From Antedon mediterranea (Eukaryota > Echinodermata > Crinoidea > Comatulida > Antedonidae), in assembly GCF_964355755.1 (NCBI RefSeq), contig NC_092679.1:6138001-6202000 (forward strand): a stretch of 64,000 nt of DNA, read 5' to 3'. The position numbers and the translations under genes were made by a program. Each line of letters opens with the position of its first letter. Within the stretch, counting starts at the first letter, position 1. Shown here piece by piece: positions 1 to 64,000 of the stretch. The notes beneath the pieces were generated by a model. That model was not told the origin of the DNA and searched no databases. It saw nothing but the letters and a program-made list of their open reading frames with translations.

Positions 1-2755
1 CAAAGACCAAAGTTGATGTACTTTAGCTAATAGTATAGAACTTAGCTCAAACTTTAGCACCCCATGGTACTCCACTGTTTCATTGAATATTGCAATGCCA
101 TGCAGTTGTCAGCGTTTCCATCATACAGTACCAGTCATATCTGCCATCATGTTTCATTTATGTTGGGTCAGCTTGCCTGTCAGAGTGCCAGCCATCCTAC
201 TGTGTCTACACATCAATCATACGATGTCAACAGGAAATATGACAGGAATTTCATAGAAGCCATTTTGATAGTAAATTATAATGTGTTATGTTGAATTTGT
301 TTTTCACATTTTATTTTATGAAGAAAGTAGATTAGATTTCCATAAAATAAGATTGATAGAAGAGATAACATTTCTGGTAAACATTGCTAGAAATGGAACA
401 AACCAACAGTTTTGGCTAGGATGTAATTTTAAAATTCAAATGATGTTCATTTACCGGTGTTGTTAGAAATAGTGAGTTTTTATTTTTTATATAATTGTCA
501 ATACTGTAGGTTATTTTCATGTTTGGAAAGTTGAACTTGATTTCAGATGTCTTGAATCATGGAGGGGTTAACTTACTGTAGTGTACATTAATTTCTCCAT
601 GGTTGAACATAAGGCCTGTTTTTCCGTCAGATAAATACCATAATATATACAGTGTTTTTTGTAAATACATTACTGTATAATTTATATTTTTGTGAGCAGA
701 CATGGTGCTCATAAAATATTTACCATATAAAATGCACTGCAGGAGGAATTTTTTATAGGACTACCCAAGAAGTACCAGAAATGAGGTAGTGAAAATAAGA
801 TGGATGATATACAGTACGACAGGGGCGGATCGAACCCCCTACATTTCGCAAATTGTAATGCAAAGGAAAGGCATCGAATTAAGCTTAGCCCATCATTTTT
901 TTAGGTCCTGCCCCTTTCTCTCCCCAACCCCCTTTTTTTTTTAAAATCCTGGATCCTGTACCATATATATACATTGTATTTTGAAGATATGCAGCAGAAA
1001 AAGGCCACAGACATCTTAACATTCATTCATAAAACATCAGTCTGAAGGTCAATGAAATATGATCTTTGTTTAGAGGAAGTCTTTAGTTAAAGGCCTTTAT
1101 TTGGAAGTGACCTCTTTAGTAATTAATAACTACCACATCTAGTGGATATATCTCACAGCTTTTATATGTTACAATTATTATATACAATTTAAAGTTGAAG
1201 GTTTGAAATGACCTTTGTTCCTGGCCAATATTATAGTAGCTAGTTTATTTGTGTACACTTACTGCCTTCCATAAAAACCCTTTTATCGGCTAACATTAGT
1301 TGATTTCTTTGCTCCAATGTTGTTTTTGTTTCTGATTGCTTGGCGTATTTTGTTTGTACAAGATTCCTGCATTCTGGCTAAGTTTAGAATCTGATTGTAA
1401 AAGTCTGTGATAAGCCTAGGATAAGCACTCGTTTTAGTTGATGCCATTAGTGTGTCTATCAGATATGTAGGCCTAGTTCAATGCTTAATAACTCAACCAT
1501 AGAACTATCCAACAAAAATACCATACCACATAATAAAAAATGAAAATGTCTTCTGACTGAACAAAAAATGAGAATGTATATATTCCACTTCAACGCATTG
1601 ACACTGCAGTTGTTTAAAATATTAAAGATATATTGTTCCTCAAAACATGGAAAATACAGATAAAACCAAATGATGAATAGTTTTAGTTTTAATCGAGTTA
1701 TTCATTAAAAAAAAAAATTAATAAAGACAAAATTAACAGTTAAATTTAACTAGAGGCCCACCAATGTCTGACAGACAATGGGCTTTTGGTTGACTATTTT
1801 TGAATTATGTTTTTTCCAGTAAAACTTTTTTTTCAATTCAATTTTTGTTATCAAAGTGAATAACTATTATGTGACATAAAATGACATATTCAACAAAAGA
1901 TTGATTTAAAAAAAATGAAAATTATTTGTTCACAGAGACAATTTTTTTAATTTATCATTAATAGTTTGATTGTTTGAATATGATTTATTGAGTTGAACAA
2001 CAAATCATCAATCTTTTATAAATATTTTCATTTGTTCAATCCTGAAATAGATGTTATTTATGCAGAATATAGCTCGGAAAGAAATATCAGTCGATTTCCA
2101 AACGTCATTATGTAAACTAGTATATATTTACATAACGATCTTACTTTGCCGTTTGTGATTTTACTATGCAATCTTTAGTAGTTCACATTTGACAGTGTAA
2201 TTTTGATTATGTCTGACTCACACTGCATAGATGTATTACCTTTGAAATTTAATCACAACTTGGTGGCATTTAAATAATTTGATATTATATTTTCGTTTAA
2301 AAGTATACAAAATAATCTCATCTTATTTAGTACTTTAGTGTTACTTTAGTGCTATTAATAAGCTATGTTTATTACTTTCCAACACAAATTTTACTTATAA
2401 TTTAGGAACATACGTCTGCTTTGCTTTTCAAAGAAGAAATCATTATCTTAAGTTATACTTTTTTATTTGTTTGTATTAGGGCCAAAGGCCAATATACATT
2501 GAACTAATAAATTCCCTGAAAAGGGAAAGAAAGAAAGTAAAGTAAAAAAAAAAAAGTATTACCAGTGTATCTGTCATTGTTAAAATCACACCATCTGTAA
2601 TGTGAACACGGTTTTAATAATAAACAATCTCTTTTCCTTAAAGCCGGACTGCAATTGTTGGGCAACTCGTATGCCACTGACAAAGTGTTCTGTCGTAGAA
2701 CTGAACTATACAAGCAAAGTAACCATTGTATTTATACATATTTTATTGCTTTCAG
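1..2755. other. Intron or upstream sequence of PTK7; no exon recognised
   Basis: This stretch lies 5' of the first recognisable PTK7 exon and probably is intron, because the exon at 2756 starts in phase 1 after a good pyrimidine-rich acceptor. I searched for further Ig-domain exons (paired Cys, W, and YxC before a GT) and found none. The short open frames here have no family features. A degenerate family C inverted-repeat element lies at about 1621-1945; the rest is AT-rich and unremarkable. Confidence 0.5.
1621..1945. mobile_element. Degenerate family C MITE-like element
   Basis: The left part reads like a decayed AAAGATGTATTGTCCCC terminus followed by the family's internal order: the GACAATGGGCTTTTGG patch and the AGTGAATAACTATTATGTGACAT patch near the right end. 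These patches recur in the same order in the better copies at 19111, 20900 and 35815. No coding capacity; non-autonomous, old. Confidence 0.5.
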
Positions 2756-5700
2756 ATATTGACAATATGCAAAACTTTGACGAGGTGTTTGTTAAAACCG
2801 GTTCTCCCCTATCTGTTAACTGTACCTTCCCCGACAACCAAGCCGGTGGTGTACCAATACCAGAACCAGTGTGGGCTAGCAGCGATGGTTCCCCACTGTC
2901 AACAGTCGGTAACGTGAAACAAATTGATAGTTTTCTCATTATTGATCGTATAACTGATTCAGATTACGGAATGTACCAGTGTACGATGTCGAATATTGCC
3001 GGACAGAAGCAAGCATCAGTGGATGTCCAAATGCCAAGTAAGTAAAACAAACATTCTAAAATTCTGTCTACACTATCAAACTAGTTTGACAAAAAAGTGT
3101 GATGTGCCCAAATATGGTAGTGATATATGGCCAATTATGGTAGTGATATGACATCATCATGTCCATAAATAGGTACATCACTTTTTTTTGTCACATAAAG
3201 TTTAATAGTGTAGACAGAGCTTTATAACGCATGTCTGCAGTCAAAACTTATATTTTTGCCTAATAATACATACAAACTCAATATGTCCCATTAAAACTAC
3301 ACATGCTTATATTATCATGAGCCTAGGTAATCATAAAAGGATTTAATGTTCGATTTATTATGTAATTGTATTTATGTTCCCCCCAGGAGTATCATATTTT
3401 GCTGATTTAATAGTAGCCCTGCAACCAACATAACTTGAAGTTTTAAGTATAATGGTTACAAGAAACTATTTAGATTCTTTGCTAAAGCCAATAATTTCAT
3501 TTTATGAAAAAGGTTGAAAATGATTTTATTCATCTTCATAGATGAAGATAAAATAAAATAATAAAATAAAGCTCAGTCTAAACTATCAAACTTTGTGGGA
3601 AAAAATGTGATATACCCATATATGGACGTAACAAAGTCATATCACTACCATATTTGGGCATTTCACTACCATATTTGGGCACATCACACTTTTTTTGTCA
3701 AACTAGTTTGTAGATAGAGATTAAGAACACTGAAACAAATTTGAAGGACAGTAAATTAGTTAGATGTTTCTTGATGAATTATGGTAAATGAAAAGAGACT
3801 TAAATGGTTGAAATACAATGCAAGGATTTTCAAATGAAGAAGCTCGTAAAATGAATCTGTTTTACCGTCCACATTCAAATAAATCAATGAGAGTGTTTGT
3901 AAATAAACAGACGTACTTTGTATATTAGCATTGTTTCACAATCGAGTCGGTAATTTGCAGCTACTTTTCAAAATCACGCAAATTGAATTATCAATGTTCT
4001 TTGGCGGCATTATTGTCGGTATAGATTTAATTTCAATTCAGTAACTGCTGGCCAAATCATAAATGCCAATTTCGTTTTCTTTATTGTATTGGTGAAAACG
4101 TCTGGGCAGCATTTATTAGCTCATATACTGTTTACTTTAAGACATTGTGAAGTCTTTATTGATGATATGAGTTTTTTTTAAATCATCTCAATACCAAATG
4201 AGGTTTCTTTATTTCTAAAAGAATGCAACAGCAACAATTATTTAATATAATAAAGCGTTCATAGTTCAAACTAAATTTATACGAAACAAATTAAATGAAA
4301 ATCTCAATGTAAATTTTGAATAGAAAACAGTCGAACACCTATTTAGGGGACACCTTTGGGACCCACCAAATTGATTCGGAGATAGATGTAGTATCAAAAC
4401 ATGTATTACTCTTTGATCATTTCAAGCAAGGCAATCTAACAACAGGATGCTGAGCTTAAAGCGTGGTTGCCACTAGCGACGCAACGCTACGACGTATTGC
4501 GTAATCGCGAGTGTGAACCAACGACGCAACAATGCTGCAAACATCACAGGTTTTGATTTCACGCAGGCTGGGAAAAACACAATTATTAGAAGGGCATTTC
4601 CATACGTTGCGTAGATTGCGTTACGTTGCATCGTGGGAACCAATTTTCAGAGATCAAAGAGGTTGTGGCTGCGACAGGATCAGTTCCATGCCCCTTAACA
4701 GACACCGCGCCACAAAGAATATGTGCACAGAACTACTGTTGGTATTTGTTGCAGCCAAACAAAATATCAAAAGAATGTTACAAGTTCCTATCTTGGAAAG
4801 GCGAGTTCAGTGTCCAGTGTTGTTAGATTGCCTTGTTCCAAATGTCCCCATAATAGAGGTGTTTCCTGAATTGGGCTAGGGTACCTCAAAGTAGATGTTC
4901 TACTGTATGTATCCTTTTACCAATGCACTATAGATAAAATACAGTTGTTGGTGTTTGAAACATTTTTCAGGTACTATTATGCACATTTTTCAAGTTTTAT
5001 CATGTCCATCATTTGATTCTAAAATCTCCTGATTTTGACATTGCCAAAGTTGGGTATGTCGGTACTTCTGTCACATGAGTGTCACCAAATATTTTTATGT
5101 TCAATGAAATTTTATGAGCCTTTCTTAAAATTTCTGCCGCATCATGAAATAACCACTTGATGTGGCAGAGGCAGGTGCAATGACTGGAGAAAGCTTGTGA
5201 GGTTAAAGATGTATTGTCGCTCCTTAAATCTGCAAACTATTTAAATGTTACAACAAAAATCTAGATCTCAACTTGGATAATAGATATATTATTAATTAAT
5301 TAATATGGTATTAAATTAGAAATGTTTTTGTCTCTTTGTAATTTGGAAATAATAATAATAACTAGATTTGAACTTGTCACTATGGACAAGTTAGGTTATC
5401 CGCAGCGCAAACGCCACGTGCACGTCATACGTTAGAATATTTCGCACAGAATCTAAGTATACAGTATACACTATATAATAATAAAAATATCAACAAATAA
5501 TTATGTTTACAATTTGATTAAAATAAATCAAAACTATTGACTGCCAATACCTAATAGTAAACTTATGTATGGCCTCTTTATATATATATATATATATATA
5601 AATATGATGAAGGGCTAATGTTGCCCGAAAGCTCTGCTAACTTTTCTGGCTGTTTTACTTCTCGTTTTGATTTAGCTTTTCGCTTTTATTTTGTATCTGC

Positions 5701-8700
5701 CATTGAGATCCAGCCACTGATTCCCACAGCATTGTCATTTTTTCAGTAATTTGCCTTTGGATTTATATATATATATATATTCCTTCACTTGCACTGATGA
5801 AGGGCTAATGTTGCCCGAAAGCTCTGCTAAGTTTTCTGGCTGTTTACTTTATCGTTTCGATTTAGCTTTTCGCTTTTTATTTTTGTATCTCCATTGAGAT
5901 CCAGCCACTGATACCCACAGCATTGTCATTTTTTTCAGTAATTTGCCTTTGGATTTATATATATATATATATATATAAATCCAAAGGAAAATAAAAGCGA
6001 AAAGCTAAATCAAAACGAGAAGTTAAACAGCCAGAAAAGTTAGCAGAGCTTTCGGGCAACACTAGCCCTTCATCAGTGCAAGTGAAGGAATTTGGATAAC
6101 GTCATAGTATAAAGCTGGCAAGTACTGCCTGGGTGGACAGGAAGAAATGAAATATAACAAATATTTATATATATATATGTATATATGTAAGTGTAATATG
6201 TGCCCCAATGTAGGGGTTCTCTTGTGTTTTTGTTATATTGTATTATTATTTATTTGTTTGAGTCATGTTTACTAAATGTAAAATAGTGACCACGTTTAAT
6301 GTAATCAGAAGGATACATAAAATATATATAAACCAAATTATTATTATCACAGCTGTAAGTTACTGATGTGGTATTTATATGACTGTTCTGTTGTTTTAGT
6401 GGTTTTAGTAAACAATGTATGCATTGCATTTTCTTTACCCTATTTGGTCTAATATAATCCCACGGGGCACAACCATAAATATTGGTAACAATTGTGAACA
6501 TCATTGTTTCAGGGTTTTTTGTGTAGAATTGTAAAAGTTAATTTGTTTTAATGAATAAAACTACTTGAAAACCATTTAATGGTTGTAGCCATTTAAAAAA
6601 AAAGTTTTAAAAAATTTAATAATTTGGGGTTTTTTTTCCAGCCAAACCAAAAATAATACGTAAACCAAGAGCCCAGGTGGTGAAAGAAGACAGTGATCTG
6701 TATTCTCACTGTGAAGCTGAGGGGATGCCAACTCCTACAATCACATGGTTCACAAACAATGTTGATGTTATGGAAGTAAGTCATTTGTCATTATTTACCG
6801 TATAAGTAACTAAAGCTTCGGTTCTTACTTAGAACTCTTTTACGTTATGTATCTTGATAGACTACCATCACCACTGTTGGTTTGTGTAAATGCTTTTAGT
6901 CCTCTAATATGATCATTAACAATAAAGCATTTTTCGTTGTATTTCTTAGTCGGCCTCTGTCGTAATTATTTACCTATCCGTCAAGAAACTTCACTTGCTT
7001 ATTTCAAAGCTGCTATAAAAACTCAACTTTTTAACTCATTACTATTTTTCTTAGTTTCCTGGCATTTTAATTAAAAGTGTATTGAGGCTATTGCATAATT
7101 ATTATTAAAGTACAAACTTATTTTTACTTTTATTTAGACGGATAAAAGTGACAGAACAACTGTGTTTGCAAACGGCACACTTCACATCTCCAAGATGAAG
7201 CTTTCAGATTCTTCTTTCTATATGTGCAAGGCTATGTCTTCTGGTGGATTTGCACAAGCGTTGGTTAACATAACAGTACAATGTAAGATTCATGGTCTTT
7301 TAAATGCGTTATATTATTGGGATCCAGATCCTGGTGTGAGGATGGGGTGGGGTTGATTCACTTAACCCATAAACGATAAGCAATAACTTTAAACATTGTC
7401 AGATTTTGGTAATTGTATTGTTATTATCTGCGACTATATTTTTTATGCATAATTCATCAAGCATGATCTTAGTCATTCTATCACGATCAATAAATTTCGA
7501 ACTGCCAGCCACCATAAATAAAGAACCCGCATGCTGTTGTAAATTAAATTCTTGTTAAAGTATGTAGCTAGTGGTATGGCTTCAAAGACAATAACTAAAC
7601 CTGTCCATAAATCACAACGCTAAACCACATCAATCACGTGTAAGTTTACATTAACTACATCATTTCGCCAACAACATCTAAGTTGGATGCCCTATCAGTA
7701 ATTTTAACTCTGCTGCGTTGTGACACGCAGCAATAAAATATTTTTTGTAATTCCTAACTACTATCGGACAAAAAAAGGTGTTGTTTTGACGTTTGGTTCA
7801 CATCTGGACCCGTAGACACAATGGGAGTGATTGAGTTTACCAATCACAAGCGACATTCATATGATCCATTGCGTCGTGATTGGTTGCAATTACTTGCAAG
7901 CTGCTTGCATTGTGTTCAATTAGGAACCTCGCTTTTGATCCTTGTGAAATAAATTTGTGTTTCAAAAAATAACTTTGTAGATGTAATAATTGTTGAGAAT
8001 TATTAAAATTCTTTTGCAGCAACTTTGAAATTTACCCACTGGCAAAAATGGAAACAAATGGAAGTTGGAGATCCAAATCGGCTAACTTGCTCCGTCCGAG
8101 GCGCTACAGATATCCAAATATTGTGGCAAAGAGAGGGTGGAAATTTACCAGAAAATGTGCGACAGGATATGAATACTCTGTTTTTTGATAACCCAAAACA
8201 ATCTGACTCTGGAAATTACAAATGTACTGCAATGAGCATGTTAGGTGAAATCATTAACAACACAATTAACGTATCAGTTATGAGTAAGTTTTTCCGGAAT
8301 AATTATTATTATTATTATTAATACAATTTTAAATAATGTACTACAGAAGACTCTTTTGATAGATTATTGATATTAGGGACGAAAGTGTCCCCTTAAGATA
8401 GAGTTCTGCGGTGCTGACGTCATGACAATATTGGCCCTCATCTGTTTTCAAGGAAATTGTTAACCTTAATAGAGGTGTCCCAAAGGAGGTATTCTTTAAC
8501 ATGATGTTGTAATTGCATCAATTGAATCGTAGCTTATCAATGATAAGAATTCCATAATTGTTGTTCGAAATATTCTAATATTTACATAACAAACCCAATT
8601 TGAATTTGGTTTTGATACCATAATTCAATCAATCTATTTTGTTTTTTCCAGTTCAACCTAAATTTTCAATATTACCTGGCAACATAACTGGCTACTTAGG

Positions 8701-10517
8701 TCGTAAGTTAATAGTTCACTGCCAAGCATCTGGTGATCCAGAACCAAAAATAACGTGGCTAGATATTCCTAAAGACGCAATGACGTATCCAAACGGCACA
8801 GTAATATTTCCCCGCATTAGTCAGAGTGATGAAGGAGTGTACCAATGCGTTGCTGGTAGTAGGGCAGGGTTAAACACAACTTTTTTAAATATATCCGTAT
8901 CAAGTGAGTTTTCATTTTTTAAATGTTAAGGTATTTTAAGATTATCGTAATAGACCTGCACCAATTTTACTTTGGGACCTAAGTTTTTGGTTCCTAATTA
9001 GAATTAATAATTTTACCATAAATGGAAGTCTGCATTTAAGGACAATGTCATTCTGTATCAGATTTCAAGTTTATTTCCTAACTGTAATTTCTTAATTGTT
9101 AAAAGGAACACCGCCACCAGTTGAAGGACTGATGACTCGAACCATTGCAATTGCTGTCGGCTGCGCAGTGGGTTACATCTTCCTCGTTGTTGGACTCATG
9201 TGTTACTGCCGTCATCGTCGACTAAAGATGAGCAAGGAAGATGAGGACAAAGAAAAAACAAATGGCATGCTGCCAAACCATGAACCGAAAGAGTCAAATG
9301 GTCAGGTTGTGAAAGATGGTGCCATGGTGATGAATCCTGTCTACCCAGGCAGGCGTGCAAGTTACGATAATCTCCTCTTTCCAAAACATGACCTGCAGAA
9401 GCTGTCTGTATTAGGAAAAGGAAAGTTCGGCGAAGTTTTTCTTGCTAGAGCCGTTGGCATCAAAGATGGAGAAGAAGTAACCACTGTTATCGTAAAATCA
9501 CTGACTGAGAAAGAGGAGAGCATTCAACTAGCATTTAGGAAGGAGCTTGATATGTTGAGTAAAGTTGACCATGACAATATTGTCAAGCTTCTAGGCATGT
9601 GTAGAGAAGGAGATATACAATTTATGATTACTGAATACTTAGATTGGGTAAGTTGCAAAGTTTTTCAAATTTGAGAAATTCTAATACTGTTGAAGTTTCT
9701 ATAAAAGTTAACACTTGGTTTAGAAGGTTTCGGTTTTATCCTCACACTGTAATGTCCTTTTGTTCAGATGACTACACAACTAGTAAGACTTATTATATGT
9801 TTCTGAGTGTGCCAGAATTACTTATCCGCATGATAGCTGCGTAATCTTGTGGCGTATCATGAAAAAGAAGTCGCTATTATTTATTGGTTGGTGTTCTGAA
9901 TTTTAGAAATGTAATTTTTTTTAAACATTTTGTCTGTTTAGGGAGATCTAAAGAACTATCTGATAGCAACTAAAGGAAAGAACGGTCACACAAACTCACC
10001 ACCACAACTGACCCTTACTCAGAAAATCGATGTCATCAACCAAATTGCCCAGGGAATGGAACATCTTGCCAATAATAGGTTCACTCATGGAGATCTCGCC
10101 GCTCACAACTGCCTTTTAAGTCCTTCCATGGAGATCAAGATCACAACCATCTCTGTATCTGAAGACCTTTTCCGCAGTGATTACCATGAGTACAACCAGC
10201 AGCTACTGCCAATCAGATGGATGGCACCAGAGGCCATTTATGAGAATCATTTCTCACCAAAGAGTGATGTATGGTCATTTGGTGTGGTCATTTGGGAGGT
10301 CTTTTCGGCTGGTGAATTGCCATATAAGGAAAAGGACAATGAAAGTGTTCTAAAGGCAATAGTTGATGGAGATTTAATGCTGGAGACTCCTCAAGGAACA
10401 CCAGAAGAGGTGGAAATCTTGATGCACAGATGTTGGTCAAATTCACCAGCTGATCGACCATCATTTGGTGAGATCGTTTCAACGATTGGAGAGTTGCCAA
10501 CAGATAGTCAAATTTAG
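2756..10517 (+). CDS. PTK7: PTK7/off-track receptor pseudokinase, 5'-truncated by window edge
   Basis: Seven exons, all with AG/GT borders and compatible phases: 2756-3037, 6642-6775, 7138-7282, 8020-8283, 8652-8903, 9106-9647, 9942-10517 (stop TAG). They encode four Ig domains (exon 1; exons 2+3; exon 4; exon 5), each with paired Cys and a YxC motif and mostly phase 1-1 borders, then a membrane helix (AIAVGCAVGYIFLVVGLM), a short cytoplasmic linker and a kinase-like domain. The kinase shows GKGKFGEV, the beta-3 lysine in VIVKSL, HGDLAAHNC in the catalytic loop, RWMAPEA and SDVWSFGV, but TIS where DFG should be, so it lacks the metal-binding Asp. This is the PTK7 pattern (human has HKDLAARNC and ALG; from memory). 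Human PTK7 has seven Ig domains, so the signal peptide and about three Ig domains should lie upstream of the window. Known family role: Wnt/planar cell polarity co-receptor at the plasma membrane without kinase activity. The gene symbol is secure at family level. Confidence 0.93.
3061..3224. mobile_element. Family A MITE, copy 1
   Basis: Starts CTGTCTACACTATCAAAC and ends with the inverted GTTTAATAGTGTAGACAGAG, giving about 25-bp terminal inverted repeats, inside a PTK7 intron. The interior has TGTGATGTGCCC and repeated ATATGGTAGTGATAT blocks. About 160 bp, no coding capacity, so a non-autonomous DNA-transposon derivative. Confidence 0.85.
3569..3724. mobile_element. Family A MITE, copy 2
   Basis: Left end AAGCTCAGTCTAAACTATC and right end CAAACTAGTTTGTAGATAGAG; the internal ACCATATTTGGGCA block is repeated. 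It lies only about 350 bp from copy 1 in the same intron and carries the complementary arrangement of the interior. Confidence 0.8.
4456..4645. mobile_element. Family B element with CACTAG ends
   Basis: Begins GCGTGGTTGCCACTAGCGAC and ends GCATCGTGGGAACCA, which is the inverted form of the left end. The interior (GCGTAATCGC, TGATTTCACGCAGGC, AGAAGGGCATTT) matches the cluster at 15.6-17.8 kb. Short, non-coding. Confidence 0.75.
5362..5440 (-). mobile_element. Orphan Helitron-like 3' terminus
   Basis: Read on the minus strand it ends with GCGGATAACC, a hairpin (AACTTGTCC / GTGACAAGTT), five bases, then CTAG followed by T. This is the same architecture and nearly the same sequence as the 3' end of the 1.6-kb element at 30888-32499. 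No matching 5' end was seen nearby, so it is a truncated copy. Confidence 0.65.
5606..6092. repeat. Compound direct and inverted repeat with (TA)n
   Basis: A block of about 170 bp starting GATGAAGGGCTAATGTTGCC occurs twice in direct order (about 5606 and 5798) and once, partly, inverted (about 5976-6092, ending CAGTGCAAGTGAAGGAA). (TA)n runs separate the blocks at 5580, 5766 and 5955. The 5780-6092 part forms a large inverted repeat with the CCTTCACTTGCACTG ends. Likely a terminal-inverted-repeat element inserted into or generating TA repeats. Confidence 0.75.
6960..7070 (+). mobile_element. Short LINE (CR1/L2-like) 3' remnant
   Basis: One frame reads IRQETSLAYFKAAIKTQLFN, which resembles the extreme C-terminus of CR1/L2-type reverse transcriptase proteins (pattern: R..SLxxFKxxLKTxLF). 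It lies in the PTK7 intron before the exon at 7138. Very short, so family assignment is tentative. Confidence 0.4.
7283..8019 (+). other. PTK7 intron; nothing notable
   Basis: Intron between Ig exons. A short patch around 7840-7910 (ACCAATCACAAGCGAC, GTGATTGGTTGCAATT) resembles the centre of family B elements and may be a decayed copy. No coding signal seen. Confidence 0.6.
8284..8651 (+). other. PTK7 intron; nothing notable
   Basis: Short intron between the third and fourth visible Ig exons. AT-rich, with a decayed patch around 8390-8500 (GTGTCCCC, GAGGTGTCCC) of the kind left by pogo-like repeats elsewhere in the window. No coding signal. Confidence 0.5.
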
Positions 10518-11270
10518 AGGAGAAAAGAGAAACTTGCTAGCCAAGTTTAGAAATATTACTAGCTAGCCATTAGTTATGTTATGAGTTCTAAAACAAGCTT
10601 AGACTATTATCTGTGAATAGTCTGCTATGTATAGGCCTCTCAAAATAATATGGTAATTTGACCAATCAGAATGCAATGAGCCATCCAAACATTGGATTGG
10701 TCAACTCACTTGCCTATGTTGTTGTATTGCGTCTAAATGGGACAAAGCTTAAAACAATTCCAAAGATTACAGGAATGAATACCTGATTGGTTGATCTACC
10801 AAGTATAGATAAAGACCTCAAATTAAACTGACAGTTACACCTATATTTCCTCTATATTCTCTATGCTATACAATTTAATTCAAAAATAGTTTCTTAAAAT
10901 AAAGCTTCTTAATTTGATTCTGTTTTTATGTCCAAACAGAACCATGTTTTGACTCTTACCTTGAATTAAGTTAACTGAGCAATTTGATTGACCATGTCAG
11001 TAATTTGAGGTTATAAAATACACAAATATTGTAGATAACTTGTGGGATGGGAGTTTGTTTCTTTGGTTTCTTGTAACTAAGAACTAGCATAGATGAATTG
11101 TACTAGGAAAATACTAGGGAAGATTGAAATTCCTGGATCTGGATAAACAGTTGTCTAATGTATTTGGCGCCCTCTATATTTGTAGTTGATAGACATTTAT
11201 AACTTCCAAATAAATATTTGATTGAACTGTGATTTGAAATCGCAATAAATTTTTTTTAAAGAAAACATTT
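10518..11270 (+). other. PTK7 3' untranslated region
   Basis: Follows the TAG stop. AATAAA hexamers occur at about 10899 and again near 11243 (CAATAAATT), either of which could set the transcript end. The sequence is AT-rich without repeats of note. Confidence 0.55.
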
Positions 11271-11401
11271 TATGGTATTTATTATAATTCATTTTTATTC
11301 AAAATTTTTCCGTCATAAAAAAATGTGCAAAATGGTTACTTTGGTTTTTAAACTCCTGCTTAGACCACCGATCAAAAACCAAAGGAATTGTTAAAAAGCA
11401 C

Positions 11402-11445
11402 CAAGTATGGTGTGCCAAGTATGGTGTGCCAAGTATGGTGCGACA
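11402..11445 (+). repeat. 14-bp tandem repeat, three copies
   Basis: CCAAGTATGGTGTG is repeated three times, the last copy diverging (GTGCGA). Shortly downstream of the PTK7 3' region. Confidence 0.8.
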
Positions 11446-11969
11446 ATTATCGTCTATGGACCAAAGTAGAAATTTTACTTATAATGCTAGATTATTTTTC
11501 CACCTAGATGTTTTTTAAAGTCAATTTTAAGAATGAAGGCCTGATATCGTCTTAGCTGATTCAAATCCCACCATCAGATTGTTTTTATTTATTTTTGTAA
11601 TCGAATTTAACTGTTTGTATCGATTGATATGAGTTTTTAAATAATAAGTGTTAACTTGTGCAACTTAGAAAATAAGAATAATAGAATTGTGTTTAAGTGC
11701 AACATAGGTGTGATATGGTTGATGAAATTGAGTTGCTTTGTCTCTAATTTTCACAATTACAAGCTTGCTAACATTAATCTCACAAGTGAAGCATGTAATT
11801 GCTGTGTAAAAGACTCGTTAGAAAGATATGTATGTATGCGTAGACACGATACAGCCTGGTGTGTGACATCTAAGTTACATCAACATCATCTTTACAGGTC
11901 TTTCTGAAGCCTGTCAATTTACCAACTTGATTTTCCATCGATGTAACACGGACAATTTGTTACATTTTT
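11446..11969. other. Intergenic; nothing recognised
   Basis: AT-rich sequence. The 83-residue open frame at 11656-11907 is cysteine-containing but has no recognisable domain, no splice context and no support, so I do not call it. Confidence 0.4.
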
Positions 11970-12132
11970 AACTACACTATCAAACTTTATATGGCAAAAA
12001 ATGTGATGTGCCCATATATGGAGATGATGATTTCATATCAGTACAGTACCATATTTGAACATATCTCTACCATATTTGGGTACATCACAATTTTTTTTTT
12101 CAAACTAGTTTGATAGTGAGACAGAGCTTTAA
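11970..12132. mobile_element. Family A MITE, copy 3
   Basis: ACTACACTATCAAACTTTAT at the left and AACTAGTTTGATAGTGAGAC at the right, with the usual TGTGATGTGCCCATATATGG and ACCATATTTG interior. Confidence 0.85.
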
Positions 12133-12272
12133 ATTATTGTATGTGTGAATTTGATATAACTTTAAAATATCACTACTTAGGGTTGCTAGGAGTAACCTGC
12201 AATGCATTCTGGGATACTGGTGATAAGCTTCTTTCCACCAATGAGCTGCTTGGGATGATTAAATGTTCTTAT

Positions 12273-12392
12273 ATAAGCGACTTTGATAACTCCAAAGCGC
12301 CCCATATTTACAAGGTCAATCAGATGGAAATTTTTGTCCTGATTGATCTTGTAAAAAATATGGCGCCCTCTGGAGTTATCGAAGCCGCTTAT
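12273..12392. repeat. Near-perfect 50-bp-arm hairpin
   Basis: The left arm from ATAAGCGACTTTGATAACTC to GGTCAATCAG is the inverse of the right arm from CTGATTGATCTTG to GAAGCCGCTTAT, with a loop of about 15 bases. Few mismatches separate the arms. It has no coding meaning; the two overlapping frames on both strands here merely mirror each other. A foldback element or a long hairpin transcript are both possible. Confidence 0.85.
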
Positions 12393-12821
12393 TGAAGACA
12401 ATGTGTTGCCATTGGAAACACAATGTGGTGATTATGCTTGTTTTACACTGAATGAGCGTGTTACTTAACTATACCATTATATCCGCCTTTCTTTTAAATA
12501 TAGTATTAGAAATGTGAATTTTAGCTAAAAAAATGTTAACTTAATTTATTTACAGTTTTAAACATTGTATTATAAAATGCAGTCCTTGTTAGACATTTTT
12601 AACATTATCATTTGTAATTTAAATAAGCATGTATGTAAATCCGCTTTAAAATCTAATATTTTTAATATAATTTTGACAATAAGTTATTTCAAAATAATGT
12701 GATGTCATATTGAATAATTTGATAAACTATTTGTTTATCAGCAAAATAACTTGAATATTGAAAGAAGTAAAATTCTTATCTCAAAAGCTAATATTTTAAG
12801 TCTCTGTTAGTTTCTATAATA

Positions 12822-12991
12822 GTACACAACATAGCATGTTTGTGTCTTAATTTAGTAATGGGTAGAGGATGTTTAATTGAGTAAATGGCAATGGGTGGGC
12901 TGTTTTGTACACAACATAGCATGTTTGTGTCTTAATTTAGTAATGGGTAGAGGATGTTTAATTGAGTAAATGGCAATGGGTGGGCTGTTTT
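12822..12991. repeat. Perfect 85-bp tandem duplication
   Basis: The segment from GTACACAACATAGCATG to GGGTGGGCTGTTTT occurs twice back to back with no difference that I can see. Lack of divergence suggests a recent duplication or an assembly artefact. Confidence 0.9.
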
Positions 12992-13659
12992 GTTTTGTAA
13001 ACAATTTAAACTGATATTGGATTTGATGTAAATATGTATTTACTTCATTTTTTGGATGTTTACTTAAATTACTGCAGTAGTACACCATATACTGTATGTA
13101 GTCTCGTATTATTCAATTACTGCAGTAATAATGATCTTAAGTATGCGAAAATGAATGATATTTTGTGCTTTTATTTTTTAATGTACATAGTAGTAGTAGT
13201 AGTTTTAAAAAGTGTTTTTATAAATAAATATTTTGTGTTTCTGTATTTCTAATGTGTGGATAGCTATAAAGTGTTCATAATCTGTAAATATACTTGATAA
13301 GTAAAAAGTAGGACTCCATTTAAATTCAAGTAAGGTGATGTCATGTTATGTGATCCTAAAAGGTAATAAAAAATGACTCAAATTTGAGGCTAATTTACAA
13401 AATGCATGGTGAACATCCCTCAATGTATAACATCCAAAATATATCTGCTTGTAATAATGTGATTTTGGTCTTAACATTCATTAGCACATGTTTTACCTGA
13501 CTATCTGATGATGTGAACTACTTAGAATTTTGACAAATGACAAACAAACATTTGATTTTGAGTAATATGGGGATTTAGATTGAACAAATCAACTTTATTC
13601 TGATAGAAATGAACCATTAAAATAATGGGGGTATGTGATGCACACAGTTGAATAGCCTA
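12992..13659. other. Intergenic; nothing recognised
   Basis: AT-rich with a short (TAG)n run near 13188. No gene or element recognised. Confidence 0.4.
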
Positions 13660-13772
13660 AAACTCTATCTACACTATCAAACTTTATGTGACAAAAACAT
13701 GTGACATGGCCATATTATATGGACACATCACACTTTTTTGTCAAACTACTTTGATAGTGTGGACAGAGCTTA
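13660..13772. mobile_element. Family A MITE, copy 4, internally deleted
   Basis: AACTCTATCTACACTATC and TTGATAGTGTGGACAGAG ends are intact but the interior is short (about 110 bp overall against about 160 for the family). Confidence 0.8.
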
Positions 13773-14699
13773 ATAATGAGGATTTAGAACAAAAAATCTA
13801 GTTGATCAACAATGTAGTTCAATCCATTAAAATGATGGGGATTTTATTCACAGTTTTTTTTTTTTGGAATAGGCCAAACGTTTTCATAATTTTTCTTTGA
13901 TATGTAGCCATAGCTTCATCATCTGTAATGCTGCTGCTGCTACTGTATTCATACTAAACAACTTTCAGTAATAAAACACAATGTTGACATGTGAAATGTG
14001 ATTCTATTATTTGTTTTTCTTGAGTTGTATTAATAAAATTATTTAGATTGTGATTTATTATAGTGTTCCAACAACGAACATTTCATCTGGCTGTAGTGTA
14101 GGCGCGCCTATTCATTGTATAATTTGACAATAAAACGTATGTGTTTGCTGCCCTCATTTGTAAGTAACCAATAATCCAAACAAAACCAATACTGTATTCT
14201 CAGTTCTCTTGGCTAAATGTTGTCTTAAGTATGTATTTGTATTTCGTCATCAGATTCACGGTGCGAATATTTTGTGCTAGTATGACAGTACAGCGCAAAT
14301 AATTCGTACTAATATCACGGTCACCGTGCGAATAACCTCTTGGTCTATTTTGTTTTAAATCGAAAAGTTTATGTTTTTTTTATCATTTAATTTAACTGAT
14401 CAAGTGACGTTATTGTTTATTTTGTTTTCAAATGTGAAAGATAGACGTTAAAAAGAGGAAATGGTCACTGCTATCAAATTATCAATTTTAGAAAGTCGCT
14501 TAATTGTCATATCATGACAAGAACATAAAGTGGTAAAGAAAAAAGAAGTACCATTAGTGCGTCATTACCGTTAAACGTTCAAGTGGGTTGAATTGATATG
14601 TGTGCCCATTCTATCATTTGAATTTATACCGTAAACTAGAAAGTTTAACTTTCAAAGGTAAGTCGGTATTGTTTCTTACAACTAAAGATAATCAACAAT
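13773..14699. other. Intergenic; nothing recognised
   Basis: AT-rich spacer. A motif GTGCGAATAACC / GCGCAAATAATTCG around 14260-14335 suggests a decayed inverted element, but I cannot define ends. Confidence 0.35.
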
Positions 14700-14715
14700 A
14701 CACATAGGCCCTATA

Positions 14716-14760
14716 TAATAATAATAATAATTATAATAATACTAATAATAATAATAATTT
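14716..14760. repeat. (ATA)n-type microsatellite
   Basis: Imperfect AAT/ATA trinucleotide run immediately before a LINE-like tail, a common poly(A)-derived context. Confidence 0.7.
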
Positions 14761-14799
14761 AGGTATTTGTATAGCGCCAGAATCAACTAAACCGAAGTA

Positions 14800-15020
14800 A
14801 AAATCAAAGGTGCTTATATTGGATGTTAAAAAGATGCGTTTTAAGTTCTTTTTTAAAAATAGCAATAGAAGTTGATTTAGTAAAATGACCGTCGAGGGAG
14901 AGAATTCCAAAGAGAAGCAGCAGAGAACATAAAAGACCTTTGTCCATAAGATTTGGTGTTAATTCTAGGAACAAGTACTGTAGTAGGTTTTGATCAGCCG
15001 AAGTTGGGAAGAAGATCAAG
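14800..15020 (-). mobile_element. LINE (CR1/L2-like) C-terminal remnant
   Basis: On the minus strand the frames give SLWNSLPRR followed after a frame shift by FKKELKTHLFN, the typical end of CR1/L2-family reverse transcriptase proteins (LWNSLP...FKxxLKTHLF). The frameshift and lack of the polymerase core show it is a dead fragment. It ends next to an (ATA)n run, consistent with a 3' tail. Confidence 0.6.
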
Positions 15021-15070
15021 GAGTTAAGAAGTAGCGCTTTAAATAGTTTCTTTTTCGAGGTGAGTAACAT

Positions 15071-15610
15071 TTACAAATCGCATCGGCGATATCAATTCAT
15101 TTACAGTCCCAAATCATAACTGGGATTTAAGTTTTTTGCAACGACTTGGATGCTAACGCCTATATAAGTGGCCTACCGCGAGATTTTCAGATAGGGTAAA
15201 AACATCGTTTAAACTCCCACCATCTACTATTATCTATTTAAAGATAATTTATTGTCTCCCTGAAAAAAATAACACATTTTGACCAAAAATTGTATCGAAA
15301 AAATATGTTTAAACCATAATTTAAATGAAAAAGTATATATGAATATTGTCAATGAGTATGGTACAATGTAACATTTATTTATTTTCTTTTGCGCCGAAAG
15401 TGGTTAAACTTCATTAAAACCACAAACAAATTGTCTATTTTCAAATGTATTATTCATCTTCATTTGCGGGGGTGGGGGTGGTGGGACCAAGCTTAAGTAA
15501 ATTCTTTGTAGGCCTAGTGCTTGAAATTTTGATGAATGTATGCATAAGTCTATTTAGTTTTATGTTATGTTATGTTTTATCCGTTATTTTTGTGCCCAAG
15601 TCTCGCTCAG
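15071..15610. other. Intergenic; nothing recognised
   Basis: AT-rich, with a decayed family C-like patch near 15245-15430 (TATTGTCTCCCTGAAAAA, AAGTGGTTAAACTTCATT). No gene seen. Confidence 0.4.
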
Positions 15611-15614
15611 CTTG

Positions 15615-17005
15615 CAGGCCTAAAGCCTGGTTCCCACTAGAACGTAACGCAAGGACGTAAATGCAACGCAAGCGTTTTAACCAATGACAAGCGAAGTTAT
15701 AGACAGTAAAGCGTGGTTCCCACTAGCGACGCAACACAAGGACGTAACGCAACGCAAGTGTACTGACCAATCACAAGCGATGGCTTATTCGCTTGTGATT
15801 GCTAACTGTTTATAACTTCGCTTGTCATTGGTTAAAACGCTTGCGTTGCGTTTACGTCCTTGCGTTACGTTCTAGTGGGAACCAAGCTTTATCAATCACA
15901 AGCGAATAAGCCATCGCTTGTGATTGGTCAATTCACTTGCGTTGCGTTACGTCCTTGTGTTGCGTCGCTAGAAAACGTGGTTCCCACTAGAACGCAACAC
16001 AGCGACCTATTAACGCAAAGTGATGTATTGCGTAATCACAAGTGAGAACCGATGCAACAGTGCTGCAAAAATCTATTATTGGAAGGGTATTTGCTTAACC
16101 GTGGTTCCCACTTGCGACGTAAAGCCTGGTTTCCATTAAAATCGCTACAGCGTTTCCATTAAAATCGCTACACGCGCAGATGTCGCCGACGCAATCGGGA
16201 AGGCTCCCCGATTCATCGCAGTCAAATCGGCAAAGTTCAACCATGTTCAACTTTGCCGATTTTGTCGGCGATGAATCGTAATACGCGTACCAAAGAATAT
16301 TTAAGCGTGGTTCCCACTAGCGACGCAACGCAAAGACGTAACGCAACGCAAGTGAATTGACCAATCACAAGCGATGGCTTATTCGCTTGTGATTGCTAAC
16401 TGTCTATAACATCTCTTGTCATTGGTTAAAACGCTTGCGTTGCGTTTACGTCCTTGCGTTACGTTCTAGTGGGAACCAAGCTTTAGCACTCGCGTACTAG
16501 ATCCCCGATAAATTCTAGCGTTTCCATAGAATCGCTACGCTCTGTCGTGTAAGCGTGGTTCCCACTAGCGACGCAACGCAAGGACGTAACGCAACGCAAG
16601 TGAATTTACCAATCACAAGCGATGGCTTATTTGGGTTTGATTGCCAACTGTCTATATCTTCGCTTGTCATTGGTTAAAACGCTTGCGTTGCGTTTACGTC
16701 CTTGCGTTACGTTCTAGTGGGAACCAAGCTGTAGCGATTTTATGGAAACCAGGCTTAACGTAACGCAATCGACGCAACGTAAGAAAATGCCCTTCCAATA
16801 ATTGTGTTTGCCTCCGCCTGCGTGAAATCAAACCTGTGATTTTTGCAGCACTGTTGCGTCGTCGGTTCCCACTTGTGATTACGCAATACAGCCCTCTGCG
16901 TTGATACGTCACTGCGTTACGTTGCGTTGCGTTCTAGTGGGAACCACGCTTTATGTTGCGTAGGTTGCGTTACGTTGCGTCGCAAGTGGGAACCAAGCTT
17001 TAGTT
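15615..17005. mobile_element. Nested cluster of family B foldback elements
   Basis: At least four copies are packed together, some inside others. Repeated landmarks are GGTTCCCACTAG with its inverse CTAGTGGGAACCA, GCAACGCAAGCGTT, and the centre AATCACAAGCGAATAAGCCA or its inverse. Approximate units: 15625-15890, 15890-16100, 16310-16490, 16550-16735, 16745-17005. Two subtypes occur: one centred on the AATAAGCCATCGCTTGTG hairpin, the other on TTGATTTCACGCAGGCGG. CpG-rich compared with its surroundings. Confidence 0.85.
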
Positions 17006-17035
17006 CACGTTTGGAAACAATGACATGTCAATTTT

Positions 17036-17391
17036 AAAGATAATATTGTCCCCCTAAAAAAATTTTTTTAAATTTTTTTGTTGAATATGTTATTTTAATG
17101 TCACATAATAGTTATTCACTCTCACAAAAAATTGGGTCTGAAAAAAATGTATTTACGTACCTGAGAAAAATGTAATTTAAAGCAAAAAATGGTCAAATTG
17201 TCTGGAAGACAATGAGTTTTTGGGTACTTTAACTGTTTATTTTGTCTTTTTATAGGTGAAATAATTTTTTTCCCCGTTTTTTTTCTTATGGATGTGAACA
17301 ACTTCATTAAAACTGCAAAATGGCCTATTCAAAGTCCGATTTTAAAAATCTTTATTTTTCATGATTTTGGGGGACAATACATCTTTAACAA
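17036..17391. mobile_element. Family C MITE-like element
   Basis: Ends AAAGATAATATTGTCCCCC and GGGGGACAATACATCTTT are inverted repeats. The interior holds TTCATTAAAACTGCAAAATG and the ATAGTTATTCACT patch common to the family. About 355 bp, no coding capacity. Confidence 0.85.
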
Positions 17392-17409
17392 ATTAATCTA
17401 TCACGTGAA

Positions 17410-17815
17410 AGAGTAAGCTTGGTTCCCACTAGCGACGCAAAGTAACGCAATCTTCGCAACGTAAAGCGTGGTTCCCACTAGAACGCAACGCAACGACGTA
17501 TCTACGCAAAGTGCTGTATTGCGTAATCACAATTGGTAACCAACGACGCAATAGTGCTGCAAACATCGTAGGTTTGATTTCACGCAGGCGGGGACAAACG
17601 AAATGATTGGAAGGGCATTTTCTTACGTTGCGTAGATTGCGTTACGTTGCGTCACTAGTGAGAACCAAGCTTAAGAAAATGCCCTTGAAATCAAACCTGC
17701 GATGTTTGCAGCATTGTTGCGTCGTCGTATCCCTCTTGGGATTACGCAATACAGCACTTTGCGTCAATACGTCGTTGCGTTGCGTTCAAGTGGGAACACG
17801 CTGTACTTACACGGT
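17410..17815. mobile_element. Two further family B elements
   Basis: GGTTCCCACTAGCGACGC at 17420 and GGTTCCCACTAGAACGC at 17468, with inverse ends near 17670 and 17795, show nested copies of the TTGATTTCACGCAGGC subtype. They continue the 15.6-17.0 kb cluster, separated only by the family C element. Confidence 0.8.
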
Positions 17816-18059
17816 TACGGTAGGTATACTGCCTAAATTATTATTATTACTATGTGTAATCAAACTACTAGTTTAAATGTTCATTTTTAATCATAAATAT
17901 GGAATTTCTTGTGTACATATTATTGTGTGCGGGATTGTGTACCACAGCCTGTTTCATTCAAATATCCCAATACCACATTCTGTGAAAATGTGAACATTTT
18001 CCCAAAATCTCTTTTCTTGAAGTCCTAAAGGTTCCATTTGTTAACCTTTAAAAACACAT

Positions 18060-18135
18060 TCAGAATACCAGACTTTCCAGAAAAGCAGACATAGTCAAGC
18101 CGACGGGTGTCCGGTATTGGGAGAATTGACTGTAT
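18060..18135. mobile_element. Pogo/Tigger-like repeat remnant
   Basis: Ends GTCCGGTATTGGGAGAATTGACTGTA, the inverse of the ACAGTCAACTCTCC end of the family seen at 44731 and 47337. Only one end remains here; a family A MITE abuts it. Confidence 0.5.
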
Positions 18136-18298
18136 AAAGCTCTGTCTACACTGTCAAACTTTATGTGACAAGAAAAATGTGATGTGCCCATATATGGATA
18201 TGATGATGTCATATCGCTACCATATTTGGATATATCACTACCATATTTGGACACATCACACCTTTTTTGTCAAACTCGTTCGATAGTGTAGACAGAGA
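18136..18298. mobile_element. Family A MITE, copy 5
   Basis: AAAGCTCTGTCTACACTGTC and CGATAGTGTAGACAGAG ends; full interior with two ACCATATTTGGA blocks. Confidence 0.9.
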
Positions 18299-19110
18299 CC
18301 AAAGTTTAATATGTACTTTAGTTTAAAATTCGATAAATGCTAGAGGGCAGCCTAATTACCGCGTGATTACGTAATAGATAGGAAGAACATAGAAATCAAA
18401 ACAACTACCGTCTATACAACCAGCACAGACGACTGGCAGCAAAACGGCGAAAAGAAATAGCTTGATCGATGGGATAAGATTTACAATTACGAATAACTTT
18501 ACATTTTGTTATGTATTTATTGTTGGAATCTATTATAATACAAATTAAGGTACGTAATATATTAACCAAACAATTACTATTTTGGATATCCTTGCGTTAG
18601 GCCAGCAGGCGGATAGCTTCGTGTTTGTTGTGTTGAGTGTGAAAAACGCACTGATCACCAGGCATAAAGTTTCCTCACGGCAACCTTTTAGACCTTCGGC
18701 TCGTACGTGAAGAAGACGACCGAGGTGAATCTACATTATTTTAATTATATGTGGGAATTTATAGTGCTATATTTCTCCATACTGTACACTAAAAAAAATA
18801 ATACTGTACTTCATTTTAAAAAATACTGTAAAGTAGGCCTAATAGGCCTAATAGTAATTTGTATTTATTTTAAAGTTTTTTAAAGAATAGGCCTAAATGT
18901 AGTATAGGATCATGGAAGAAGAACTATAAATTGGCTCCACTGTGGGATTAATTATCTTAAGCATGGTTAAAATGAATATTTAATGAGCTTATAAGACTAT
19001 CTTCTTAATTAAACCTATTGTACAGTACTGCTAATGGGTGTCCTGCACTTGCATGGAAATGAAATAATTAAATGTCTTTCTTGATTTATTTTAAATATTT
19101 ATTGTAAAGC
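18299..19110 (+). promoter_or_regulatory. Possible promoter or untranslated first exon (weak)
   Basis: Between 18400 and 18725 the base composition rises above that of its AT-rich neighbours, and a candidate donor (CCGAG followed by GTGAAT) sits at about 18725. The receptor gene downstream needs an untranslated first exon, since its first coding exon begins one base before the ATG. That this is it, 17 kb upstream, is only a guess. Beyond 18725 the sequence is plain AT-rich spacer. Confidence 0.15.
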
Positions 19111-19412
19111 TAAAGATAATGTATTGTCCCCCAAAACATGAAAAATGAAGATTAATAAAATCAGACTTTTTTAATAGGCCATTTTATAGTTTTAATAAAG
19201 TAATAACTTCCATAGAAAAAAAAAGATGTTTTCACTTATAAAAAGACAAAATAAACAGTTAAGATAAATTCAACCCATTTGACATTTTTTTGCTTTAAAT
19301 TACAGTTTTTCAGGTAATTTTTAGTAAAGAAAGTGAATAACTATTGTGGGACATTAAAATGGCATATTCAACAAAATACATTATTTATTCAGGGGGGTAA
19401 TATATCTTTAAA
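19111..19412. mobile_element. Family C MITE-like element
   Basis: TAAAGATAATGTATTGTCCC at the left, GGGGGGTAATATATCTTTA at the right, with AAAGTGAATAACTATTGTGGG inside. Same order as the other family C copies. Confidence 0.85.
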
Positions 19413-20899
19413 CTAAAACACAGATATATAATATAAATATTTCAAACTGTTTTCCCCTGGAAATGAGTGAGGTCGAACTTTTCACAAGATAAAATTTTTC
19501 ATTTGTTGTCAAAGATTGAATTTGCATTTTCCTTTCTGTTGTCAATGAGATAAGATGAATGAAAATTACATTTTTTTCTTATCCAATCCTTGTCTGAACA
19601 AATAATTTTGTCTAGAAAATAAGTAGACATATCAATTTGTTTTTCATTCAAAAATAGTAAAAATAATTGTAATAAAGAATATTGATTATTAAATATCTGC
19701 GAAATGCAGTAAATAATTTAATTGATGCATCAAGTCTTGACCTTCGTTTGACCTTCATCATGACCTTCACTGTACCTTGAAATAAAGTTCAATTATTTTA
19801 TCATAGTTCTCCAAAATCATTTATCATTTGAATATTAATCATTATTTTTGTGTTCAGTTTAAAATATTAACTACAGTACAAGAGATATTATTTAAATATG
19901 ATTGCCAACCATGCACAATTTTAAGATTTAGGAAATTATATTGGTCCACTTAAAATGGAAATTCGCTTGGCATAATTAAAACAATAAAAGTACAATAAAA
20001 AGATATTACAGTACATCCAAAAAATTGCAAAAACACTATAATTGGCAATGTTAAAATGCTTGTAACAAATGTTAAATACTGCTAAAAACACAAATTTCAA
20101 AAATGCTATAGGCCAATGTTAACATACTGCTGGTAAAACTATTAAAAATTGTAAAAACTTTAAAAAAAAATTACAGTATAGAAATTACATTGCATACTGT
20201 AGATTTCACAGTAGATCTGTGAAGATCAAAATAAAAAATATTAACATATTTTAACTTCTTGAAAAAAAGTATGATGGTTCAATCTTAATTCAATATTTTT
20301 TAAGTGGTTCACTCTTTACAGTATGTGCTTTTTTTAAACTCTCATTCTACTGAGTTTAGTCCTTTTTGTTTCTTAAGCTTGTTTTCCTTCCAGTCGATCT
20401 TGAGTTGCGCTGATTTGACCTGATTCAACGATTTTACAGGAAAAGTGGGTAAAAATAAACGCTAAAAATCGTTAAAATCTACAATTGTTGAAGTTGAACC
20501 GAGTTCAACTTCAACGACGATGTTATTCACCTTTTTTTGTGCACTTTTAAGGTCTGATATTTCAAAATAACAAGTGTAAGTCAAACTAAACTAAAATACA
20601 ATTTAATTTTTGTCCTTAAAAAATAGATTTCAGCAAAAACCTAGGCTAGGTTTTAGCATCAAGACCAATTTTCACGTGGGTCTGGCTGCCAACCTTTCAG
20701 TTTACAATACTTCACATGTCCTAGCAATGCTCATTAGAATGTGTAAAGAAATCTAATTACTGCAGTAACTGCAGTAGAATAACTTTGATTTGATTCATTT
20801 TATTAAAATTCAGCAGCCACTTTTAGTTGAGTAACTTTAGAAAAAAAAGACCAATGCCACTTTTCTTTTAGCAAATTCTTTTGTAATTTTTTAATTAAT
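19413..20899. other. Intergenic; nothing recognised
   Basis: Very AT-rich, with a TGACCTTC direct repeat (three copies at 19738-19780) and a weak palindromic patch around 20450-20520 (GTTGAACCGAGTTCAAC). No gene. Confidence 0.4.
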
Positions 20900-21252
20900 T
20901 AAAGATGTATTGTCCTCCAAAAACATGAAAAATAAAGATGAATTAAATCAGACTTTGAATGTGTTATTTTGTAGTTTTAATAAAGTTAATCACTTCCGTA
21001 GAAAAAAAACCCGGAAAAAATAATGTTTTCACTTATAAAATGACAAAATAAACGGTTAAATTCAACCAAAAACCCATTGGCTGGCAGCCAATTTGCCCAT
21101 TTTTTGCTTTAAAGTACGTTTTTTTTTCAGGTAAATACATTTTTTTCGATCCAATTTTTGGTCAAAGTGGATAACTATTATGTTACATTAAAATGGCATA
21201 TTCAACAAAAAAATTGTTAAGAATTATTTTTTCAGGACAATATATCTTTAAA
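20900..21252. mobile_element. Family C MITE-like element
   Basis: TTAAAGATGTATTGTCCTCC at the left and GGACAATATATCTTTAA at the right; interior includes GGCTGGCAGCCAA, a short palindrome shared with copies at 25030 and 35960. Confidence 0.85.
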
Positions 21253-23287
21253 CTCTAACTCCCTGCTTATACATTATCTCTAGTTAGTAGCCATATTTTG
21301 TTTATAATGTTGTTGTTTGAACAACTGCCAAAAATGCCCAATGTCATTCTGTGACCATTATTGTGCAAGGTTACATGAAATTAACAAGCAAGGTCAACCA
21401 AGGTCAAACTGACCAATGACCTTCTTTAATGCAAATGGTCATCATAGAATTGTTATTCATATTCAGTGTTTTATTCAGTAAGCAATGTATACGTGATACA
21501 GGTACATACCACTGCTATGGATTTATCTAAATTACTCATCAGGTATGTGTGTTGCTATAATGAAATTATACATTTATTTTTTCATACTATAATTTTGACC
21601 TTCATTTATTAATTGCAATAATTTTTACTTTAAAAGGCATCTTGCACCCTTTCCTATACGTGTACAGTCAGTAGTTTCTGTACCTCCAGTGAGTGCAGTG
21701 GCTGATATAGAGATAGGGCTTGTGGTTGATTCCCCTTCTCCAAAAAATTGGAGTATACCATACAGTAATTACTGTATGATCTCGCACCTTTGACAGCAAC
21801 ATAATCTTGGCATTTCTGAAAACAAGAACCTTCTAAACTAAACATACTTTTTATAGTAAGTTTAGTAGTTAAACTTTTGATCACAACACAATAAAGTGAA
21901 AAGAAGATTTTTTTTCTCTTTATTGTGTTGTGATAAAAAATATATACTCAACACAGATAAATCTTAACTCTAAAAAGACATATATTTGTCTGAATAAAGG
22001 TTAACAGTAGAATTAATTAGTCAATCCATTAATTACATAGCCCTTGTTCTGAAAATGAGAAAGTTTGTAAATGTGTTCCGAAGAAAATCTTAAATTATCA
22101 ATTATTTTATTTCAAGTACGTTACTTAAATTAAACTTATTACTGAGGTTTCTTTTTTAACAAACCATAAAATAAACTTGTTAGGCATCACATCCCTAACA
22201 AATTTCAGGGGAGAGGGCGTTTATTTTTTATTCTAAAAAAAAATGATGGTTGTAGACCATACTAACATAATTAATGAGGTTTGTATAATAAATTAATAAA
22301 GAATAACTTGATGTAGTATCTAAACCTAGTTTTTTTCTAGACTGCACTGTATTTATTAACAATAAACAATATTTTTCAGTGATTTACATTCGTCTTTTCT
22401 AATCCAATTTTCATCATAAATTGTAAAAACAAATCTAAGCCCAGTAGCAATTATGACATCATTAAGGATGTTTGTAAAATAGAAGTTTTGTACGGACATG
22501 TGATGAGAAGGTTGACTCGTACGTATAGTCTTTGACTGAATAGGGGTCTTTGAATGAGACGGTACTTCACATTGAACTACTTACTACTATGCGTTTCACT
22601 TGTGACAAGTACTGTAAATCTATATACGTACTGTAGGCACTACTTACTGACCATAGGGCAAGGATTGATACTACTGTAAGCTAAACATCTGCAATACAGT
22701 ATGTAGGTCAGCAGCAGATATTATTTACAGAGGTCAAATTAATCATAATTCTTTTAAAGCAATCAACAGGTTATCTCTATATTGACATCATCATGAATTT
22801 GGATTATTCTTAAGTTGGATTAGTTAGGTATCCTCCGGTTTTTGTGCTGACAACTTAGCACTTCTTTTGCTGCGAGAAACGTAGAATAATATCTCAAGTC
22901 CAGTTTCTTGTCACCAGAAACATTCAAATAATCAATTACATACAGAGAAAAATTTCATTTTAAAATTTTGTTTAGCAATTATTGCTAATCAAACTGATTT
23001 GATCTTTTTTGCTACACAATTTTAGAAATGTGTAGCAATAAGGTTGTTTTGTATAGCTTTTTGCTATGCTACACTGGCGAAATTATTCCCTGACATATCT
23101 TTCAATATTTTTATTATCTTGTATTTTATAATATATTGTACTGTACAGTAGGCTAGGAAGGATACTGTACAGTATAAATTTGTATTAATGAGTTGTGAAG
23201 AGACGTGACTTTAATGGTCTGGCATGCAAGCTTTATCTCACCTATTTCTCCACTTTTATTTTATAACACTGTAAAAAATAAAATAAC
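21253..23287. other. Intergenic; one hairpin, no gene
   Basis: A hairpin at about 21878-21935 pairs ATCACAACACAATAAAG with CTTTATTGTGTTGTGAT around a poly-T loop. The remainder is AT-rich without a recognisable gene or element. Confidence 0.45.
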
Positions 23288-24050
23288 AATGTCCCATTCC
23301 CTATTTTTTAGATCTAATTTAAGGTCACAAATTACATTTAATGTCAAAATAACTACTACTGTATATGGTCCTATTGAGATAACTTTTTTCGTCTTTATTA
23401 AACGGTTAAAAATGTAAAAAATAAGTTGATTCTAATAATGTATGCAGCCTGCTATAAATCCCAACATGCATCGCACACGGATTGATATTTTCATCTTGTG
23501 ATGTGATGCACCCACTTCGACCGATCGCATGAATTCAGCAACAATCAGGCTCGGCCCATAGCTAGCATACGATGTCGTACGTCACCGCTCTTTATCAGCC
23601 AGACCTACAAAACTAAGCCTAAACTAGGCCTAGACACGTCTATGAGAGAACTTTCGATGCAAGTTACTTAGGTAGTGCATTGTTTATGTCTTAATTAATT
23701 CAATTCAATTCAATTCAGATAATATTTATTTAGATAATAATGAATGAATATATACAAAATAGAAAAAAGATATTAAAGTGAACATAGATAAAGCAGTAAT
23801 TGGTAGTCATTATTATCATGGATCCCTTCTAGAAGTTAAAAAACTTGTCTCGTAGGGACCCACAACAAAACACATTACTAAAAAAATAAAAATAACCTAG
23901 AATATATAATTATATAATTTAGGATAAAAAATTACAGTATAATAACATAACTAACATCTTAACGTACATTTAAGAAAGGAAATGACCTGGTTTAATGTTT
24001 TTAAAGTTATTTTATAAATTATATGCATTATTAAATGTCAAAAATTGCAG
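23288..24050. mobile_element. Diverged copy of the 27173-27813 element
   Basis: Shares long stretches with 27173-27813 in the same order: TAGATCTAATTTAAG.TCACA, GGTCCTATTG.GATAACTTTT, GCTATAAATCCCA, CGGATTGATATTTT and AATGACCTGGTTTAATG. A block of about 250 bp around 23700-23960 is present here but not in the other copy, so it is probably a later insertion. Confidence 0.7.
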
Positions 24051-24883
24051 GTCTAGAATAGAAACACCAACAAAAAAAGTTCTAGTTTCTGGTGCTTACA
24101 CTTATAATAATAATTTTATAAATTATAGACCATATATCAATTAATACAATTTAGAAATATGAATAAGATACTGTACTAAAGAAATTTTTATAAAAACGGT
24201 AACCATATTGTTACTTTATTTTGGGGTTAAAAAGTTTGAACACATGTTATGTGTCTATCGTGGTTATTGCTAGCCCTTACCTACTTCATCAACTGATAAC
24301 AAGTAAAGAGACCAGTCTATCTGTCACCCAAATTGATGAACTTAATATGTTATCAATCTATATTTGTAAGACCAGATCTGTCCCAATAATTATAGTCTAT
24401 TTTTTGCATAGCAGCTAGTGTGTACAGTAATATCAGTTTGAAAGCCCTAAAATTGATCTGAAGATGTCTCCCAGTTTCTAACCCTGAATTCTGTAGCCTG
24501 AACCTAATTAGGGGATGCCTATGATCCCTTTGATAGAGGTGTCCACCTTTGATAAAGATTAATGGTGATGTTAAAGTTGTTTCTCCTTTACTCATTTCGC
24601 TTAATATGGGTGTCCTCTGAACAAGGGTTATTCGTATGTAAACATTTATCTTTGTACATGTCATAGGAAAGGAAAGCATCCCGATAATAAAGTGTCCCTT
24701 TGAATAAAGGTGCCTTCAATAAGAGGTTTTATTGTACTTTTCCTTTCCCCTGACTGTAAATTTAACTGTAAGAATTTTAACATTTGAGACATGTATTCTC
24801 TTGTGTTGTTATCTATTTTGTGTGTTTATTTAGTGAAATTATTTAGGTTAGTACGGAGACAGGTGTTTTACACCATGCATTTC
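24051..24883. other. Intergenic; nothing recognised
   Basis: AT-rich. 24480-24720 carries repeated GGTGTCC patches typical of decayed pogo-like repeats. The 108-residue minus-strand open frame here lacks any recognisable feature. Confidence 0.35.
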
Positions 24884-25219
24884 CACAAAAAAATATTTAC
24901 CTGAAAAAACTGTAATTAAGCACAAAATTATAATAGTTTTGGTCCTCTCTCCTTCATCTTTTTTTTTGTGTAATGTATTATACCATATGGACAATTGTCT
25001 GAAATAAAAGTTGAATTGAATTGAGTAGTCAAATTGGCTGCCAGCCAATGTGTTTTGGTTGAATTTAACAATTTTTTTTTTTGTGAAAGTAAAAACATTT
25101 GTTTTCCGGTTTTTTTTTTCTGCGGAAGTGATTAACTTTATTAAAAGCAAAATAGCCCATTCAAAATCTGACTTAGTAATCTTCATTTTTCATGTTTTGT
25201 GAAGACAATACATCTTTAA
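24884..25219. mobile_element. Family C MITE-like element, left end decayed
   Basis: The right half is clear: GGCTGCCAGCCAATGTG, GAAGTGATTAACTTTATTAA and the terminal GAAGACAATACATCTTTAAA. The left half has an unrelated segment at about 24940-25020 and no clean terminus. Confidence 0.7.
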
Positions 25220-25777
25220 ATAATAATTTTGGTTAAAACCAACACAAGACAATTTTCGAACATTTTGTTCAGTCTAGTATTCTGATTGATCAGAACATTA
25301 ACAGTCGGTTTGCTGTACTCTACTACAGTTCTAAATGATTTATTTGATGTTTCGGGAAAGCACCCACTCAGCTGTACGGTACCATGTAGAATTCTATTCA
25401 TTCATCAGTGGAAAATTATTGCTCTGAGATATACAAAAACAGATAAATGAAAAACTAACAAAAACAATTACAAAGTGTCACATCACTCTCGTACGGTATA
25501 TATACTGACAAACATTCAGTGCCCGAATGGCAGCTGGATAAAAGCTGTTACGAAACCTATTTGTACGTCTACCGCTACAAAAATTGATATTGTATTATAT
25601 CTATAGTACAGGTATTTCTTGCCATGCTAAAAAAATAAATAATAAAGATTTGTCAAAGACGAGGTGGAATATATGAAGGAGTGATATAAATAGACGATGA
25701 CATAATTAGAGCTTTTGCAGTATGTCAAAGGGTACAAAATCTTAGAAGTTGATTAAGGTATCTCTATTGAGATATTA
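25220..25777. other. Intergenic; nothing recognised
   Basis: AT-rich spacer without a recognisable gene, repeat terminus or RNA. Confidence 0.35.
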
Positions 25778-26242
25778 AGCCGAAGGCTAGAGGGTGCACT
25801 TCAGACTGAAAAGTGATTCCAACAGGAGAGGAACCAACAAGATGGCGGCCGTAAATGTGTTCAAAAACATTATTTAATATAAAAAATAATAATCTAATAT
25901 AATACATTAAGACCACATAAATTACAACACATATTCTTGCCAAAGCACAGTGAAGTTTTTATCAAATTAAATATAATTATTGTTTATCGCAATGGAATTA
26001 ATAATTTCTTTGTAATATAGCATTTTTTGTATACGAGGATCATATAAAATGCGTTCGCGTTTATACGCTTAACGCGCTGCGTTGCGTATCGTTCTCACGC
26101 AGATAGGCTCAACACAGGCGTAGTAGTGCATAGGGCATATCTGATTGGTCAATTGCAGCCACCATCTTGTTGGTTCTCTCTACCATGGAGAATCACTTTT
26201 GAACTGCGATAACATTGAAAGATTGCCATCTAGCCTTCGGCT
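25778..26242. mobile_element. Inverted-repeat element D, copy 1
   Basis: The left end AGCCGAAGGCTAGAGGG and right end ATCTAGCCTTCGGCT are inverted; inside them AAAAGTGATTCC...AACCAACAAGATGG is also mirrored by CCATCTTGTTGG...AATCACTTTTGAA. About 465 bp. A second copy lies at 47736-48182. The centre contains GAATGCGTTCGCG-like sequence, CpG-rich. Confidence 0.8.
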
Positions 26243-26310
26243 ATTACATATCACTGGGTATCTCCCACATCCTTCCTTGTATTCTATTGTAAACTGTACA
26301 TCATGATATT

Positions 26311-26813
26311 ATTAGGGAGGTTTCGCAACCTTACGAATACGATAACGAAAACGGATACGTCATACATTTGTGAAACTTTTGAGCTGATCCCCATTTCATA
26401 TTCGTAAAGCGTATTCGTGTTGACGAATATCACTCAGTCATATTCGTAACTACAAAACAAGTATAGTTTTTGATCTATTTGCACATTTTGCATTTGAATC
26501 AGGAATGATTCATGATTATAATATAATTATAGATTTATTGAAAGTAATTTACTAAAGTAATTTACTAAAATGCCAAGTCAATTTTGATAATAGCAGTTTT
26601 TAAAGTCCTCACTCGCTTTGATGTTACGTTAAGCCTAGGCAGCCAAGCACCAATCAACACGTACCTGTGCTTCGCTCAAATTTACCGCAGTCATATTTTG
26701 GACGCGCCTCAAATATTTTGTTGCCATGCGAAACAGATTTTTTTATGGCTTACGAAAACGAATACGTATCCGTTTTCGTTATCGTATTCGTAAGATTGCG
26801 AAACCTCTCTAAT
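26311..26813. mobile_element. DNA element with 50-bp terminal inverted repeats
   Basis: The first 50 bases (from ATTAGGGAGGTTTCGCAA to AACGGATACGT) and the last 50 (ACGTATCCGTTTTC to GAAACCTCTCTAAT) are inverted repeats with about two mismatches. The 400-bp interior has only short open frames, so it is non-autonomous. A secondary ATTCGTAA/TTACGAAT theme recurs inside the left half. Confidence 0.9.
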
Positions 26814-27172
26814 ATCTAATATTTACTGTCCCATTACAGTACTTCGCTTTTTTCTAAAAGTGTAGAGTAAGTTTTTAAAAGTTGAAACTATACAGTGTAA
26901 GTTAGTAATCTAGAAACAAGAGAGGAATATTTTATGTTATGTTTATTTTATTTTTAGTGCATGTTTTTTGTTCGCATGACAAATATGCCAAAATAGAAAG
27001 GGGAATATATGTGGGAAAAACCAACCAATACTGTACATATTGTAGGCGCAATAAAGTATAGAAAAATGTTGCATGTCATCCGTAAATTCAAATTCAAGTT
27101 CAACATTTATTTCTTCAAATTCCATACAAATAATACAGAGTGTATAGAATAAGTGATTTACACAGGTTTGCT

Positions 27173-27813
27173 TAAAGACACCTTCCCTATGTTGTTTAGA
27201 TCTAATTTAAGATCACAAACTATATTTAATGTAAAAATAATACTATATGGTCCTATTGCGATAACTTTTCTTTAAAGGGTTAAAAATGCGAAAAATAAGT
27301 CGATTCTAATAATTACAGTATAGCGGCCCGCTATAAATCCCAAAATGCATTGGGCGCGGATTGATATTTTGTTTTTCTTCTGTAATTCACCAACTTTTCA
27401 ATCAATCGTGAGGCCAAAACAAATGGAAGACTCCTATTCTTTTCAGCGAAAATACCGGGTTTTCACCAATTTGTATCAACAGAGTCTGGCAAAAATAGAA
27501 AGACAATTAATACAGAAACTATACAACGTTAGGCTAGGTATATAACTAGCGTCCGATGTTCGTACGTTACCGATGTTTACCAGCTAGGCCTACAAAACTA
27601 CGGTAAGCATAGCTATGCTAGGCCTAAAGACCGTCCATGAATGGTCATTCGCCGCAAGCTACTTAGGTGGTGCATTGTTTCTCACTTTTTATTATAATTT
27701 ACCATAAAACGTACATTTAAGACAAGGAATGACCTGGTTTAATGTTTTTAAATTAATATATATATATTGTATTATTTTTACAAACGTCACAAATTGTAGG
27801 GAAGGTGTCTTTA
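27173..27813. mobile_element. Inverted-repeat element E, copy 2
   Basis: TAAAGACACCTTCCCTAT at the left is inverted as GTAGGGAAGGTGTCTTTA at the right. The interior is shared with 23288-24050. No transposase frame. Confidence 0.85.
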
Positions 27814-30800
27814 CGTCCTAAAACCTTTTAAAAAAAAAGGCGCAACAGAAAAAATCAATTTTTTTGTACACTGTTTCAAATTTCAATACATGTTTGTCAA
27901 CAACCTGATTTTTTGTTTTGAATTTTTTTTCTTTATTTGCTACTGATACAGTAGGAAGTTGTATGAATAGGTAAGAACAGGCTTCTATAGGTTTTGTTGG
28001 CAAGTATTCAATATTGTTATTGTTATTATACAAAGGCTAGTAATTAATTTATGAGAATACATACTGTATTATTGATGAGTCATACGAATCTCCTTAAACT
28101 TTTGAAAATATTACCGGTAGGACTAATGACAGAGACATCTCCTACAATCAAAAAAATGCAAAGTCATTACATGTGTTTAATAGTTAGCAACCAAAATGAT
28201 TTATTCTTTGTTCGTATGAAAGCAATGGTCTAACGATGATTGCCTTAAAAAACAGACATTCTCACAAATAATAAGTTTTAGACGCAATATAGCAAGTAGT
28301 ATTCCTAAAAAGAAAAACATACATGGCTATATACTTCAGTTGAAATCTCTTTGGAAAAATTGAAACGCCCGCTAGTGGCGCAACGATACTTACAGTAGAG
28401 AGTACTTGTGGAAAGTATAGGTTTATATATTTTGTAGAATTACCAATATTACCCAATAACCCTTCTGAATCATGTATTGTCCCTGGTTCATTCTACGGCA
28501 AAGTGTCTCCTAATTGAATGGGTGTTTTTAACCGGTTATTTTGCACTGCCTCTTCTTAACCGGTTGCCACAAAATTGTGCTGTTTCTTCTCCCAAAAATG
28601 TGGAGTTTATTTATTCACTCTGTTTTTAACCAGCTATTTTTAGGCAGCAGAAACAGGACCATTGATAATGTCTTTGATTAGATTATTCGTTAATTCTACC
28701 TGTAAAAATAAATGGATTGTAGACATGTGCAATCATAATTCTACCATAAATCCTTGGTAACTATTACCGCCTTTGATGTTTCCTTAGTTGACCTTTCCAT
28801 ATTTATAATTGACCTTCTATTTAATAATATCTTAAAAATTGTCATTGTGTAAACATGGAGGAAAAAAATAAATAATATTTTTTCCTCCATGGTGTAAACA
28901 ACCTTTACTTTTACAATGTGTACATTGGCTAAAACCTGAATGTTTGTCACAAATGACATTTGCTTTGAATTTAGAAAATAATTATAAAAAATCAGTATAA
29001 ACAATCAGTATAAATATCAGTATAAAAAATACATACAAAGGGATAACATTAACTACAGACATTTAAAAGAAGACATAACAAATACTTTCTTTCCTAGGAG
29101 CATTTATTTTACATAGGCCATTGGCCCGAATACATAAATTTTAACAATAAAATAAACTTATGTGTACGTTATATAATCAACATAAAAAGCTAACTTAATG
29201 TACATAAGTAGCTTATTTTCATCTTCGTATAATATACATAAATATAAGGTGTATAGGAATGTGGAGAATATTGTTAAAGATTGTTAAATCTTTTAACAAA
29301 TGCACATTATTCTTGCCGAATACCAAACATTAAATACTTAATTTATAATACTACACTGATTATAAAGTAAACTTTTATCCAATTAAACCACTTCAATTCA
29401 ATTCATTGATTTCGACCAAAATCAAACATTAACATTAGTACATAGACTAATCAAATATAAAAAAAAAAGTATCATTTGGGTTGAGGAACGACATATAGAC
29501 TCAAACAAGTCTGTCAATGTTGTCCCTCATCATATGATAAGTACACAGTACAAGTACACATAGACAAAAGTTGACGCGTTCAGTGCCATGGATACTCTGG
29601 CACAAGTCCGTAGCCACTGAACAATGCAAGATTTTAAAAAAAAATCAAGAAATTAAGTAGGTAGACCTAATATGGAATCTTGATTTTGTTACAGTATTTT
29701 TGTTTTTTTACTTATTGTTTTTGCTAATTTTAAGAGCTTCGGCTCATTGCATAATCCATTTTGTATTAAATACCATGTTTTCCATTCATTATAATTATTT
29801 AATTTACACTTATAGAATTTTTCATTGAAGTCTCCTGATGAGTGAGTTGCACGACTCACGAAACAGGAATGTACAGGTAGAGACCAAACTGTAGTTTTTT
29901 TCTTTTCCCAGACTCAATGTATATATACTGCAATTAATTAAATTTCAGTATATCACCGGGGAGTTTAAAATAAATGTTCTTTGCTAAAGTGTTTATATAT
30001 ATGTATATATCAGGTTTTTGTTTATTTTATTTTCAGATAGAGTAAAATATTGTAATTTTCAATAAAGAGTATTTTTTGAATGCCTATTGTTAGTTGATGA
30101 GTACTGCTTAAACTGCAGGCTTGTGTGACGTCAATGTATTGTACTAAGCTATGATTAGGTGATTATCACAAGCAAAGGATAATGAAGGTCTGATGAGATT
30201 GTAGTATTATCATAAGATGCATTGTTTCTCTATCGAAATATAGAAGCCAGACTAAATTCACTCAATTTCTTAAATAAAAATATTTATATACATTTTTTAT
30301 TAAAGAAAAATACAACAAACAAAATATTCAAAATATATGTTTTGGTAAATTGTTTTTTTTTTTAGTAATAGTAGTAGGCCAAGTGCAGTACATTTTAATC
30401 AGTGGTGTAATGACTGAGAGCGCTTACTGGCTAAACCCAAGGGCACAGAGCATGATCAAGTACCCAGCATTGTATGGCCCGTAGAGTGCTAAACCAGGGG
30501 CGTTGCACTCTGCATTACGTAACTGATTTTAATGCTCATGTTACTGTAGACTGGCTCAACTGGCAGCCTTTATAAAGTCTACTAAACCATTTTCAAGATA
30601 CAGATTTGGTTATGATTATATTCATTTACATACAGTTGTTGTATAGACTATTATAGTATTAGTACTGTGCATCAGCATAGAATCCTATTCCTAAATTGGA
30701 AATGCATGAATCAGGCCAAAATTATAAAAAGCTATTTTTGGACTCTTAAAAAAAACCTGAAAAAATAGTTGGTTTAAACTTTGTTTATTAATGTCATAAT

Positions 30801-30887
30801 AGTTTCACTTCACCAAAAAACTGTAAATTAAAGTGAAATAGTGAAATTGTCAGTTAGAAAATGGGTTGTCATAGTAGTATTGTTTGG
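27814..30887. other. Intergenic, 3 kb; only a hairpin seen
   Basis: Very AT-rich. At about 28849-28907 GTAAACATGGAGGAAAAAAATA and its inverse TATTTTTTCCTCCATGG form a hairpin. Several short minus-strand frames (61-88 residues) lack any family feature. No gene or RNA recognised. Confidence 0.45.
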
Positions 30888-32499
30888 TCTTTTTGGTTAT
30901 CCGCAACGAAGTTGCAGGATAACCTCTTGTGATTGTACGAAATCATCAACATCTTTTTCTTAATCTTCTTTCTTTCTGTATGATTTTTGTGTAACGCTTT
31001 TCTCTAAAACTTGCAAACATAACATTTTGTTAACTATGTTAACATTTTGACATTTATGTAACGTCGTCAAGCGAAGCTTTTCATGATGTTTACAATTGCG
31101 CAACGTGACGTACGCGCGATTTAACGATTTTCTCGTATTTAACATATGTCGAAAACCAAATAACATTTTAAAGTGAAACTTTGCAAAAGTTTAATTTATA
31201 TCATGCGCTAACTTTCTGTTGAAAAAAAATTGCGTGTTTTACACAAAGTTACGCGCGCACGCGCATTTAAAATTTCAAAATGCGCAAAATTAATTTATAA
31301 TCAACTTTCTACGCGTTTCATGTCGTTTTAAGCATGTCAAAAATTCCCACGTGTGCGCACATTTTTACGTGTGCGGTGCGCACGTAGCATTGAAAACGTA
31401 TTTTTTTCGCGTGATTTATGTTTTTCCAGCCTTTTCTAGTAATTTTACCAAATTTTAAACAATTTCGACTTAAAGATACGTCATACGAGCACGTCGAATT
31501 GGACAATTTGCGCGCGTTTTTTATGAAAAGGTTAAAAAATTCGTTTAAAATATGCCTTTTTTTAAACAGTTGTAATTTCTAAACTAGACGGTCAACTTTT
31601 TGTGGATGACATATTCTGGAAGTAGATGAGTTGTAGGTATCGGATCAGGTATTAATATGGCTAACCGGACATTGTGACGTCATCGTATGGCCACGCGAAT
31701 ATAAAATTTAGGATTTTTGTATCTTTCGTCATAGCTCATCACATTGAATAGAGCGCATCTCCACTTATTCGTTTTCCATTTTCACCCCGATTTTGATATT
31801 GTCTAGGTCAATCAACTATCTTTCGCATGAGTTAAAAATATTTTAATTTTTTTGACGTCATCATGCCTAAATATTTAAATCACGTGTGGCATCAATTTCA
31901 TCTTTACAGTAAATTTTAATCTGTTATAGCTCGTAAGAATAAAATGTGATAATCACGATTAAAACTTTTTCTGGAAGCTTTTGGATTGTAGATACGAAAT
32001 TATGTAAAAATGTTGCCCATCGGATGTTGTGACGTCATCATATGGCCAGTTAAATAAAAAAGGTCGTATTTTCATCTTTTGCGTCATAATTCATTACATT
32101 TAAAAAAGCGCGCATCAATATTTCACGTATTCAAATTTCTTCTACACGCTAATACGTTGTTGCTGAGATAATTTCCTTTCGGAATTGCTACCTTCGCGTT
32201 TCATTTTAAAACCGTCAACATGTTAAAAATTGCAATAAAAAGCGGGTCCCGTAATTTCACCTATTCTACACTGTATGTCACTGAGCTGTATGTGATATGG
32301 ATACAGATTATACTGTGTATACTATATATGAATTTAAATAATAAAATTCAGCAATAACAACATATCATATTCTTCAGTTCAGGTCATAATGCCAACGTGA
32401 ACACTTCCTTTTGTCCTCAACCTATCTCCTTAATGTTAATGTTGCACCACTTGCGCGGCGGATAACCAAACTCGTCAAAGTGACGAGTTACATGTCTAG
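30888..32499 (+). mobile_element. Helitron/Helentron-like non-autonomous element
   Basis: The 3' end has a perfect 9-bp-stem hairpin (AACTCGTCA, AAG loop, TGACGAGTT at 32469-32489), six bases, then CTAG at 32496-32499 followed by a host T, the classic Helitron 3' terminus. The 5' end begins TCTTTTTGGTTATCCGC; GGTTATCCGC is mirrored by GCGGATAACC 3' of the interior (32457-32466), like the subterminal inverted repeats of Helentrons. The interior is CpG-rich and carries three related blocks with TGACGTCATCATATGGCC or similar (about 31673, 31853, 32028). No Rep/helicase frame is visible, so it depends on another copy. Confidence 0.7.
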
Positions 32500-33509
32500 T
32501 TGAAATTGAAATCATTATTTTTTCTTCTTTTTTGACTACAACAGTTGAGTGAGTAACTTAAGATTTTATGTTGAAGTATTGATTTCTATTTCCAGACCAA
32601 ATTCTGATACATGATCTTATATGTGTTAGCTATTTTTATGAAATGCTATTTTATTGGGTTAGTACAGTAGTATTAAAAGTACCTATCCTGTATTGTGTTT
32701 CAACTACTACAATGTTTACATCCCATTCATTTAATACCCATGTTTTGACCTTGATTTATTCTACATACAAGTGCCTTTAGTGAAAGACTGAGCTTATTTC
32801 CTGTGTATCCTAGTAGTAGAGTCCTGTTAATGGAAAATTCTACCTTGTGTATGGTGAGCTATTGAAATGGGTAGCTGATTCTTTGGGTTTATCCATGCAA
32901 TATGTCATACATTGTATTTGTATGCATGTGAAATTGTATTTTACACTAACCACCCAACCTTAATAATAATTTCAATGTTACACATTTGACAGAATTTAGT
33001 TCTACTAAACAAAATTAATATACAACAGTAACAATATTATAAGGAACGATTGAATAAGGAGAAATGCGTGGAGGCTATACAATAAATTTATATACTTGAC
33101 CAGGTGCCCCTACCCACCACTTCTCTCATGCGAAAATGCATTCATGCTTGGTTGCATTATCAGTAGTCAGTTCTGTTGTAGATACCAACAAGTAAGAAAT
33201 CTGATGGCTATCGCTCAAGATTCTTACTGGTCAGTTTTAAGAAATATCCTTGAATAGTAATTACCTTCTTGACCATCTATGAGGTCATCTTATTTTAAGC
33301 GCCATTCTACGAATTGATACACTTGAGTTGTTCTAATTGAGTAAGCCGATGTAATGTACATTTTAAATCGGTCAGCTCTAGGATTAGTCAATATAACAAA
33401 ACATCTTTATCTTTTGTACAATGTTGTTAACCATTTCAATACAACCCTTTTGTTGATCGATTAAAACAAATGTTGAATAAATTAAATAAAACACTATATA
33501 TAACACATA
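32500..33509. other. Intergenic; nothing recognised
   Basis: AT-rich spacer without recognisable gene or repeat terminus. Confidence 0.4.
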
Positions 33510-34210
33510 GGGCCTGTTCGTAGGGGTTGAAAATACCAGCTTATTCCCGATTTCCGTTCGCGTAACCCAATTAACTTTTGCCTCAGGCTACACAAAATTC
33601 GAGGCAAAATGTTCACCAAATTTGCAGGTTATTTCTGCGATAATCCAATTATACTCGGCCTTCGAGGATAATAAATCTCCGATAGAGGCAATGTGTCAAA
33701 TTTTGACAAACTTTCGCTGCCTAGGCCCGTCATTTCTCCTACGAAGCTCTTCCATACACGCTTCGAGAGCGATCGTCAGCTGGTGCTGTCCTTGTTGGTG
33801 TAGACCGCTTAGTAGCCCTAGCTAGTCGGTGGTGTTTCGTGTAACATTGGGCTTAAATTCTTCGTCAAGGAGTAAAATAATGGTCGTCAGGAGAAGGCAT
33901 ATTTCGGCAGGATTATCGGCGTTAAGAGGCATAAGGTTTGTCGCAAGGATAAGCAGTGTAAAAGGTAGCAAGTAATTGTTATTGTAAAGAAAGATCGCGA
34001 GTAAAAAATATACAACACGAAACTAGCGTGCGAAAATGGGGTCGTAGGTTGTAAAGACAACTGACCTTAAAATGTAATTTCCGGTTTGTGATTCGTCGAT
34101 TAAGCATTTATAAGCGGTTAAATATTTCAAGTACGAACAACGCTCAATTTATAACCCGAGGCATGGGTGAAATTAAGCGCTTATTTTAACCACCGTACGA
34201 ACACGACCTT
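33510..34210. mobile_element. 700-bp element with imperfect inverted ends
   Basis: GGGCCTGTTCGTAGGGGTTGA at the left is similar to the inverse of the right end (GTACGAACACGACCTT preceded by TTTTAACCACC), extending over about 30 bp with mismatches. CpG content is clearly higher than the flanks. The 67-residue frame inside has no recognisable domain. The end style resembles Harbinger-type MITEs, but this is only a resemblance. Confidence 0.6.
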
Positions 34211-34641
34211 GGTCTATGAGTATTGTTTACCTGGATAAACTGACAACAGCTAGTCTCTCTTTTCTGAAGAGAGAATACAATTGAGTACTCCCTTTAAGTA
34301 ATCGTGTAGTCTGCAAACCGCACCCTCTTGTGGGAACCATCTCATCTTTTCTTTCAGTAAAATGTCTGCTATCAGATCAGTGGAAACATATTTAAACTTT
34401 ATGCACTTGCTTAAATTGTAGTTATTGAAGTAACTACATTTTTCACTTCAATAGCTGTGTGATTTTAGATAGAAATTGATGAGGCAGTCAGTGCAACAAA
34501 CAGACTAGAGTTTGTATGATTACCCTGAACACCACTCTCCCTCCCCCCACCCTCCCCTCCCCCCTAAAAAAAACCAAACTTGCTAATATATTATATAATA
34601 AATAAATAAAATAAAAAGTAGCAAAAAAAGTAGACACCTTT

Positions 34642-34902
34642 GGGCTGGCCTACTATGTAGGTAGGTAATAGGGCTGGCCTACTATGTAGGTAGGTAATAG
34701 GGCTGGCCTACTATGTAGGTAGGTAATAGGGCTGGCCTACTATGTAGGTAGGTAATAGGGCTGGCCTACTATGTAGGTAGGTAATAGGGCTGGCCTACTA
34801 TGTAGGTAGGTAATAGGGCTGGCCTACTATGTAGGTAGGTAATAGGGCTGGCCTACTATGTAGGTAGGTAATAGGGCTGGCCTACTATGTAGGTAGGTAA
34901 TA
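34642..34902 (+). repeat. 29-bp minisatellite, nine identical copies
   Basis: The 29-bp unit (GGGCTGGCCTACTATGTAGG followed by TAGGTAATA) repeats nine times with no differences that I can detect. Each unit contains the palindrome CCTAC.ATGTAGG. The flanks (GACACCTTTGGGCTGGCC before, GAAAGTCTGGTATTAGGAATG after) match the pogo-like repeat at 44731, so the array arose by expansion inside such a repeat. Confidence 0.97.
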
Positions 34903-35814
34903 GGTTTTCCTGAAAGTCTGGTATTAGGAATGTGTTTCTAAATAGTATAAAAATGTAGGACCTTTTGGACCTCAAGTCTCCAGTTTTTAGAGAGTCCAGT
35001 ATTGATTTCAGGGGTTGGCTCTATACTTTTTTATGGATTATCAAAAGAAATAAAAAATATTATTACTCATTTTTTTACTTAACATTTTTTCAGTAGTCTC
35101 CATAATTTTGTTTAACCCTGTGTGTGTCTTAACGGAAGTCTAAGCTTTTGCTTAGGTCACGCTTTAATTTATGTTTAGTATTTAAATTAATCTTCATAAT
35201 TTGTATATTGTCCTTGAGTCTATCATGTTTATGAATCAATATTTAATGTTTAGTAATCCTTCTGAACGCTGATACTTACTTTCATGAATAGTTTATTAGG
35301 TAGTCTTCAATGTGACTGAGATCATGGCAAGAATAATAAAAAGATATAGCTACAATTTATTATTTCTTTATGTTATGGTTTATTACCGTATATGATGTGT
35401 ATATAGTTCCAAGGGGCTTGTTGACAATGACATGGTATTTGGCAAAAAGAAGGGGTGGGATTACATTGAATTATAATTAATGAATTTGCCAATGTTGTGT
35501 CTACTGGAAATGTAGCAGGTACTGTAGGATTATATTTGAGCTTTAGATTATATAATAATATATAACTATTATTAATATATAATACTCCTATTCAATTATT
35601 TAACATAGGTGAAACTAATGTCTACTGTACCATTCAATTTGAATCCTCTATAACAGTTAACTGTAATGTTGAGGGTTTTTGTTGAGTGAACAGGATTTGA
35701 ACCCTAGAATTGATTGATAAGTTATTATAGACTCAACTATTATTATTGTTATTATTTTTTTTGTTTATTCGATGTTTGATTTATTGACTCATTTACTTTA
35801 TCTGTTTACTTAGT
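34903..35814. other. Intergenic; pogo-like tail, then plain spacer
   Basis: 34903-35010 is the remainder of the pogo-like repeat that hosts the minisatellite (TCCAGTTTTTAGAGAGTCC). The rest is AT-rich with nothing recognised. Confidence 0.45.
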
Positions 35815-36145
35815 TTTAAAGATGTATTGTCCCCCAAAAACATGAAAAATAAAGATTAATCAAAGCTGACTTTCAATAGATTATTTTGTCATTTTAATAA
35901 AGTTAATCACTTCCATAGAAAAAAAAGCGAAAAAATATTTACTTATAAAATAACAAAATAAAATTCCATTGGCTGGCAGCCAATTTGACTATTTTTTGCT
36001 TTAAATTAGTGTTTTTTCAGATAAATACATTTTATTTTGATCTAAGTTTTGGTCAAAGTGGATAACTATTATGTGATATTAAAATGGCAAATTCAACAGA
36101 AATTGTTTTAATAATTATTTTTTCAGGGGGACAATACATCTTTAG
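35815..36145. mobile_element. Family C MITE-like element, well preserved
   Basis: TTTTAAAGATGTATTGTCCC at the left and GGGGGACAATACATCTTTAG at the right form a clean inverted repeat. The interior has GGCTGGCAGCCAA and AAAGTGGATAACTATTATG. It ends about 275 bp before the first receptor coding exon. Confidence 0.9.
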
Positions 36146-36421
36146 TTATATTGTTTTAGTTTGAAACGGGTCTTTATACATGACAAGAGTAATCTATTCT
36201 TCTGGTTATAGGTCCTCAATATGATTCTAGTTGCTTTGTTGTCTAATATGTAAACTTTTTCTGTATTCATGTCATATTGAAATAAAAACAACCGTCAACG
36301 GAATTTACTACATTGCAAAAAGCAAAAAAGTCTTTTGTGTTGTGCTGCAATTAATTTAATCTGTTTATTCTTATAAAGTATTAGATCTATCTAATATTTT
36401 TTTCTTTTTTTGTTTTCTAGT

Positions 36422-39400
36422 ATGGCACATGGACAACAAGCAATGGTCCATCCTGAACTGATGATATCCTCTACAAATAGCTACGTTATCTCCGACAGAA
36501 CCGTATCATCTGCAACCGCTTCACCGAGTATTCTTTGCGTCGTCTGTGGCGATCAGGCAGCTGGGAAATATTTTGGAGCACTAATTTGCGAAGCTTGCAA
36601 GGTGCGTCTCAGAAACCCAACTCCCATATCATTTTGAGTTGTTTAAGGAATGATTATGATAAATTGCATAAACAGCTCTAATGTAGTAACTGCTATAGAA
36701 TAAGTTTGATATGATCCCTTATCAAAGTTCGTTGGCATTTCTCGTAGTCATATTATTCCACAGACTTTAAAACTCACTGGTGCGAATCTAAATTTTTACA
36801 TTATTGTAGATTCTTCGTAGTCAATAGAAATACTGCACATCTTAAAATGCAGCCATAAATCCATTGTTTGTTATCCATTGTTTGTTTGATTTTCGAATTA
36901 TGTCTTCAACAAAAATTGCGTTTATATATACCTCCCTGGGATACCTGGTACAGTAATCACTCATTCTGCCAATATGGATTTAGCAGAGCTGACCAGGCAT
37001 TTGGCAGGGTACATGGGGACTGTGTGTACCTTTACTATAAACAACAAATTCTATGCAAACATGCTACTTTTGCACATAATTTAAAATTTGTATACAGTGA
37101 CGTTTTTGTGAACATCTAAATTCGAAAATTCGGTTTTCTGGCGCTAGCAGAATGTTCAGGGTGACGGTTTTGTTCACACAACCGAATGTATCAGACATTT
37201 CAAATTTGTTTTGCTCTTCCTATCTGGTTTTATAGGCCTAAAGCTCTGTCTGCACTATCAAATTAGTTTAGCAAAAAAGTGTGATGTGCCTTAATATGGT
37301 GGTGATATGCCCAATTATGCTAATAATATGACATCATCGTGTCCATATATGGGCACATCACATTTTTTTTTTCACATAAAGTTTGATATAGTAGACAGGA
37401 CTTTAAACATAATCACACATTTTTTCCGTGGTTTTTTGGCATTTTCAGTCTCAAAATATTCTTGGGTGAGACTGAAACCATGAATGAATCACATGATCAT
37501 GAATCACATGATCATGAATCACATGATCATGAGTCACATGATCATGAGTCACGGCATGATCATGAGTCACGGCATGATCATGAGTCATAGAACCTGATGG
37601 GTTCTGCCATCAATTCAACACTCACACACATTAATAATCTTGAATTTCTCATTTTGGCCATGAATTATAACTAGACACATGCCCTTACTTATTTTCTGTA
37701 ACTGAATGATAGTACTATAAATATTTACAAGATAATACACAATGAATAATAAAGTCATCACTTGTCTTTTCTATGTTATTATATTCCTACCCTCTAATAT
37801 ATATTGTTTTACCATATGTTAATCTAAATTCATGAAAAAATTCACTTGCATATTATTATAAGTGGATAAATTGTTTTAATTTTAGCTTTCTAATGATGAC
37901 AATGCTCCTTCTTTGTGATACCTAGTTGAACATTAAAGATACTGTACCTCCAAAACATGGAAAGCAAGAGTAATTTAGGTTACAACCTCTGCCAAGAGTT
38001 AAAAAGAGAAAAAGGATCAAGAATCGTGATAAAGATCCATCTTGTTGTAGTTGAACTATGGCCTAAAATTAGTAAAATAATAAAAAGTCGTCCTGATTTG
38101 GGATTCTGGTACGGATTTCCTCCAAAATTGAATGGAGTCTTCCATGACCACATATCTGTTGTTTAAAACACATACACACAGACATAAAAATATATCCTAC
38201 AGTAGGCAGAGGTAATAAAAACTTTGAATTGGCCATTTCTTTAGTTGAATAAAGTTATTCACAACACCATTCCTGTCATGTCTACCACTGTGAGATTATT
38301 TTATTTATTTGACTGTTTTTTTCCAGAGCTTTTTTATTCGTAGTACAAAGAAAGGAGAGCCACAATTCAAATGCTCAAACAATAGACTTTGTACAATAAC
38401 GCCGACATCCAGGCTTCTGTGCCAGTGTTGTCGCTACCAAAAATGTTTAGAAGTTGGAATGTGTCGGAAAGGTATTAACTATTAAAAAAAAATCAATAAA
38501 CATTACATAAAAATAATAAATGAATTTAAAAAAAATGATACTAAGAGAGGATGCAACAAAATAAAAGGTGCATCTACTATAATTTAACTTTTATTGTCAG
38601 AAATTGCTATGGAAAATAAGTGAATTTAGTTTATATTTTCACTTTGTTTTGCCATATATTTTTAGTGAAACAGAATTGCAAGGAACCAGCAAATGACCAG
38701 ATTCTGTGTAAAGTCTGTAATGACGTGTCGTCTGGTATTCATTTTGGCGTTTATACATGTGAAGGGTGTAAAGTAAGTAATCTTTAGGGCCAAGTCGTCT
38801 CGTCGGTAGAAAATTAAACATGTATAATGAACTCAGTCTCAAGACGAATCTTGTCGGGATTCAACTCAGACAGCACTAACGTTTTGTCGGGCCTCGTCAT
38901 ACGATGCTGTCTGAGTTGGCCTTTAGGTAGATAAGTCTGTAACGATAGCGTTGATATAAGAATGAAGGTATTAAATGATGTAGTGGTGGTAATAATGATG
39001 ATAATTCAATTCAATGGTCTCTGAGCACCTTTTTTCCTTGCAGAAGTGTCTTTTCTAGAGATGTGCCATCTCTTCTATCAATATGTGATAGATATTTATG
39101 GTATAATGCTTAAGCTGCCACCAATCGGTGGAATAACAATATAAACAGAGAATAACTAGAAACTTGGAGAAAGTCTAATGCTAATCACACACGATTGAGT
39201 TCTGTATGGACAGAGCACTTAATGCCAGTTTCCTTGCAATCATAATAATAATGATTATTTTATTTGATGGTTAATAAAATCTTTTTTTCTGTAAATATCC
39301 TTTTAGGGTTTTTATCGAAGAAGTTTACGAGACAGCAGTAATTACACATGTGTCGACAACAAACAATGTAGCATAACGCCCACGACGAGAAATGTTTGCC

Positions 39401-42400
39401 GTTATTGTCGGTTTCAAAAGTGTCTGGAAGTTGGCATGTCACGCTCAGGTAAACCTTACGACATCCGTAGTGCTACTGTAGAACCGCTTTTTAAGCCTGG
39501 TTCCCACTAGGATGCAACGCAAGGATGTAAACGCAACGCAAGCGTGTTGACCAATGACAAGCAACAGTTTGAATAATCCATCGCTTGTGATTGGTCAACT
39601 TACTTACGTTGCGTTACGTCTTTGTGTCGTATCTCTAGTGGGAACCAAGCATAAGGGAACATCTTGTTTTATAATCTGAATTCAATAAAGTGTCCACTTA
39701 ACAGGGACTTTTCATCAATACTTCTAAGAATGCTAGATGATCAAACCCAGTACTGTTTGCTTTTACATTTGGGGAATTACCTCGCATGGAAATATCTTCA
39801 ATTTCTTTCAATGTATTTCCACAATATTATAACATACATACACAATGACATAATGTTTAATAAGTTTAATAAATAAAATTTCATATAAATACAATGAAAA
39901 TAGTTGGTGGAAAGTCTTTCAGTTCGACCCACCCAAGATATACATTTAAATAAAAAAAAAAAAAAAAAAAAGATAACATAAATCAATAATACATAAAAGA
40001 AAACAAAGCTACAATTTCTATTTAAACAACTTTATCCTATCTTAACTGGTCTTATGAAATATATGAAATTTATCATTCGTCGTATCTAGAAAGTAAATAG
40101 TTCTTTTATACTAATTCTAATATTAAGTTTTAATATCTTCATGGATTGAATTCCATAATTTAGCTCCTTGGTATTTAATAAAGTTCTTGATCAAATTATT
40201 TGTATATTTAGGTAAAAGATAATCATTTGAATTGCGTGTATTTTCACTATTTAGTTGAGTATCTTGTTAGGCATTCTCCCATATAATAATGGACTTTCGA
40301 TTTTCTACGACTGAACCATGTCATTTTAGTTCATTTTGCGCATGCAGGAATAGGGGGATGTGTATCCTCAATCCTCACCTCAACATAGGTTTGATGGTTT
40401 TTAGGTGCAGGTGACGACCTATGACATGTCAATTGACCTGACCTAGGTTGTCATCAGTCCTTGCTTGTCGCAAATCAAAATGTTTACTATCATGTTCACC
40501 ATGTTTGTAAGAAACTTAGTCAGAACCAGGATTTATTTGTGTCATGTTAAATGCTATTTATAGATAAAATGTTAGTAAAGATTACTCAAGTAAGGATCAA
40601 AATTCTTGTTTACTTCTGTCCCTGGTTTAGATAAAAATAGATTCTATTAATAAATGGTTACAGATACTAATATTACAAATGAAAATTAATCGGTTTAAAA
40701 ATTGTGGTATCTTTTTCCCAAGGTAGTAATATCTGTTTCCAGAAATAGAAAACGTAATCTAAAGAAGTTATCTTTTTCCGTTGAACCTAGATAAAGAAAC
40801 TGTAGAGCACTTTATTTTTGTGACCCCCTTATTTTGTGACATTTTTGTTTTATTTTTCATAATTTTGATTATTTGATTTGTAGCATCCAGAATTGTTTAA
40901 ATGGTGGCGTGCTAACATATAGTATAGATATCAAAAACATTAAGCCTTGTCATATCACTACCATATTTGGGCATATCACTACCATATTTGGACACATCAC
41001 TATCATATTTGGACACATCACTATCATATTTGGACAGATCACACTTTTTTGTCAAACTAGTTTGACAGAGCTTTAGAACCCCTATAAAATGGACACTTCA
41101 GAACCTAACAAAGTGTTCCTTTTATGAGAGGTTTTCCCCAATAGTTGTTGGCTGCAGTGTTAAAACATATATTTCTTCCTGTTCATTCCACATGTCGCCT
41201 TGATAGGGTTTCCCCCAGAGTAGCGGTGCCCCAAAGAAGGGGCGTTACTGTCAAAAGAGGAGGCACAACAACTCTAGCTGGATCCACCCCTGTAATGTAT
41301 TAAATCATACAGATTATTGTCCAGATAATGATTTCTAGGTAAAAATCCTTCAGTCAGTGGTCAATTGATCCTTTAGCTATACATGTCATTGACCAAGCTT
41401 TTCAGTAATTTGTTAAGCTTACTATATATTTATATTAACCTTGTGACCTATTTCTATACCACACCAACTATGAATCGTAGAAAAAGTTAGCTACATTGGT
41501 TACAATATTATTTAACTGCATCTAGTTGAATAATTTACATAACTGCATCTAGTTCTGAAAAGAAATGTTAAGTTTCTTGATGAGGTCAATATGGTTGTTT
41601 TGTGAACATAAAAAAACCAATAAACAATGGATTTATTTTATTCTTTTTTAGGTATCAAATTAGGCCGGCACCAGAAATATGACACCAATTTGTATACTGG
41701 GAGCCGGGACCTTCAGCCAGGTGTAGTTAGCAACGTCTCTGTAATTAAAAAAGGTAGGACGATTCCAGTACCAAGACTGGAAAGTTACTCCCAAGAAGAT
41801 GCCGATGATCTGGAGATATACCTTGGAGACACATTCCTTGTGGATTTGCCAGGTTTCGGCAATTATTATGGAGAATATACATCACAACCGTACAGTATCT
41901 ATGACAATGATCTTTCGGTTTTCAACACCTTGTCTGATCCCATCCCCTTACACCATCAGGATATGTATAACAGGAATTATCCTAGTAAAAGGTGTGGTGG
42001 TACACAAATGGCACCCATTTTAGGTGGATTGAACAGTGGGGATTTTCATAATCAAGTAATGCCGTGTCAAAGTTCACAAAGCTATTTGGGTGAGTTAGCC
42101 AGCCACACACAAAACCGTGCTAATGGGTACATTAGCTTAGAAAACAGTCCATCGACAATGCGTAAAACTCTAAACCATCGAGCAGTGCATAGTAGCACGC
42201 CACCGCCATCATTGCAGAATTCACACCAGAATTCAACAATACCTTATTCTTCGCAACCAGAACAAGTGAGCCTTACAACGTCTACAGCATATTACGATCC
42301 ATTTGATCCTGCTTATCTTATTTGTGAGAAGCGAGTTAAAGAAAACTCAGGAGATAACCAGGTAGTACCAAGTGGATGTGAAAATGAACTTAGAAAAGGA

Positions 42401-45400
42401 TTAGAAAAGGGCCAATCATCGTTTGACGATGTCGTACCTACTGCCGTACCTCCTCACAAACTAGCTACAAACAAGATACTAAAAGAAGAATACACACCAA
42501 GCACAACTTTTGCAAACAATACCACTTCGTTTTACAAACAAAAATCAATAAAAAAAGACATCGATAGTAGTCCTGAGAGTTATACTTCTCATGACAGTCC
42601 AGGAAGTAAACAGGAATATGAGGTGGAAGTTGAGAAGAATTGTGCATATATTAGTTTTATACGCCTTCGTTTACACGGAAGTAAAAAAACAGATGAGATA
42701 CTAAGCCCAGGAATGGAAGAGATGCGAAAACAACGGCTGTTGAAATTAGATGCGTTATCGATGGATACCGATATGTTTGACGTCTCCAAAGCCTTTGAAG
42801 ATCTTTCTATTACGTTTGAAAATCTAGAAAAATCGCCTGAGCATCGAAAAGCTACACAAATAGTAACATATTTTTTATTTTTGTTTGGATATATTTTAAA
42901 ATTTAACTTTCCAGCTGATGTTTAAACACTGGTGGTTGTATGGCAATTAATTTCAGAGCTAGCTCAGTTATAATATGCAGAATAATTTGGTTACTTATTG
43001 ACAATAAGCCTCTGTATTAAAATATGACTATAATACGAATTATGATTCAAGAAACAATGGACCTTCCATGGGTTAGCCATGTATAATTCTACATTTTCCA
43101 AGAAATGGTAAAGGCCAGTTTACACAGACGAGCAGTAACGGTATTTATTTATTTTATTTTATGTCTTTAGGCAATGTGGCCAAGGATTACCAATAGTGAA
43201 TTAATCACTGTCCTATCAGATAGGTGGTAATCCCCCTGATACAGAGGCTATTGTGTGAACCAGTTCACTGGGGTAACCCCCTACTCTTTTTCGAATAATG
43301 AACTGGGTTCTTTAAAGTACACACAGGTTATTACTGTGTACACTGGACCTACGGTTTATAGTCCTTATCCGAGAAGACTTGTTCCACCACCAGAACTAGG
43401 AGCGAGTCGGCCTCGAACCCTTGCCGATGTTGTTGGCTCTTTAGGTACGGTAAACGGCGCCCCTGCCTTAACCGCCTTTAGGTACGGTAAACGGCGCCCC
43501 TGCCTTAACCGGTAAGAGGTAATTGGAAAAAAAAAAAATAGAATCCATGTTATTTCTTATGCCCATTTACACAAAACACGGAGCGGTTAAGTGATAACCC
43601 ACTCATGATAGATACAGATTCTATGTGGGCTCAAGCTACATGCTTTACCGCTTACCGTTGCTGCTGGTCTGTGTAGATTGGCCTTACGATGGACAGGCAG
43701 AAAAAAACAAATCTTAAATCTAACTTTACAGCATGCCAAGGTCGGGCTTTACTTGCGTTGAGTACTTGAGTCATATTTTCTTTGCTGGTTTTGTAGAATT
43801 GTGTCATAACTTGTCTTTTTACTTTTATCTTGACAGCTGTCGCAGTTTGTCGGTAAGCCTGATCCAACTCGCCATGAATGGAAACTTTTCCAGCAACGAT
43901 TGTCTAAGATGATTGCCTCTTCAATTATATTTGCAAAGAAAATTCCTGGTAATTTTTTAAAATCATGTTAAAATTAAAGAACTTACTTGTCAGTTGGATA
44001 GCCGAGTGGTTAGGACACTTGACTGTCGTACAGATAGACCCGGGTTCAATGCCCGACAACTCCCAGTTCACTCAGCTGTAAAATGAGTACCTGGTTGAAA
44101 ATACTAGGGAGAAAAAAGGCGGCGTGGAAAGGAACTGGCCACCCTACCACATAATGCCGAGGCTTAGTACAATGAGCTCCTAACAGCTCATTCCCCTACG
44201 TTCAGAGAACACGGGACTCACCTTTACCTTTACTTGTCAGTACCTTGTAGACTTGCTGGTGTGCTTAACTGAAAGCAGTGTGCTCAAGCACTAAAGCTCT
44301 GTCTACACTATCAAACTTTATGTGACAAAAAAAATGTGCCTAATATGGAAGTGATGCGCAAATACATCACATTTTTTTGTCACATAAACTTTGATATTTT
44401 AGACAGCTTTAGATCTTTACTACGGAAATTCTGCCCAATGACATATCCATATTCAGATGCACCGATGCCTATTCAGGGGACATCCCTATTGAAAGGATAA
44501 TTTGCTGGGTTACTAGGTTTCCCCTCAATAAATATTCTACAGATACAGTTAAACTGTATTTCAACCTTCACATACAAAGTACGAACAAATATTATTTGGC
44601 CTAAAATGAGAATTCCATCTAATACTGTAATAGAAACGTGTTCAAGACGCACTATGCAAAATGGAAGAAGAAAGCTTTGTGGTAAAATGCCCCATTACAT
44701 TACATTGTGAAAACGATGTTGCTAATAATAATACAGTCAACTTTCCCAATACTGGATACCTTTGGGCTGGCCAAATATGTCTGATTTTCAAGAAAGTCTG
44801 GTATTCAGAATGTTTTTTTAATATTCTGGTTTTGGGAGAATTTCCAGTTTTCAGAGAGCCTACTATATAAGCTAATACACAAACAAATACTGTTAGTACA
44901 CATCTTGATTTGTAAGCTACAATACTGTACATATTTTTTAAAAGCTATTCATATACATTGATTATGATTGCATTATGAAATATTTTTAAGTTGTTATGTG
45001 ACTGCCACAAATAGCGCTCACAAATAGTGTTTGCTTACCCAAATTATTATCATATTTCTGTTTTAATTTCATTTGTTTATAAATAAAGAAAAGGTCACAT
45101 TTCTGGGTGCTTCTAATATTCACTCACTTCTTCTCATTGATTTTGTATAAAGCCAATAATCCACTTGGTCGATGCTTTCATACAAGTGGGATAATATATA
45201 AGTAATAAAAGACTGTATATAATTCACTAATATAATGGGATTTTTACAGTTATATGGTAGCACTGTAACTATACAAAGGTATTGTGCATATAGCACATAA
45301 ACAAGCACGAATGTGCGATAAGCTGTAATGACGTCATAAGACCGGATGTAATGTCACATACACATCAATAACCTCGCTACCAAATACGGCTATACGGTAC

Positions 45401-47236
45401 CATCTTCGAGACGTGATATTGCTGCATCTATAGCTTTGAGGACATGTTCCTGTAGTATATTCATGAGAAATCCCAGCTCAATACTACAACGAATAGGGGA
45501 GGAGTAGTACTTTAAAAATCGTGTCCAGATGGAAGAAGAAGAAGAGGAGGAGAAGATGAGAGAGTACTAGACTCGGGTACACCGAGTAAAAACACCATTA
45601 TTTTTATTTGGAAAGTCAAGGTTCAAGTCTAACTATCATTCCTAGTTTGTTTTATAATCCAAAAAAACATTTTTGAAAATATTTCTATTAATATAATCAA
45701 ACAAACAAGCCTTAAGCGTTATCTTTAAACATTTTTTTTTTTTTTTTGTAATCAATTTTCGCATTAACAATTTTTTTCATTTGATACAGGCTTCAAAAAC
45801 ATCGAAGTTAGCGACAAAATGGTTCTTATCAAATCCTGTACGTTCTTGATGATTTTGACTCAGCTGTCGTGGAAAAATGATGCCAAGTTTGACTGGTTTG
45901 TAGACACGTTTCTCACCGTCGACACTTTACGTGTATTCACCGCTGGAATGGAAGCAGAGACGAGAAAATTCAGAGAGGACATTGGGAACGCTAAACTAGA
46001 TAGTATAGAAACCGCTTTAATGATGGTACTCGTTGTGTTAAATCCAGGTAGTTATTGTCTTGTTGGATCCAAGTTGGTGGTGCTTGGAACGTGCGCTTCC
46101 ATTTTTGACAGCTAAAATGAAATTATGAAATTATTGATGTATACTTTTATATTTTCCAACAGCGAGAAACTCACCAATTACAGGATGGATTAACTATTTT
46201 ATAATTTATCATGCTTATAAACTATAAGTCTATTTTGAGGCTTAGGGAGTGGAGCTGAAAGAGTTGTGAGTTACAACCCTAGCACTAGGTCAAGATTAAA
46301 CCCTAAACTTTGGGATTGGAAGGCAAGCACGTTAACCACCAACCGCTACATTATATGTTAGCTCTCCCCGTTTGACAAATCCTTGATCCCTGCTTGTTTT
46401 TATTTCAGCATTACAATTTTATTGTATTAATAATGATTATATATTTACATACTTCTTTTTTTTTTCTAGATATTCCAAATCTGGTGAATCCAATCATTGT
46501 GTTGGATTTGCACTCAAGATTCAAAGAAATTCTCAAGAAATATTGCACTGGTATGTAAATCATTCTTAATTTATGCATCCAAAAATGTTGTTGCCACTAT
46601 TACCATAACCTCTGACCTCAAATATCAATCCTAATTATCAAGCGTAGAATGGTTGTGGTCTACAATAATGATTTCAGGCTATTTATCTGAAGGGTGTGGG
46701 TACAAATCCCACCCATACAACAACATGCCATTTCACTGCATTTTCATGCATACCACGTGCTGTATTCAATTTCCATTACTCTTTTACATCATCTACCAAA
46801 ACTCTGTAGTTTACACACACCAGGTCGGACACCACACAGAACCTGGGTGCCTAGGTAAACACTGATAATAAGGGGTACATTGTTGATTTTATTGCATACT
46901 TGGAATTAGAATTATATGGAACAATTAGGTGTCCATATTGTGTAGTTTATTTAAGGGCTATGCAGTTAAACATGTAGTTACTGCAGTAAAACATGTAGTT
47001 ACTGCAGTAAAACATGTAGTTACTGCAGTAGGTGGATAATACATCATACAATAAATTTTAATTTTGTGTTTTATATAGAAAAATCGCAGAACCTTGATAG
47101 CTACTATAGAATTCTGAGATTTGTCCCATACCTGTACAACGTTGAAATCATACACAAAGAATGCGTACGCAGTGGCCACGTTCTGATGCCTGATGTACAA
47201 TTACCTGCATTGTTTGCAGAGATTAACCTTTCATAA
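36422..47236 (+). CDS. Nuclear receptor with two tandem DNA-binding domains (2DBD-NR)
   Basis: Nine coding exons with compatible phases: 36422-36601, 38327-38471, 38666-38772, 39307-39448, 41652-42862, 43837-43948, 45790-46047, 46470-46550, 47079-47236 (stop TAA); 797 residues. DBD1 (about 39-108) has all eight zinc Cys with 13-, 5- and 9-residue spacings and P-box CEACKS; DBD2 (about 123-191) is also complete, with P-box CEGCKG. A 370-residue polar hinge rich in Ser/Thr/Asn follows, encoded by one 1.2-kb exon. The ligand-binding domain (about 560-797) shows the helix 3-5 signature ([20 protein letters not shown]) and ends with an AF-2-like helix ([10 protein letters not shown]). The CEACK-type first P-box with CEGCKG in the second is what is reported for the 2DBD receptor group first described in flatworms, molluscs and Daphnia. 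The first coding exon opens one base before the ATG, so a 5' untranslated exon must lie upstream; an upstream coding exon is not excluded. Donor of exon 5 (ATA|GTAACA) and acceptor of exon 6 are my least certain borders. Confidence 0.93.
37239..37405. mobile_element. Family A MITE, copy 6, in receptor intron 1
   Basis: AAAGCTCTGTCTGCACTATC and GTTTGATATAGTAGACAGGA ends, in the intron that splits the first DNA-binding domain. Interior complete. Confidence 0.9.
37481..37589 (+). repeat. 15-18-bp minisatellite in receptor intron 1
   Basis: ATGAATCACATGATC repeats about six to seven times and drifts to ATGAGTCACGGCATGATC. Each unit contains the palindrome CATGATCATG. Confidence 0.9.
37933..38270. 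mobile_element. Disrupted family C element in receptor intron 1
   Basis: Begins ATTAAAGATACTGTACCTCC and AAACATGGAAAGCAAGAG, then departs from the family; AACTTTGAATTGGCCATTTC and GAATAAAGTTATTCACAAC near 38220-38265 return to it. The right terminus is missing. The 69-residue open frame in it is not a gene. Confidence 0.5.
39491..39655. mobile_element. Family B element in receptor intron 4
   Basis: CCTGGTTCCCACTAGGATGC at the left and CTAGTGGGAACCAAGC at the right; centre CCATCGCTTGTGATTGG. About 45 bp after the DBD2 3' splice donor. Confidence 0.9.
40941..41076. mobile_element. Family A MITE, copy 7, one end lost, interior expanded
   Basis: The right end CAAACTAGTTTGACAGAGC is present, the left end is missing. 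The interior block ACCATATTTGGACACATC is repeated four times, against one or two in other copies, showing internal expansion. Confidence 0.8.
41077..41640 (+). other. Receptor intron 4, repeat-free part
   Basis: AT-rich sequence leading to the acceptor TTCTTTTTTAG before 41652. Decayed pogo-like patches near 41080-41130. Nothing else recognised. Confidence 0.45.
43190..43515 (-). mobile_element. tRNA-derived SINE (type 2), in receptor intron 5
   Basis: On the minus strand the head carries GGTTAAGGCAGGGGCG and a B-box-like AGGGTTCGAGGCC, followed by a body with GAACAAGTCTTCTCGG and ACTATAAACCGTAGG. The body matches the minus-strand SINE at 60950-61190. A 34-bp stretch of the head (TAGGTACGGTAAACGGCG...) is duplicated in tandem at 43443-43511. 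Confidence 0.7.
43995..44229 (+). mobile_element. Full-length tRNA-derived SINE with target duplication
   Basis: A-box-like TAGCCGAGTGGTTAGG and B-box-like GGGTTCAATGCC sit about 40 bp apart as in a tRNA head, followed by an unrelated body and a short ACCTTT tail. The 12-bp direct repeat TTACTTGTCAGT flanks it at 43983-43994 and 44230-44241. Inserted in receptor intron 6, 45 bp after the splice donor. It is not a functional tRNA: the cloverleaf does not close cleanly and the unit continues past it. Confidence 0.9.
44292..44411. mobile_element. Family A MITE, copy 8, internally deleted
   Basis: AAAGCTCTGTCTACACTATC and the inverse TTTGATATTTTAGACAGC; interior shortened to TGTGCCTAATATGG and CACATTTTTTTGTCACA. 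In receptor intron 6. Confidence 0.85.
44731..44872. mobile_element. Pogo/Tigger-like MITE remnant
   Basis: ATACAGTCAACTTTCCCAAT at the left, GTTTTCAGAGAGCCTACTAT at the right, with CTTTGGGCTGGCCAAATATG inside. This is the undamaged form of the sequence that gave rise to the 34642 minisatellite. The overlapping 69- and 96-residue frames are not genes. Confidence 0.65.
44873..45780 (+). other. Receptor intron 6, remainder
   Basis: AT-rich; a GAAGAAGAAGAGGAGGAG purine run at 45532-45555. Nothing else recognised before the acceptor at 45789. Confidence 0.5.
46165..46372 (-). mobile_element. SINE type 3, in receptor intron 7
   Basis: Minus-strand head GGTTGGTGGTTAACGTGC (A-box-like) and GGGTTTAATCTT (B-box-like), then CTTTCAGCTCCACTCCC. 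The last motif recurs in plus orientation at 60830-60860, and the 46165-46230 segment (TTACAGGATGGATTA...) recurs inverted at 61190-61255. So the same family sits in the receptor intron and in the downstream gene's intron. Confidence 0.6.
46968..47030 (+). repeat. 21-bp tandem repeat, three copies
   Basis: AAACATGTAGTTACTGCAGT plus A, three identical copies, 48 bp before the last receptor exon. CTGCAG is palindromic within each unit. Confidence 0.95.
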
Positions 47237-47336
47237 AGCCTCATGCTACCGTAAAAGCCTTTTTTTTTATCGTAAGATATTCTAACCTATTGTTAAGTAT
47301 GTGAAAGTTTTGAATGTTATGAACTAACTAATAATA

Positions 47337-47472
47337 CAGTCAACTCTCCAAATACTGGACACCCCTATGTTTTCCGAAAAGTCTGGTATTTATGTGTTTT
47401 TAATGGTAAAAATTAATTTGGGACCTTTAGACTTCTAGAGAAAAGTCTGGTTTTGTGAGAGCTGCCTGTATT
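47337..47472. mobile_element. Pogo/Tigger-like MITE in receptor 3' UTR
   Basis: TACAGTCAACTCTCCAAATA at the left and GTGAGAGCTGCCTGTA at the right are imperfect inverted repeats of about 26 bp. It lies between the stop codon and the poly(A) signal at 47572, so it should be transcribed within the receptor 3' UTR. Confidence 0.7.
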
Positions 47473-47571
47473 CAAATTGAATGAAAGGAAAGTATAATAT
47501 TGTATTTATATTCTTTACATACTTTTACTATGTTTGTATCAAATGGTGAAATTTTAATATCCAAACGGAAC

Positions 47572-47577
47572 AATAAA
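47572..47577 (+). terminator. Polyadenylation signal of the receptor gene
   Basis: AATAAA 336 bp after the receptor stop codon, the first canonical hexamer downstream of it that I found. Confidence 0.55.
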
Positions 47578-47735
47578 GTTATTTACCCGCTAAGCTGGCT
47601 TTGTGGATAAATTATCACTAACTTTGATGGTAGAGTAACACAGGTAAATAACTAAGCCTTTGTCAATCCTAAAAAAGCCATTTTGATTATATTCTTTGAA
47701 GTGGGTAGGTGGGGTTAGATCAGAGAGGTGTAATA

Positions 47736-48182
47736 AGTCGAAGTCTAGAGGTCGTACTCCAGACTGAAAAGTGATTCCAACAAAAGGGGGAACCAACAAA
47801 AGGGGGAACCGTAAATCTAGAATAATAATCTAATATAATAATTTAAGACCAAATAAATCACAACACATATTCTTATTAAAGCACAGTGAAGTTTTTATAA
47901 ATTAAATACAGTATATTTCTTTGGTAATTTCTAGTAATTTTTGTATACAAGGATGATATAGAATGCGTTCGCGTTCATACGCTCAAAAGGCTGCGTTTGC
48001 GTATCGTACGGGAGAATGTAAAGAATGCTTATCACGCTGTTACACTCACCACAGGCGTAGTGTGTACTGCGTAGGGCATATTTGATTGGTCAATTGCAGC
48101 CACCATCTTGTTGATTCCCCCTCCATGAAGAATCACTTTTTGAACTGCGATAACATTGGAGTCTGTAATCTAGCCTTCGCTA
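47736..48182. mobile_element. Inverted-repeat element D, copy 2
   Basis: Same order as copy 1 at 25778: AGACTGAAAAGTGATTCCAAC, GAATGCGTTCGCGTTCATAC, GGCATATTTGATTGGTC, GCCACCATCTTGTTG, then AATCACTTTTTGAACTGCG. Ends GTCGAAGTCTAGAGG and CTAGCCTTCGC. Copy 2 has AACCAACAAAAGGGGG duplicated near the left end where copy 1 has AACCAACAAGATGG. Confidence 0.8.
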
Positions 48183-49812
48183 TATATAATCTTTGGGTTA
48201 GATGCATCAGCCTATATGTCACTTTTACTTCTAATGCTGACCTAATAATTATTAAATAATTTAATATTAAATATTAATGTGAACTTTAATACCTCCTGTT
48301 ATGGATTATCTGCTTGTATATTTTGATGTGGTAGATGTTTTTGAACTGAAAATATGTACAGTGTTTTGTTTGTGCTTGATGGTATAAATATTGTATAATA
48401 TATATTTTAAAAAAGCTTGTACACTAGTAAATTTGTAACAAAAATAACGCTAGTCACTGCGCACACTCAAGATTGTCAACAAAGAGGCTTCATGATATTT
48501 TATAAATTTATTGCAATGATAAACTCTTTTGAATATATTTATAATCTACATTTTATTTTATATACTATGTATCAGAGAGCGGTATTTAAATATTGTAGGA
48601 TAACCATGGAGTAAAGATATTCTTTACTCCATGGATAACATATCCATAAATTCAACAATGACTGCCTTCACCCTGATTGTAATTTGTTGAAAATTTGTAT
48701 ACTTAACACAGTTACCAACCTTGAGGGGCAGAATAGTGTCATGAGCAAGGTTTTTATTACTTATAAAGACTGCTTAATGCATTTGTGTAAAATAAGCCTT
48801 TCTTAAAAATCATATGATGCGAAGTGGTTGGTAACTATAGCCACCAGATATGCATTGTGATCAGTCAGCTGTGACGCATAATGTACTGATTGTGTGTATT
48901 TGTCTATGCTCTTCTTCATGGTTTATGTAATTTTTGACCTAAAAAATTGGTTTAAAAAAAACCAAAGATTCATTATATTATATATAGAAACAACATTATT
49001 GAAATACAAAAATGTATCAGATGTATGTATCCATAGTTGATAATCTATTAACTGTGGTGTATCAAAGGTGAAATTGTATTATGTTGGCCGTATATTTCAA
49101 ATATCAGAAAATAAACCAAAAATATTTATTTTATAAAACTAAATAACTGTCATTATACAAAAAATGCGGGCCACCTCTATTGCCTTTCAAGATGCATTCC
49201 GTGCAAATATATTTTTGTTGACGATAAAAACAAATAAGGTTCAAATCTAATTTTATTTTTGTAATAGATTTTAAAACAAATTCAAATCATGTAAATACTA
49301 CAGTACTATTACCAGGGTCAATATACTTTTATAAATAAGGGTTATTCCATTTTTTACTTTGATGTGAATAAACCTGTTGGTTGGGGTTGAATTATTTTAT
49401 TTCCTCTTCAATCAATCTGCAACCAAAATGACATATTGCTAGCTTTAACGTAATGAACTCTGTATGCATGTTTTGTATGTAGTTAATTTGAGTATACTAA
49501 AGAATGGAACATTTAAAAACATCATAATGCATGCAAATATACAATAATAATGAATGTTTATGAGTGCAATGGTACAAATATTTTCATGAGGTGAAAATAG
49601 AAAATTTTGTTTGTTCTATGGCAAAAATATAAAACATTTTGCATTTTTCTTTATTACAGATTTTTGTCAAAGGTTGTGATTGTATTATAACAAGAAAGAA
49701 TGTACATAGTACATATAATACATACACTCTTGATGTTGCTAGGGTTAAATGGAGTATTTATTGAATACCCATGTAACCTTACAATCCTCCAATCAAAGAA
49801 TCTAATTAGGTG
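48183..49812. other. Intergenic; one hairpin, no gene
   Basis: AT-rich. ACCATGGAGTAAAG and its inverse CTTTACTCCATGG form a hairpin at 48604-48634. No gene or other element recognised. Confidence 0.45.
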
Positions 49813-49976
49813 TTAAGCTCTGTCTACACTATCAAACTTTAGGTGACAAAAAATGTGCTGTGCCCATATATGGACATGATGATATCATAACACTACCATA
49901 TTTAGATATATCACTACCATTTGTTCACATCACACTTTTTTTTTTCAAACTAGTTTGATAGTGTAGACAGAGCTTT
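49813..49976. mobile_element. Family A MITE, copy 9, best preserved
   Basis: TTAAGCTCTGTCTACACTATC at the left and GATAGTGTAGACAGAGCTTTA at the right are almost exact inverses. Interior complete. The flanking TTA/TTATA gives a possible TA or TTA target duplication. Confidence 0.92.
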
Positions 49977-50099
49977 ATATACAGTATATTCTTGTGTGTT
50001 TAGTGCTACTATCCGTATTGTTAAGTATACATTGTTTATAGTGCTTGTTGAAATTCATTAATGTACAGTGAAATGTATATAATTATATATAGTACGGTA

Positions 50100-50155
50100 T
50101 ATATCCTTAGTGGTCTAGTGGATGGTTGCCCTATAACTTTCGAATCCTGTGCACA
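50100..50155 (+). other. tRNA-Glu/Asp-like relic
   Basis: TCCTTAGTGGTCTAGTGGATGG resembles the 5' half of a tRNA with its A box, and CTTTCGAATCC a B box, but the spacing is short and no cloverleaf can be closed. Probably a truncated SINE head. Confidence 0.35.
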
Positions 50156-50985
50156 TGATTGTTTATTTGGAATTCACCATTAAGTTTATATTTTTAATAT
50201 TGATGTATAAACACATAGTTTTAAGTGTATAAAATTATTTAATCCAATATAATTTAAAGCATTTTCTGTACACAATTTAATCAGGTAATCAATGACGAGG
50301 TAGTTTTTTTTTTTTTAAAGGTTAGGCCAAATTTACTTGCCATTTACCTAGAGGGATGTTTTGTTTTAGGGTAAGATATTGTAGATTTTCATAATCATGT
50401 GAGGACCAATCACAATGTTCCCTACCTGCAAGTTAGGCGTACAGTTTTTACTGTAGTGTCTATTTATAGGTACTATTAATTCTTATTGAGGTGAAGACCA
50501 CATATAAAATATATCCAAATTTATTTATAACAATATAAAGAAAAAATGGTCTGGAAAAAATCAATGTTATATCTCCCACCTGAAAAGCCTTTATTTTTAA
50601 TCACTTTATAATTTTTTTAACCAATAATTTGTCTGTCAATGTATCTGTAGTGTTTATTGCATAAAGTGATTATTAAAGTGCGCTTTTGTATATAAAATGT
50701 TTCAGAATGTTATGTTATCTTTTGTTTTTTAAGGTTTTTGTAAGAGATATCACAATTTTCCTAAAAGGTAAGTAGATTAGGCGATTATAATGCTATTAAA
50801 CTTGTAGGCTTATTGTAGTCATGTAAGCTTTTGATAGTTTTATGTTTTTAAATGCATGGAAAGTGCATCCTACTATAATATTCATTGACACAGTTTTTGT
50901 TAGTTTCTAGGTCAATGCATAGGTCATAGGTCGCAGAATTGATAGCTCTCTATTATTACATGTCATATGTTGGCTCCTAGTAGTC
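50156..50985. other. Intergenic; nothing recognised
   Basis: AT-rich sequence downstream of the minus-strand ASPHD gene; may include its 3' UTR if the early poly(A) signal is skipped. No feature recognised. Confidence 0.4.
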
Positions 50986-50990
50986 TTCCT

Positions 50991-50996
50991 TTTATT
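50991..50996 (-). terminator. AATAAA overlapping the ASPHD stop codon
   Basis: On the minus strand the last codons read GAA TAA A, so the hexamer AATAAA overlaps the stop codon. If used for cleavage, the 3' UTR would be only some 10-30 bases. Use is unproven; AT-rich sequence downstream holds other candidates. Confidence 0.3.
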
Positions 50997-53287
50997 CATC
51001 TTTAGGTAAACCAAATAATATATTTAAGCATGACATTTCAGGTTTAGTGACATCTGGATGCCAAAGGTCAACCATAAATACTGCTCTTGGCTCATCTGAC
51101 CCACAATGCTTTGCTTCATGACAGAATGAGTCATCAAATAATAAACATTGTCCTTGTCTCCATTGTTCTTTTATACCATCCACTTTTAGGTAGCAATTTG
51201 GCGGTGTCAGAATACCTAGAAAAGATTCATTTTATTATACATTACTACAGTGTAGCTATTAAGCTTGGTTCCCACTAGAAACGCAACGCAAGTGAGTTGA
51301 CCAATTAAACGCCACTTTTTGAATAATCCATCGCTTGTGATTGGTCAAATCACTTGCGGTGCGTCGCTAGTGGGCGGTATCAGAATACCTAGAAAAGATT
51401 CATTTTATTATACATTAATACAGTGTAGCTATTAAGCTTGGTTCCCACTAGAACGTAACGCAAGGACGTAAACGCAACTCAAGCGTTTTAACCAATGACA
51501 AGCGAAGTTATAGACAGTTAGCAATCACAAGCGAATAAGCCATCGCTTGTGATTGGTCAATTCATTTGCGTTGCGTTGCGTCGCTAGTGGGAACCACGCT
51601 TTAAGCTTGATTCCCACTAGAAACGCAACGCAAGTGAGTTGACCAATTACAAGCCACTGTTTGAATAATCCATCGCTTGTGATTGGTCAAATCACTTGCG
51701 GTGCGTCGCTAGTAGGAACCAAGCTTTAACGTGTGTGCCTAATATTGGTTAAAATAACCATAGTGAGGCATTTAATGAATAGGCAACCTGCCTTAAAATG
51801 TGATATTAAATGCCTATAGTTCGGTGAAATTATTCATGATTTATCTAAATATTGGTTCTTTTTTTTTAATAGGTGATATGGTCACCTTATTATTATTCAT
51901 GAAATTTGTGATTCTCTTCCATGAATAAACAACATATTTATTTCAATTTTCTATTCTAGATTCAGGAATCTGGTTTTTTAAAAAGCCTGCTACCACCCGT
52001 ATCACAAGCCTGTGATAATTATTAATTTTTTTATAGTAATTGAAACACATGTACGAGTAGCAGATATCGGTAAAATATATTTATATTGTTAATGTATTAT
52101 GCAATTAATTCAATTGAAACATATATGTTAGTCATATGGAGTTACTATTACTAGTACAGTCTTTGTTGAGCGGCCACCTCCCATTAAGTGATCACCTCTC
52201 GTAAGCGGCCACTTTTCCCGGTCCCAAGGGTTGCCGCTTACGAGGGTTTCAGCTGTAGATGATTCTGCATATTTACCTAGATGACATCGAATTCTGACAT
52301 TGCATGGCCCAAAATGTTCAGTTATATGCGTTCCAGGCTCAAGCACTGAAAATGCTGCGTTTCCAAAAGCGTTTTCTTTTATAAATTTTCTTAAACCATT
52401 CTCTAATATTTTGGTAATTCGTGGGCATCTGGTACAGTTCTGTGGTACCTTCACGCCTTGGTTATATAGATGAAACACATACCAATTACCAGTCGGTACA
52501 GAATTACTTAACCAACCAGACACGTTACCATCCTGCAATGCATTAAACACCTTTAAAAAAAGACAGAAAATGTGATACACGTACATTTTATATGGCAAAC
52601 TTGCTGTGCAAGTCTTTATTTTGTTGTTTCTTTATATGTAGTCGGCCAGTGGGTGTTTTGTTTTTTCGGAAATAAGATTCCACTTCTAGTACACAGTCTA
52701 GTTACAAAGAATAGCTAAATTACAGTCGTGTCTAGAACCTAAACTAATGCTGCCAGGGCTCTAAGGAACTAATTTGTTTGGACACTACATCTTCTCACCT
52801 CTCCCACAATTTACTAGGGTCAAAACATAAATTGCAATTATAATATTGATAGAAATAAACACACCTCTAAGAATTCTTCATAAATATCAAGAAAATTATT
52901 AGCAATTAGTTGAGCATCAGGTGCTAAATCTGTGTCATCAGCTGCGTAAAATGGTTTAATAGGATCCAACTTTGGCAGAAAGAAAACATTTGGTTGCTGG
53001 TTTCTATTTGACCTTTCATTAGTACCAATAGCTTGTTCTATCCTGGATAAATCACCGTGAACTATTTGTGAAATTTCAATAAATTTGTCCGTTAATTGAT
53101 GGTCCAGTATTCTGTAATTCTGACAACGAACACAGTTTGGTGATGTACATTTTGAGTACAAGTCATCGTTTTTACTATCAACAGACTGGTTGTTCTTTTT
53201 GAATGCCTTCCGAAGGAGAATAGGGATTAAACAACAAGCACAGAGAGTCAGAAATAATGTAAGTGCATCATTCCAAGTTTCCACCAT
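50992..53287 (-). CDS. ASPHD2: Aspartate beta-hydroxylase domain protein (ASPHD type)
   Basis: Three exons on the minus strand: 52865-53287 (start ATG at 53287), 52277-52550 and 50992-51215 (stop TAA), all GT-AG and in phase; 306 residues. Residues 7-25 are a hydrophobic signal-anchor, so a type II membrane protein is predicted. CTSPNCVRC near residue 47 is shared with vertebrate ASPHD1/2. The C-terminal half is an aspartyl/asparaginyl beta-hydroxylase domain: EHFGP, RCHLG with His231, and LLFDDSFCHEA with His265 supply the two Fe-binding His, and the end FMVDLWHPDV is typical. Family knowledge: AspH uses a two-His facial site with 2-oxoglutarate; ASPHD substrates are not established. ASPHD1 versus ASPHD2 cannot be decided for an invertebrate copy; the symbol marks closest resemblance. 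Neighbour H1 lies 0.8 kb upstream on the same strand. Confidence 0.93.
51262..51730. mobile_element. Three family B elements in ASPHD intron 2
   Basis: Units of about 51266-51375, 51434-51600 and 51606-51728, each bounded by GGTTCCCACTAG (GATTCCCACTAG in the third) and CGTCGCTAGTGGG or CGTCGCTAGTAGG. The second has the GCGAATAAGCCATCGC centre, the first and third TTTGAATAATCCATCGC. A 75-bp stretch containing the exon 3 acceptor is duplicated between the first and second. Confidence 0.88.
51731..52276 (-). other. ASPHD intron 2, remainder
   Basis: AT-rich; GCGGCCACCTCCCATTAAG / GTAAGCGGCCACTTTTCCC patches at 52170-52240 look like a decayed pogo-like repeat next to the donor at 52276. No gene. 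Confidence 0.5.
52551..52864 (-). other. ASPHD intron 1
   Basis: 314-bp phase 0 intron, GTGTGT donor and TTTTTTTAAAG acceptor on the minus strand. No repeat recognised. Confidence 0.85.
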
Positions 53288-54046
53288 TAATGCAGATTTC
53301 TAAAAAATAAAAAGGGAATTTTCATGTACTGAATTGCTTACTAGTTTTAATTCTAAAACAGCAGGCGTTACATGTGACAGACTCTAGGGAAGGCCCGAGG
53401 CGTGCTACGGCTCATTTCATACTTTTACTTTTCTAACATCCTATTGAAAATTGGACCATTTATTGGTTGGGAGACAAAAGAAACCAATAAATATTCTGTT
53501 TCTTGACGGTGCCTACTTTTCTAATGGTCTACACCAAACATTGTTATTATCGTTCTGTCCTAGTTAGTGTACAGTACCAGTACTAAATACAGTTGTAAAA
53601 ATAGTCCCCCTCCCAGGGCCACGCCTTATAGTATACAAAACATTATAACATGCCTGGTATTGTTGGGAAGAGTATGGCCTGGCTGGCTAGCCCTGGCACT
53701 CTTTTTATTTACCCAGGAAAGAGCGATTGGATTTAGTCCTTACCGAATATCCACAAGATTTAACTTCACATTTACTAGAGGTCTAGATACTAACAATGCA
53801 TAGGCCTATTTGTGTGGGACGAAAAATCCGTCGGATCGTGAGGAGGGATGATTTTACCACTTTTTTGAGAGGAAAGAAGAGAATTTGAATGATGTGATGA
53901 TAGAAAACTTTTTCGATCTGGGCCTACGAATACGACGATATGATAAAAATAAAATTTATGAGGGCGCTAGACTAGGTTTATAGGACACAATTATTCAAAG
54001 AAAGACAACAAAAAAGTTTTGGAAGTTTGACATTTGGTTGCAAATC
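53288..54046. other. ASPHD upstream region and H1 downstream spacer
   Basis: Should hold the ASPHD promoter (reading leftward), but I see no clear TATA or initiator. The 78-residue plus-strand frame at 53567-53803 has no recognised features. Confidence 0.4.
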
Positions 54047-54060
54047 AAATCATCTTTTGT
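54047..54060 (-). promoter_or_regulatory. Histone downstream element (purine-rich)
   Basis: On the minus strand ACAAAAGATGATTTG follows the H1 stem-loop by about 11 bases, the place where U7 snRNA binds in replication-dependent histone pre-mRNAs (sea urchin consensus CAAGAAAGA, from memory). Confidence 0.6.
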
Positions 54061-54070
54061 ATATTTGGAT

Positions 54071-54086
54071 GGCTCTGAAAAGAGCC
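54071..54086 (-). terminator. Canonical histone 3' stem-loop
   Basis: GGCTCTTTTCAGAGCC on the minus strand: six-base-pair stem, four-base loop, 28 bases after the H1 stop. This is the SLBP-binding signal of non-polyadenylated replication-dependent histone mRNAs. Confidence 0.97.
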
Positions 54087-54114
54087 GTTTGGTTTGGAAA
54101 ATGTTGCGAAGAGT

Positions 54115-54744
54115 TTACTTCTTGCCAGCCTTCTTTCTGGGAGACTTCTTTCTTGGAGATTTTGGCCTTTTCTTCGAAGCTTTCTTTGTTGGCGATTTCT
54201 TTACAGCCTTCTTTGACTTTACAGCAGCCTTCTTAATCTTAGATTTAGGCTTTTTTGCTTTTTTCGGAGATTTAGCTTTCTTTGGTTTCTTACTTGTTGC
54301 TTTCTTTTTCTTGCTCTTTGTTTTTGGTTTCTTAGCTTTCTTTGCCTTCATTGCGGCTCTCTTTGCTGCTGCTTTCAGTTTTGCTTGTGCGGCCTTTTTC
54401 TTTGCCTTCTCTTTCTTTGCTTTGGCAGCAGCGTCGGTCTTTACAGTCTTTACGTTTAGCTTGAAGGAACCATTGGCACCAACTCCTTTGACGTGGACGA
54501 ACCTGCCGCTGTTAACGCCTCGCTTCAGTGCCAACTTTAGATGGGTATTCATAGAAGCATCGACCTTAAAATTGGCCTGGATGTATTTGGCGATAGCCTG
54601 ACGAGAAGAACCACCACGCTCTTTCAATGCTCCGATTGCGGCAGCAATCATTGCATTATACGTTGGATGAGCGGCCTTCTTTGGCTTTGCTCTTGCCTTG
54701 GCCTTCTTTGGACTCTTCTTTGGACTCTTTCTTGGTGAAGACAT
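54115..54744 (-). CDS. Linker histone H1, replication-dependent
   Basis: Intronless 209-residue protein. Residues 1-24 are basic with SPRK, SPKK and SPKK motifs in a row; about 25-97 form the winged-helix H1/H5 globular domain (AHPTYNAMIAAAIGALKERG, GSSRQAIAKYI, LKLALKRGV, GANGSFKLN); about 98-209 is a Lys/Ala tail with further SPKK, SPTK and SPRK motifs. Length and layout fit ordinary H1. A TATAAAT box lies about 80 bp upstream of the ATG, and the histone stem-loop follows the stop, so S-phase expression is expected. N-terminal SPKK repeats are known from sea urchin sperm H1 and could mean a germline-type variant, but the stem-loop alone does not decide that. No core histone gene lies nearby in the window. 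Long open frames on the opposite strand are shadows of the low-complexity tail. Confidence 0.97.
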   Translation of the reverse strand: MSSPRKSPKKSPKKAKARAKPKKAAHPTYNAMIAAAIGALKERGGSSRQAIAKYIQANFKVDASMNTHLKLALKRGVNSGRFVHVKGVGANGSFKLNVKTVKTDAAAKAKKEKAKKKAAQAKLKAAAKRAAMKAKKAKKPKTKSKKKKATSKKPKKAKSPKKAKKPKSKIKKAAVKSKKAVKKSPTKKASKKRPKSPRKKSPRKKAGKK

Positions 54745-54823
54745 TGCGAATACACTTTTGAAAGTTAAAACAAAACTTTTCGACGATGGAATTGCGAATA
54801 ATAAATTGTTTGCAATTCGCGCA

Positions 54824-54830
54824 ATTTATA
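54824..54830 (-). promoter_or_regulatory. TATA box of histone H1
   Basis: TATAAAT on the minus strand, about 80 bp 5' of the ATG. GGTCCGC at 54840-54846, 9 bp further upstream, resembles the GGTCC element that precedes the TATA box in many H4 genes; that resemblance is an inference. Confidence 0.75.
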
Positions 54831-54949
54831 GCTGATTTTGCGGACCGGGAATAAAAGAGACGCACGCGCTTGGGGTTCGCGCGCTGTATTATATTCAAGT
54901 GCAATTTTGTTTGACATTTTGTGCGAAACCAGTTATTTAATTGCTTTTA

Positions 54950-56600
54950 AATGCTATATTTAACTTAAATAAATGAATTTAATTAATTGATAAATATTCT
55001 TGATATATTTGACTTTCGTTTCGTTGAAATTAGTGACAAAATACAAATTAACGAATATGCATAATTTTGTTATAAACTTTTATCTATTTTTTTGGAAAAT
55101 TATATCTTTAAATTTACTTTAAAATTTTCATTTTTAAATTTTTATTATTAATGTTTTCATATATCTATCTAATATATTGATATTTTATTAATGTGCAGAC
55201 AAAAATTCACGTAAAAATATTGAATCTAACCGAAAATATTATGTATCAAAGTTTCAAGGGTAACACAACTGCACCCAAGAATATTTTGCAAAACATCAGA
55301 CCTCCCCACTCCATGTGTGGTACACACAAACCCGAAGTGGGGAATGGGGAATCGGTTTGAATTCGTGCCTTGTCCTTAAAAAATGCAGAATACGATACAT
55401 TAATGATTGTTATAATTCGATTTTAAATTAGTTTAGTAAATCATGGCTATATTCTATTTATTATTTGTTACGATACGAGTCGGCATAAGAGCGCCGAGTA
55501 GGGCCTACATATAAATAAATGAGGCTAGTATTGTAACTTTATTGTTCACAGACAGCAGCAGGCCGGTTAGTTAGTCCTAGAGTAACATTCTGTTTTGTGT
55601 ATACAGTAGTTATTTAAAAAACATTTTTTTTTGCATAGATTTATAGCTGACATAAGTCAGAACACTTCTGACAAGTTAAGTTGAATTATAAATAATTATA
55701 ATGATTATTTATACTGATACTAAAAAATATTATCTGATACTTTAAATAGTGAAAATTGTCTCGTTCTGATACTTGAGTATTTATTTAATTTTATTTACAT
55801 AACAAATCTTGATTTCGCTTATATTGTTCTTCATTCATCATTATTAAATTTATTTCTTTTTTATATTACACTTAAAATATACAAAACTAACAAACTGTAT
55901 AAAATTGATGACTTCTACTATTTTTAAAAGCTCCTTCCATGTTTGGACATTAAAAATGACCTATTAAAAAAAAAGAGGGACAACAGAATTATAGAAAGGT
56001 AAAAAGAGACTATATTGACTAATGTTCCAATTTAATTTTGCCATAATAATAGTCTATTATTATGGCAATATTGGAACATTATATTAGTCAATAGAATTTA
56101 TATAAGTAGTTGGAAGAAGGAGACTAGTAGAGGCACTCGATAAAATTAAGGCTCTGATTTTACCAGCGTCTGGAGATGGTAGACTACTTTGTTAGGGCAT
56201 AGAAACTGTCACGAGAGGGATGGCTTAGGGGCCTAATAATTGCTTTCTTCTTCCGTCTTTCGTCCTCAAGATTACACATGTATAACTAAAACACCAATAC
56301 AAGTTAGTTTTGCATTATTGATTTGTAAATTACTTCGCATCTGGTGCTCGTTGTGTTGCTTTATAGTATCCCTAATACCACTAAATAATAGTAGAGGTCA
56401 TCTGGAGTATTGTAGTATTAGTAGGCTAGGCCTGCTAGTAGGCCTACACTACGCACGGTTACGATCCTCTCGTTTCGATACAGGCCGAAATAAGGAGTAC
56501 GCCCCCATCATCCATTCAAAGTCAAACTCTTGTATGTAGGCCTAGTCCACTGGTGTAGCAGGGCATAGTATCCGCTTCGTCCGTCAGTGGCGGTGGGAGG
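54950..56600. other. Intergenic; hairpin at 56015-56092
   Basis: Very AT-rich from 54950 to 55900. At 56017-56090 TTGACTAATGTTCCAAT and TGCCATAATAATAG pair with CTATTATTATGGCA and ATTGGAACATTATATTAGTCAA. GC rises after 56400, probably the promoter and 5' UTR of the next gene. The 99-residue frame at 56240-56539 has no recognised features. Confidence 0.5.
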
Positions 56601-56627
56601 TTTATTGCAGTATTCAGCCGCGAAGAA

Positions 56628-59600
56628 ATGGCATTGGAAGCGCAGACCATCATAGGCATAGGAAAGGGATTTACACCTTCTGCCATGGAAAATTCACTTC
56701 AACCTATTTCTGGTTTTGAGGATAATTTTGATCCATTCGGAATTTCCAAGCAAGAAAATGCAATCAAGAAAAAATTACCAGTTCTCGAAAGAAGAAAATC
56801 TGAGGATTACTTGGCTTCATTGGGTAAGTAAAAGGGCTAGTTTTTTTTATTTAAAAGTTTACAATACAATGTATATTTAATATTACTATTTTTATTAGGC
56901 CTATTTTATTATATTATTAAATAAGAAAGTGGTTCTACTATACTAAGTTATTAGGGCCTAGTGAGTACTAGATAGTAGTACTAGTAGTATTATACTGTTG
57001 GGTTACATTTTTTCCTTTTCATAATATCAGTAAGCAAAAATAAAAATCAGAGAAATAAAAAAGTATGTGATTTTTTTTTGTTCTTTATTATTTAATATTA
57101 ACTATATATTTTTAAAATTCAAATAATCAATTCAAATTAATTGTTTACTCATTATTTTTTGTATTATAATATTAGTGTATTTTGAAAAAACAGGACAATT
57201 TTTAAAAATTTTTTTTATATTAATAAAATAGATAAAATACTTATATTAATAGGCCTACTAACCTACTGTAAACAAACATATACACTGTCAGATTTGATAT
57301 GGTGCAAAGTCTATGATTTATAAATTTGTTACGGTCACTTAAATTTCCCACATATTGCAATTGTGCTGTACTATGACCATCAATATTTATGGACAATAAT
57401 CTAACGACAAGTTAGTAAATAGATCAGTAACTTAGCAAGAGTACAGTTGGTCTGCATTATTAAAATGTGAAGTGAAATTTATTAATATTGAATTGCTAAC
57501 AAATTAGTGAAGTATAGTGAGATTATGTTACATAGATTTAGTTAGTGGTTGCTGTAGACTATATTATTAATTTCCTGTTTTGTGTATTATATTAATGATT
57601 TTATGTTAATTTAAAGGAAATATTCTATTTCTTAAGACTATGATAACATTTACCTTTAGCCTATATATATGATTCAATTGGGTATTGCTACAGTAAACAC
57701 CGCAACCCCCGCAAACCTCCAAAAAAACATAGCAAACCCCATCGAACCAACATAAAAGTGATTGAATCATGTAGTGTACAACCCACTGGGTATATCCATG
57801 TAAAAAAAAAATTTAATTTCTACTGTTAACAACTTATTTTTGGGGTAAAACATCATTTTTTGGTCAAAAATGATTGCTAAACCCCGCAAACCTCCAAAAA
57901 ACCATAGCAAACCCCACCGAACCAACATAAAAGTGATTGAATAATGTAGTGTACAACCCACTGGGTATATAAATTATTAAATTTCTACTGTTAACTACTT
58001 ATTTTTGGGGATAAAACATAATTTTTTGGTTAAAAATTAGCAATCATTTTTGACCAAAAAATGATGTTTTACCCCAAAAATAATTAGTTAACAGTAAAAA
58101 TGTATTATTTTTTTTACATGGATATACCCAGTGGGTTGTACACTACATGATTCAATCACTTTTATGTTGGTTCGATGGGGTTTGCTATGTTTTTTTGGAG
58201 GTTTGCGGTGTTTAGCAATACCCATTCAATTCATCATTTTCTTGAACATATATTTTGACGGATGTGTGTGTGTTATTTGCACTGTATCAATCAATCTCTT
58301 TTATTCATCTCATTAAAGTAAAACAAATTTAAATAAGATGAAAGGGACCTCCAGGAAAAACCCCAAGGGGATTGTGATAGGATCCCACAAAAAACCAATT
58401 ACATTAAGATTAAAAATAAATAACCTGTATAGACAATAGACCATGATAGGGATAAACAGGGGGCGCGCATTGTTTAAAGGTGTATTGTCCCCCAAAATCA
58501 TGAAAAATGAAAATTACTAAAATCAGACTTTGAATATTTTTTCAAGTGAATCACTTGAGGAGTATAAAATAAATCTGAAAAAAATAATGTTTTCACTTAT
58601 AAAATGACAAAATAAACCAAATCAACCAAAAATCCAATTTTACTATTTTTTGCTTTAAATTACAGTTATTTTCAGGTAAATAATTTGTTTTGATCCAATT
58701 TTTGGTCAAAATGGATAACAATTATTTTACATTAAAATTGCATATTCAACAACAACAACAACAACATTTTTTTTAGGGGGACAATACATCTTTAAGGAAT
58801 AGCATTGCCAGGATGCGATATTTAATTTTGTAAATAAGTTTGGGACCCCTCATAAAAAGTCACAAAATAAACATGAATATTCATTAGTCACATCCATAAA
58901 GGTGTGACGTAAGAATTGAGCTAACTACAATTCTCTAATGCAAACGATTTCGGTCGAGCCGTTTGTGTAGTCCAGTGGATAAGACTATGGACTTTACATG
59001 TCGTTTTATGGGGTTCGACTCCAATGAGCTACTTCTTTTACTTTTTTATAGTGAGAGAGGTTTAGTTATATTTAGGAAGTAGTTCAGCTATCTTTCACGT
59101 GGGGTCCCCAACTTATGTACAAAAATAAAATCGCTGTAACGACAACCACTGGCATAATACTGTAAAACCTCGAAAAGAAGCCCATGGGCTTCTTTTTTAG
59201 TGCTCTTGGGTGGGCTTCTTTTCAAGATGGGCTTCTTTTCGAGCTGGGCTTCTTTTCGAGAGTACTTTTGCAAACTGTAGAGGGGGGCTTCTTTTCGAAA
59301 TGAATGCTGTAAATTTTGTGAATTTCTACTACAATAATGTGACTTTTGAGACATTTTTTCAACCATGAAATTATGTTTAATATACCAATTAAAAAACAAT
59401 ATAAAAAGCAAAAAAACAGTCCTATGATTCACCGTCAAATACAATAATTTCGTCATCATCTCAATACAGTATGAGTAGTCTATCTCGAAATGAAGCCCAT
59501 ACTATCTTGAAAAGAAGCCCAGGGGGCTTCATTTCGAGATGGACTTCTTTTCGAGAGTACTTTTGCAAACTGTAGAGAGGGGCTTCTTTTCGAGATGGCC

Positions 59601-62600
59601 TTCTTTTTGAGGTTTAAGCCCATGAGCTTCTTTTCGAGGTTTTACGGTATTATACTGTATATATTTGGCCACGTTGCTTAGTATAAATATAGTATGATTG
59701 GTTGGTTGTTCATAGTCATAGTGGTTCTTTTTTATTTAAAACTGATTAAATTTGCAATCAGAATTAAAAACAATGCAAACATCAGTAAATTACCTTCTTG
59801 TTTTATTATTTTATTGCAATTTCTATCTGTTTGTCAATGGATGAATGGATTATCACCAGAGTCAACTTGCTATTGGAGGTTTCTTTGCTATCCCTGTCAA
59901 ATTAAAAATATTTCTTACAAAAAAAACGCCGCTCACTTGTTGACGTAACAGTTTTAAATATATATTGTCAGCAAATGTTTTCATAGACTCTCTTCTCCCA
60001 GACATGCGTTAAGGTTTAATTTGAACATGGCCCATCCTAGTTTACAAATTATCAAAACGTCAGCCTCTAGAACTATAACTTGCTGCTTGATAGCTTCTGA
60101 ATATTGTAGTATGCTGGGGATGTAGCTGGCTAAAGCAGCAGCGTGAAAATGAAAAAAAATATAGCAGCCTGTGAATATGTGATTAATTTACAACAACCCA
60201 AGGAGTGATGGTGCATCTTTAAAGCAATCAAATAATATACATAATGTACAGTACACTAACTTTTCCATTAGTGATGGAAGTTAATTCCCTTTAATACTAA
60301 TTACTAAATACTGTATTAGTGCCACGCCCCCTGGTAAAAAGAGGCACAGGTCAAAGGTCACTTACTCAATTAGCAAATTATGATCCCCAACAGAGATGAC
60401 TCAATTATTGAGACACAAACACAAGGGATAATTTCTACAACAATTTTGATTAGAAATTTTTGCTATGTTAATCAAAATTAATACTGATTAGCAAAACTCA
60501 GTTTTTCCGCAGCAAGTTTTTATAATAAAAAATATGATAGTGCCAGAATTAGAGTAGACATAGAGAATTTCATTTTTTGCGACAGTTTGAGTTATACATT
60601 CATCCCAAATTTATAATATACCTAGGCCTAAACCATATTAGTAGCACATAGTAAGTGAAATATTGTAATAATCAATTTTTTGTGTGCCTTAGTAATAAAA
60701 ATAGTCATGTTATATGATTGATATACTGTATAAGTTGTTTTAAATCTGTGTATAAACTGAATAAAGGTTTTTAAAATTAATGTAATTGGGAGCATGTATA
60801 GGGTTCAATCCTAGGTACAGTATGTAACTCTTTCAGCTCTACTCCCTAAGCCTCAAATAAGATTTAGTTTTTTTTAAATGTATTTATTCTTTATACTGGG
60901 TAGGGTATACTGTTCTCCCAGAGGGCCCAGAGTTTGTGACAGTGGCTGTACTGTATGTTAACTAGTACACCGGGGTAACCGCCTACTCATCTCAAAAGAT
61001 GTACTAGGTTCTTTAAAGTGCGTATAGAGCCAGATGATGTGTACACTGGACCTACAGTTTATAGTCCTTATCCGAGAAGACTTGTTCTACCACCAGAACC
61101 ATGGAGCGAGTTAGCCTCGAACCCTTGCCGATATTATGGCTATGCATTACGGTTCCACTGTCTTAATCACTCGATCACTCGCTCATAGTTTATAAGCACG
61201 ATAAATTATAAAATAGTTTATTATCCATCCTGTAATTGGCGAGTTGCTAAAAAATGCATGAAATAATAATAAATTTTTTTAATGCAGAGAGTTGTACCCT
61301 CCAATCCCACATATGGAAATAAAGATGATTTTATTCATTTATTACCTGATGGTGATTCACATTGTAGACATGATGTCTATTTAATGTTGTCTAAAACAGA
61401 AAAACAAAACTTGGTCATAGATCGTTTTCTTTTGCAGCACCCACACTCTGGAATTCACTCCCCCCACAAATTAAACACTGCTCTTCTGTTACCTTATTAC
61501 CTTTAAAAAGTTGCTCAAAACTCATTTTTTCGACCACTAACATGCCCAGCGCCTTTGATTTTGTACCTCGGTCTTTGAATTGACGCTTTATAAATATTGA
61601 TATAATAATATAATAATAATAATATAATTTATCTGCCATGTCCCCGGCCATGTCTATGCATAAATATTTGATGAGAAATACTGTATAATAATCAGATTTC
61701 CACGATTGTTTTGTGGTGTATGATGCTGACACTGATTTTCAAAGTTCAATATTACAAAAAATTGCTTTTTAATTTCCGGTAACTGATCTCAGCTGGTCCT
61801 CGGGGGACATTTTGATAACATTGGTTTTACATGACCCGTTACAGTAGGTGCAGGAACGCTTGCCTACAGTAGTAGTAGCAATTGAATTTGATTTTTCATT
61901 TGAGTTTTATTAATCAAAACCAATAATGTAATTTCTCCAATTGAAAAACTTGGCGACACCCATCAAAATAGGCAAGTTACTAATTTATAAAAAAGTTATC
62001 ACTAAGTATTTTAATATTACTGTAGTACTGTATTTGTAACACATACACATTCTAAGAAATTAATATGTTTTATTATAATTAATAGATCGTTTTACTTGTT
62101 TTTATAACTATTGTTTTATAGCTATTATTGAAAAACTAAAATACATTTTAAAGAATACAGTACATTATTTATTTTAATTTTATTTTATTCATACTCATTC
62201 AACAGTGTAAAACCCGCCCCTTACAGAATGGAATAAACTATACCATATAAATATATATAAATCTTAAAACCTAACAATACAAATTTAAACAATTTTACTA
62301 ATTTTATTAAAAAACAATTATAACTGTCAAAAAAGAGATCAATAGAATTATCTTTAACAACACAATTATTAAAAAGAAGACAAATACGTGAGATAAATCC
62401 ATTCTTGGTAACATTGACACGACAATACGGCACATAAAGAAGATTACATTTGGAATTACGAGTACGACAACCAACAGCTTTAACATGAAAGGAAAACAAG
62501 GAGATAAAATTACAATTGAAACGGGAATTCATACATTTATACAAAAACTGAAGATTGAAAATGGAACGACGAGAGACAAGAGAAGGAAGAGAGACAGACA

Positions 62601-63056
62601 AAGGAGGACAGTGACAAGTAGAATACACAAAACGAACAAAACGATCTTGGACTCTTTATAATTAGTTTAATTACAATTATTTTGTTATTATTAATTTTAA
62701 TGCACAGTAACACCATAAGTTGTATATTGCTTCTTACAGAATCTAAACTAGAAAGATTGAAACATACTTCAAGAAATGCATGCTCAAAAGAAATGATTCG
62801 ATCACTTCAAGCTGCAAAAGAAGGAACTGTTAAACAGCTTGTTATGACCAGCCAAGATTTAATCATTGATGATGGTATAAACGAAGAAGAAATGCACTCA
62901 AGCATAGTAAAGAGACGAATGTTTCCTGAACAAGCACGTACCATGGAGGAGGTCCAGTGTTTAGTTGAAAAAGATTATCTTAATAAATATTCACAAGAAT
63001 CTAAACTGGCAAGTAAAAGGAAGATGCTACAAAGAAGCAAATCATGTGCTACTTGA
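56628..63056 (+). CDS. Unrecognised 170-residue protein, two exons
   Basis: Exon 1 56628-56823 (ATG to GTAAGT donor, phase 1) joins exon 2 62740-63056 (acceptor TTCTTACAG, stop TGA) in frame. I do not recognise a family. The N-terminal half is acidic and polar with FEDNFDPFGIS, a motif with DPF (the type bound by clathrin adaptor ears and EH-like modules, but one copy proves nothing). The splice joins RRKSEDYLASL to ESKLERLK, giving a heptad-like amphipathic stretch at about residues 55-75. The rest is charged and helix-prone (EEVQCLVEKDYL) and ends in a basic RKMLQRSKSCAT tail. No signal peptide or membrane segment; probably cytosolic or nuclear. The in-frame junction and strong splice sites make this a real gene; more exons inside the 5.9-kb intron are possible but not needed. 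Confidence 0.75.
56824..57689 (+). other. Intron of the 170-residue protein gene, 5' part
   Basis: AT-rich intron sequence with several AGGCCTA-type short palindromes; nothing recognised. Confidence 0.5.
57690..58222. repeat. 190-bp unit, two direct copies and one inverted copy
   Basis: Each unit contains CCGCAAACCTCCAAAAAA, AACATAAAAGTGATTGAAT, GTGTACAACCCACTGGGTAT and TTATTTTTGGGG. Units at about 57700-57885 and 57885-58035 are direct; 58040-58222 is inverted. The 57700 and 58040 units together form a long foldback. Intronic. The two open frames that start MGCTLH come from opposite arms and are not genes. Confidence 0.9.
58476..58795. mobile_element. Family C MITE-like element
   Basis: AAAGGTGTATTGTCCCCCA at the left, GGGGGACAATACATCTTTAA at the right, interior with CACTTATAAAATGACAAAAT and GGATAACAATTAT. 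In the intron of the 170-residue protein gene. A (CAA)n run sits near the right end. Confidence 0.9.
58965..59100 (+). mobile_element. tRNA-like SINE head
   Basis: TAGTCCAGTGGATAAGAC (A-box-like) and GGGGTTCGACTCC (B-box-like) are 40 bp apart; the acceptor stem does not close, so this is a SINE head rather than a tRNA gene. The 3' end of the element is unclear. Confidence 0.55.
59157..59650. mobile_element. Inverted-repeat element with GAAGCCC/GGGCTTC array
   Basis: Ends ATACTGTAAAACCTCGAAAA and TTTTCGAGGTTTTACGGTAT are inverted. Between them GGGCTTCTTTTCGAGATGG-type blocks recur about ten times in both orientations. About 490 bp, so a MITE-like element with subterminal repeats. The 123-residue minus-strand frame across it is not a gene. 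Confidence 0.85.
59651..60779 (+). other. Intron; nothing recognised
   Basis: AT-rich intronic sequence of the 170-residue protein gene. The 84-residue frame at 59694-59948 begins with a hydrophobic stretch but shows no family feature or splice context. Confidence 0.4.
60780..60865 (+). mobile_element. SINE type 3 fragment
   Basis: GGGTTCAATCCTAGG (B-box-like) and CTTTCAGCTCTACTCCC match the minus-strand element at 46165-46372. Confidence 0.6.
60950..61190 (-). mobile_element. tRNA-derived SINE (type 2)
   Basis: On the minus strand GTGATCGAGTGATTAAGAC (A-box-like) and AGGGTTCGAGGC (B-box-like) precede a body identical in layout to 43190-43515 (GAACAAGTCTTCTCGG, ACTATAAACTGTAGG, GGCGGTTACCCCGG). 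61190-61255 upstream of it matches, inverted, a piece of the 46165 SINE. Confidence 0.75.
61430..61560 (+). mobile_element. LINE (CR1/L2-like) C-terminal remnant
   Basis: Frames give APTLWNSLPPQIKHCSS and, continuing, LLPLKSCSKLIFSTT, the usual C-terminal pattern of CR1/L2 reverse transcriptase proteins. Followed closely by an (ATA)n run at 61600-61630. Dead fragment. Confidence 0.6.
62221..62665 (-). mobile_element. LINE (jockey/CR1-type) reverse transcriptase C-terminal fragment
   Basis: A minus-strand frame starting RFVRFVYSTCHCPPLS continues LPSLVSRRSIFNLQFLYKC, CNFISLFSFHVKA, and ends near LFFDSYNCFLIKL. The arrangement R-R--DL-FLYK-..-LL--I-FHVP-..-R..-R---LFN---..ID-F--S---F is the C-terminal tail typical of jockey-like LINEs. 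It stops at a terminator without the polymerase core, 75 bp before the second exon of the 170-residue protein gene. Reads open over about 145 codons, so it is fairly young. Confidence 0.7.
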
Positions 63057-63066
63057 TTTCAAACAT

Positions 63067-63316
63067 GTACCGATACCATGGAGGAGGTACCGATACCCTG
63101 GAGAAGGTACCGATACCAAAAAAGGAGGTACCGATACCATGGAGTAAGTACCGATACCATGGAGTAGGTACCGATACCATGGAGTAGGTTCCGATACCAT
63201 GGAGGAGATACCGATACCATGGAGGAGGTACCGATATTATGGAGGAGGTACCAATACCATGGAGTAGGTACCGATACCATGAAGAAGGTACAGCACCAAT
63301 ACCATGGAGGAGGTAC
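63067..63316 (+). repeat. 20-bp minisatellite immediately after the stop codon
   Basis: Unit GTACCGATACCATGGAGGAG, about 12 copies with small changes (GGAGTAG, GGAGAAG, one with an A run). It starts 10 bp after the TGA of the preceding gene and therefore should lie in its 3' UTR. The units carry GGTACC (across the junction) and CCATGG palindromes. The two overlapping minus-strand frames of about 90 residues exist only because of the repeat. Confidence 0.95.
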
Positions 63317-64000
63317 AAAGTTGAAAACCATCAGGTTTACTTTCACTCTCCAACACAGGACATTTTATTCACAATGCATCGTTTCTTAGAAATGTCAAAT
63401 GTTTTAAAGAAAAGAATAAGGAACTCACAAGTCTTGAATATTGAGTCCAGATAAATGGAAAATACTGGAAATAGTCATCTTCCATGACCTGGATTAAACG
63501 TTATATTACAGTGGACTCTCATTGAGACATTTGTTGGAAAATATTATCTAGAGTATTTTTAAATAAATTCTAGTTTTGTTGTTATAAAGCTTTTGTAGAA
63601 AACAATTGTGCAATGAATAAGTGGTTGAATCAATGAAGATAATTTTGTAAAAATGTTAACAAATCTATCTAGTCTTTGTTTTTCTAAGTGAAACAATTGT
63701 AACATTCAGTGTTTTTTTAAAACAGTTATGTGTTTACAAATTCAAAGAAAATATTCCAAATGTCATAAAACATACCTCAGAAACACATATTCAGATTACT
63801 TTTGTATTTTTAAAATATATATTTGTTTATTGCACGATTTGCTTGTCTTTTATCTTTTCTGTAGCCTATAGAAATCTCATCTTATTCCCTCATCTCCTAT
63901 TCCCTCATCTCCTATTCCTTTAATTCCCACATTTTTAATTCCACATATCTGACTTGATTCCCAAATATCTGATTTCCATATCTGATTCCCACTTATTCCA
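63317..64000 (+). other. 3' flank; likely 3' UTR and spacer
   Basis: AATAAA near 63561 is the first good poly(A) signal after the minisatellite. Downstream is AT-rich, ending in a CTCATCTCCTATTCC tandem patch at 63885-63920. No gene seen before the window end. Confidence 0.45.

Follow-up and report, generated by a model that had tools for sequence, protein, structure and literature searches.

How did a single reading frame come to carry two complete nuclear receptor DNA-binding domains (DBDs) ahead of one ligand-binding domain (LBD), do both domains belong to the same protein, and from what kind of receptor did the extra one come? These questions are raised by a locus in the feather star Antedon mediterranea, lying within a window of 64 kb (the window being the whole stretch of DNA that was analysed). 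On the features of its sequence, we identify the gene as a group-B two-DBD nuclear receptor (2DBD-NRB). It is an expected member of a described subfamily, a kind of gene already known from sea stars, sea urchins and feather stars. The account that best explains the locus as a whole, and that we hold with good confidence, combines this identity with a proposed mode of action and with an origin of the first domain (DBD1) from an NR1-type exon cassette.

Structure of the gene

The gene occupies positions 36422-47236 of the window on the forward strand. Its nine exons give a spliced length of 2394 nt, or 797 codons plus a stop:

36422-36601, forward strand: exon 1, the first coding exon found; a short A/B region, then zinc finger 1 of DBD1, ending after CEACK in phase 0
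38327-38471, forward strand: exon 2; zinc finger 2 of DBD1, entered in phase 0 and left in phase 1
38666-38772, forward strand: exon 3; the greater part of the linker, then zinc finger 1 of DBD2, ending after CEGCK, entered in phase 1 and left in phase 0
39307-39448, forward strand: exon 4; zinc finger 2 of DBD2, entered in phase 0 and left in phase 1
41652-42862, forward strand: exon 5; G-box KLGRH (C-terminal extension), long hinge and start of the LBD
43837-43948, forward strand: exon 6; LBD, including FAKKIP, the first part of the Ti signature
45790-46047, forward strand: exon 7; LBD, with the remainder of the Ti signature and the region of helix 8
46470-46550, forward strand: exon 8; LBD, helix 9 region
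47079-47236, forward strand: exon 9; LBD helix 10/11 region, AF-2 core LFAEIN and stop
47572-47577, forward strand: AATAAA, possible polyadenylation signal of the 2DBD gene (motif match only)

Each of the eight introns has GT-AG ends and no stop interrupts the frame, in exact agreement with the nine-exon, 797-residue model of an earlier, sequence-only reading of this DNA. A splice acceptor, ttgttttctag, lies one base 5′ of the ATG in exon 1. One or more further 5′ exons are therefore likely upstream, and the protein may begin further N-terminally than in this model. Within intron 6, a tRNA-like stretch at 43990-44059 on the forward strand (ggatagccgagtggttagg ... gggttcaatgcc, read by eye) is possibly a tRNA-derived short repeat.

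Other genes share the window. At 2584-10514 on the forward strand lies a gene that we take to be a PTK7-type receptor, with exons that appear immunoglobulin-like by eye, then a transmembrane stretch, and after it a tyrosine-kinase domain (the frame 9096-9671 matches Pfam PK_Tyr_Ser-Thr). The reverse strand holds a linker histone H1 gene in a single open frame at 54118-54825 (PF00538) and an aspartyl/asparaginyl hydroxylase domain exon at 52131-52631 (PF05118), to which the open frame at 52841-53299, also on the reverse strand, may belong.

Domains of the predicted receptor

Pfam recognises two zf-C4 stretches in the 797-residue protein (E 2e-49 for the protein) and, C-terminal to both, one Hormone_recep LBD (E 8.8e-8). 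The spacing C-X2-C-X13-C-X2-C followed by C-X5-C-X9-C-X2-C occurs twice, at residues 39-59/76-95 and 123-143/159-178, placing all eight zinc-binding Cys of each DBD at canonical distances, with the P-box CEACKS in DBD1 and CEGCKG in DBD2. The two full tandem sets of Cys, and their P-boxes, are those that had been noticed by inspection. A pattern for the first finger plus its splice donor occurs at two places in the 64 kb window, both in this gene, and has no match in 3.7 Mb of first-order Markov sequence. The linker between the DBDs is 17 residues long, and DBD2 is followed by a five-residue pre-Grip, SRSGI, and then by the G-box KLGRH.

The LBD carries the Ti signature, split across the exon 6/7 junction, and ends in an AF-2 core that we read by eye as LFAEIN. 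With the Hormone_recep match, these features bear out the earlier description of an LBD with an intact AF-2-like end. The PDB sequences nearest to DBD2 are the DBDs of ROR, Rev-erb and RXR. Those nearest to the LBD are NR1 and RXR LBDs (LXR-beta at 5.1e-8, among the matches listed), aligned over about 140-185 residues among the 60 of 276 matches listed. In the alignment to LXR-beta the helix-8 Glu is present, and the Arg of DRP, which we take to be class II residue R62, is replaced by Ile. Structure prediction from single sequences gave a pLDDT of 33 for the DBD pair and 41 for the LBD. The 2DBD-NRs have been assigned to class I, which is marked by E50 and K/R93 and by the lack of class II residues (PMC10497141); the Ile would be in line with this.

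One receptor or several

The existence of colinear exons on one contig means that they are able to form one gene; it does not by itself place them in one mRNA. The sequence-only reading had held that nine exons on one contig rule out a chimeric transcript. This is sound as regards a chimeric cDNA, but it does not extend to a choice among exons within the mRNA.

As a matter of general caution, two adjacent receptor genes, the first without an LBD, might have been read as one. Given an exon 2/3 intron of 194 bases with phase 1 on both sides, and an architecture that is that of a described family, we consider this extremely improbable. A second possibility is that exons 1 and 3, or the pairs 1-2 and 3-4, are alternatives, giving a receptor with one DBD and a switchable P-box. 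Exons 2 and 3 together measure 252 nt, with phase 0 at either end, and exons 3 and 4 measure 249 nt, with phase 1 at either end. Both lengths are multiples of three, so that skipping either pair keeps the frame and could yield one-DBD isoforms. The probable paralogue described below, in which the first finger of DBD1 keeps four Cys and no intact second finger was found, could be seen in the same light. However, tandem exon duplication produces frame neutrality anyway, and exons 1-4 of the window gene all retain complete zinc-finger spacing. The linker, moreover, has a length published for 2DBD-NRs, and for some of these receptors full-length cDNAs exist (PMC10497141). We judge mutually alternative exons to be very unlikely, and prefer a single receptor bearing both DBDs.

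Assignment to the group-B two-DBD receptors

The window gene has several attributes published for 2DBD-NRBs. Its 17-residue linker lies within the 17-22 residues given for 2DBD-NRs, SRSGI and KLGRH correspond to a G-box KXGR(P/H) after a five-residue pre-Grip, and LFAEIN corresponds to an AF-2 core in which x, being E or K, precedes a hydrophobic residue and, next to that, a hydrophilic one (PMC10497141). For the AF-2 comparison, the group-B consensus was used as printed, with some of its signs missing, and its first two positions were taken as hydrophobic. The identity as a 2DBD-NR that was first proposed from inspection is therefore matched by the tandem C4 DBDs, the one LBD, the linker, the G-box and the form of the AF-2. 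The features of group A (2DBD-NRA), a first P-box CEACKK and a G-box RXGRQ(P/S), are replaced here by CEACKS and KLGRH.

Attention had been drawn to the Ser that ends the first P-box, in contrast to the Lys of the schistosome receptors. The contrast is correct, as CEACKK is given for flatworm, mollusc and Daphnia members in PMC1810520, which also supports Daphnia as a carrier of a 2DBD-NR; the word "Daphnia" has no occurrence in the main text of PMC10497141. The P-P module CEACKS-CEGCKG is reported for echinoderm 2DBD-NRBs only (Wu and LoVerde 2023, PMC10497141). As this module is the published echinoderm signature, Ser is the expected echinoderm state, and is neither an anomaly nor new. For six echinoderm species, one 2DBD-NR gene per species is listed (PMC10497141), the records including XM_033246620 and XM_033772834.

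The genome also looks echinoderm when three tektin exons are compared with PDB sequences. An exon whose best matches are named tektin-2 gives 238.5 bits to entry 8snb, a sea urchin sperm microtubule, against 146.7 for the best other entry, and a tektin-1 exon gives 91.1 against 64.9. A tektin-3 exon reaches 207 bits with other entries and 121 bits with 8snb, in which a tektin-3 chain seems to be absent. A COX1 search of the genome returned no match. Contigs C2-C11 measure 22-41 Mb and C1 has matches beyond 19 Mb, which makes at least eleven contigs of chromosome size, a number in keeping with feather stars; if numbering follows size, little sequence is left for the remaining seven.

Nuclear receptor DBDs across the genome

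A zf-C4 search of the 354 Mb genome returned at least 50 candidates, all of which were scored, 49 of them matching. Joined by exon, these represent at least 29 other DBDs (31 loci) in addition to the two of the window gene. Among the DBDs listed, two complete DBDs less than 10 kb apart on one strand occur in the window gene only. The next closest one-strand pair consists of two neighbouring NR1 DBDs on contig C2 (L025-L027), approximately 24 kb apart, which were considered as a second 2DBD gene and rejected, an LBD match lying between them. The listed DBDs include one that we take to be ERR-type, L020, and, in our reading, none of an oestrogen or steroid receptor. LBD matches at C7:19579112 and C3:14623887, both on the forward strand, have no listed DBD nearby. 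They could stem from receptors that lack a DBD, from exons lying further away, or from short exons that escaped the search.

Origin of the first DNA-binding domain

Both DBDs of the window gene are split by a phase-0 intron immediately after the P-box Lys. Among the other DBDs listed from this genome, the same intron is present in 12 of 15 from the NR1-type clade (18 rows of the DBD tree, support 96/94) and in none of the 14 others (Fisher p 1e-5, genes being treated as independent). The exceptions within the clade are L024, whose intron lies one base later, and L008 and L012, from which it is absent. DBD1 does not share the exon structure of the ERR-type L020, which is uninterrupted at the P-box. 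Its phase-0 intron thus favours an NR1-type over an ERR-like source, in agreement with the trees of Wu et al. 2007 (PMC1810520). Both DBDs are also followed, four residues behind GM, by a phase-1 donor; it is present in most of the DBDs compared and hence carries little information on origin.

The EAC-K P-box of DBD1 (EACKS against EACKA) could be read in favour of capture of this domain from an ERR-like (NR3) receptor. The free DBD tree places DBD1, at the end of a branch of 3.9, beside L020 (90/71) and outside the NR1-type clade, and L020 also provides its best alignment score (202.5, against 199.5 for DBD2). Nevertheless, a long-branch effect is likely, and when DBD1 is constrained into the NR1 clade the placement is not rejected (p-AU 0.59), with a likelihood 1.9 log units above that of the free search. 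The P-box-Lys intron, moreover, is lacking in L020 and present in DBD1, in the phase of NR1-clade DBDs. Joining DBD1 and DBD2 as a pair lowers the likelihood by 7.1 log units (p-AU 0.33). The residue tree alone thus does not decide the origin of DBD1, and the pair is neither shown nor rejected. Capture from an ERR-like receptor seems to us improbable, and we suggest that the gene acquired DBD1 as an NR1-type cassette of DBD exons that is neutral to the reading frame. Since exons 3+4 and 2+3 are frame-neutral, neither the gain nor the skipping of such a cassette need shift the frame.

A probable paralogue on the same contig

The contig of the window gene carries a second locus of interest 1.23 Mb away:

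C10:4943989-4947571, reverse strand: probable paralogue (loci L030, L032 and L033), with an intact DBD2 (P-box CEGCKC), a one-finger DBD1 and a very divergent LBD

The DBD at L030 and DBD2 of the window gene are reciprocal best matches by alignment score among 34 rows (255; 56% identity), and are paired in the DBD tree at 92/94, a value that the program did not count as showing the pair. By identity, DBD2 is nearer to L026/L025 (64%) and NR1D1 (59%) than to L030, and L026/L025 is also nearest to it by tree path. The exon after the L030 DBD starts GIKLGRRPKTD, which we compared with the start of the window gene's G-box exon. Upstream of L030, CFACGDTSEKISGGEVLCQFCL has C-X2-C-X13-C-X2-C spacing and is followed directly by a phase-0 GT donor, as in DBD1. 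The Cys-plus-donor pattern has three matches in 93 kb of real sequence (a scan of the window, L032, L033 and L034 that left out L030 itself), namely the two of the window gene and the first finger of the paralogue. The exon placed next preserves the phases, 0 to 1; it has a single Cys and lacks a second finger, and the 596 bases between hold no intact second finger of DBD1. Throughout, the placed exons match the window gene in phase, and the junction equivalent to that within the Ti signature of the window gene is crossed by a Ti-type signature, FAETISGFQDLANESKDELI; the Ti-type regular expression has no unspliced six-frame match in 186,386 positions.

Similarity is unevenly distributed along the paralogue. 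The alignment score of exon 1 was reached by 0 of 2000 shuffles, at a place picked beforehand from a tblastn match; within 19 kb, tblastn gave E 2.9 for this finger-1 exon and E 0.087 for the G-box exon. For exon 7, 8 of 2000 shuffles reached the score. Exons 2, 6 and 8 were no better than shuffles (596, 923 and 1233 of 2000, respectively) and were placed by splice sites and phase only. Pfam gave no nuclear-receptor match for the LBD pieces or the finger-1 exon, a search of PDB sequences gave none for the LBD pieces, and the paralogue was absent from a genome search with the window LBD (eight matches with E no higher than 0.1, of which five are exons of the window gene itself). A last LBD exon with AF-2 was not found by pattern over 19.8 kb or by alignment over 29.8 kb, nor was a start exon in the same 19.8 kb and 29.8 kb. 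From these comparisons, the L030 locus probably belongs to the family of the window gene, and the balance tips slightly towards its being a functional second gene.

A partial splicing switch might connect the two loci. Exon 1 or exon 3, joined to exon 4, would produce one-DBD receptors with CEACKG or CEGCKG beside the two-DBD form, and the paralogue would represent a later stage in which the second finger of DBD1 has decayed. If so, continued splicing to the intact second finger of DBD2 would explain why the finger-1 exon of the paralogue, with four Cys and a phase-0 donor, has been retained. We attach little probability to this scenario, and continue to regard the two-DBD receptor as the likely product of the window gene. 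An echinoderm relative with a broken DBD1 is not mentioned in the portions of PMC10497141, PMC1810520, PMC8363021 and PMC7827873 covered here. A gene of this kind might have escaped the one-per-species count of the survey (PMC10497141).

Proposed mode of action

In steroid-receptor structures, the bases of the half-site are contacted by Glu and Lys of the P-box and by two basic residues that follow a little further along. The residues predicted at these positions are E, K, R and R in DBD2 and E, K, I and R in DBD1. In the paralogue, DBD2 keeps E, K, R and R, and DBD1 has Q and L and no second finger. This pattern suggests that DBD2 is the main reader and that DBD1 makes a relaxed second contact, dispensable in the paralogue. 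With its NR1-type P-box EGCKG and G-box KLGRH, DBD2 would chiefly recognise an AGGTCA-like half-site. DBD1, with EACKS and Ile for a basic base-contacting residue, would make a second contact with this DNA, either weaker or tuned differently. In a published 2DBD-NR assay, no binding was seen to AGGTCA repeats of 1-6 spacing (PMC1810520), and the literature covered gives no DNA element for any 2DBD-NR.

We propose that the receptor acts as an LBD-mediated homodimer without RXR; Sm2DBD-alpha is reported to form homodimers and not RXR heterodimers (PMC1810520). Its AF-2 helix may recruit coactivators, either constitutively or under a ligand that is probably lipid-like. Unsaturated fatty acids have been proposed as ligands of a tapeworm 2DBD-NR (PMC6844482). 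Oyster 2DBD-delta, a group-B gene (PMC10497141), is among the receptors expressed at metamorphosis (PMC7827873).

Comparison with known receptors

Most of the new information at this locus comes from the P-box intron and the paralogue, and not from the P-box itself. The NR1-type intron offers a hint on the origin of the extra DBD that is independent of residue similarity, where DBD trees alone are undecided. One intact 2DBD receptor and a relative apparently without a working DBD1 also constitute a natural comparison within a single species.

The closest counterparts are the echinoderm 2DBD-NRBs, such as Aja2DBD-NRB of Anneissia japonica and Aru2DBD-NRB of Asterias rubens. Compared by published description, these have in common with the window gene the CEACKS-CEGCKG module, the group-B G-box, the linker length and the form of the AF-2 (PMC10497141). 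They are described as one gene per species, whereas here there is also a second probable member with a decayed DBD1. The 2DBD-NRBs of molluscs, annelids, brachiopods and phoronids (e.g. Cg2DBD-delta) have the same architecture and G-box class, but their P-P module is CLPCKS-CEGCKK (PMC10497141). The 2DBD-NRAs (schistosome 2DBD alpha, beta and gamma, and those of molluscs and amphioxus) likewise share the architecture and the second P-box CEGCKG, but differ in their first P-box, CEACKK, and their G-box, RXGRQ(P/S) (PMC10497141, PMC1810520). Finally, the NR1 receptors (ROR, Rev-erb, LXR and RAR) resemble DBD2 and the LBD, and the NR1-clade DBDs of this genome commonly have the P-box intron, yet NR1 receptors possess one DBD where the window gene has two.
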